Source: Candidatus Zhuqueibacterota bacterium (GTDB taxonomy: Bacteria > Zhuqueibacterota > Zhuqueibacteria > Residuimicrobiales > Residuimicrobiaceae). From it: DNA of 33,926 nucleotides. The notes beneath the pieces were generated by a model, which saw nothing but the letters and a program-made list of their open reading frames with translations, made no database searches and was not told the DNA's origin. Made by a program: the position numbers and the translations under genes. The stretch lies in NCBI GenBank assembly GCA_963169875.1, contig CAUJEL010000038.1, positions 1 through 33,926 of the forward strand, written 5' to 3'. Shown here piece after piece: positions 1-33,926 of this stretch. Every line of letters starts with the position of its first letter. Position 1 is the stretch's first letter.

Positions 1-325
1 CGTCCTGAATGATTTGCGTCACCTCGCCGGCGACAGGGGCGCACATCGGCAAGGCCGGCCAGTCGAAATCGCTGCGGGGTTCAAAATAGTGCATCATGCT
101 GCGGCAGGATTCAAAATCATCGGAATAATCCATGACAATGGCGGAGCGGAATTTCGAGATACGAGCCATTCTGCCGGCATCGATAAAATTCACACGCACA
201 AAACGCGGCGGCGGATGACGCTCGAGGTCATACCCGGTTGGCGGCGCAGAGGGGTTTTTTTCGCCTTTGCAATAGAGAAAAACCAGGATCGCTAGAATGG
301 CAAGGAACAAACGAGATGTTTTCAT
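1..325 (-). CDS. Lipoprotein, C-terminus cut off by window edge
   Basis: An open frame runs on the minus strand from an ATG at 325 to the left edge with no stop, so only the first 108 residues are visible. A good Shine-Dalgarno (GGAGG, complement of 332-336) lies just upstream and fixes the start. The N-terminus has K and R, then a hydrophobic stretch ending in FLYC at Cys20, an atypical lipobox, followed by a Pro/Ser-rich linker. This suggests an exported lipoprotein. Near residues 60-75 there is an acidic/Cys/Met-rich stretch (YSDDFESCRSMMHYF), and the visible part ends in a CAPVAGEVTQI segment that resembles the start of the beta-barrel in M23/lysostaphin-like or biotinyl/lipoyl-like domains. 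That resemblance is weak and the fold is unproven. The plus-strand frame over the same bases is a shadow. Confidence 0.7.
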   Translation of the reverse strand, partial: MKTSRLFLAILAILVFLYCKGEKNPSAPPTGYDLERHPPPRFVRVNFIDAGRMARISKFRSAIVMDYSDDFESCRSMMHYFEPRSDFDWPALPMCAPVAGEVTQIIQD

Positions 326-533
326 CGGCCACCTCCGCTGCGAAATATATTAAAAGGAACCCCCGAAAAAGCTCGCATGGCGATCAAGTCCGGTGATCCA
401 ACCTGATCTATCCATAAACCGCAGGGCGTGCAGAGCCTGTTGAGCTGTTTTTGTCGGGATTACAGAACAAGTTTCGATTTGAATTTCATCTCAGTCCCAA
501 AAGTTATTATCGACGGTAGGTATATGTTTTTTT

Positions 534-562
534 TCTTTGGGCTTTGCGTTCTTGACGGTGAA
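534..562. repeat. Degenerate intergenic repeat (CCGCCAAGAACGCAAAG type)
   Basis: Read on the minus strand this is CACCGTCAAGAACGCAAAG followed by CCCAAAG. It belongs to a loose family of (C/A)CCGC-AGAG-CGCAGAG-like intergenic sequences that recurs in this window near 5262, 9941, 25600, 25863 and 25900. It lies just past the stop of the minus-strand gene at 572. Function unknown. Confidence 0.45.
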
Positions 563-571
563 TAATTCAGA

Positions 572-1234
572 CTAATCTGCTTTTCCGGTCTTTTGTATAA
601 GGGCTATCAGGTGATCGTAGAAGGCATCGGGCACTGCATCATATCTGTTTCCGTGGATCGAAAAATCCCGCCTCGAAGCAACCGCCGCTGCGATGTGATA
701 CAATAACCGATGGCACGTCCACGGTTGCCGCCATGACTCACGCCAGAGATTCAGCAGCATAGGGGGTGGCGTTTGTGTCTGGACGAGGGTGACAGATTCC
801 ATAAACTGCGCAAAGCGTACGGGGGGAGAGGGGGTGCGTTTTAGCCACCGGATAGCGCGTTTAGCTGTTTCAATGGCACGATTAAATTGCAGGTCGTGCG
901 ACAATATTTCAATTTTCCAGGGCCCCCGGAACGTCTCCATGGTTGAAAGCTGCAACAACCCAAAGCCCAAAGCATCAAGCGTATTGACGTATACGGTTCC
1001 ATGGGCATGCATGCGGCCTATCGCTGCATCCGGCAGAATTTGCTGCAGCTTTACAAGCGGGGCTTCCTGCGCCAGGATAACTTGGAAAGCATCGGCCCGA
1101 TGCCGTCCGCTTGCAAAATCTGCGATGGCATGATTGGCTTGGCCATAACCAAATCCCAGCACGAGCCCAGCACGAACAGAACTAACGCCTGGATTTGAAG
1201 CCCTGAAATCCCCTGTTTTTTTATAGGCCTTCAT
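572..1234 (-). CDS. Hypothetical protein, 220 residues
   Basis: I do not recognise this protein. It is the longest frame here and its composition is protein-like, unlike the overlapping plus-strand frames. There is no signal peptide or membrane segment, so it is probably cytoplasmic. Visible landmarks are an N-terminal segment SNPGVSSVRAGLVLGFGYGQ (residues 13-32), an HAHGTVYVNTLDALGFG stretch near 76-92, and a C-terminal half rich in Trp and Arg. The HAHGTVYV segment looks like a conserved core. The start is uncertain because no clear Shine-Dalgarno precedes the ATG. The gene points the same way as the truncated lipoprotein to its left, but about 250 bases separate them, so a shared operon is not evident. 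Confidence 0.6.
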   Translation of the reverse strand: MKAYKKTGDFRASNPGVSSVRAGLVLGFGYGQANHAIADFASGRHRADAFQVILAQEAPLVKLQQILPDAAIGRMHAHGTVYVNTLDALGFGLLQLSTMETFRGPWKIEILSHDLQFNRAIETAKRAIRWLKRTPSPPVRFAQFMESVTLVQTQTPPPMLLNLWRESWRQPWTCHRLLYHIAAAVASRRDFSIHGNRYDAVPDAFYDHLIALIQKTGKAD

Positions 1235-1377
1235 CTATTAAAATAACCATTATTAAGTGTACATCATTCCCGCATTCCCCAACCAGCCATTCGAGCCTTT
1301 CTCTCAACATCACGGCGGCGGCCTGCCACAGCCTCCCGCTGCGGCGGTGTTCTGGGCGTCGGGTTGCAGCAATATGC

Positions 1378-1406
1378 TTGATTTTTTAATGTCGATTGGC
1401 TATTTT
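1378..1406 (+). promoter_or_regulatory. Possible sigma70-type promoter for GH67 gene
   Basis: TTGATT (1378-1383) and TATTTT (1401-1406) are separated by 17 bases and lie about 60 bases upstream of the alpha-glucuronidase start in a locally AT-rich patch. Each hexamer matches the consensus at four of six positions. This is a pattern match only. Confidence 0.3.
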
Positions 1407-1463
1407 TAGTTACAGGCAGCGGTGTAATCTGATTTCTCTATTTATAAACAGGTTCAACCACTC

Positions 1464-3635
1464 ATGAAACGATATCGGTACCATGCCATTTTTCTATTCC
1501 TTTTAGTGATCTCACTTTGCCCCTCTTTGCACTTGATGGCAGAAGATGGATACAGACTGTGGCTGCGCTATGACAAAATCGCCGATCGCGCGCTGCTCGC
1601 AAAATATAATACATCAGTGACGGGATGGATGACCGCAGGCGATTCGCCCCTCATCGCCTCCGCCGCTCAAGAACTACAGTCCGGTTTGCATGGATTGCTC
1701 GGGGTAAAAATACCCAACGTCCACGCGGTGACAAGTCATGGCATCGTAGTGGCCGGGACGCCGGCCAGTTCCACCATCATTTCTTCCCTCAAGCTGGAAG
1801 CGCAACTGCAAGGGCTGGGCGATGCGGGCTATCTGATCCTCACAACCCGGCACAGGGGAAAAAAGATCACCGCCATAACCGCCCTCTCCGATCCGGGCGT
1901 CTTGTACGGCACCTTCCACTTTCTGCGTTTGCTGCAATCTCATCAGGATATTGCGCACCTCGCCATCAAGAGTCTGCCCAAAGTAAAAACAAGAATTTTG
2001 AACCATTGGGACAACCTCGACCGCACGGTTGAACGGGGCTACGCCGGACGTTCGCTGTGGGATTGGTCCGCCCTCCCGGACAGCATCGATCCACGCTATC
2101 GGGATTACGCGCGCGCCAATGCCTCCATCGGCATCAATGGCACGGTGCTGACCAATGTCAATGCCAATGCAAAAGTCTTGACCCGGGAGTACCTGGCCAA
2201 GGTGGCCGCGCTGGCGGAGATCTTTCGATCATACGGCATCAGAGTCTATCTAACGGCACGCTTCAGCGCGCCCGTCGAAATCGGCGGATTGCAAACCGCC
2301 GATCCCTGCGATCCACAAGTCATCACCTGGTGGAAGAACAAGGCGGATGAGATCTATGAAATGATCCCGGATTTCGGCGGTTTTCTCGTCAAAGCCAACT
2401 CCGAAGGCCAACCGGGACCGCAGAATTACCGCCGCTCCCACGCCGACGGCGCCAATCTGCTCGCCGATGCGGTGGCGCCGCATGGCGGCATTGTCATGTG
2501 GCGGGCTTTTGTCTACGACAAGGACGTCCCCGATGACCGGGCCAAACAGGCTTATAACGAATTCGTCCCCCTCGATGGCAAATTTCGCGACAACGTCATC
2601 ATTCAGGTCAAGAACGGCCCCATCGATTTTCAGCCCCGCGAGCCGTTCCATCCCCTCTTCGGCGCCATGCCCGCCACCGCGGTGATGCCGGAATTTCAGA
2701 TCACCCAGGAATATCTGGGCGCTTCGGTTCATCTCGTCTATCTCGCGCCGTTGTACGAAGAATGCCTGCGCTCGGAGACCCATTGCGCAGGATCCGGATC
2801 GACGGTGGCCAGGGTGATCGATGGCTCTGTCTATCCTCATCCCCTCAGCGCCATGGCCGGCGTTGCCAACATCGGCGACGTGCGCAACTGGACCGGCCAT
2901 CCCTTTGGCCAGGCCAACTGGTACGCCTTCGGCCGCCTCGCCTGGGACCCCGATCTCGATTCCGGCGCCATCGCCACAGAATGGATCCGCATGACCTTCA
3001 GCAACGATGCTGCCGCCCTGAATAAAATCCGCGAAATGATGTTGGCCTCGCGCGAAATCGCCGTGCAATACATGACGCCGCTGGGCTTGCATCATATCAT
3101 GTATTACGGCCACCACTACGGCCCCGGCCCCTGGGTCGACAGCGGCCGCCAGGACTGGACGTCAGTCTATTACCACCGCGCGGACAGCCTCGGCCTCGGC
3201 TTCAACCGATCCTCTTCAGGCAGTGACGCGGTAAGCCAATATCATCCTGCCACACGGGATGTTTTTGATAACCTGCAAACCTGTCCGGAGAATCTGCTGC
3301 TGTGGTTTCACCATGTGCCATGGAATTATAAGATGCGATCCGGCAAGACGCTGTGGGGTGAATTATGTCATCAGTACGATTCCGGGGTTCAATCTGTGAA
3401 TTGGCTGCAACAACAATGGCGTAGCCTGGAAGGAATGATCGACAGCGGCCGCTTTAGTCTTGTCGACGGCCTGCTTGTCAAACAGGCGCGCGATGCCCAA
3501 ATCTGGCGCGATGGCTGTCTGCTCTATTTTCAGAGCTTTTCCCGAAAAGCGTTTCCGGCAAATTTTTCTCAACCAGCGCATGATCTGGCGCATTATAAAA
3601 ATCACATTTTCAGCGACATTCCCGGGATAGAGTAG
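1464..3635 (+). CDS. GH67 alpha-glucuronidase, exported
   Basis: The 723-residue protein has the length and motif order of family GH67 alpha-glucuronidases (EC 3.2.1.139), which remove 4-O-methyl-glucuronic acid from the ends of xylo-oligosaccharides. A signal peptide is visible at residues 1-26. The family hallmark GGFLVKANSEGQPGP places the general acid at Glu314. The pair VKNGPIDFQ (Asp388) and FQITQEYLG (Glu416) has the 28-residue spacing of the two catalytic acids known in the Cellvibrio enzyme (Asp365/Glu393). No T9SS sorting domain or lipobox is present, so it is probably periplasmic. The start ATG gives a sensible signal peptide although its ribosome site is weak. It is the first of several plant-polysaccharide genes in the window (GH94, GH9, a GH-A-like protein), which supports a xylan/cellulose role. 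Confidence 0.93.
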   Translation: MKRYRYHAIFLFLLVISLCPSLHLMAEDGYRLWLRYDKIADRALLAKYNTSVTGWMTAGDSPLIASAAQELQSGLHGLLGVKIPNVHAVTSHGIVVAGTPASSTIISSLKLEAQLQGLGDAGYLILTTRHRGKKITAITALSDPGVLYGTFHFLRLLQSHQDIAHLAIKSLPKVKTRILNHWDNLDRTVERGYAGRSLWDWSALPDSIDPRYRDYARANASIGINGTVLTNVNANAKVLTREYLAKVAALAEIFRSYGIRVYLTARFSAPVEIGGLQTADPCDPQVITWWKNKADEIYEMIPDFGGFLVKANSEGQPGPQNYRRSHADGANLLADAVAPHGGIVMWRAFVYDKDVPDDRAKQAYNEFVPLDGKFRDNVIIQVKNGPIDFQPREPFHPLFGAMPATAVMPEFQITQEYLGASVHLVYLAPLYEECLRSETHCAGSGSTVARVIDGSVYPHPLSAMAGVANIGDVRNWTGHPFGQANWYAFGRLAWDPDLDSGAIATEWIRMTFSNDAAALNKIREMMLASREIAVQYMTPLGLHHIMYYGHHYGPGPWVDSGRQDWTSVYYHRADSLGLGFNRSSSGSDAVSQYHPATRDVFDNLQTCPENLLLWFHHVPWNYKMRSGKTLWGELCHQYDSGVQSVNWLQQQWRSLEGMIDSGRFSLVDGLLVKQARDAQIWRDGCLLYFQSFSRKAFPANFSQPAHDLAHYKNHIFSDIPGIE

Positions 3636-3848
3636 GTTATAGCACAGTTGATCTTCTGCAAAAGTCTTTACTTTTCTGTATATTCTTATTACTTTATATT
3701 TGGCGTTACAAAGCCAGCAGGATCGCATTCCTGCCCGCACAGAGCCAGGGGAAACCAATTGCCAGCCACACGGATCTCAGGCAGTAGCCTGCCATATCGC
3801 CTTTTGCCGAAGCGGTTTTCAATGGGATAAACACAGGTTCACTCGAAG

Positions 3849-5252
3849 ATGAATAAAAATGATCTAAAAAATTACTATGACAATTATGCCGGTCAGCGTC
3901 AACGCTGGATCAAAAAAAACTGGTATTATCATAAAAATCTGGCCAGGTATTTTTCCTTCATCATTCCGGCCAACAGCCGTGTGCTCGAGATCGGTTGTGG
4001 AACCGGAGAACTTTTGGCAGCCGTGCAACCATCCTGTGGCGTGGGGATTGATTTTTCCGAAAAAATGCTCGATATTGCCCGGGGAAAATATCCCGATTTG
4101 ATTTTCAAATACGATGATGCCGAAGCGCTGCAGATGGATGAGCCCTTCGATTATATCATCATGTCCGATCTGGTCGGTACCCTTTGGGATATTCAGGCCG
4201 CCCTGAAAAGCCTGCAACGCGTAGCACGCCCCCACAGCCGCATCGTGATTTCTTATTACAGCTATCTCTGGGAGCCGGTCTTCCGCTTCGCGGAAAAGGT
4301 GGGATTAAAATTCAAGCAGCCCCTGCAAAATTGGCTCTCGCCCGCGGATTTGGATAATCTCCTGAGACTGGAAGGCTTCGAGACGATCCGCATCGACCGC
4401 AAGCTGCTATTGCCGAGAAACATCCCGATCCTTTCTTTTCTGTTCAACCGCATCATCGCGAATCTGCCGCTCCTCCACCACCTCTGCATGATCAACATCA
4501 TCATCGCGCGTCCGTCCGTGGAACCGGAGAAAGAACACTCGGTGAGCATCGTCATTCCGGCGCGCAATGAAAGCGGCAACATCGAAAATGCCATCAAACG
4601 CATGCCCCGATTTGGCACCGGACAGGAAATCATTTTCATCGAAGGCCACTCACAGGATGACACCTACCAAAAAATGGTCGAAGTAGAGAAAAAATATCCC
4701 GCGTGGGATATCAAGCTGATGCAACAAAGCGGCAAAGGCAAGGGCAATGCGGTCTTTGAGGCCTTTGCTGCCGCCAGCGGCGATATTCTCATGATTCTTG
4801 ATGCGGACCTGACCACGCCGCCGGAAGATCTCCCCAAATTCTATGAGGCCTTGAAAAGAAACAGAGGGGAGTTCATCAACGGCTGCCGCCTGGTCTATCC
4901 CATGGAAAAAGAGGCGATGCGCTTTCTCAACCATATCGCCAACAAATTCTTCGGTCTGGTTTTTTCGTACCTTCTCGGTCAACGCCTCAAAGACACCTTG
5001 TGCGGCACCAAAGTTCTGTTTCGCAGCGATTACCAGAAAATCAAGGCGCACCGCAGTTACTTTGGTGATTTCGATCCATTTGGTGACTTTGATTTGCTAT
5101 TCGGCGCGGCAAAATTAAATTTAAAAATCGTTGAAGTGATTGTGCGCTACCGGGATCGCGACTATGGTTCGACGCAAATCAGCCGTTTCCAGCATGGGCT
5201 CCTGTTGCTGCGCATGTGCGCCTTTGCTGCAAGAAAGATTAAATTCATATGA
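3849..5252 (+). CDS. SAM methyltransferase / GT2 glycosyltransferase fusion
   Basis: This is a two-domain protein of 467 residues. Residues about 1-220 form a class I SAM-dependent methyltransferase with motif I VLEIGCGTG at 45-53, an acidic GIDFSEKML strand, and a post-motif region ending in a hydrophobic stretch. Residues about 231-467 form a family 2 glycosyltransferase with SIVIPARNESGN at 233-244, the metal-binding DAD at 318-320 (ILDADLTTP) and a GDFD..GDFDLLFGA segment near 406-420, like polyprenyl-phosphate (dolichol-P-mannose synthase type) transferases. There are no C-terminal membrane helices, so it is likely cytoplasmic or peripheral. The natural acceptor is unknown. The next gene encodes a GT-C-like membrane protein, and a lipid-linked-sugar synthase beside a GT-C enzyme is a common pairing. 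No frameshift is seen at the domain junction, so the fusion looks genuine. Confidence 0.88.
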   Translation: MNKNDLKNYYDNYAGQRQRWIKKNWYYHKNLARYFSFIIPANSRVLEIGCGTGELLAAVQPSCGVGIDFSEKMLDIARGKYPDLIFKYDDAEALQMDEPFDYIIMSDLVGTLWDIQAALKSLQRVARPHSRIVISYYSYLWEPVFRFAEKVGLKFKQPLQNWLSPADLDNLLRLEGFETIRIDRKLLLPRNIPILSFLFNRIIANLPLLHHLCMINIIIARPSVEPEKEHSVSIVIPARNESGNIENAIKRMPRFGTGQEIIFIEGHSQDDTYQKMVEVEKKYPAWDIKLMQQSGKGKGNAVFEAFAAASGDILMILDADLTTPPEDLPKFYEALKRNRGEFINGCRLVYPMEKEAMRFLNHIANKFFGLVFSYLLGQRLKDTLCGTKVLFRSDYQKIKAHRSYFGDFDPFGDFDLLFGAAKLNLKIVEVIVRYRDRDYGSTQISRFQHGLLLLRMCAFAARKIKFI

Positions 5253-5565
5253 TCTGCAGTATTCACCGCGGAAAACGCAGAGACGCGCAAAAAAAACATA
5301 AAAATAGCATCAATGGCAACTTTTATGGCTGAGATGCAATTCAAATCAAAACCTGTTCCCAAAATATAATGGAAACAACTCGGCGGTTGATGAATGCAAC
5401 AGACTCGGAGTCTGTGTCATGGATCGCTGGAAGCCACTTCTCTGCACCGCAGCGGTGAATATTTTCACCTTGAGAGTCGTGCTTACACCAAATCCGAGAC
5501 AGAATAATCAACTTTTCTCTCAAGCCGGGGACGATTCCCGCAATAATCTCAAATAAGGAAGAACA
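5253..5565. other. Intergenic gap with degenerate repeats
   Basis: There is no convincing gene in this stretch. It holds a CCGCGGAAAACGCAGAGACGC-like degenerate repeat at about 5262-5288 and a CACCGCAGCGGTGAA palindrome-like sequence near 5445-5459. No clear terminator follows the upstream gene. Confidence 0.4.
5262..5288. repeat. Degenerate CGCAGAG-type intergenic repeat
   Basis: The sequence TTCACCGCGGAAAACGCAGA and the bases after it form a degenerate member of the family also seen at about 534, 9941, 25600, 25863 and 25900. It lies just after the methyltransferase/GT2 stop codon. Confidence 0.45.
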
Positions 5566-5586
5566 GTGCCATTGTTTGGAGTAATA

Positions 5587-7158
5587 ATGAACAAACGTCT
5601 TACACGTCAACTGCCCCTGCTGCTATCCATTACGTTTTATCTGTCAGTTGGATGCCTTTTATTGCCCTATTACCGCTATCAAATCAATCCGGATGGCATC
5701 AGCTACATCAACAATGCCCTCCTGATCCTCAAGGGACACTTCATTTTGTCCGTCAATGACCATTGGAACCCGTTAATCTCCTGGCTTCTGGCCCCCTTTC
5801 TGCTGATGGGCATTAAGGCGCAACCGGCTTTCAAATTGATGAACCTGTTGATGGGCGTCCCTGTGTTTATTTTGGCAAATGTCTGGCTGCAACGTCTGAA
5901 ATTAGCGGGTTGGATTCGCTGGTTGACTCTTTTTGTTTTGGTGCCGCCGGTGCTGTGGATGGCGATGTCGGTGATCAGTCCGGACCTGTTATTGGCCGTC
6001 TGTTTGCTGCTCTATTTGACCATCCTCTACCGTCCCGGGTATTTTGATAAGGGCTCGAACGCGATCGCGCCGGGCTTTGCGGCGGGATTGGCTTATCTGG
6101 CCAAATATTATTCACTGCCGTTCATCATGGTTCATCTATTGGCGTATCATGCCCTCGAATACTATCACCGGCGTCATGAAAACGGGCGCAAAATTTTGAA
6201 AAATTATGCCCTTTCCCTGCTGATATTTACTACCATTGCCATCTCATGGATGGTCCTGCAGTCGCAAAAATACAATCAATTCGGCATGGGGCACCATGCC
6301 AATGGCTGGGCTTTCGCCTTTATCGATCCAAATCAGGAAGAATTCATTCTCGATCGCTCCGGGCTGGTGCCGCCACCCTACCCCGCGGCGACCAGCGCCT
6401 GGGATGACCCGCACTGCGTACCGGTGGTTCCCTGGTCGCCCTGGAAATCAATGCAAGACATGGTTGCTTATGCCAACATCATCCGAGGTTTTTTTTCCAT
6501 TTCGCTAGATCTATTAAATCAATTCTCACCTTTTGCCTGGGGCATTGTGTTGGTTTTCATTTTTTGGGGTTTTGGCAAATTCTCCTCCATCCCTTCCAGT
6601 AAAGAGGCGTGGAAATGGCTGTTGCCCTTTTTCATTTATATTGGCGGATATCTGCTTGTCTGGGTCGAAGAACGTTATTTGTGGTTTGTAAATCTGTTGT
6701 TGGTCATCATGCTACTGCACGTACTCGCGATCTGGTTCAAGCAGGGAAGTACGTTTGCCAAAAAGATCGTCACCGTTCTCCTGCTTGTTTCATTCTGCTA
6801 CTTTCCCATGGAGAAACTGGTCAATTATTTCGATCGCGACAAAAAATATTTCGATCTGGCCCGGCAGCTGCAAGCAGCGGAGACGCCCGGGGAGGCCAGG
6901 ATCGCCTCCAATAAAAACTGGAATGAGAGCCTCTATCTGTGCCATTACCGCGACTGGAAGTATTATGGCAGTTGTGCTATTTATGATGACCAAAACTTGA
7001 TGAAAAAAGAATTGCAGGCGAACCGGATAGATTGTTTTCTTTACTGGGGCCACGAGCCCACGGCAGCGTTTTCGTTTTTGCAGAATTATCCGGATCTGTT
7101 ATCTGGATCTATCAGAGGCATGCATCTTTACGATCTCAGAAGCATGAAGCAGGAGTGA
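5587..7158 (+). CDS. GT-C-like integral membrane glycosyltransferase
   Basis: The protein has about ten hydrophobic segments across 523 residues and ends in a soluble domain. The first loop after helix 1 carries an acidic INPDGISYINNA motif, followed by DHWNPLISWLL, which is the layout of GT-C/GT39-type (ArnT, PMT-like) transferases that use a lipid-linked sugar donor outside the inner membrane. No specific family is certain. I prefer the ATG at 5587 because GGAG sits six bases upstream and the protein then begins MNKRLTRQ before helix 1. A GTG at 5566 with AAGGAA upstream would add seven residues and is also possible. Its neighbour encodes a methyltransferase/GT2 fusion that may make the donor lipid, although the 300-base gap argues for separate transcription. 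Confidence 0.75.
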   Translation: MNKRLTRQLPLLLSITFYLSVGCLLLPYYRYQINPDGISYINNALLILKGHFILSVNDHWNPLISWLLAPFLLMGIKAQPAFKLMNLLMGVPVFILANVWLQRLKLAGWIRWLTLFVLVPPVLWMAMSVISPDLLLAVCLLLYLTILYRPGYFDKGSNAIAPGFAAGLAYLAKYYSLPFIMVHLLAYHALEYYHRRHENGRKILKNYALSLLIFTTIAISWMVLQSQKYNQFGMGHHANGWAFAFIDPNQEEFILDRSGLVPPPYPAATSAWDDPHCVPVVPWSPWKSMQDMVAYANIIRGFFSISLDLLNQFSPFAWGIVLVFIFWGFGKFSSIPSSKEAWKWLLPFFIYIGGYLLVWVEERYLWFVNLLLVIMLLHVLAIWFKQGSTFAKKIVTVLLLVSFCYFPMEKLVNYFDRDKKYFDLARQLQAAETPGEARIASNKNWNESLYLCHYRDWKYYGSCAIYDDQNLMKKELQANRIDCFLYWGHEPTAAFSFLQNYPDLLSGSIRGMHLYDLRSMKQE

Positions 7159-7354
7159 AATTGCAGCACGTGCCATGGCTCGGAAGGGTTTGCATCAGGG
7201 CATTTAATCCGGGGGCGCTACAACTGTTGTAAATGGTTTTTCTCGTCCGGTGTCAGTTGCGGAAATTCATGCAGAATACCCGCCCGGACATCAGTCACTA
7301 TCAGATGTACAATGCATAAAAACCGTCACGACCACCTCATAACAGGGAGCTGCC

Positions 7355-9802
7355 ATGAAATACGGTTATTTTGACGACAAGAATCGCGAGTATGTCATAA
7401 CCCGGCCGGACACCCCGCTGCCGTGGATCAATTATCTCGGCTGCGAAGACTACTTTGGCATCATCTCCAACACCGCCGGCGGCTATTCCTTTTATCGCGA
7501 CGCGCGCCTGCGCCGCCTCACCCGCTACCGCTACAACAACGCGCCCTTTGATTTCGGCGGACGCTATATCTATCTGCGCGAGGATGAAACCGGCCAATTC
7601 TGGTCTCCATCCTGGCAGCCGACACAAAACGAATTGCAGGATTATACCTGCCGCCATGGCATGGGCTATACCATCATCGGTTCCACCTGCAACCAGATCA
7701 AAGCCGAGACGCGTTACTTTGTCCCGCTCGGCGAAAATCTGGAAATCTGGCAACTGCAGGTCACCAACCAGCGCAAAAAAGAGGCGCAGCTTTCGGTTTT
7801 TTCAGCCATCGAGTTCTGCCTCTGGGATGCCCAGGACGATGCCAGCAATTTTCAGCGCAATTTCAGCACCGGCCAGGTGGAAATCGAAAACGGGGTGATC
7901 TATCACAAAACCGAATACCGCGAGCGCCGCGATCATTTCGCCTACTTCGCCTGCTCGCCAAAACCCGCCGGCTACGACACCCAGCGCGACGTCTTCCTCG
8001 GCCGATACCGCAGCTGGAACAATCCCGCGGCCGTGGAACGCGGCCGCTCCTTCAATTCGGTGGCCCACGGCTGGGCCCCCATCGGTTCCCATCACATCAA
8101 ACTGTCGCTCAAGCCCGGCGAGACCCGCCAGGTTATTTTTGTGCTGGGCTACCACGAAAATCCCAAAGAGTGTAAGTTTGATCCCCCAGCCTCTCAGACC
8201 ATCAACAAAAAGACGGTCAAACCGGTCATAGCTAAATATCTCAAACCCGTTGAAGTCGAAAAGGCCTTTACGGCGCTGCAAAACTACTGGGAAAAAATTC
8301 TCGGGCTCTATCAGGTGAAAACGCCCGATAAACATGCGGACCGCATGGTCAACATCTGGAACGCCTACCAGTGCATGGCCACTTTCAACATGTCGCGCTC
8401 AGCCTCTTTTTACGAGTCCGGCATCGGCCGCGGCCTCGGATTCCGCGATTCCAATCAGGATCTCCTCGGCTTTGTCCACATGGTGCCGCAACGGGCGCGG
8501 CAGCGGGTGCTGGATCTCGCCGCCACCCAGCTGCCCGGCGGCGGCGCCTACCATCAGTATCAGCCGCTCACCAAACGCGGCAACAACGACATCGGCGGCA
8601 ACTTCAACGACGATCCCCTGTGGCTCATCCTGGGGACCATCGCCTATGTGAAAGAAACGGGCGATTTTTCCATCCTCGATGAAAAAGTCCCTTATGACAA
8701 CCAACCCGGCAGCGAGACGCCCCTGTACGAACATCTGCAGCGCAGTTTGACCTACACGCTGCAGCGCATCGGGCCGCACGGACTTCCGCTCATCGGACGC
8801 GCCGACTGGAACGACTGCCTCAATCTGAACTGTTTCTCCGATACGCCGGGACAATCCTTTCAGACCACCACCAACAAGGATGGCCAGGTCGCTGAATCCG
8901 TTTTCATCGCCGGCCTCTTCGTTCTGGCCGCAAACGAGCTGGCGGAACTGGCCGAACAGCGCGGCCTGAAAACTGAAGTCAAGCAGTACCGCCAGGCCGC
9001 TGAACTCATGTCCGCGGTCGTCAAAAAACACGGCTGGGACGGACAGTGGTTCGTGCGCGCCTATGACGATTTCGGTAAAAAGGTGGGTTCCAAAGAATGC
9101 AAAGAGGGAAAAATCTTCATCGAACCGCAGGGATTCTGCGTCATGGCGGGCATCGGCATCGAGGAAGGCCTGGCGGAAAAAGCCCTGAATTCGACCCATA
9201 AACTATTGGGCACCAACCACGGCATCATGCTGCAGCAGCCGGCTTATTCAAAGTATTATCTCGAACTGGGCGAAATTTCCTCCTATCCGCCCGGATACAA
9301 GGAGAACGCCGGCATCTTTTGTCATAACAATCCCTGGGTTATGATCGCCGAGACGCGGCTGGGCCGCGGCGACCAGGCGTTCGCAACCTATATCCGCATC
9401 AATCCGTCGGCGCGCGAAAATCTGGCCGATGTGCACCGCTGCGAACCCTATGTCTATGCGCAGATGATCGCGGGTGCCGACGCGCCCACCCACGGCGAAG
9501 CCAAAAACTCCTGGCTCACCGGCACCGCCGCCTGGAATTACGTGGCCATCACCCAGCACATCCTCGGCATTCGCCCGGCGTATGATGGACTGATGGTGGC
9601 GCCGGTGATTCCGGAAGCGTGGAAAGGGTTCAGCGCCTCCCGCCTGTTCCAGGGCGTGCGCTATGACATCACGGTGAAACGCGTTGGCAAGGGGAATAGG
9701 GTTGAGCTGATTGTGGATGGAAAGGCTGTTGCAGGAAATGTCATCCCCAAACCGGGGGATGGAAGAAACCGGGTAAAGGTTATGGTCCAGTTGGGCGGCT
9801 GA
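7355..9802 (+). CDS. GH94 cellobiose phosphorylase
   Basis: The 815-residue protein matches family GH94 throughout, including the N-terminal [21 protein letters not shown] segment shared by cellobiose phosphorylases (EC 2.4.1.20). These enzymes convert cellobiose and phosphate to glucose 1-phosphate and glucose. The catalytic acid is expected at Asp487 in [11 protein letters not shown] (residues 482-492), equivalent to Asp490 of the Cellulomonas/Cellvibrio gilvus enzyme. The [18 protein letters not shown] and [19 protein letters not shown] stretches are typical of the alpha/alpha-barrel. No signal peptide is present, so it acts in the cytoplasm and saves ATP on imported cello-oligosaccharides released by enzymes such as the GH9 gene downstream. 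An AGGGAG ribosome site sits seven to eight bases before the ATG. Related GH94 activities (cellodextrin, laminaribiose, chitobiose) cannot be fully excluded, but the N-terminus favours cellobiose. Confidence 0.93.
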
Positions 9803-9940
9803 TTTAGGGCCGGGATTCGGCAGGCGGGAATGCAAGGAAATTACAGATGGCGGGGGTAATCCACCTGGCTTTAATTTTGCATCGCGTGCGCAAAGAAACA
9901 GAGGAAAAACCAGTTTCCATACATTGGAAGAATACCTCGA

Positions 9941-9967
9941 CGATCCTCGGCGCCCTTTGCGGTTAAT
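9941..9967. repeat. Degenerate CCTTTGCGGTTAA-type intergenic repeat
   Basis: ATCCTCGGCGCCCTTTGCGG followed by TTAA resembles the common CTTGGCGNCCTTTGCGGTTAA intergenic sequence, the reverse orientation of the CGCAGAG/CACAAAG-like copies at about 534, 5262 and 25.6-25.9 kb. It lies in the leader of the HAD gene. Confidence 0.45.
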
Positions 9968-9999
9968 CGATTCGCCAAATTGAAAATATTGAACACGAC

Positions 10000-10767
10000 A
10001 TGCACATCAACGAACCCATAAAAGCCATCCTCTTCGATCTGGACGGCACGCTCATGGACACCGATGACCAGACGGTTGCCAGAGTCACAACGTGGCTGCA
10101 AAGGCTGCACATCCCGCAGCCGCAGCGCCGGGCGCGCCGGCTGGTGATGATCGCTGAAACGCCCGTCAATGCGCTCATCACATTGCTCGACCGCTTGGGC
10201 CTGGATGCCTTTCTCATGAATCTGTGGCAGCGGCTCAGCGGCAAGAGGAGAGCGCAAGGACACCATTTCCCCATCATCGCGGGCGTGCCGGAACTGCTGG
10301 CCAGACTGCACGGCCGCTACCAGCTGGCGGTGGTCACGACGCGCAGCGATGCCGAGGCACAAGCTTTCATCGCAGAACATCAGTTACAGCATTTTTTTAC
10401 GCTGGTGGTCACGCGCAATTCCACGCGCCGCCTCAAGCCACATCCGATGCCCATTCTCTTCGCCGCCACTCAGCTGCAGATTCCTGTCAGTCACTGTCTC
10501 ATGGTGGGCGACACCACGCCGGATATCATTTCGGCCATTAAAGCGGGGGCGCGCTCCATCGGCGTCCTGTGCGGGTATGGCAGCCGGGAGGAATTGGAAA
10601 AAGAAGGGGCGACAGTCGTGGTGGAACATATTGAGGATGTGGCCGCTGTGGTGGAGCAGCTGGCAGCCTCAAACCACGATGATCTCCGCATGCGCTCGCG
10701 CCGCTGCGATAATGGGCCCCTTGAGGGCCATGACAAATCCGATATAACTGCCCCTGATGACCAGTAA
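10000..10767 (+). CDS. HAD-family hydrolase (phosphatase-like)
   Basis: This 255-residue haloacid dehalogenase superfamily phosphatase shows all four motifs: I, LFDLDGTL with nucleophile Asp13 and Asp15; II, VVTTRS; III, the Lys in RLKPHP; IV, VGDTTPD. The order and the helical cap (about 25-90) fit the phosphoglycolate phosphatase/PpaX type, but the substrate cannot be read from sequence. The conserved domain ends near residue 223. The last ~30 residues (rich in Asp, Arg, Gly) lie on the opposite strand of the AbrB-like gene's 3' end, a tail-to-tail overlap of 99 bases, and look like run-on translation after loss of an earlier stop. No strong ribosome site is visible before the ATG. Confidence 0.85.
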   Translation: MHINEPIKAILFDLDGTLMDTDDQTVARVTTWLQRLHIPQPQRRARRLVMIAETPVNALITLLDRLGLDAFLMNLWQRLSGKRRAQGHHFPIIAGVPELLARLHGRYQLAVVTTRSDAEAQAFIAEHQLQHFFTLVVTRNSTRRLKPHPMPILFAATQLQIPVSHCLMVGDTTPDIISAIKAGARSIGVLCGYGSREELEKEGATVVVEHIEDVAAVVEQLAASNHDDLRMRSRRCDNGPLEGHDKSDITAPDDQ

Positions 10768-11133
10768 ACGATCCTGCGGATTGATTTTTAAGCCCGCCAT
10801 GGTGCTGGAGGACAATTTCAGGATTTTTCCCGGATGCACGGTGCTCCAGCCATACATCCTGCCTTTATAGGGGAGCAGCTCTCCTTCGCGCATTTGAAAA
10901 CTTTCCAGGAGTGGATTGTCGGAAAGGATGGCGGCCATGGCCGATTGAGCGATGCGCTCCGCCTTGGCCACCACCATACCTCCGCTGGAGCGGCTGCCCG
11001 AGATCAGAATCACCTTCTCAAAATCCGCGAGCTCATATTCCGCAGCCGCTTCTGCCGGAAGGACAATGGACCCATCGTCCCGAATCGTGCTCCACGCAAA
11101 AACGTATTTCCCCCCTTTGGCGATTTGAGGCAT
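10669..11133 (-). CDS. Conserved protein with two AbrB-like repeats
   Basis: The 154-residue protein belongs to a small conserved bacterial/archaeal family that begins PQIAKGGKYVFAWS. I know of no assigned function. It contains two similar halves: residues about 12-52 (FAWSTIRDDGSIVLPAEAAA...EKVILISG) and about 92-135 (YGWSTVHPGKILKLSSST...DRLLVIRGS). Each resembles a swapped-hairpin AbrB/SpoVT strand-turn-helix, so the protein could be an intramolecular AbrB-type dimer. A glycine/serine motif SGSRSSGG follows the first half. DNA binding is an inference, not shown. AAGGAAG lies eight bases before the ATG. Its 3' end overlaps the HAD gene on the other strand by 99 bases, and the PorV-like gene lies 133 bases upstream in the same direction. 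Confidence 0.78.
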   Translation of the reverse strand: MPQIAKGGKYVFAWSTIRDDGSIVLPAEAAAEYELADFEKVILISGSRSSGGMVVAKAERIAQSAMAAILSDNPLLESFQMREGELLPYKGRMYGWSTVHPGKILKLSSSTMAGLKINPQDRLLVIRGSYIGFVMALKGPIIAAARAHAEIIVV

Positions 11134-11266
11134 GATTCAGCTTCCTTTAAAGTGTCATGCGCTTCAGCGCGCGGCTCCTGGCGAAGGCGTCAACCCAAAC
11201 AGATCGGACTAACGCCACAAATTAGTAGTATCCTGCTTGCTGACCAGAAAAAAATTTCAAGACGTT

Positions 11267-12532
11267 CTATCTAAATATCGGAAAAGCGCTCAAACGAAGA
11301 ACATAACTGTCTGCTTCCGTCTCTGCCAGGGGGTGTTCCGGCGCGGCTTCATATTCACTGTGATGCTTTTCAAAAGCCAGATGGCTCAAGAGGCGTAGGG
11401 GCCATTTTTGGTCCAGATTGAGCAGAACGGCGGCGATGCGCAGCGGCTGCAAAAAATTGATGCCGTATCCTGACGTCTCCAGCAAGACTTTTCCTTCTAC
11501 GTCCTCATACTTGCCGCCGCGTAGGAAATAGATCCCGGCGAAACCCAATTCATATCCACGCTTGCTGATGATCTCTGCGTTGGACTTGCCTCGGAATACA
11601 TGATCCCAGAAATTGAGATCGGGCGGAGTGTCGAGATAAGTTGACGAACCATCCTTGAAGCGCTCAACCAGCATATCCTCAGCCTCGCGGCTCCAGTTGA
11701 ACCCCGCCAGCGGCAGGCCGCGACAACGCACCCCGGTCTGGAGATTGACGCCCAGGGTGAGGGTTCTGGGCAGGGGATCGGACTGGGCCGCATCAATGTA
11801 GGAGATCTTGTCGCCAATATTGGTTTTGCTGAAATAAAAGCCGGGATCAAACCAGAAATCAACCAGCGACTCGCCCGGAGGCGCCAGCAGGCCGCTCTTC
11901 CGTGCGAGGTCAACCAGGGGCGCCTGCACCATCAATCCCCAATCCTTGGCATCGATACTGGCCCGGCCATCGCCACGCTCCTCGCCAGCGCCGAAAGGCG
12001 CCAGGTTGGAATCAATGTGTTTCCAGGTGACGCCAATACTGGCGCGCAGGTAGTAATCAACGGCCACGGCCAGGGTGGTGCCCTCCACCTCTTCGCTGCT
12101 GGAAAACGTACCAACAGGCTCAGGACTGTCTTCGAGGGTTTGATACTGCGTCCCCAAATCGAGGAATATGCGGCTGCGGGCCATGCCAATGGAGACGGGA
12201 ATATGGGTAAATTGTTTGAGGTTGATTCCGATAGCGGTCGTCCGCGCATCGTAGGTCAGACCAGGGCCATATTGCGGCAGCCACACCATCGCGTCGGGAT
12301 AGTATTCATGTCCCAAATAGTTGTTCTGTGCAAAGAACCCCAGGCTGGCGGGATTCATGATGGCAGCCATGGGGGAAGCCACCGCTGTCGTACCATAGGT
12401 TTGCCCCATGGCATTGGCGCCGGGCGATGGGGAGATCAACAAAAAAATAACTGCTGCTTCGGAAACCGCAAACGACTGCGTGACACTTGCCAGCATCAAT
12501 ACCATCATCAACAAAACGACGATCCGTTTCAT
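11267..12532 (-). CDS. PorV/PorQ-like outer-membrane beta-barrel protein
   Basis: I chose the ATG at 12532 because a perfect AGGAGG (complement of 12538-12543) lies five bases before it and the protein then starts with a signal peptide, MKRIVVLLMMVLMLASVTQSFA. A longer frame from 12577 lacks this support. After the signal comes ISPSPGANAMGQTYGTTAVASPMAAIMNPASLGFF, the glycine/alanine-rich start with a NPA(S/G)L motif that marks the PorV/PorQ/UPF0164 group of FadL-like barrels. Alternating hydrophobic strands continue to the end, which finishes in Phe-Arg. PorV acts in type IX secretion as an outer-membrane carrier of sorted cargo. That role is plausible here because two T9SS-tagged enzymes are encoded downstream, but many paralogues have other or unknown functions. 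Confidence 0.68.
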   Translation of the reverse strand: MKRIVVLLMMVLMLASVTQSFAVSEAAVIFLLISPSPGANAMGQTYGTTAVASPMAAIMNPASLGFFAQNNYLGHEYYPDAMVWLPQYGPGLTYDARTTAIGINLKQFTHIPVSIGMARSRIFLDLGTQYQTLEDSPEPVGTFSSSEEVEGTTLAVAVDYYLRASIGVTWKHIDSNLAPFGAGEERGDGRASIDAKDWGLMVQAPLVDLARKSGLLAPPGESLVDFWFDPGFYFSKTNIGDKISYIDAAQSDPLPRTLTLGVNLQTGVRCRGLPLAGFNWSREAEDMLVERFKDGSSTYLDTPPDLNFWDHVFRGKSNAEIISKRGYELGFAGIYFLRGGKYEDVEGKVLLETSGYGINFLQPLRIAAVLLNLDQKWPLRLLSHLAFEKHHSEYEAAPEHPLAETEADSYVLRLSAFPIFR

Positions 12533-12681
12533 GATGTCCTCCTGTACATTGGTACCACAGCTTTTGTGCTCGTGCACGGGCTTGCGACTTCAAAGATGCG
12601 TTGGAATCTGCTGTAAAGCTGATGTCCGACGCCTTCCTGCGCGGCCGCATGTTTCCTAAACAGCCTAATTGAATCTCTACA

Positions 12682-12708
12682 GAAAAAGTGCCGGACATCT
12701 AATCCGGC
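12682..12708 (-). terminator. Rho-independent terminator after LOG gene
   Basis: On the minus strand GCCGGA pairs with TCCGGC around a seven-base loop (TTAGATG) and is followed by ACTTTTT. It sits 12 bases past the LOG stop codon and before the PorV-like gene, so the two genes are probably separate units. Confidence 0.6.
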
Positions 12709-12719
12709 CCAAACGCTTG

Positions 12720-13304
12720 TCACAGCGCCGCAAACCCTCTGGCCGCGCTGGACCATTGTGGCGCAGAATCGAGCGCCGCGATAATGTCCCCAGGTTCTGC
12801 AACCATCTGCCACATGGCGCGATGGCGGGCGTCCATGAATTTTTCCTGAATGGCTGATTCCAGCAGCTGGCGCAGCGGCTCAAAGAACCGTCGCGTATTG
12901 ACCAGCAAAATGGGGCCAAAATACAAACCCAGGCGCTTGAGCGTCAGCGCCTCAAAAAGCTCTTCCAGCGTGCCGCTGCCGCCCGGCAGCGCAATGACGC
13001 CGTCCGTGCCCGCCAGCATCTTTTCCTTGCGCGTACGCATGTCATGCACCAGTTCGAGTTCGCTCAGATTCTTGTGACCCCACTCCAGCTCCTCCATGAA
13101 TCGCGGCAGCACACCGATGACGCGTCCACCTGCGGCCAGAGCTCCGTCAGCCAGGGCCCCCATGGAACCGGCAGCCCCGCCGCCATAAACAATTGTGAAT
13201 CCGTTCAGCGCCAATACTTCACCAACCTGGCGCGCCGCATCATGATAGATTTTATCGCACTGCCGGCTGGAGGCACAATATACCGCTATTTTCCGTTCGA
13301 TAAT
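12720..13304 (-). CDS. LOG-family protein with apparent ATT/ATC start
   Basis: This is a LOG/TIGR00730 Rossmann-like protein (cytokinin riboside monophosphate phosphoribohydrolase family; older name lysine decarboxylase family). The nucleotide-binding motif PGGSGTLEE and the preceding MRTRKEKM segment are both present. The first conventional start, a TTG at 13214, would delete the conserved N-terminal strand. The same frame continues upstream and encodes RKIAVYCASSRQCDKIYHDA, the canonical LOG N-terminus, and then meets an in-frame TAG at 13323-13325. No ATG, GTG or TTG lies in between. AAGGAG (complement of 13308-13313) is followed after three bases by ATT (13304) and after six by ATC (13301), so a rare start codon is likely. 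An out-of-frame ATG just upstream leaves a single-base error as the alternative. With this start the length (about 195) fits the family. Confidence 0.85.
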   Translation of the reverse strand: MIERKIAVYCASSRQCDKIYHDAARQVGEVLALNGFTIVYGGGAAGSMGALADGALAAGGRVIGVLPRFMEELEWGHKNLSELELVHDMRTRKEKMLAGTDGVIALPGGSGTLEELFEALTLKRLGLYFGPILLVNTRRFFEPLRQLLESAIQEKFMDARHRAMWQMVAEPGDIIAALDSAPQWSSAARGFAAL

Positions 13305-13307
13305 TCG

Positions 13308-13313
13308 CTCCTT
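13308..13313 (-). promoter_or_regulatory. Shine-Dalgarno that decides the LOG start
   Basis: AAGGAG on the minus strand lies three bases before ATT and six before ATC, with an in-frame stop ten bases further upstream. It supports initiation at a non-canonical codon rather than at the distant TTG. Confidence 0.6.
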
Positions 13314-13395
13314 CTCATGCCCCTATCAGAGCCTGTTAGAATTCTCCGCAGCCGATAACAAAACGGACCCTGGCGATTCGTTGAGAGATGCAAAA

Positions 13396-13463
13396 GTTTT
13401 CACCGCGCCGATGTGTAGAATCGGGCGCCCGGAGATAATGGACGCAGTTTTCAGGGTGAAAAC
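13396..13463. repeat. Inverted repeat around a GC-rich palindrome
   Basis: GTTTTCACC (13396-13404) and GGTGAAAAC (13455-13463) are perfect inverted arms. Between them lies the palindrome CGGGCGCCCG. The element sits between the small Cys/Trp protein gene and the LOG gene. No T-run follows, so it is not a standard terminator. Confidence 0.4.
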
Positions 13464-13478
13464 CGGGCCTGGACTGTT

Positions 13479-13667
13479 TCATTGATATTTTTTGAACTGA
13501 TACTGTTCAGCCAGTTTTGCTTTCTCTTCCGCAGTCAGGGACGTGAAATATTTTTTCCAGCCCGGACAGAAATTGATATGCCAGCGCCACAACCTGCCCA
13601 AAAAGGATTTCGGTTTCTGGTCGTACTTGGCCCGCCACACACATTTCGCACAATTCTCATCAGCCAT
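13479..13667 (-). CDS. Small conserved Cys/Trp-rich protein
   Basis: The 62-residue protein has the look of a conserved small family. It carries Cys6-x2-Cys9 near the start, a KPKSFLGRLWRWHINFCPGWKKY core with His30-x3-Cys34, and a charged helical tail (LTAEEKAKLAEQYQ). The four residues C6, C9, H30 and C34 could bind a metal ion, but that is inference. No signal peptide is present. AGGAG lies seven bases before the ATG. I know of similar uncharacterised small proteins but not of a demonstrated function. It is upstream of the LOG gene on the same strand, with 174 bases between them containing an inverted repeat. Confidence 0.8.
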   Translation of the reverse strand: MADENCAKCVWRAKYDQKPKSFLGRLWRWHINFCPGWKKYFTSLTAEEKAKLAEQYQFKKYQ

Positions 13668-13834
13668 AACATCACTCCTGTTTTTCTAACTACGAATGGA
13701 TTAAATAAGTTTCAAAGTACAAAAATTTGAAACATTCGCAAAGGATTTATCCACTTTCGCCTTGTTTTTCACATCATGAATGGCTATTTTGCCACCAGAA
13801 TGCATCCATTGCCTAACCAAGACCCGGCAAAACC

Positions 13835-14248
13835 ATGAAAAAATATGCCATCAGAACCAATCAGCGCATCGACATCGTCGACATCACCCCCATGATCCGC
13901 ACCTGTTTGCAGGAACTGCAGGCGAGTGACGGCATCCTGACCGTATTTTGCCCCCACACCACCGCGGGCATCACCGTCAATGAAAACGCCGACCCGGATG
14001 TGCGCCGCGATCTCTCCGCTTTCCTGAGCCGTACCATCCCCGAACACGGACCGTACACCCATGCGGAGGGCAACTCGGACGCCCACATCAAAAGCACCCT
14101 CACCAATTCTGCGCAGCAGCTGATCGTGGCCGATGGACGGTTGCAGCTCGGCACCTGGCAGGGCGTCTTTTTTATGGAATACGACGGCCCACGCACGCGC
14201 GAAGTCTGGCTGCAGTTTGTCGGCGAAAGCAAAGCGGCCGGCAAATAG
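13835..14248 (+). CDS. yjbQ: YjbQ/UPF0047 family protein
   Basis: The 137-residue protein matches the YjbQ (UPF0047) family over its full length. The hallmark PHTTAGITVNE lies at about residues 45-55, an EGNSDAHIKSTL segment near 82-93, and GTWQGVFFMEYDGPR near 108-122. The fold is a compact trimeric beta-sandwich, and E. coli YjbQ has weak thiamine phosphate synthase activity, which is the origin of the common secondary thiamine-phosphate synthase label. The physiological role is still unclear. It has no signal peptide. The ribosome site is weak. The GH9 gene starts 83 bases downstream but is probably unrelated in function. Confidence 0.92.
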   Translation: MKKYAIRTNQRIDIVDITPMIRTCLQELQASDGILTVFCPHTTAGITVNENADPDVRRDLSAFLSRTIPEHGPYTHAEGNSDAHIKSTLTNSAQQLIVADGRLQLGTWQGVFFMEYDGPRTREVWLQFVGESKAAGK

Positions 14249-14331
14249 CGATCGGAAGAAAAACCATCCATAGGACGCTCTCTATCTACAACCGGGACTG
14301 TGCGCCCGCCATCAAAAACAAGGAAAGCTAA

Positions 14332-17271
14332 ATGCTTCGGGTATTTGTCTCGATTCTCATTCTTTTGGGATCACAGAGCGTTTCGTTTTCGGCTGATCTG
14401 ATCCGAATTCAACCTGTTACCGATAAAATATTGGTGGCGGAATTCTCCGAAGGCCACATCGACTATTTTGGCCTCGGTCAGACCCGCCTGAGCGGTAACC
14501 GCGTCTATTACTCCAAACTGGATGTTGCCGCCGCTGTTGCCCCTGGCAATTATTCAATCTCCAGCCCGGACGATGCACACTACCAGCCCGCCCAATCCCC
14601 CGTCACCATCGGACGCAAATCCAAAGGCCATGATTTCAACGATCTCGCCGCCGCCCCCATGCCCAGGGTGCTCCTGCGGCACTGGATATACCTCGAGCTG
14701 CCCTTCACCATGGAACAGGGCAAAACCTACTCTGTGCAACTCAAAAATCTCGCCTCGAACGTCAATGTCCATACATTTGCATTCGATGCGAAAACGCTGC
14801 GCTCACCCGCCATCCATGTCAACCAGATCGCCATGATGCCCCAGGCGCCGAAATATGCCTATCTGTCGCACTGGATGGGTTCCTTTGACACGTTTGAACA
14901 TCCCTCCGGCGCGCTCAATCTGGACCGCTACTATTATGCGCCGTTCCAGGTCGTACGTATTTCGGATGATGCGGTTGTCTTCTCCGGCCGCGTCGACCGC
15001 CAGCGTCTGAAAAACGCACAGGATTTCACCAGCGCCACCTTCAGCAACGCCAACATGACGCGCGCTGATGTGTTCCAGTGCGATTTTTCCGCGCTGACGA
15101 CGCCCGGCGAATATCGTCTCGTCGTTGAAAAAATGGGCTGCTCTTTTCCCTTTCATATCAGCGCGGATGCCTATCGCGCCCCCTATCACTATACCTCCAG
15201 AGCCCTGTTCACGCAGCGCCAGGGCATCAACCGTGAAATCGAACCCGGCCTTGTCTATCCCCGCGATCATCGCACGGAAGACGGCATCGTGATGAAATAT
15301 TATCCAGACCTAAAAACCGAGGGCAATATTGATCCCGATATGGGCGTTGGAAACGTCACCGGGGTCTGGGGCTGGTACCATGACGCCGGCGACTGGGACA
15401 CCTATCCGGATCACTATGTCGTGCCCATGACCCTGCTGGCGCTGTATGACCTGAAACCGGAGAACTTTGGCGATGGCGACGTGGGGCCGAAATATCAGAC
15501 GGACAGCGCTGAACCCTGGATCGATGAAGGCCGCAACGGCATTCCCGATGTACTCGATGAGGCCATGTGGCTGATCCGCTATTACAAACGCACCAAAGAT
15601 GCGCTCATCGCCCAGGGATTCAGCACCGGCGGCGTCCCCGGCTATGCCGGCGTTGACGCCGGCGCGGAGAGCGGTACCGCCTCGTGGCGCGACAGACGCG
15701 TCATGGCCCTCAAAGGCGCGGATTCGGTGATGATGTCCTATCGCTACGCCGCCTGCGCCGCATATCTGTGCATCTGCCTGGATAAATTCCAGGGCGGCCT
15801 TCATCCCGACACTCCGGGCTGGCTTCTCGAAGCCCGCACCGCCTACGACTGGTCGCAGCGGCAAAACCAGGATGCCGACGCGGACATCAATCGCAGCCGC
15901 ATGATGGCTGCCGCGGCGCTGTATCGCTATACCGGCCATACCAATTATCAGGATGATTTCCGCCTCTGTAAAAGTAAAGACAAAGGCTGGAAATCGTACC
16001 TGTGGTTCATGCTCAACCCGTGGCATTTCACTGCGCTCATCTATGGCAACATACCCGATGGCCGTCCGGGCCTCGACATCGTCCTGCGGCAGCAGTGCAT
16101 CAATGATCTCGTCACCATGGCCAATCTCGAGACGGTGGAAACCGCCCGCGATCGGGGTTTTCGCTACGGCGCCTCACGCAGTATCATGCATATGCTCGGC
16201 GCCATGAGCACGCCCAAAATATTTCTGGCCGCTGCGGCTTATGAATTCACAGGCGAGAAGAAATTCCTCGATGCCTGTTACACCACCTGCGATTACTGCC
16301 TCGGCGGCAATCAACTGGATCTGGTCCGCGTCAGCGGCCTGGGCGAGAATAACGAGCAGCAGCCGTTTCACTGCGACTCCTGGTATCTCGTCGATTATAA
16401 CAGCCTGGTCTACACCAATCCCATCCTGCCGGGTTATGTCATTTATGACATGCATTACAACGGCGACTGGATGGCGGGCGAGGGCTGGGACTGGATCGGC
16501 GACGAAGATTACTCCCGCTCGACCGCCTTTCCCCCCATCGCCGATTTCCCCGACGCGGAGGCGCGCTTTCCCAATCGCTGGAGCATCGCGGGCAGCGAAT
16601 TCACCATCCAGCAGACCCAGAGCCAGGCCATCTTCGCCTACGGCTATCTCTGCGCCCCCTACAGCAGCGCCTATGTGCCCAATCAACGGCCGGAAATAGC
16701 GCTCAATCTGAAGGAAGATTCCGTCATAAAAACGGACAGCGTGGTGGTGTTGACGGTGACGGCCTCGGCGGATGTGCGGCGCGTGGAATATTATTATGAT
16801 TGGCATTTCATCGGGGAGAGCAGCGATTCGGCCACCAACTTTGGCTTTGCCTGGGACCTGGCCGATTACAAAATCATGCCCGGCAAGCGCCTCATCACGG
16901 CCAAGGCCTATGATGATCAAGGTGTGGAATCGAAACCAACGGAGGAAGGTGACAAATATGTGCTTATTGAGACGGCCTCGGCGGTGCAGGAAAAATCGCA
17001 GGAAGACGCGCGGTTCGACCTGAAAGGATGTTATCCCAATCCGGCCAATCCCAGCACGACCGTCTCTTTTTCCTTATCCCGGCACGGCTTCACCCGGGTT
17101 CGTCTCTATAACTGCCGCGGAGAAGAGGTGGCCGCGCCTCTGAATGCTGTGCTGGATGCCGGTTCACACGAGATCAGATTGCAGACCTCGCCCTTGCCTT
17201 CGGGCGTTTACTACTGCGTGCTGCGCCAGGAGGAGCGATATGACGTCAGCAAATTCGTGGTGCTCAGATAA
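14332..17271 (+). CDS. GH9 endoglucanase with T9SS sorting domain
   Basis: The 979-residue secreted enzyme has, in order: a signal peptide (1-20), an N-terminal beta-rich module (about 21-155), a CelD_N-type Ig-like domain (about 160-280, HVNQIAMMPQAPKYAYL to EYRLVVEK), the GH9 alpha/alpha-barrel (about 282-780), an Ig-like domain (about 785-880) and a T9SS type A sorting domain (895-979). GH9 enzymes cleave beta-1,4-glucans by inversion. The HDAGDWD motif gives the paired acids Asp351 and Asp354, and Glu756 in AGSEFTIQQTQSQAIF is the likely general acid. The sorting domain begins GCYPNPANPSTTVSF and ends SKFVVLR, so the protein is expected to cross the outer membrane by the type IX system. 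AAGGA lies before the ATG. The next gene is 63 bases downstream and carries the same type of tag. Confidence 0.92.
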   Translation: MLRVFVSILILLGSQSVSFSADLIRIQPVTDKILVAEFSEGHIDYFGLGQTRLSGNRVYYSKLDVAAAVAPGNYSISSPDDAHYQPAQSPVTIGRKSKGHDFNDLAAAPMPRVLLRHWIYLELPFTMEQGKTYSVQLKNLASNVNVHTFAFDAKTLRSPAIHVNQIAMMPQAPKYAYLSHWMGSFDTFEHPSGALNLDRYYYAPFQVVRISDDAVVFSGRVDRQRLKNAQDFTSATFSNANMTRADVFQCDFSALTTPGEYRLVVEKMGCSFPFHISADAYRAPYHYTSRALFTQRQGINREIEPGLVYPRDHRTEDGIVMKYYPDLKTEGNIDPDMGVGNVTGVWGWYHDAGDWDTYPDHYVVPMTLLALYDLKPENFGDGDVGPKYQTDSAEPWIDEGRNGIPDVLDEAMWLIRYYKRTKDALIAQGFSTGGVPGYAGVDAGAESGTASWRDRRVMALKGADSVMMSYRYAACAAYLCICLDKFQGGLHPDTPGWLLEARTAYDWSQRQNQDADADINRSRMMAAAALYRYTGHTNYQDDFRLCKSKDKGWKSYLWFMLNPWHFTALIYGNIPDGRPGLDIVLRQQCINDLVTMANLETVETARDRGFRYGASRSIMHMLGAMSTPKIFLAAAAYEFTGEKKFLDACYTTCDYCLGGNQLDLVRVSGLGENNEQQPFHCDSWYLVDYNSLVYTNPILPGYVIYDMHYNGDWMAGEGWDWIGDEDYSRSTAFPPIADFPDAEARFPNRWSIAGSEFTIQQTQSQAIFAYGYLCAPYSSAYVPNQRPEIALNLKEDSVIKTDSVVVLTVTASADVRRVEYYYDWHFIGESSDSATNFGFAWDLADYKIMPGKRLITAKAYDDQGVESKPTEEGDKYVLIETASAVQEKSQEDARFDLKGCYPNPANPSTTVSFSLSRHGFTRVRLYNCRGEEVAAPLNAVLDAGSHEIRLQTSPLPSGVYYCVLRQEERYDVSKFVVLR

Positions 17272-17334
17272 TTTCCTCGCATTTCCGTTGCTGGTGTATT
17301 CATCTTCATCGCAGAATGATTTCTGGAGGAGTAA

Positions 17335-19308
17335 ATGGATGACCTCTTTCCGCGTCGAACGGATCAGAGTACCAGTTCGCGCGTTCGCGTGGCGAAAAAG
17401 ACCATAGTTAGCCTGGCGCTCCTGACCACCCTCCTATATGGCCAAACCAATAACAGACTTGTAATCGGCACCAATATCTCCGGCCTCTCCGACTGGATGA
17501 CCGAAATGCCGTTCGTCGATGTCATGCACCATTGCCGTACATGGATGACCTCCAACAGCGTCTGGATCTCGGGCGGCAAGAACGAATGGGACACGGGATT
17601 CATCGCCCGCATCCCCAAGGACGAAAACGGCTATCCCCTGTCACTGCCATACCGCTTCGCCGAAGCGGAAACCCTGCAGGTGGTGCACACCATCTGGGCG
17701 GTTCTCGCCGGCTGGGCCGAAGGCATCTACACGCTGCTCTACGATGGCAGGGGCGACCTGGAATTCTGGGGCAGCATGACGCTCCTCAGCGAAGAGCCCG
17801 GACGCATCCGCATCAACATCAAACGGCCCGCGAATGAAGACGGCGTGCTCGGACTGAAAATCCTGCGCTCCGACAGCAGCGACCACATACGCAATTTGCG
17901 CCTGCTCATGCCGGGGACGGAAACGACTTATCAGACCATGCCGTACTACGCGGCGTGGTATGAGAAACTGCAGCCCTTCAAGGTCCTCCGCTTCATGGAC
18001 TGGGGCCAGACCAACAACTGGGGACATGACAACGCCTGGGAATGCTATGATCAGGATGACGACACCACCACAGCGCCCTGGAGCGCGCGCGCCCGATACG
18101 CAGACTATACCTGGGCCACCAACAAGGGCGTGCCCTACGAAGTGATGATCGATCTCTGCAACCGGCTGCAAGCGGATATGTGGATTTGCGTCCCCCATAA
18201 TGCCAGCGATGAGTACATCCGCGAGCTGGCGCTTCTGCTCAAGAACGATTTGAATCCGCAGTTAAAGATCTACGTAGAATACAGCAACGAGACCTGGAAC
18301 TGGATGTTCGGGCAGACGCAATGGTTGAACACGTTCGGCTGCGTCAAAAAGGGGATATCGTGGCCCGAAGGCATTGTACCCTATGTGCAAAACTGTCTCG
18401 ACATCTTTAGCGATGTTTTCAACGGCGAACTGACGCGGATCGTGCGCGTGGTCGGAGTGCAAACCTCCTGGCAGGATGTGAGTAACCGCATCGTCTTTAA
18501 TCTGCGGCCGGGCAGCTTTGACGCCCTTGCGCCCGCGGCTTACTTCGGTATCAGCGAAGCCGCGGACGCGGAGCTGGACGCCCTGGGCGCGGCGGCGACG
18601 GCTGCGGATATCGTCACGCGCGTCCGCGTCTCGCGGCGCCAGAACGAAGAGCCGTGGCTCGCTGCTCAAAAAAAAGAGATCGCGGACAAATTGGGCATCC
18701 CCATGCTCTATTACGAAGGCGGTCAGCATCTCACGCCGACACCGTTTGGCGAGGAGCCATCCTATGCTCAGGCGCTTTTGCATGTGCAGCGCGACACCGC
18801 CATATACAACCTCTATCGGGAATGGTTCGCGTTTCTCGAAACCCTGAACACGCCGGGGCGGGAGAGCCTGTTTATGAATTTCTCGTTCATCGGCCAGCGC
18901 AGCGCCCGCTACGGCAGCTGGGGCATCCTCGAGAGCGTCACCCAGGACACCCTGGCCGTCCCGGCGCCCAAGTATCGCGCCATCAAAAACTACCTGGCGT
19001 CGTTTCAAACCGGCCTTCAGCAAAGGACACCCGGAATGGTGAATCCCGTAGCGCGGTTGGCGCAAAATTATCCCAATCCCTTTAATCCCGGAACCACCAT
19101 CTCCTTTTATCTGTCTCATCGCGCGTCGGTGACGTTAAAGATCGTGGATGCGATTGGCCGGGAAGTGGCCCGGCTGGTGGATGAGGAGCTGGAGGCGGGA
19201 ACCCACACCCGGCAGTGGTCAGCGGATAAAATGCCCGCCGGGATTTATTATTACACCCTGCAGGCGGGGGCGCACCGGGAGAGCAAAAAACTGCTGTTGC
19301 TGCATTAG
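17335..19308 (+). CDS. Clan GH-A-like secreted protein with T9SS tag
   Basis: This 657-residue protein has a hydrophobic signal (about 20-37), a central domain of about 530 residues and a T9SS type A domain (575-657, LAQNYPNPFNPGTT...GIYYYTL). I cannot assign the central domain to a named glycosidase family. It has features of a clan GH-A TIM barrel: KIYVEYSNETWNW puts Asn318-Glu319 where the acid/base of that clan follows strand 4, and MLYYEGGQH puts Glu461 where the nucleophile follows strand 7. The spacing of 142 residues is reasonable. GGAGGAG lies four to five bases before the ATG at 17335. A GTG at 17389 would give a shorter signal peptide but has no ribosome site. It follows the GH9 gene by 63 bases, so a role in cellulose or hemicellulose attack is likely. 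Confidence 0.85.
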   Translation: MDDLFPRRTDQSTSSRVRVAKKTIVSLALLTTLLYGQTNNRLVIGTNISGLSDWMTEMPFVDVMHHCRTWMTSNSVWISGGKNEWDTGFIARIPKDENGYPLSLPYRFAEAETLQVVHTIWAVLAGWAEGIYTLLYDGRGDLEFWGSMTLLSEEPGRIRINIKRPANEDGVLGLKILRSDSSDHIRNLRLLMPGTETTYQTMPYYAAWYEKLQPFKVLRFMDWGQTNNWGHDNAWECYDQDDDTTTAPWSARARYADYTWATNKGVPYEVMIDLCNRLQADMWICVPHNASDEYIRELALLLKNDLNPQLKIYVEYSNETWNWMFGQTQWLNTFGCVKKGISWPEGIVPYVQNCLDIFSDVFNGELTRIVRVVGVQTSWQDVSNRIVFNLRPGSFDALAPAAYFGISEAADAELDALGAAATAADIVTRVRVSRRQNEEPWLAAQKKEIADKLGIPMLYYEGGQHLTPTPFGEEPSYAQALLHVQRDTAIYNLYREWFAFLETLNTPGRESLFMNFSFIGQRSARYGSWGILESVTQDTLAVPAPKYRAIKNYLASFQTGLQQRTPGMVNPVARLAQNYPNPFNPGTTISFYLSHRASVTLKIVDAIGREVARLVDEELEAGTHTRQWSADKMPAGIYYYTLQAGAHRESKKLLLLH

Positions 19309-19361
19309 CATCACGTCCGATTTTTTAGCCGGAGGATATCTTTCCTGCGCGTAAAAAAGCC

Positions 19362-19386
19362 TCTTGTCATGGTGTAACCGTCTTTA
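19362..19386 (+). repeat. Dispersed repeat, copy 1 (partner at 25706)
   Basis: TGTCATGGTGTAACC is followed by (G/A)TCTTT. The second copy at 25706-25730 differs at only about three of 25 positions. Both copies lie in non-coding DNA in the same orientation. Confidence 0.55.
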
Positions 19387-19395
19387 GGCAAAAGG

Positions 19396-19452
19396 CGTCA
19401 TCCCGAGGAGCGTAACGAAAATCGTCATCCGAGTAGCTCAACGACGAGGGAT
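19396..19452 (+). repeat. Tandem degenerate GTCATCCCGAG repeats
   Basis: GTCATCCCGAGGAGCGTAAC (from 19396) and GTCATCCGAGTAGCTCAACG (from 19423, then ACGAGGGATC) are two decayed copies of the GTCATCCCGAG...CGAGGGATC intergenic repeat type that is common in Bacteroidetes-like genomes. Confidence 0.5.
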
Positions 19453-19551
19453 CAGCGCTGTAAATCCTGCTCAGTGCCCGGCCCGGTTGTAAAAATCTTT
19501 GCAAATTTTCGATCTGATGTTGAGGAATGTATATAAAATTCGCTTAATTTT

Positions 19552-19565
19552 GTCAGTAAACTGAC
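19552..19565. promoter_or_regulatory. Palindrome GTCAGT-AA-ACTGAC in AT-rich DNA
   Basis: A perfect six-base inverted repeat with a two-base centre lies in an AT-rich patch more than 400 bases upstream of the gene at 20013. It has operator-like geometry, but no regulator is linked to it. Confidence 0.3.
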
Positions 19566-20012
19566 CATATTTTACTTAAAATTGTCACTATTTATATAGC
19601 AAAAATATCTTCAAAATCAATGCAATCTCACATCATTGCACATCGTATCCATCTCGCCACCTCTGCATCCCGGCGGTCCTGAAACACGATTTATCCCTTG
19701 ACTTTATCAGCATCGCCGCGTATAATATATATACTGCCAACCACGCTTTCAGCGCACAAGGGGCCTTATGATGTGCTTATGACGAATCCATCTGCGCCAC
19801 CATAATGCTCAGCCTTCTTAATCTTTACAACCTTCAGTCTGCTTGTATTCGATTGTGACATAAGCCAGGAACAAAATGCTGCTAACACCATCTTCCAGGC
19901 AAATCAATAAGTCCCTCACTGCCATGGCGTAAACGCCAAGTTTGTACCCGCGCGACGGACATACTGCATGCCCACAGTTACTGCTAACAGAAATTTATGA
20001 GGAGGAAAAACC

Positions 20013-20510
20013 TTGAAAACTTTTGATGAATGCATGCAGGAATATCGCCGGCAGATGCAGCAGGGCGTGATTCCTGCGGCATACAAGGGATTGATGGAAT
20101 ATATGCTGGCCCTGCGGGCACATTTTGCCAAACGCCATCCTGATTATCTGGTGTCCGGTTCCATTTACCAGGGCTACATGGACATGACTTTTTTCACCTG
20201 CATTCCGGCCTCCATGAAGCCGCTACAACTGAAAGTGGCGATCGTTTTCATGCACGACACCTGTTGCTTTGAAGTCTGGCTCGCCGCGATCAATAAAAAA
20301 GTGCAGACCCGGTACTGGAAACTGATTCAGGCGTGCGGCTGGAACAAGTATCGCATGCCCGCGGCCACCGCGGGATCGGATTCGATCCTTGAACACACCC
20401 TGGCGGAAAATCCTGATTTCAGAGATTTGGATCAATTAACGGCTCAAATTGAGGGAGGTGTGGTGGCATTTGTCAAGGATGTTGAGGAATTTTTATTGGC
20501 ACAGACATAG
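20013..20510 (+). CDS. DUF7000-like cytoplasmic protein
   Basis: The 165-residue protein starts at a TTG codon with a very strong GGAGG site eight bases upstream, which decides this start. It is soluble, without signal peptide or membrane segments. The recognisable parts are the N-terminal helix FDECMQEYRRQMQQGVIPAAYKG, then HPDYLVSGSIYQGYMDMTFF (about 42-62), LKVAIVFMHD..CFEVWLAAINKKVQ (about 71-95) and a helical C-terminus. This is the pattern I associate with the uncharacterised DUF7000 family. I am moderately sure of the family and know no function. It stands alone between two non-coding stretches. Confidence 0.78.
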   Translation: MKTFDECMQEYRRQMQQGVIPAAYKGLMEYMLALRAHFAKRHPDYLVSGSIYQGYMDMTFFTCIPASMKPLQLKVAIVFMHDTCCFEVWLAAINKKVQTRYWKLIQACGWNKYRMPAATAGSDSILEHTLAENPDFRDLDQLTAQIEGGVVAFVKDVEEFLLAQT

Positions 20511-21273
20511 AACCCCTTGCCGTGTGGTATAGGTATCTTTTTCATGTTTTCTGGAAGCCGGAACATGAGCAATTCCTCGGCTGAAATCAGGTCAGCGTTG
20601 CCTGGCGGTCACCGCAACAGCAATGGTGATTGCAGCAAGATCGGTAACCACGTCAACTTTTAGACGTCCAACTCTTTGTTCAGCCCTCATGTTGCTGGGG
20701 CTTATTCGCGGCGCTGAATAACGAGGGCTTAACCCTTCGCTCTGAGACTGTGCGAAAATGCCAGATTAACCCCGGACGTCGCATTTTGTGCGACCCAGCG
20801 GTTTCCCCTGTGGCTGTTTTTATTGTTGCGAGACACCCGGAGTTGCGGCAAAATCAACGACAACATCCGGGAATAATCTGTTTTCACACAGTCTCTATGC
20901 TCGGGCTGAACCAGGCACTCGAGCAGACACGCCCCCTGCGGGTGCTACTGCTCAGCGCCGCGATTTTCATACAACCCGTCGGGGTCCGGCCCCAACCCCA
21001 CACCCAATCCCCCAGGCATCACCCCCTTTCAAGGGCTCTGGCTCAGCCGCTAACATAGAGGCTGCCGGGCATGCTTTTTGCTTAACTGTTTGACTTTCAG
21101 GCCCTGGTTGCTTATCTTAAACCGCATCAAGCCCCGCTGCGGGCGCCGGCTGGCCGTGCGCTGGTCTGAAAACAAGCAGGTGGCCGGCAATCGGGTACAC
21201 ACACCGAATCGCCTGTTCAGTGAACCAGCCGCTGCTCCAATAACTTTTCCGTCATTCCCTTGGGAGTTGCATC
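20511..21273. other. 760-base non-coding stretch with structured element
   Basis: I see no convincing gene. Plus-strand frames here have Pro/His/Arg-rich, shadow-like translations. The stretch contains AGCCCTC...GAGGGCT around TTATTC-GAATAA (about 20675-20727) and the nested inverted-repeat element at 20744-20895. The rest looks like decayed sequence. Confidence 0.45.
20744..20895. repeat. Nested inverted-repeat element, 152 bases
   Basis: GAGACTGTGCGAAAA (20744-20758) pairs with TTTTCACACAGTCTC (20881-20895) at 14 of 15 positions, with the odd pair a possible G-U. Inside lie a perfect hairpin GTCGCA-TTTTG-TGCGAC (20778-20794) and CCCGGA (20771-20776 or 20836-20841) able to pair with TCCGGG (20866-20871). 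No target-site duplication is obvious. It could be a small non-autonomous transposable element or a structured RNA. Confidence 0.5.
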
Positions 21274-22122
21274 ATGAAGAAAGCCGTTTTCCTTTTCCTG
21301 GTCGTTCTCACGGCGACCGTGTTCGCTGCGCAATCGGTGATTGTCGAGGCTGTGGGCACGGCGAGCATGGGCGATACAAAAAGCAAAAAAGAAACCATGG
21401 AGGAGGCCAAAGCCAATGCCATCAGAAACGCAAGCGAAAATGCGGGCATTTATATTTCTTCAGAGACCAAAATCAAGAATTACGTACTGGAAAGCGATCT
21501 CGTCGAGGCGTTCGCCAGGGCGGAGGTCCGGATTCTGAGCGAAAACGGGGAATGGTTCAGGGATGAAACCCTGGGCGACAGCTATCGCGTGACGATACAA
21601 GCGGAAGTGACCCCGGACGAACTGAAGGAGAAACCCGGAATGAGCGCTGCGGCCGAGGATCCGGGCGCTCCGTTGAAGGTCACCCTTTGGGCTGAAAAAA
21701 ACCAGGTCGAATTCAGGGCCGGTGAAACGATCAGGCTCTATCTCAAAGGCAACAAACCGTTTTTTGCCCGCATCGTCTACCTGCAAAATGACGGGACCCA
21801 GGTGCAACTGCTGCCCAATCCCTACCGGCAAGAAAATTATTTCAACGGCGGCACCATCTATACCCTGCCTTCGGGGCCGGATCAGTATGAGTTGACCGTC
21901 GCGCCGCCCTTCGGATCCGAAAAGATCATACTCTACGCCAGCACGGCCGAACTGGGCGACGTCGCGGTCGAGGACGCCGGCGCCGTTTATTCCATCGCAG
22001 AGAAGATCAAGGATACCGGCGTCAAGACCAGAGGCATCAAAATCACCAAAAAGCAAGGCAAGAGCGCGTCCGCCGCCGAGTTCGACGAGCAGGCCCTGGA
22101 AATTGTCACCAGCGAGCAATAG
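21274..22122 (+). CDS. Secreted DUF4384 protein, partner of caspase gene
   Basis: The 282-residue protein has a signal peptide (1-19, ending VFAAQ), an N-terminal domain (about 20-115) with alternating strands and an alanine-rich helix (ETMEEAKANAIRNASENAGI), like the LPP20/FlgT N-terminal fold, and a DUF4384 domain at about 133-230 (PLKVTLWAEKNQVEFRAGETIRLYL...FARIVYLQNDGTQVQLLPN). The C-terminal tail is charged. It is probably periplasmic or surface-exposed. GGGAG precedes the ATG. The next gene, a beta-propeller/caspase protein, starts 35 bases downstream. DUF4384 often occurs with or fused to caspase-like domains, so the two likely work together. The biochemical role of DUF4384 is unknown. 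Confidence 0.85.
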   Translation: MKKAVFLFLVVLTATVFAAQSVIVEAVGTASMGDTKSKKETMEEAKANAIRNASENAGIYISSETKIKNYVLESDLVEAFARAEVRILSENGEWFRDETLGDSYRVTIQAEVTPDELKEKPGMSAAAEDPGAPLKVTLWAEKNQVEFRAGETIRLYLKGNKPFFARIVYLQNDGTQVQLLPNPYRQENYFNGGTIYTLPSGPDQYELTVAPPFGSEKIILYASTAELGDVAVEDAGAVYSIAEKIKDTGVKTRGIKITKKQGKSASAAEFDEQALEIVTSEQ

Positions 22123-22157
22123 AATTCATCAACAATGAGCGAATACCGAGGTGTTGC

Positions 22158-24929
22158 GTGTCCACAAGAATGATGCCCGTAAAAATGTTTTTCCCCGTCC
22201 TGTTATCGCTGTTCTTCCTTCAACCCGCTGTTGCGGCGGATTCGCTGCAGGTATTCGTCCAGACCGGCCATGCAACGGGCGTGGACAAAATGACCACATC
22301 ACCGGACGGCCGGTTTCTGGTCAGTGCCGAAGGACAGGGCTATCAGAAGATATGGGAAATATCCAGCGGCCGGGAAATCAGAACGCTAAAATTTGGCGAT
22401 ACCGTTTCAGGCTTGCATTTTATCGACAATGACCGGTTTGTCATTCTTGGCGCCAACCGCGGCGAGATTTATAACTGCAGCGGCGAAAAACTCGAGACCC
22501 TGACGCTGCCTGCGGTGACTTCTTATGGCGAAAGATCGCTCACCCCCAATCTCCGCTATTTGCTGCTATCGAGTGCCGGCGGTAAATTAAATTTTGTCGA
22601 TATGAAAGACGCTTCCACGATCCGGCTGCCGGAGGATAAAGACGATTACAACTCGCCTCTGCTCAATCTGGGGAATGGCTTCTACGGTTTCTTTTACGAT
22701 GCCAGCCGCGACGATCAAAGCGACATCAGCAGAATCGGAAATACCGCCTATGTCATCTATGATCAGAATCTCGTGGCGCAAAAAAGAGGCCTGATAAAAG
22801 GGCAAATCTATATCGGGGCCAATCTCAAGGTGGACAAGGAATTAAAGCATGTCTACAAGAATTGGGATTTTATCCAAACCCCCACCATCACCGCCTATGA
22901 TCTGGATACCGGACTGGCCATCCGCAGCCTGCCGGGAAATAAAAGGGGCCAATTCGACCTGTTGCCGGACAATAGAATGGTTCTTCGTGTTTTCAACACC
23001 ACGGACGGCCAGCTCGATCTGTCGAGAAATGTGGATGTCTTTCTCTATGAATGGCTGGATAATGGCGGATATAAGGAAAAAAAACTTGCCTTCACCAGGC
23101 TCTATTTTGCCGCTCCGCTGCACATCACCGGTCAGGGACAGATCATTCTCAATACCCTGAAAGAGCAGAACAAGGACGCCGTCACGGTTCTGAAACTGTA
23201 CGACATTGCCGCCGGGGTGGAGATACGCACCTTCGGAGTCAATCCCATCGTGTTTCAGCAAATCGCTTATGCCGACGGCCGGCTCCTGAATTGGGGCAAG
23301 AATTTTCATCGTACCGGCAACACCATGCAGGTCTGGTACAATTATAATATCTGGGACCTTACAACGGCCGGCCTTTCGGTTTTCAATTTCTCCCACAGCA
23401 CCGGGGATGTGTATCAGGATCAGAATTACAAATGGATTATCAGAAATGCCAAAACGTTTTACAGTCATGTACCGTCAGAGTTTTTCGATGGCCCCTATGA
23501 AGGCCGCCATAAAGAGTACTTTGACACTGCCGTGGGGTATCCGGTCATATTCAAGAGCTCTTCCAGCGATCTGCTGTCCTTTGATCTGGATACCATTCTG
23601 CCCAAGGCCACCCATATCTCCGTGAAAAAGGCATCGGATAAATCGGAAGCGGCGCGGTTCTATGCGTTTTCGGACGGCGAATGGATCGTCATGACCCCGG
23701 AAGGATATTTCAACGCCTCGGCGAATGGGGCCAGATATATCAATATCAGAATCGGAAATCAGGTCTACAGCATCAATAATTTTTACGAGAAATTCTATAA
23801 TCCCGCTTATGTCGCCGCCGTGCTTCAGGGGCGTGAAGCGGAACCCGTCGCGGACATCAGAAAAGGCGTAGCCTTGCCGCCCCAGGTGCGAATCATCTCC
23901 CCGGAAACAAATACCACTTGTAAAAACGAAGTCCTGGAAATCCACGTATCGGCAAAAGATATGGGCGGCGGGATTGACGAGATCCGGCTCTATCACAACG
24001 GCAAGGCGATTGGTGAAGACACCCGGGGCGTCAAGCTCACAGCAAAAACCGGAGAGAGCAGCAAATCCTATTCGGTGGCGCTGGTCGACGGGATCAACGT
24101 CTTCCGGGCCGTGGGCTTCAGCCGCGATCGCACCGAATCGAATCCCTCCGAAATCGTCGTCACACTGCTGGCGCCGGAAAAAGAGATTTCCCTGTATGTC
24201 CTTGCTGTCGGGATCAACAACTATAAAAATCCCGCGCTGGATTTAAATTATGCCGAACCGGACGCCAAGTCAGTCGCCGGTTTTTTTCAGACCGGCGGGA
24301 GCCGGCTGTTTAAAACTGTCGTCATCAAGGATATTTACAACGAAGCCGCCACCAAGGCGGGCATTCTGTCGATGATGGCGGAGCTTTCCAGCACCAACCC
24401 GCAGGATGCGGTTCTGATCTATCTGGCGGGGCACGGGGAGAATATTGACGAGAACTGGTATTTCATTCCCCACGAATTGGTCTATCCGGAGCGGGAAGAG
24501 GATGTCAAGGCAAAAGCCATCTCTTCCGAGGAACTTGCGTCCGCGATTAAAAACATCACCGCGCAGAAAATTCTGGTGCTCATCGACGCCTGTAAATCCG
24601 GCGCGGTGCTGGTGGCATTCCGGGGTTTTGAGGATCGCAAGGCGCTGTCGCAGTTGTCCCGCGCGACCGGGGTGCACATCGTGGCGGCCTCTTCAAAAGA
24701 CCAGTTCGCGGCAGAAGTCAAGGATCTCGGCCACGGCGTCTTTACCTATATACTGCTCGAGGGGTTGAAAGGCAAAGCGGCGGGCGCGGGTGAGAATGTC
24801 ACGGTGCGGAAGCTGATGGGGTATCTCGAAGAGCAGCTTCCCGAATTGACCAAACGATATAAACAGGAAGCGCAGTACCCGGTGGTGGATTCGCGGGGCA
24901 TGGATTTTCCCCTGGTGCAGGGCAAATAG
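22158..24929 (+). CDS. Secreted beta-propeller protein with C-terminal caspase domain
   Basis: The 923-residue protein starts at GTG (GAGGTG four bases upstream; ATGs at 22170, 22173 or 22185 are alternatives). It has a signal peptide (MFFPVLLSLFFLQPAVAAD). Residues about 30-540 form WD40-like/propeller repeats, for example TGHATGVDKMTTSPDGRFLV and YQKIWEISSGREIRTL. An Ig-like domain follows (about 575-675, PPQVRIISPETN...). The C-terminus (about 678-915) is a peptidase C14 caspase-like domain with catalytic His759 in YLAGHGE and Cys812 in IDACKSG, both intact. Such proteins cleave after acidic or basic residues and are activated by partner domains. The propeller is the likely sensor. Location outside the cytoplasm is inferred from the signal peptide and argues against a classical intracellular cell-death role. 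Confidence 0.9.
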   Translation: MSTRMMPVKMFFPVLLSLFFLQPAVAADSLQVFVQTGHATGVDKMTTSPDGRFLVSAEGQGYQKIWEISSGREIRTLKFGDTVSGLHFIDNDRFVILGANRGEIYNCSGEKLETLTLPAVTSYGERSLTPNLRYLLLSSAGGKLNFVDMKDASTIRLPEDKDDYNSPLLNLGNGFYGFFYDASRDDQSDISRIGNTAYVIYDQNLVAQKRGLIKGQIYIGANLKVDKELKHVYKNWDFIQTPTITAYDLDTGLAIRSLPGNKRGQFDLLPDNRMVLRVFNTTDGQLDLSRNVDVFLYEWLDNGGYKEKKLAFTRLYFAAPLHITGQGQIILNTLKEQNKDAVTVLKLYDIAAGVEIRTFGVNPIVFQQIAYADGRLLNWGKNFHRTGNTMQVWYNYNIWDLTTAGLSVFNFSHSTGDVYQDQNYKWIIRNAKTFYSHVPSEFFDGPYEGRHKEYFDTAVGYPVIFKSSSSDLLSFDLDTILPKATHISVKKASDKSEAARFYAFSDGEWIVMTPEGYFNASANGARYINIRIGNQVYSINNFYEKFYNPAYVAAVLQGREAEPVADIRKGVALPPQVRIISPETNTTCKNEVLEIHVSAKDMGGGIDEIRLYHNGKAIGEDTRGVKLTAKTGESSKSYSVALVDGINVFRAVGFSRDRTESNPSEIVVTLLAPEKEISLYVLAVGINNYKNPALDLNYAEPDAKSVAGFFQTGGSRLFKTVVIKDIYNEAATKAGILSMMAELSSTNPQDAVLIYLAGHGENIDENWYFIPHELVYPEREEDVKAKAISSEELASAIKNITAQKILVLIDACKSGAVLVAFRGFEDRKALSQLSRATGVHIVAASSKDQFAAEVKDLGHGVFTYILLEGLKGKAAGAGENVTVRKLMGYLEEQLPELTKRYKQEAQYPVVDSRGMDFPLVQGK

Positions 24930-25066
24930 CCGCTGGCGGGCTGTCTCCGCTTTCAGCGTTTGCCAGATGGCCACACTGTGCCGCGTCATGTGAATCGGCA
25001 CCAGTTTCCACGGCCAGGCGCCGTAACCTTGATTCAACGTACCCTGGGGTGCATGTATCCGAGCTG

Positions 25067-25096
25067 ACCTGGTAAATAGACGAGAATCCAGGTTTT
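25067..25096 (+). terminator. Weak terminator after the caspase gene
   Basis: ACCTGG (25067-25072) and CCAGGT (25088-25093) form a six-base stem with a 15-base loop, followed by TTTT. It lies about 140 bases past the caspase stop codon and before the convergent antitoxin gene. The long loop makes it weak. Confidence 0.35.
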
Positions 25097-25153
25097 AAAA
25101 AAGGCAAATTAATTGCCCATATTTACATTAATTTGACACATCAACTGCTCAAA

Positions 25154-25381
25154 TTAACTATATTTTCTGCGCTCAATATGGTCCGCAAGTTCCTGCACGG
25201 GGAGCAGCCTTCCAGGCGCAGAGGCATATTCGGCTCTCCTGGTCTCCAATTCTTTTATATGACTCTCAGGAATGGGAATGTCCGATTCATCCTCGGAAAT
25301 AGTCTCCCACAGCTCTTCCACCAGAAGGATTTTTTCAGATTTATCAAGCTTGGCAAATTCAGTGATAATGTCTGTTTTCAT
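25154..25381 (-). CDS. Addiction-module antitoxin (TIGR02574-like), no toxin
   Basis: The 75-residue protein matches the short acidic antitoxin family annotated as addiction module component (TIGR02574), which normally neutralises a RelE/ParE-type toxin. The N-terminal helix KLDKSEKILLVEELWETI (about 11-28) and the IPIPESHIKELETRRAEY segment (about 36-53) are typical. The usual partner would sit directly downstream on the minus strand (before 25154), but the roughly 220 bases there contain no toxin-like frame. It therefore looks like an orphan antitoxin or remnant. A 47-residue frame of unknown nature (25391-25534) lies immediately upstream on the same strand. The ribosome site is weak. Confidence 0.82.
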   Translation of the reverse strand: MKTDIITEFAKLDKSEKILLVEELWETISEDESDIPIPESHIKELETRRAEYASAPGRLLPVQELADHIERRKYS

Positions 25382-25599
25382 TTCAATCTCTTATAACATC
25401 CTGTTTAATAAAGCCTGTACTTTCCCGCTCTGCAGTCCCGATTTTGTCTCATTCGGAAAGACGGGAATCCCTTTGACAGATGCACCTTTGGGACAATTGA
25501 TTGGGGCCACCAAATCATCAGCACCCGATGCCATAAGGCAATGTAAATATCAAAGCAGTATATTTCAAGAGAAAAAATCGCCGATCATGGCTTTTGCTC

Positions 25600-25630
25600 C
25601 CACCAAGGCCCAAAGAACACAAAGCAATAA
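25600..25630 (+). repeat. Degenerate CACCAAG/CACAAAG repeat
   Basis: CACCAAGGCCCAAAGAACAC followed by AAAGCAATAA is a decayed copy of the CACCAAG-GCACAAAG intergenic family also found at about 534, 5262, 9941, 25863 and 25900. Confidence 0.45.
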
Positions 25631-25705
25631 ACATGCATTAATGATTCGATTGGTCCCTTGCTTGCCGAGTTAATCCTTTCCACGTATGCTAGAGTCTCCT
25701 TCCCC

Positions 25706-25730
25706 CCTGTCATGGTGTAACCATCTTTTA
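25706..25730 (+). repeat. Dispersed repeat, copy 2 (partner at 19362)
   Basis: The TGTCATGGTGTAACC core is identical to that in copy 1 and is followed by ATCTTTT. The copies are separated by about 6.3 kb and share orientation. Confidence 0.55.
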
Positions 25731-25862
25731 ACATCTGCGGCAGATTTCGGCGCAGAGGCTACAAGATCCTTACAAGGATGACATATAAGAAACAGAACCA
25801 TGAATCGCTGTTTGCATAACCAGGACAAAAGCGGACTTCCCGGGCATTTGCATTAAAATCCC

Positions 25863-25930
25863 TTTTTCTCTGTGCCTCTGTGTCAGTCGTTAGATTATAT
25901 CACCACAAAGAAACGGAGACACAAAGGTTG
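25863..25930. repeat. Facing pair of CACAGAG-type repeats
   Basis: TTTTTCTCTGTGCCTCTGTG (from 25863) and ACCACAAAGAAACGGAGACA then CAAAGG (from 25902) are two members of the degenerate CACAGAGGCACAGAG family in opposite orientation, about 15 bases apart, so they could pair imperfectly. Confidence 0.5.
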
Positions 25931-26010
25931 TTTCCATTCACGACCGGAATTTTCTCCGCAGAGAAGTATACATGATTATGAAAATATTTTCATTATTTTA
26001 ATACTTTGTA

Positions 26011-26044
26011 TTGCATAGTACCTTTTTATTTCGTATATTATAAT
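26011..26044 (+). promoter_or_regulatory. Promoter-like hexamers before the PspC operon
   Basis: TTGCAT (26011-26016) and TATATT (26034-26039) are 17 bases apart, and a TATAAT overlaps at 26039-26044. They lie about 40 bases before the PspC start in AT-rich DNA. Confidence 0.5.
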
Positions 26045-26084
26045 AGTCAACCAAGCATGTATAAAAAGGTATAGAAGGCACCCC

Positions 26085-26669
26085 ATGAAAATAACCGTCA
26101 ACACCAACCTCGCTGGATACGCGTTTCACATGGATGAAGATGCGTATCAACATCTCCGCCACTACCTCGTCCGGCTCGAAAAAGAGTTCTCGGGCGAAGA
26201 GGGTTCACAGGAGATCATCGCCGACATCGAAGCCCGCATGGCGGAACTGTTCAAGTTGCGGCTGAACAAGTACAAGCAGGTCATCTCTTTGGAGGATATC
26301 GAGGAGGTCCTGACCGTCCTCGGTTCCCCGGAAGCCATCAGCGGCAACGGCGCCGAAGATAAAGCGTTCCATCGCACCGCACCGCGCCGCTTCTATCGCG
26401 ATCCCGATGGCCGCATCTTCGGCGGCGTCTGCGCCGGACTCGCCGCCTACTTTTCCATCAATCCGCTGTGGATCCGGATCCTCTTCGTCATCCTGGTCCT
26501 GGCCGGCAGTTTCGGCATCTGGCTCTACCTCATTCTCTGGCTCGTCCTGCCCGAGGCGCTCACCACCGCGCAAAAACTGGAGATGCGCGGCGCGCCGGTG
26601 ACCATCACCAACATCAAGCAGGCCGTGAAAGACGAATTTGTGGCCGTGAAGAAAAAAATCAATCTGTAA
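26085..26669 (+). CDS. PspC-domain membrane protein
   Basis: The 194-residue protein has two parts. Residues 1-80 form an acidic N-terminal domain (MKITVNTNLAGYAFHMDEDA...IADIEARMAELF) that also occurs in the protein two genes downstream. Residues about 101-158 form a PspC domain (RRFYRDPDGRIFGGVCAGLAAYF followed by one hydrophobic segment ending LWLVLPEAL). A basic C-terminal tail ends KKKINL. PspC is the inner-membrane stress component of the phage-shock-protein response in Proteobacteria, and in FCB bacteria such proteins commonly sit with PadR regulators, as here. The function is envelope-stress related by family, but the ligand is unknown. AGAAGG lies before the ATG. The PadR gene starts 34 bases downstream. 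Confidence 0.88.
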   Translation: MKITVNTNLAGYAFHMDEDAYQHLRHYLVRLEKEFSGEEGSQEIIADIEARMAELFKLRLNKYKQVISLEDIEEVLTVLGSPEAISGNGAEDKAFHRTAPRRFYRDPDGRIFGGVCAGLAAYFSINPLWIRILFVILVLAGSFGIWLYLILWLVLPEALTTAQKLEMRGAPVTITNIKQAVKDEFVAVKKKINL

Positions 26670-26703
26670 CATAACCGAACCTTTCAATAAATCGAGTGCA
26701 GCC

Positions 26704-27048
26704 ATGAACACAGAAAACACCAAAGCGCAGATGCGCAAGGGCATCCTTGAGTATTGCATTTTAGCCATACTCTCCCGGGGCTCCGCGTATGCCGTGGACA
26801 TCATCAATGAGTTGAGGAAAGCCGAATTGATCGTCGTTGAAGGCACCCTCTATCCGCTGCTGACGCGGCAAAAGAACGCCGGACTCCTCAGCTACCGCTG
26901 GGAAGAGTCGCCGCAGGGCCCGCCGCGCAAGTACTATGAACTCACCGAGCAGGGTAACAACTACCTCACCGACCTCGACCAGGCCTGGCAGGAACTCATC
27001 GATTCCGTCAATCAGCTGCGTGGCAACAAGAAGGGCAGGAAGATATGA
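26704..27048 (+). CDS. PadR-family transcriptional regulator
   Basis: This 114-residue winged-helix regulator carries the PadR pattern: RKGILEYCILAILSRGSAYAVDIINEL (about 11-37), VVEGTLYPLLTRQKNAGLLSYRW (about 44-66) and PPRKYYELTEQG (about 73-84), followed by a short dimerisation helix. PadR proteins usually repress a neighbouring membrane-stress or efflux operon. Its place between two genes sharing an N-terminal domain suggests that it controls this operon, including itself. Its stop overlaps the next start by four bases (ATGA), which implies translational coupling with the downstream membrane protein. Confidence 0.92.
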   Translation: MNTENTKAQMRKGILEYCILAILSRGSAYAVDIINELRKAELIVVEGTLYPLLTRQKNAGLLSYRWEESPQGPPRKYYELTEQGNNYLTDLDQAWQELIDSVNQLRGNKKGRKI

Positions 27049-28292
27049 AAAAAACACTGAATATAAACATCGCCGGGCAGCTCTTCAGCGCCGACGAGGA
27101 GGCGTATCAGATCCTGTCGCGCTATCTGGAACATGTTGCGGCCAAGTTCCGCGGCGAACCCGGGGGCGAAGAGACCCTCGCCGACATCGAATCGCGCATC
27201 GCCGAGATTTTTGGCGGCGGGAGCGAGCCGCCGCGTCTGGTCTCCAGGGAGATGGTCAACGAGATGATCGAAACCATGGGCGCGCCGGAAGCGTATTACG
27301 AGGCCGGCGGTGCCGAAGAGACACCGCGCAAATCCATGTACGATCCCGACAGCCCGATCGCCCGGGCCGGCCAGGCTTTCTCGGCGCTGCGCAAGGCGGG
27401 GGGCATGGTGCTCTCCAAAATCCTGCGCTTTTTCGCGGTCACGCTGGGTGTGGGATTTTCGCTGTTTGGTTTCCTTCTCCTGGTCGTTTTTGTCCTGTTG
27501 TTTTTCTTCAACGGCACGCTGTTGCCGGCCCTGATCAGAGATCCGGGCATCGCCAATGTGCCCATGCTGTTATCCATTGCGCTCAACAGCACCATGGCGA
27601 ATACAATGTGGACGCTGGCCGCAATCGTCATCCTAATCCCGCTGGCGGCGCTCAGCTATCTCGGCATCAAGCTGATCTTCAAGATCAAGGCAGGGCCCAA
27701 GCTGATCCGGGTCCTTCTCTTTACCACCTGGATCGTGTCCTTGTGCGTGCTGGGGGTCATGCTGGTATTGCGCTTTTCCGATTATGCGAATCACGAATGG
27801 AGTGAACAAAAGTTGGCTTTGCAGCCTGCCCCCAAAACGGTTTGGGTCGCCCCTTTAAAAAAGATCGCGGACGCCGGGTGGGATGAAAAGGCGATGGTGG
27901 AGCAGTTCAATTTCTGGAAGAACGCCAAGACCGGGCAGCTTTTTGTCACGGCGGATTTGGGGATTTGGGGCAGCGACACCACCTCGGCATGGATTGCCCT
28001 GGACAAGCGGGCGCGCGGCAAAACGCGATCCGACGCCAGTGCCCATCTGCGCAAGATGGATTTCACCTGGAAATTTTCGCGGGATACGCTTTATCTCGAC
28101 GAGTATTTTTCCCTGCCCGCCGGCGAACCCTGGAACGGCGCCATCTTGATGGTCGATCTGCGCGTGCCCGAAGGCACGGTAATCAAGCCGGTAAGCGGCG
28201 TCTCGCTGGCCAACTGGCGTTTCCGGATTAACAATCCGGAGGCCAAGGCCTTCCGCATCGAGGATGGCTATGCGCGGGCGGTGGAGGAGTAA
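27045..28292 (+). CDS. Membrane protein with PspC-operon N-terminal domain
   Basis: The 415-residue protein begins with the same type of acidic domain as the PspC protein upstream (NINIAGQLFSADEEAYQILSRYL...LADIESRIAEIF, residues about 4-58), but no PspC domain follows. Instead there are about three to four hydrophobic segments (about 126-160, 178-220, 225-245) and a soluble C-terminal domain (about 255-410) with alternating strands that ends near a DLRVPEGTVIKPVSG stretch, reminiscent of DUF2807-like beta-solenoid domains. That last assignment is weak. The start overlaps the PadR gene by four bases, so the two are translationally coupled. It is likely the effector or sensor membrane component of this envelope-stress operon. 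Confidence 0.82.
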   Translation: MKKTLNINIAGQLFSADEEAYQILSRYLEHVAAKFRGEPGGEETLADIESRIAEIFGGGSEPPRLVSREMVNEMIETMGAPEAYYEAGGAEETPRKSMYDPDSPIARAGQAFSALRKAGGMVLSKILRFFAVTLGVGFSLFGFLLLVVFVLLFFFNGTLLPALIRDPGIANVPMLLSIALNSTMANTMWTLAAIVILIPLAALSYLGIKLIFKIKAGPKLIRVLLFTTWIVSLCVLGVMLVLRFSDYANHEWSEQKLALQPAPKTVWVAPLKKIADAGWDEKAMVEQFNFWKNAKTGQLFVTADLGIWGSDTTSAWIALDKRARGKTRSDASAHLRKMDFTWKFSRDTLYLDEYFSLPAGEPWNGAILMVDLRVPEGTVIKPVSGVSLANWRFRINNPEAKAFRIEDGYARAVEE

Positions 28293-28310
28293 AAAAAAAG
28301 AGGTGTCCAA

Positions 28311-28370
28311 GGGGTATCGCGACGAAAGAGCCGGAGAGCGAAAGAGATGATTCGCGAATTCTGATACCCC
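28311..28370 (+). other. Nested hairpin in the 3' region of the operon
   Basis: GGGGTATC (28311-28318) pairs with GATACCCC (28363-28370), and inside it GCGAA-(8)-TTCGC forms a second stem. No T-run follows, so it is not a standard terminator. It could be an RNA-stabilising or regulatory structure. Confidence 0.35.
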
Positions 28371-28493
28371 GCTTCCACATCCCCCCGGTTCAGCCACCCT
28401 CACTCCCGGCCGCTGTCTTTTAGCCGGCCGCCGGAACAGCAAGGCTGCCCTCTCACGAAAATCGTGGGTTGGAGTTATCCTGGTTGACGAGTA

Positions 28494-28526
28494 AAAAGCC
28501 ATCCCGTTTTAAGCGAGATGGCTTTT
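28494..28526. terminator. Bidirectional terminator between convergent genes
   Basis: AAAAGCCATC (28494-28503) and GATGGCTTTT (28517-28526) form a ten-base stem with T-rich tails on both strands. It serves the minus-strand gene ending at 28530 and probably also the plus-strand PspC/PadR operon. Confidence 0.8.
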
Positions 28527-28529
28527 ATT

Positions 28530-29403
28530 TTATTGGCAATCCGTCGCGGGACTGACAAAATACTTGTCGCTATCCAGATAAAGCTGCTCCCCCTGGTAAT
28601 TCAAGGGATGGCGGCGGTTGCGGCCGTCGTCAAACAGGAGCACGAGAATGGGCTGGCCCATGGGCGCCTGGATCAGCCAGCGTCCCGAACCCGCATCGCG
28701 TTCGGAGCTGTTGCCAAAGGCGCCGCCCACATCCATGGACACCGAGCTGCTGCTGGAAAAATTGAAACGCTGGTTCGCGCACAGGGCAAAAAAGCGCTTC
28801 ATGCTGTACCCGCCCGAACTGCCGCTGCTGTAGCTGGAGACGAAAGTCAGGCGCTTTCCCGCCAGGAATTGGGTCCACTCTGAGACAAAGTTTTGCGTCG
28901 CGGGTTTGGAGAAAAAGATGGATGCGGCGAGGGCATCGGCGGTCTGCATGCGTACCTCATCGACGCTGCTGCCTGGGAGAAACAGCAGCAGGAGCACCCC
29001 CGGACCGTCCTGGTTGAGCAGTCCGATGGCGCGGCAGGCATAGGCATTGCCCTGCAGGGAGCCTTGCAGGTCCAGCAGCAGGCCATCGCGGCCAAAGGTG
29101 CGCGCCGGTCCGGCGGGCTGGAGCTGCGCGCCCTCCTCCGCCAGAGTACTCTGCGCCGCGGCGGCGGCCAGTTCCTGCAGCGTCACATAGGCGTGCGGCG
29201 CCACCACCATCACCTCTCCGGCATTTTCAGACGTTAGCACATAGCCTTCGCCGTTTTCCTGCGCAGTCCAGCCCTCGGGCACGGTAAATTGCAGGCCCCA
29301 GTTGGCGTTGTCGAGGACGCTACCGCCCGGTTGTTGAAGAGGGCTGGCGTAAATCCAGCCTGTTATGGAAAAGATAATAAAAAAAAATCACGCATATGCG
29401 CAT
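28530..29403 (-). CDS. Secreted hypothetical protein with homopolymer frameshift
   Basis: The main frame (28530 to a GTG at 29282, 250 residues) continues upstream without a usable start and encodes IIFSITGWIYASPLQQPGG, the second half of a signal peptide. An ATG at 29403 with GAGGGA upstream encodes MRICVIFF in the other frame. The two meet at a run of nine A on the plus strand (29379-29387). With eight, one frame would read a complete signal peptide, MRICVIFFIIFSITGWIYA, then SPLQQ. So the gene is either a sequencing or assembly error, a phase-variable gene or a pseudogene. The mature part begins with a PEGWTAQENGEGYVLTS domain and has a serine-rich FNFSSSSSVSMDVGGAFGNS loop near 173-192. 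I do not recognise the family. A terminator follows the stop. Confidence 0.72.
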
Positions 29404-29932
29404 GGGAAGTCCCTCATAATAGATCACAAGAGTTTCCCATGTGCAACGGCGGCGCGGCGCTGATAATTCCTGATTACCAGAGGAATTTGAGGGCGGGACA
29501 GGAATTGCGGCAGAGGAGTGGTTTGGCGCCATCATGTCAAATAGCGGCCGACTCATACGGCCCGGGAAGGCTTGGGTGTGCGCTAGATTATATGCTCATA
29601 CACGTTTTGCCACGCCTCTCAATGATGTTGTGACTATCTTCTTTGTTTGGGGCGGATGTATTCGTTGCGTTGGCGAGGTTAACGACGATTTCCTTTGCTG
29701 CAGCGATGCGACTGCCGGGGCGAATTGACCGCTATTTCAGCAATTGCTCTGCGTGAGCGGGTATGATTATCACTCCCTAAGCATGATTACCCCTTCGTAA
29801 AAAAATTGCATCTCTTTTTCCCTTCATACTGGATGTACTGCTTCTCCACTCCCCGTAACTGCTAACAATTGTGAATTTTATTTTATCGCCAATACATTTT
29901 TCATTATTTATTATTCTTTTTCCAGATAGAAC
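29404..29932. other. 530-base gap with no supported gene
   Basis: Short frames here have no ribosome sites or recognisable similarity. Composition becomes AT-rich toward the right end, where the candidate small-RNA promoter begins. Confidence 0.4.
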
Positions 29933-29961
29933 TTGACAATAAAAAATATTTTTTACATATT
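29933..29961 (+). promoter_or_regulatory. Promoter for the candidate small RNA
   Basis: A perfect -35 hexamer TTGACA (29933-29938), a 17-base AT-only-rich spacer and CATATT (29956-29961, four of six matches) fit a sigma70-type promoter on the plus strand. No gene start follows; a terminator does, about 45 bases later. Confidence 0.5.
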
Positions 29962-29967
29962 TAGTTA

Positions 29968-30024
29968 ATCCAGTGTACTGGAGGTGGAAGGTGCATACCT
30001 TCGGGGCCCGCAAGGGCCTTTTTT
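29968..30024 (+). ncRNA. Candidate small RNA of three hairpins
   Basis: From the predicted start near 29968, about 57 bases are almost fully covered by three consecutive hairpins: TCCAG-UGUA-CUGGA (29969-29982), GAAGGU-GCAU-ACCUUC (29987-30002) and GGCCC-GCAA-GGGCC followed by six T (30005-30024). A GGAGGT between hairpins 1 and 2 could sequester or present an anti-SD-like sequence. A short frame from a GTG at 29991 exists but would read through the terminator, so a coding role is less likely. It lies at the 3' end of the convergent DUF3800 gene. There is no match to an RNA family that I know. Confidence 0.45.
30005..30024 (+). terminator. Rho-independent terminator (plus strand)
   Basis: GGCCC-GCAA-GGGCC followed by TTTTTT on the plus strand. 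On the minus strand no T-run follows, so it does not serve the DUF3800 gene that ends at 30028. It implies a plus-strand transcript. Confidence 0.65.
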
Positions 30025-30027
30025 CAT

Positions 30028-30831
30028 TTATGGCAACCACTTCATGCCCCATCCTTCAACTTGCCCTGACGGGCTCGTATTGAATTTTCCATTGATCAAT
30101 AACGTGTAGATTTGGGTCCCAAAGGTCTCTGTGGGTGTTTGTTGAAGATGCATTGCGATCATCTGTTTGGAAATTGGATGCGCAATGATATCAGCTATTT
30201 GCAGTCCTGTTATATTATTAGATTTTGGCTTTACTTTCAGCTCCTTACTTGTCAGGGCCTCGGCGAACTGCTTTGTCGTGACATCCTCGGTTCCTTCCGC
30301 ATGCAATTTTGCATATGATGCTTTCAAGCGCATGTCTTCTTTCCCGCCTCTTGATTCGGACATGACATCCCCTTTCACGCCTTTTGCAATCAGCCAGGTG
30401 ACATATCTCTCTACCAAAATAGCCAGACAATAGTGGTACGGATCGTATCGCCAGACCTGATATCGCTTTTTGTGTTCAAGTTTGTCGATAAGAACCGCCA
30501 CTACGCGAAAATCCAATTTGTCGAGCGTTCGGATCAATTCGTGATTAAACGATTCTTCAATCTTTGCATCTCGCAGAGATTCAAATGGAGGCTTTTTGTT
30601 TACGAGTTCCTTGCGATGTAATATAATAGGTTCATCCGGATGAGAACGAAAATATTTGCGTTTCAAACTCTCGATCGCTTTGTGCGCTACCTGTTCGACA
30701 TAGTTCAGTTCCATAATAACGCCGGCGAGACAAAGGAAACGTTGATTGGGGTTTCCTGACGATGATAGGTCAGCATTGCCAACTTCATCGATATACATAC
30801 GAAACTTTTGATTCTTAATTTCCTGGATCAT
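30028..30831 (-). CDS. DUF3800 domain protein
   Basis: The 267-residue protein fits the DUF3800 family. The N-terminal FRMYIDEVGN motif (about 10-19, Asp15/Glu16), LAGVIME, a LHRKEL segment (about 71-76), and the C-terminal NNITGLQIADIIAHPISKQ (about 206-224) are the conserved elements. The family is thought to have an RNase H-like fold, with the acidic residues as possible metal ligands. Activity is not established. DUF3800 genes are often found in phage, island or defence contexts, which fits the neighbouring small ORFs and the change in composition. No strong ribosome site precedes the ATG. A candidate small RNA is encoded convergently at its 3' end. Confidence 0.85.
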   Translation of the reverse strand: MIQEIKNQKFRMYIDEVGNADLSSSGNPNQRFLCLAGVIMELNYVEQVAHKAIESLKRKYFRSHPDEPIILHRKELVNKKPPFESLRDAKIEESFNHELIRTLDKLDFRVVAVLIDKLEHKKRYQVWRYDPYHYCLAILVERYVTWLIAKGVKGDVMSESRGGKEDMRLKASYAKLHAEGTEDVTTKQFAEALTSKELKVKPKSNNITGLQIADIIAHPISKQMIAMHLQQTPTETFGTQIYTLLINGKFNTSPSGQVEGWGMKWLP

Positions 30832-30918
30832 ATTCTATTTTCGTTCCGGGTTCAGCTAAAAAAAAAGCAAATAACACGACAACTACTCGCAACACCAACA
30901 GAATTTTAGAGTACTCTG

Positions 30919-31032
30919 TCACATGCTAAAAGAACCGCCCAAGATGATAAGGGTCCGTTTTCGGTACAAACGGAAAAGCACGCGGTAAATTATAGAAGCC
31001 GGATAGATTTTCTGGTTTTTAATTTTGGTCAT
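30919..31032 (-). CDS. Possible 37-residue basic peptide
   Basis: A short minus-strand frame starts with ATG at 31032 preceded by AAAAAGGAAAAAG, a fair ribosome site. The peptide begins MTKIKNQKIYPASIIYR and is basic and hydrophobic (RVLFRLYRKRTLIILGG). It lies 87 bases upstream of the DUF3800 gene in the same direction. It could be chance: there is no similarity that I know. Confidence 0.25.
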   Translation of the reverse strand: MTKIKNQKIYPASIIYRVLFRLYRKRTLIILGGSFSM

Positions 31033-31046
31033 CTTTTTCCTTTTTC

Positions 31047-31247
31047 TTATCGCGGGACGAAAGCGTGCCCGGCACGATAACAAGGCAGGGCATGAGGTTC
31101 ACCGCACGACAGGGTTGCGTCTTTGTATTCCATCCGGAATTGACAACGGGGTGGAATGAAGAAATCGCCGACATCAGTTTCATAGCCTTCAATTTTATGC
31201 ACTATAGGCAAAATATCGTCCTCTGTAATCCGCCTCTTCTGTTTCAT
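31047..31247 (-). CDS. Possible small protein upstream of DUF3800
   Basis: This minus-strand frame of 66 residues starts at ATG 31247 (a TTG at 31274 would add nine). It begins MKQKRRITEDDILPIVHKI and has three Cys (in PRCQF, LSCGE and LPCYR). The charged N-terminus looks protein-like, but no family is recognised and no ribosome site is visible. It is in line with the 37-residue frame and the DUF3800 gene, so the three may form a small unit. Confidence 0.35.
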   Translation of the reverse strand: MKQKRRITEDDILPIVHKIEGYETDVGDFFIPPRCQFRMEYKDATLSCGEPHALPCYRAGHAFVPR

Positions 31248-31274
31248 ACATAATAAAAGCGCGACCGTGTTCAA

Positions 31275-31824
31275 TTTATGAACCTGATTGCGCGACGATT
31301 ATCATGCAATCCCTTCCACATGAGTGACGTTTCCTTTTACGATTTTACAAAAACCCGGGCCGATTTGCAAGGATATTTTCTATATCCGGATTTATGTTAT
31401 GACACAAGATTTGCGTTACTTTGCATAGCGTCACTTTTCCCTTGCGAGGCTCTTTGAAATCAAAAAAACAGTGACCAGCACAGGTATCTTCATCATGCAA
31501 TCCTGTGTATAAAGATTATTCATGACACCTGGTTTTTCACATTGTGCAAAATTGCGCAACAAACCCTTGAAATGTTGAAATATGAACTTTATGATAAAAA
31601 ATCTCAATTTATCAAATATTTTTTTTGCCTCCTGTCAGTCTGTCCTGAAAACGCTTCAAAATAAACAACACATTACACGGTGGCGATTTTTACCAGCGTT
31701 TTCTACCCTTGACAAATATCTCTGGATTTATTATCTATTGGTAGGGGCGTTACACGCAAATACTCCATGGGCGGGCGATAATTGCAATTGGGAACTGATC
31801 AGCAATTTCTTGAGAGATCTTGCC
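31275..31824. other. AT-rich non-coding gap before the MauE gene
   Basis: This stretch holds a hairpin GGATAT-TTTCT-ATATCC (31371-31387). An upstream extension of the MauE-like frame (31582-31824) is open but not protein-family-like, so I treat it as leader. No other gene is supported. Confidence 0.4.
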
Positions 31825-32343
31825 ATGGCGACGCCTAAAAAATGGAACCTTATTTTGATGCCTGCCCTGAGAATCCTTCTCGGCGCTCTTTTTGTTTTCT
31901 CCGGTTATATGAAATTGCTCGACATGGAAGAATTTGTCCGTGTCATTTACAAAATCAATTTCATTTCTTACGATGGCGCAGCCACACTGGCGATTCTGGT
32001 AGTTGGGTTTGAATTACTGATTGGCGCTTTGCTCATCCTCGGTCTGTTCATCAAACAAACATTATTGTTGACCCTGTTCATGCTGATTGGCTTCACCGCA
32101 TTTCTCGCTGTCGTTTTAATATTCAAGCTTGAGGTCAGAGGCTGTGGATGTTTTGGCAGCCTGAGTAAAAGTCAAATCACCTATTGGGAAATCTTGCGAA
32201 ATCTGTTTTTAATAAGCATTACTGGATTGTTGATTTTAAAGATGAAAATATGTCATTGTCTATCCATTGATGGATATAAAAAACCGGGTGATGGCAACCA
32301 TTTGAGGGAAAAAAGAGAATCCATTTGGAGCAGTCATGAATAA
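31825..32343 (+). CDS. MauE/DoxX-like redox membrane protein
   Basis: From the ATG at 31825 the protein is 172 residues, begins MATPKKWNLILMPALRILLG and has four hydrophobic segments, like the MauE/DoxX family. The GCGCFGS motif near residue 110 is the CGCFG signature of MauE-like proteins, thought to take part in disulfide or thiol redox chemistry at the membrane. The open frame continues to an ATG at 31582, but the added 81 residues do not look like this family, so I prefer the shorter start; GAGAGATC upstream is only a fair ribosome site. The next gene starts inside this one (eight-base overlap) and encodes a thioredoxin-like protein, a common pairing. Confidence 0.8.
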   Translation: MATPKKWNLILMPALRILLGALFVFSGYMKLLDMEEFVRVIYKINFISYDGAATLAILVVGFELLIGALLILGLFIKQTLLLTLFMLIGFTAFLAVVLIFKLEVRGCGCFGSLSKSQITYWEILRNLFLISITGLLILKMKICHCLSIDGYKKPGDGNHLREKRESIWSSHE

Positions 32344-32890
32344 CCGTTTGCGCTTACTATTGCTTTGTTTACTGATCGCACTCACAACGATGGTGCTGCT
32401 TTTTTATCGCAAAGAGCCGGTAAAAATAGCAGGTTGCCCAGGAAATGACATTGATATGACCAAGATGTTGCAGTATGGGGAAAAGGTACAGGACGTTAGA
32501 TTAGCAGACAGATATCGCCATATTTTTGATATAGCTGATTTTTCTAATAAACCAATGCTGCTCATTTTCACAAAGGATAATCTTCCTAACATCCATGCTT
32601 ATGAAGATTCATTGTACAAGCATTTGAAAATTTTTATCGCGAATGGATTGGAAATTGTTATTATCAATAATGGTGAATTTCAAAATGGCTACGCATTTAG
32701 CAAACAAGGCAAAGCAAAAATTTATTGTGACACGGACAATATGGCACTATTCAAAGCTTTTCGAGTTTATAAACACAGTTCATGCATTATTTTAAATAAG
32801 GATCACAGGGCTATATTAGTTACAGTTAAAATATTGTTACCAAACGAATTAAATAAAATTATTCAATATAAAAAAGCCCATATTTTTTGA
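32336..32890 (+). CDS. Membrane-anchored thioredoxin-fold-like protein
   Basis: This 184-residue protein starts eight bases before the MauE stop, so it is translationally coupled. It has an N-terminal membrane anchor (MNNRLRLLLLCLLIALTTMVLLFY), then a soluble domain with RHIFDIADFSNKPMLLIFTKDN (about 60-81) and EIVIINNGEF...YCDTDNMALFKAFRVYKHSSCIIL (about 104-152), the strand-helix order of TlpA/redoxin-type thioredoxin folds. The active-site CxxC is missing at the usual place after the first strand (TKDNLP there), so any redox role is unclear. It may act as a binding partner of the MauE protein. Codon usage and base composition are AT-rich relative to the left two thirds of the window. Confidence 0.65.
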   Translation: MNNRLRLLLLCLLIALTTMVLLFYRKEPVKIAGCPGNDIDMTKMLQYGEKVQDVRLADRYRHIFDIADFSNKPMLLIFTKDNLPNIHAYEDSLYKHLKIFIANGLEIVIINNGEFQNGYAFSKQGKAKIYCDTDNMALFKAFRVYKHSSCIILNKDHRAILVTVKILLPNELNKIIQYKKAHIF

Positions 32891-32916
32891 TTTCTTTTTA
32901 TTCTTGGAGGTCAGAA

Positions 32917-33926
32917 ATGCGAACAGCCGTATCGGTGATCACTATCTTTATTCTCTTTTTTGCCTCGTGCATACATAAAACAGATCCATATGCACCGCAA
33001 GTTGTTACAGCCCTTGATCTGGACCAAATTGAAAAATCGGTAAGAAAAGAAGTTGTACCTATGAAAGTTATCTATTACAACCAGTGGTTTGAATCTAATC
33101 CCGCTTTAAAGGAACAATTTATACCAAGTATTGCGGACATTTCAGGAAATGCAAAAAAATCAATTTTTGCTCTGGATTATAAGAATTGTCGATTAGTGGA
33201 GTTAAATGATGATGGAAAATATGTCCGTTCAATTGGGGGGCCTGGGAGCGGACCAGGCGACTTCATGTATCCACAACAAAATATATATACTTCAAAACAA
33301 TATATGTATATTGCAGATAATTATGGATTAAGATTGCAGCTTTTTGATTTGAGCGGAAATTATATTCGCTCAGTTTGCAATGCAAGTGTAGAAGGGGGAC
33401 TGTTTTCGATAGGTAAGGATGGAATAATTATTTCAGTCCCTACAGCAATGGATACGACACTAATGATGTACAAAATGCTTATTCAAGATAGCCTTGGAAA
33501 TGATCTCAGAAAAATTGGCAGAATTAGCAAAAATGATAATATAATTTTTAAGCAGAACAAAGGACAATTTTACGAAAGGGAAATATATTATATTATTGCA
33601 GATGAACACACAAATAATATATGGTGCGTTTTTTGGTTTTACCCTATTATTCAAAGATATAATTACAGCGGTGAGTTTCTCGAAGAAATACAATTAAATT
33701 CAAAATCAATTAAAAATGAGTTAACTGATTCAAAATCATATCGTGAGCAATATAAAGCTAGAATTGGTGGCACTCATTTACTCCGCAAACCGCAAATAAT
33801 GCGCAATGGAGAATTATTAATTAATGTAGTTGGGCATGGTAATATCCAAATTTTCCAGAACGCCCAAAAGTCAAGCATTCACGTAAAATATGAAATACCT
33901 GCAATGTTTGAGAATGAGTTAAAAAG
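32917..33926 (+). CDS. 6-bladed beta-propeller lipoprotein, 3' end off window
   Basis: An open frame begins at ATG 32917 with a GGAGGT site seven bases upstream and runs to the right edge without a stop (336 residues visible). The signal peptide ends in a lipobox FFASC with Cys18, so it is a lipoprotein. Repeated strands resemble NHL/6-bladed propeller (BF3164-type) proteins: SIGGPGSGPGDFMYPQ (about 108-123) is the classic repeat motif, followed by YMYIADNYGLRLQLFDLSGNYI. It belongs to the same AT-rich cluster as the MauE and thioredoxin-like genes, with 26 bases between it and the previous stop. In Bacteroidetes, proteins of this type occur with small secreted peptides and redox partners. 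What lies beyond the edge may define the system. Confidence 0.8.
   Translation, partial: MRTAVSVITIFILFFASCIHKTDPYAPQVVTALDLDQIEKSVRKEVVPMKVIYYNQWFESNPALKEQFIPSIADISGNAKKSIFALDYKNCRLVELNDDGKYVRSIGGPGSGPGDFMYPQQNIYTSKQYMYIADNYGLRLQLFDLSGNYIRSVCNASVEGGLFSIGKDGIIISVPTAMDTTLMMYKMLIQDSLGNDLRKIGRISKNDNIIFKQNKGQFYEREIYYIIADEHTNNIWCVFWFYPIIQRYNYSGEFLEEIQLNSKSIKNELTDSKSYREQYKARIGGTHLLRKPQIMRNGELLINVVGHGNIQIFQNAQKSSIHVKYEIPAMFENELK

Follow-up and report, generated by a model that had tools for sequence, protein, structure and literature searches.

A predicted clan GH-A glycoside hydrolase with a type IX sorting tail, from a widespread family without a name in Pfam, NCBIfam or PDB sequences

INTRODUCTION

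What is the function of the protein that is encoded immediately downstream of a GH9 endoglucanase-like gene in the 33,926-nucleotide stretch of DNA analyzed here (the window), and to which glycosidase family, if any, does it belong? A sequence-only reading had taken it for a clan GH-A-like enzyme that is exported by the type IX secretion system (T9SS), lies outside any family that could be named and may be a new type of plant-polymer hydrolase. The observation itself was confirmed, and its interpretation was partly supported. Our main reading, to which we assign a probability of about 0.7, is that of a retaining clan GH-A glycoside hydrolase secreted by the T9SS and belonging to a family without a name in the libraries searched, with catalysis and retention being predictions.

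RESULTS

Gene and protein organization

The features that define the gene, its product and its immediate upstream neighbor are as follows.

14332..17271, + strand: upstream GH9 endoglucanase-like gene with a CelD_N domain and a T9SS tail, on the same strand
17325..17331, + strand: ribosome-binding site GGAGGAG, read directly, with three bases between it and the ATG
17335..19308, + strand: whole ORF of 657 amino acids, with signal peptide, catalytic core and T9SS tail
17335..17442, + strand: N-terminal region with a signal-peptide-like hydrophobic stretch, KKTIVSLALLTTLLYG, recognized by eye
17440..19023, + strand: core (amino acids 36-563), a predicted clan GH-A-like (beta/alpha)8 barrel, from AlphaFold2 and PDB fold matches
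19069..19296, + strand: T9SS type A sorting domain (amino acids 579-654; PF18962, E 6.5e-8; TIGR04183, E 4.5e-8)

The third-position GC of the ORF is strongly skewed, at 0.76. The sorting domain exceeds the curated cut-offs of both models, with 33.2 bits versus 27 for PF18962 (Por_Secre_tail) and 33 bits versus 23 for TIGR04183, which bears out the export tag that had been proposed. It is the only family of Pfam or NCBIfam found over its cut-off in the 657-residue protein. The protein combines this C-terminal domain with an N-terminal signal peptide, as is typical of T9SS cargo, the signal peptide being judged by eye. The core is present as a single copy in its genome; the other 149 whole-protein matches within the genome cover the C-terminal region only, and nearly all of them correspond to the shared sorting tail.

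Predicted fold and catalytic residues

The AlphaFold2 model of the core, generated from 74 sequences, had a pLDDT of 94.2 and a pTM of 0.93, and a second model of a fragment comprising strands 2-8 had a pLDDT of 93.6. The PDB fold matches listed for the whole core are mostly clan GH-A glycosidases, which we take, from the molecule descriptions and general knowledge, to represent GH2, GH51, GH79, GH10, GH1 and GH53, and a few of those listed, such as C. difficile Cwp19, carry no clan assignment here. The strands 2-8 fragment retrieved the same clan, with GH51 and GH79 leading and TM values of up to 0.54 among the matches listed; values of this size to single PDB barrels indicate a likeness at the clan level only. 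The models thus support a clan GH-A-like (beta/alpha)8 barrel, as had been proposed. The residues of interest were placed on strands according to the secondary structure of the AlphaFold2 model.

17677..17907, + strand: seven-stranded all-beta domain (amino acids 115-191), which seems to interrupt the barrel between strands 1 and 2, from DSSP of the model
17989..17991, + strand: R219 on strand 2 (RFMDW), present in 74/74
18196..18198, + strand: H288 after strand 3 (WICVPH), present in 73/74
18286..18291, + strand: N318-E319 just after strand 4 (EYSNETWN), proposed acid/base, present in 74/74
18541..18543, + strand: Y403 on strand 6, present in 74/74
18715..18717, + strand: E461 on strand 7 (YYEGGQH), proposed nucleophile, present in 74/74

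The position of the all-beta domain follows from taking amino acids 42-47 as strand 1, as suggested by the strand count. Strand 4 of the model spans core residues 277-281 and is followed by N283-E284 (N318-E319 of the protein), and strand 7 spans core residues 424-429 and contains E426 (E461 of the protein). Both the ORF translation and the alignment of 74 sequences place N318-E319 and E461 exactly where the sequence-only reading had put them, and in the model they occupy the positions expected for the acid/base and the nucleophile of clan GH-A. As far as its secondary structure tells, the model gave no fold of the kind that would set the two Glu residues far apart and speak against the assignment. 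Together, the Arg of strand 2, the His of strand 3, the Asn-Glu of strand 4, the Tyr of strand 6 and the Glu of strand 7 make up, as modeled, the usual GH-A set. G463 and Q464 were also found in all 74 sequences. Because N318, E319 and E461 are invariant in the 74 relatives, the agreement with the acid/base and nucleophile positions appears, at the sequence level, to be more than chance. The E319 and R219 motifs served as search seeds of the genome scan, so that their invariance there is partly built in; E319 is invariant in 14 of 14 members of a sequence set that was gathered without peptide seeds, and E461, Y403, Q464, W249 and R252 were not used as seeds.

Separation from named families

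Queries with the whole protein, with its core and with family members retrieved no match to the core from Pfam, NCBIfam or PDB sequences. Pfam (2025) gave no meaningful match for 14 members, NCBIfam (June 2026) gave none for 74 members, and a profile search of PDB sequences returned no credible chain for the core family. A strong match to a non-enzymatic family, which would have spoken for a different role, was also looked for in Pfam and NCBIfam, and none was found over the core. GH5, GH39, GH44 and GH10 all belong to clan GH-A, and sequences of these families were gathered from the same phylum for comparison. Their hhalign probabilities against the core profile were 0.1-1.8%, which, given the shallow alignments, excludes these families at the family level and not at the clan level. 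The positive case, a sister subfamily, was detected at 100% (E 2.4e-53) over its full length of 453 columns. In control comparisons, the tested pairs among GH5, GH39, GH44 and GH10 detected each other at 46-99%, partly via shared T9SS tails, and AP endonuclease, an unrelated barrel family, detected none of the four. These results uphold the earlier statement that the core does not read as any glycosidase family that can be named.

A search of the literature yielded nothing relevant for the motifs or for a matching new family. The phages searched contained no relative, and a viral structure library returned mainly GH5-like proteins plus other barrels. A clan GH-A glycosidase is a known kind of protein, and the family has no name in Pfam, NCBIfam or PDB sequences, the libraries that were compared.

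Distribution and architecture of the family

At least 588 relatives were confirmed in a species-level genome collection. The 80 that were retained belong to the Bacteroidota, KSB1, Fermentibacterota, Spirochaetota, Planctomycetota, Verrucomicrobiota, Armatimonadota, Cyanobacteriota, Pseudomonadota, Thermodesulfobacteriota and Myxococcota; judged by homology, the family appears to span at least 10 bacterial phyla. The claim to a "new type" consequently needs qualifying: the lack of a named family in the libraries stands, but relatives of the protein run to the hundreds and cover at least 10 phyla. Relatives of the core in other genomes of the same phylum share 51-72% identity, and versions with 26-29% identity were found on plasmids of Alphaproteobacteria and of one cyanobacterium. 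Annotation, where there is any, mostly gives these plasmid-borne relatives as hypothetical, calcium-binding or cadherin-like proteins. In the tree, the window protein pairs with a 72%-identical protein from a metagenome-assembled genome (MAG), within a group of mixed origin in which Bacteroidota and KSB1 sequences predominate. A copy from a Lokiarchaeota MAG (L058:2619-4691) is interrupted by five in-frame stops within the part that matches; it may be a broken gene, a frameshift, an assembly error or a contaminant, and was omitted from the analyzed set.

Most copies outside the Bacteroidota and KSB1 have no long C-terminal extension, and many stop at the barrel; for other relatives outside these two groups, the annotation lists calcium-binding or cadherin-like domains. 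An N-terminal extension of about 460-540 amino acids precedes the barrel in one clade of mostly Saprospiraceae relatives (L070, L072, L073, L075, L078-L080, L083, L084, L089, L092 and L095).

Genomic context

The GH9 gene ends (17271) 63 bases before the start of the core ORF, and both genes encode a T9SS tail, in agreement with the earlier note. The GH9 protein is atypical (979 amino acids; 44 bits versus PF00759) and keeps the HDAGDWD motif. GH67 and GH94 are also among the neighbors in the window. The carbohydrate cluster at positions 1464-12577 comprises a GH67 alpha-glucuronidase, a methyltransferase-GT2 fusion, a GH94 phosphorylase, a HAD hydrolase and, on the minus strand, a protein with a weak likeness to PorV. 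Positions 21274-24929 encode a DUF4384/FlgT_N-like protein, followed by a 923-residue protein with caspase (C14), Big_7 and WD40-like regions.

A GH9 gene adjoins the core gene in three lineages, namely, the window, one KSB1-like genus (two genomes) and Membranihabitans (opposite strand), compared to about 0.04 expected under random gene placement with three GH9 genes per genome, a number taken from this genome. GH9 adjacency in these three Bacteroidota/KSB1-side lineages exceeds chance. The closest relative has no GH9 neighbor, and the GH9 of the window and the GH9 neighbor of the relative L045 are weakly alike; for both reasons GH9 was rejected as a conserved operon partner of the whole family. 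Other copies on the Bacteroidota/KSB1 side have GH53, GH2, GH20 or Sde182 next door. In two Bacteroidetes MAGs (L041:2016-3791 and L043:60-2411), a GH53 with a T9SS tail or a GH2 lies just upstream. A neighbor common to the whole family was looked for and not found, and the planctomycete and verrucomicrobial neighbors showed no pattern.

The copies of Rhodobacter, Roseobacter, Thioclava and Shinella are located in exopolysaccharide clusters with glycosyltransferase, flippase, chain-length and export genes, and the Gloeothece copy has a glycosyltransferase several genes away; no such cluster was found at two Paracoccus copies. Glycosyltransferase domains were present in 13 of 80 neighbors of mostly alphaproteobacterial, cyanobacterial, spirochete and desulfobacterial copies versus at most 4 of 151 in the other two sets, a contrast that is descriptive because the sets were picked after the first exopolysaccharide clusters had been seen. 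Few glycosyltransferases lie near the Bacteroidota or KSB1 copies. The degradation and exopolysaccharide-synthesis contexts do not name one substrate, and since both occur, a plant polymer is just one option. The proposal of a plant-polymer hydrolase thus fares unevenly: a GH9 neighbor in three lineages favors it, but there is none beside the closest relative, and its "plant-polymer" part is weakened by the many relatives outside the Bacteroidota and KSB1 that sit in exopolysaccharide-synthesis clusters and have no T9SS tail.

DISCUSSION

Homology, fold class, residue conservation and the sorting tail are direct results of the computation, and the protein is recognizable as an enzyme solely by its predicted fold and its invariant catalytic residues. 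We infer catalysis, retention, substrate and endo action along the following lines. The signal peptide would direct the protein across the inner membrane, and recognition of its C-terminal tail by the type IX system would take it across the outer membrane. Beta-glycosidic bonds would then be cut by double displacement, in which E319, as the acid/base, would protonate the leaving oxygen and E461, as the nucleophile, would form a covalent glycosyl-enzyme, with water completing hydrolysis under retention. R219, H288, N318 and Y403 would assist, with W249 and W321, both invariant, as the probable lining of sugar subsites. A beta-linked polysaccharide that is cut internally would be the most likely substrate; in this genome, where the enzyme would work alongside the GH9 protein, it is probably beta-1,4-glucan or hemicellulose. 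The alphaproteobacterial and cyanobacterial relatives, which have the same catalytic module, probably act on exopolysaccharide of the producer itself. The two kinds of genomic setting point to a family whose members cut related beta-glycans to different ends, nutrition in one case and matrix remodeling in the other.

Three other explanations have to be weighed. That the GH-A barrel is catalytically dead and serves at the cell surface in glycan binding or as a structural protein appears very improbable to us: no activity is known for any member found and many T9SS cargo proteins are adhesins, but both predicted catalytic Glu residues, like those that support them, stay unchanged in at least 10 phyla, which is unexpected for a binding-only barrel. 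A better, although still doubtful, case can be made for a very divergent member of a defined CAZy family, or for a recent CAZy family that is absent from the Pfam and NCBIfam copies used. The libraries compared were Pfam, NCBIfam and PDB, and new glycoside hydrolase families are defined regularly, as exemplified in PMC12102758. Speaking against this are the lack of a meaningful Pfam match for 14 members, of any NCBIfam match for 74 members and of a PDB sequence match, as well as the missing profile match to GH5, GH39, GH44 and GH10, although those partly find each other.

It is likewise possible, if rather unlikely, that the true role consists in trimming or releasing self-made exopolysaccharide or a surface glycan, as for PslG or the rhizobial exopolysaccharide glycanases, and that the GH9 neighbor is incidental. 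The exopolysaccharide clusters around the copies of the four alphaproteobacterial genera, the glycosyltransferase enrichment and the closest relative without GH9 would all fit such a role, and PslG, the GH39 enzyme of the Psl cluster, is an endo-beta-glucanase according to PMC11912335. However, the neighbors in the window include GH9, GH94 and GH67, and glycosyltransferases are scarce around the Bacteroidota and KSB1 copies.

We see an even chance that this is a large glycoside hydrolase family without a CAZy number or a characterized member, spanning at least 10 phyla, with an architecture of its own in the beta domain between barrel strands 1 and 2. Such a family would tie the degradation of polymers in Bacteroidota and KSB1 to the way in which Alphaproteobacteria and Cyanobacteria remodel the exopolysaccharide that they make. 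Hundreds of species possess a relative; the annotated records examined label it "hypothetical," "calcium-binding" or "cadherin-like," although it has the look of an exported enzyme that cuts polysaccharides. Confirmation would give clan GH-A a further family, set these annotations right and open a direct way to follow how glycans turn over in exopolysaccharide clusters and how uncultured KSB1 and Bacteroidota carry out degradation.

Comparison with known systems

The sister subfamily of the same phylum (L022, L023, L026-L029) shares the catalytic motifs and the full-length profile match, but forms a separate deep branch, has an ESSNEVWN motif and replaces the QH after YEGG by SDH or PDH. Its members were T9SS-tailed where checked, and at least one genome (G013) has more than one copy. 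With the clan GH-A structures, presumably GH51 arabinofuranosidases (2vrk, 6zt6 and 3ug3) and GH79 heparanases (5bwi and 7pr9), next to GH10, GH53, GH1 and GH2 enzymes, the core has in common the (beta/alpha)8 barrel, the Asn-Glu after strand 4, the Glu on strand 7 and the supporting Arg, His and Tyr in their usual places, as far as the model tells. It differs from them in an identity of 8-14% over the fold alignments, in the modest TM values given above, in the lack of a sequence-profile match and in the seven-stranded beta domain that apparently lies between strands 1 and 2. GH5, GH39, GH44 and GH10 likewise share the clan and the predicted catalytic arrangement, but no profile match. The T1SS-secreted exopolysaccharide glycanases of rhizobia are encoded within exopolysaccharide clusters, and PslG too is a secreted glycanase whose gene lies inside an exopolysaccharide biosynthesis cluster. 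Several alphaproteobacterial relatives share this setting with both systems, whereas the window protein is T9SS-exported, is encoded beside a GH9 enzyme and, at the profile level, is not homologous to the GH39 family of PslG.

Follow-up and report, generated by a model that had tools for sequence, protein, structure and literature searches.

A pair of genes in the window (the whole stretch of DNA analysed, 33,926 nt from Candidatus Zhuqueibacterota bacterium) is best explained as encoding a propeller-gated, probably Arg-specific, extracytoplasmic protease for envelope surveillance and its shared exported partner, a reading towards which we lean with modest confidence. The 923-aa protein would be exported, and its propeller would gate the C-terminal caspase-fold protease on sensing an envelope ligand or a damaged envelope protein. 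Maturation of the protease is probably autocatalytic, by a cut at Arg822-Gly823 in the loop that follows the catalytic Cys. The common partner would be an exported LPP20-like/DUF4384 protein, encoded beside the protease here and often elsewhere in other genomes, which would most likely serve as regulator or first substrate of the protease. That the partner docks through its invariant Thr-Arg-Gly segment is a far more tentative proposal. The role of prokaryotic caspase homologues is debated mostly in terms of cytoplasmic cell death; the present family is predicted to lie outside the cytoplasm, and it combines a fixed protease with exchangeable recognition parts and offers candidates for the partner and the cut site.

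Gene pair and protein anatomy

The original prediction described a protein with a signal peptide, a propeller, an Ig-like domain and a C-terminal caspase, encoded 35 bases after a DUF4384 gene. The gene arrangement was borne out, as was the architecture by Pfam, the structure models and hydropathy (Table 1). The genes share a strand and are separated by 35 bases from stop to start; the partner gene starts with ATG and the caspase gene with GTG. Downstream of the caspase gene lies a PspC cluster (26085-28292), and the downstream genes differ in the related locus L113.

Table 1. Features of the gene pair, with positions in the window.
Feature	Position	Strand	Basis
Partner gene, 282 aa: LPP20/FlgT_N-like N-terminal domain and DUF4384 (Ig-like), predicted exported	21274..22122	+	
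Signal-peptide-like start of partner, residues 1-19	21274..21330	+	own hydropathy rule; cleavage point by eye
N-terminal alpha/beta domain of partner, residues 22-114	21337..21615	+	FlgT_N 26.7 bits; Lpp20 Z 7.7
DUF4384 domain of partner, residues 147-224, Ig/MG-like sandwich in model	21712..21945	+	Pfam, model
Partner Thr252-Arg253-Gly254, low-confidence loop; candidate docking or cut site	22027..22035	+	Arg253 in 80/80
GAGG, likely ribosome binding site of caspase gene	22148..22151	+	by-eye reading, 6 nt 5' of GTG
Caspase gene, 923 aa: signal peptide, propeller, TPEGY linker domain, Ig, caspase	22158..24929	+	
Signal-peptide-like start of caspase protein, residues 1-26	22158..22235	+	hydropathy; cleavage point by eye
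WD40-type beta-propeller, residues about 33-362, variable part	22254..23243	+	model fold match, identity comparisons
Conserved linker domain, residues 486-560	23613..23837	+	E497, W509, T513, G516, S521 invariant in 21/21
Big_7 Ig domain, residues 575-624	23880..24029	+	Pfam, E 5e-8
Caspase (Peptidase_C14) domain, residues 677-923	24186..24926	+	Pfam, fold match
Catalytic His759	24432..24434	+	relatives' alignments
Catalytic Cys812	24591..24593	+	relatives' alignments
Arg822-Gly823, loop after Cys812; candidate self-processing site	24621..24626	+	

DUF4384 was matched in the partner with E 2.3e-22 and 79.3 bits (Pfam gathering cut-off 27), and in 37 of 37 members of the partner alignment. FlgT_N stayed under its Pfam cut-off of 28.8 bits and matched 1 of the 37 members, the window partner alone. 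The LPP20-like label thus rests on the middling fold match of the N-terminal domain to Lpp20 (5ok8), accompanied by one to Tip-alpha (Z 7.6), at a level that possibly reflects a common arrangement. The AlphaFold2 model of the partner has a mean pLDDT of 80.9. By our own hydropathy rule the partner has no TM-like segment past its signal-like start, and a sequence search found no relatives among solved structures.

In the caspase protein, Peptidase_C14 was matched at residues 681-912 (E 2.7e-14, 53.8 bits; curated Pfam cut-off 21.4). The AlphaFold2 model (mean pLDDT 71.8, poor at about residues 365-484) matches the MALT1 paracaspase over residues 677-922 (Z 20.6, 209 residues, rmsd 3.2) and, as the second fold match of this domain, Geobacter GSU0716 (Z 20.0). 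Pfam detects the propeller weakly (best E 2.3e-4, short of the curated cut-off), and residues about 33-352 of the predicted model match WD40 propellers with Z about 15. Self-BLAST found no repeated blades in the window propeller, and equally none in that of L182, despite the strong Pfam WD40 repeats of the latter. No Pfam family was seen for the linker domain, and no NACHT or other NTPase domain was among the protein's Pfam hits.

The dyad His759/Cys812, correctly numbered in the original prediction, is intact in all 23 phylum-set relatives that could be aligned (26 matching ORFs including the window's own, two of them unaligned in the domain). Across phyla it is intact in 42 of the 43 relatives having both positions, six further rows being without one or both. 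Loss of the catalytic Cys or His in homologues, which would have spoken against the original prediction, is thus not the general pattern.

Asp702 is conserved in 21 of 21 aligned proteases and Asp810 in 20 of 21. Both are presumably the pocket residues of orthocaspases with basic P1, and they make cleavage after Arg most likely. C14 members other than caspases are described as cutting after Arg or Lys, and self-processing of an orthocaspase is described in the same source (PMC5756287). In Syntrophales, the Cys motif was found by pattern in 48 of 53 core ORFs of at least 400 aa, and 39 of these 48 have Arg-Gly in the loop following the catalytic Cys, at varied distances and loop lengths and in many cases as Thr-Arg-Gly; the His motif is present in 47. 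At the position of Arg822, the 21-row alignment has 13 Arg and 8 Ser. In the partner, Arg253 is invariant, mostly as Thr-Arg-Gly, whether or not a protease is linked. On this ground a cut site conserved just where a protease is adjacent was rejected; for the same reason docking or cutting at Thr-Arg-Gly can be put forward only hypothetically, and the pattern around Arg253 could simply be a strand.

Export was assessed with our own hydropathy rule for signal-like starts and TM-like segments. Signal-like starts were called in 34 of the 35 complete proteases, 66 of the 72 complete partners and all 6 CHAT proteins; among other ORFs, taken as background, the same rule called them in 150 of 469. No later TM-like segment was called in the 35 complete proteases. 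At partner positions 31 and 103, 70 of the 80 partners have Cys/Cys, four have Ser/Ser (the window partner being one of them), none is mixed and six are gapped. The Cys pair is never half lost, as a disulphide would require, which counts for export. The signal-like starts and this Cys pair support the predicted extracytoplasmic location of the caspase protein, as originally proposed.

Association of partner and protease

The phylum survey covered 82 genomes and found DUF4384 at 57 places in 33 of them and C14 at 77 places in 39; a protein search added 14 caspase places, giving 91. Of the 57 DUF4384 places, 26 have a caspase within 6 kb, always on the same strand, against an expectation of about 0.2, and 24 of the 91 caspase places have DUF4384 within 6 kb. 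The closest caspase in the phylum, from G015, belongs to an array of four propeller proteins that is located downstream of this caspase's own DUF4384 partner. The source genome, of 5.0 Mb and 95.6% completeness, contains C14 at two places and DUF4384 at three. Its second C14 is a caspase-PEGA protein on contig C119, preceded by two further DUF4384 genes, so that both caspases of this genome adjoin DUF4384.

A cross-phylum scan with an alignment of eight partners as query gave 80 named loci, in Delongbacteria, Syntrophales and other Desulfobacterota, Nitrospirota, Nitrospinota and a few Gammaproteobacteria, 73 of them with a partner ORF over 200 bits. Within 6 kb of these 73 partners, C14 was found in 27 loci, CHAT in four and both in two (33 linked), and neither in 40, of which 22 have less than 3 kb of flank on one side. 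The protease is on the same strand in 30 of the 33 linked loci, the gap is 200 nt or less in 22 of 73, and the density of proteases falls from 0.388 per kb within 500 bp of the partner to 0.016-0.028 beyond 1.5 kb. No C14 at all was seen in 9 of the 39 genomes of unlinked partners.

From the caspase side, 149 genomes from the order to which G084 belongs (Smithella, reached via L147) were searched with core residues 486-923, and 37 contain the core at E 1e-30 or better. A partner lay within 6 kb at 3 of 40 caspase loci (the core ORF being unrecovered in two, and several contigs short), and an obligatory operon was thereby rejected. Since adjacency is not the rule from this side, the partner, if working with these proteases, would mostly act in trans. 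A partner over 200 bits is present in 30 of the 37 genomes with the core versus 21 of the 112 that lack it (p 1.2e-11, odds ratio 18.6). FGE-sulfatase, taken as a control, likewise co-occurs with the partner, at an odds ratio of 6.4, so that part of this signal is due to shared ancestry. FGE-sulfatase is a poor control, being itself linked with caspases and fused in L114.

The pairing is real, not obligatory. The conserved association expected in the original prediction is supported from the partner side and by genome co-occurrence, and a general absence of gene linkage is not what was found. The genome co-occurrence was seen in the order of G084, and adjacency is rare when viewed from the caspase.

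It is also possible, if unlikely, that the partner is a general envelope protein, LPP20-like and associated with Mla-type genes, whose caspase neighbourhood is an operon habit without contact. The MlaE/F/D-type transporter genes next to the partner in L129, L159, L182 and L138 and the 40 protease-free loci would suit such a protein, but the partner recurrently adjoins two protease families, C14 and CHAT (TPR-CHAT proteases at 6 of 73 loci), the partner tree implies 19 or more changes of its linkage state, it is fused with C14 in L061, and it co-occurs with the protease core in trans. Its position beside TPR-CHAT proteases and MlaE/F/D genes does indicate that the partner is not exclusive to this caspase.

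In the partner tree the window partner clusters with Delongbacteria-type loci (support 100/100), and the window caspase likewise in a quick tree (SH-aLRT 88). A genome of the same genus is without either family. These groupings and this absence fit transfer of the pair between phyla; loss elsewhere is a possible alternative.

Constant core and replaced propellers

Identity between the window protein and its Delongbacteria-type relatives (L113, L115) is 78-79% for the caspase, 73% for the Ig domain, 63-67% for the linker and 12-21% for the propeller, and the partners are 60-65% identical. The propeller comparison covered 14 proteins of the clade (the window protein, three from the partner scan and ten from the caspase search), i.e., 91 pairs. 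Core identity is at least 80% in 12 of these, with propellers at most 35% identical in nine and at least 45% identical in three. In the pair L224/L225 the step at the core boundary is sharp: identity is 45-70% in columns 1-120 and 10-37% through most of the propeller, then rises to 80-100% in the core. Since some pairs with equal cores keep similar propellers, replacement is indicated rather than uniformly fast change.

With the propeller replaced and the protease core and partner constant, sensing is better assigned to the propeller of the protease itself, and this is the main reason why the propeller is more likely to be the sensor than the DUF4384 protein. The latter was set aside as sensor, being the conserved part in the comparison with L113 and L115. 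The sensor/protease unit originally suggested is kept as an association of the two genes, with sensing more likely in the propeller.

A constant core with exchanged propellers is also central to a rather unlikely alternative, an immune-like system of the envelope, in which a near-invariant exported caspase would carry interchangeable propeller receptors and cut the shared exported partner at Thr-Arg-Gly. Several propeller receptors would be present per genome, sometimes in tandem with a second caspase type, and all would signal through this one partner; the tripeptide of the partner is found also in the activation loop of many of these caspases.

Somewhat less probable still is surface-protein maturation, with a constitutive exported Arg protease trimming exported proteins and the propeller as substrate-docking platform. 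Gingipains and PorU have such a trimming role in type IX secretion. The source genome is rich in type IX sorting tails (at least 150 scored matches), two of which lie just upstream of the pair within the window (Pfam), but the caspase protein itself has no match to Por_Secre_tail, the type IX C-terminal sorting domain (Pfam). Its best-matching relatives are in Delongbacteria, Desulfobacterota and Nitrospirota, two of the five own-family relatives searched (G052, G053) are without both families, and replaced propellers suit varied ligands better than one housekeeping substrate set.

Related systems

The caspase pair is a variant of orthocaspase systems. Exported prokaryotic caspase homologues were suspected in 2012 (PMC3501461). 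Orthocaspases and prokaryotic C14 proteins with WD40 repeats share with the window protein the p20 caspase fold, the His/Cys dyad and the WD40 repeats, and in some of them a hydrophobic stretch at the N-terminus has been taken for a possible signal peptide (PMC3501461, PMC8283722, PMC5756287). The window protein differs in having the caspase C-terminal, behind the propeller, a conserved linker and an Ig domain, and in its predicted export without a TM segment and with a separate exported partner. DUF4384 is fused to 23 of 473 cyanobacterial orthocaspases (PMC8283722, Table 1), and Gln-Cys forms of DUF4384-fused orthocaspases are described (PMC6426788). The same two domains are thus placed there in one chain and here in two genes, and here the DUF4384 protein has in addition an LPP20-like domain and a signal peptide, relative to the fused forms as those sources describe them.

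The EACC1-caspase two-gene conflict systems likewise combine a small 5' gene with a caspase gene having variable fused domains; EACC1 is a TM protein, and the caspase is N-terminal and the variable domains C-terminal (PMC7159879). A cell-death or kin-conflict effector, attacking its own envelope or neighbouring cells after propeller recognition, is the least probable role: a variable recognition part on a constant effector, nearest caspase models filed under defence or conflict (PADLOC, NCBIfam) and the fratricide suggested for exported prokaryotic caspase homologues (PMC3501461) would agree with it, but the window caspase scored 71.1 bits against the cut-off of 140 of the EACC1-associated caspase model (NCBIfam NF047832), has neither an NTPase domain nor a later TM segment, and has no defence gene near it among the main window genes (Pfam scan, ten proteins). 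A defence island was rejected as well, the PADLOC matches being to a generic caspase model only, and weakly to BovA for a CHAT relative.

No description of the pairing of caspase and DUF4384 partner, of replaced propellers or of TPR-CHAT together with periplasm was found in a literature search. TPR-CHAT proteases (Csx29-like) also combine a repeat sensor with a clan CD protease, and some exported ones adjoin the same partner; they have TPR in place of the propeller and CHAT in place of C14, and the cut-off of the Csx29 model was missed. MALT1, a cytoplasmic eukaryotic scaffold with a preference for Arg, differs in being without a propeller, and resembles the window protein in giving the best fold match and in having an Ig domain adjoining its caspase domain.

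Tandem and altered caspases

Two caspase types stand in tandem in 7 of the 40 loci found with the caspase core (L237, L240, L243, L244, L248, L254, and L258), and they differ after the catalytic Cys, having Thr-Arg-Gly in one type and Ser-Gly-Leu-Tyr-Asp-Ala-Arg in the other. This arrangement may represent a two-step cascade. The altered paralogue of L134 is, from its residues, likely a pseudo-protease.

Settings of the DUF4384 partner gene

Genes for an MlaE permease, an ABC ATPase, and MlaD adjoin the partner gene in four relatives' loci (L129, L138, L159, and L182), with identities confirmed by Pfam in L182 only, and a caspase is also present in three of the four. In ten further loci, belonging for the most part to Syntrophales (L130, L135, L146, L147, L148, L151, L155, L156, L162, and L178), the partner occupies one constant site beside genes judged by eye to be dihydroorotate-dehydrogenase-like, and no protease lies near it in this group. 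TPR-CHAT proteases neighbor the partner in L118 and L153; that of L118 also matches Csx29, under the cut-off of that model.

The window and its genome

A second caspase cluster is found in the same genome, on contig C119 (locus L036), and its 287-aa protein has no Pfam match. Type IX sorting tails number at least 150 in this genome.

Positions of features in the window and in other loci
Feature	Locus	Position	Remark
1413-aa caspase paralogue	L134	2320-6561	catalytic His lost; upstream of predicted active caspase
Propeller protein	L037	8334-10430	no alignable caspase domain; within caspase array
Tandem caspase pair	L248	920-7419	gene overlap 4 nt
Tandem caspase pair	L244	5165-11427	gene overlap 4 nt
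Partner/Mla genes	L129	3794-6118	
Partner/Mla genes	L159	3111-5003	
Partner/Mla genes	L182	7306-9654	
Partner/Mla genes	L138	9139-12520	
TPR-CHAT protease	L118	1348-3627	immediately adjoins partner; predicted exported
TPR-CHAT protease	L153	10911-14072	immediately adjoins partner; predicted exported
Second caspase cluster	L036	7856-12503	in series: two DUF4384 proteins, caspase-PEGA protein, 287-aa protein
PspC-type envelope stress genes	window	26085-28292	same strand; ~1.1 kb downstream of caspase gene
GH9-type protein and second protein	window	14332-19308	type IX sorting tail in each
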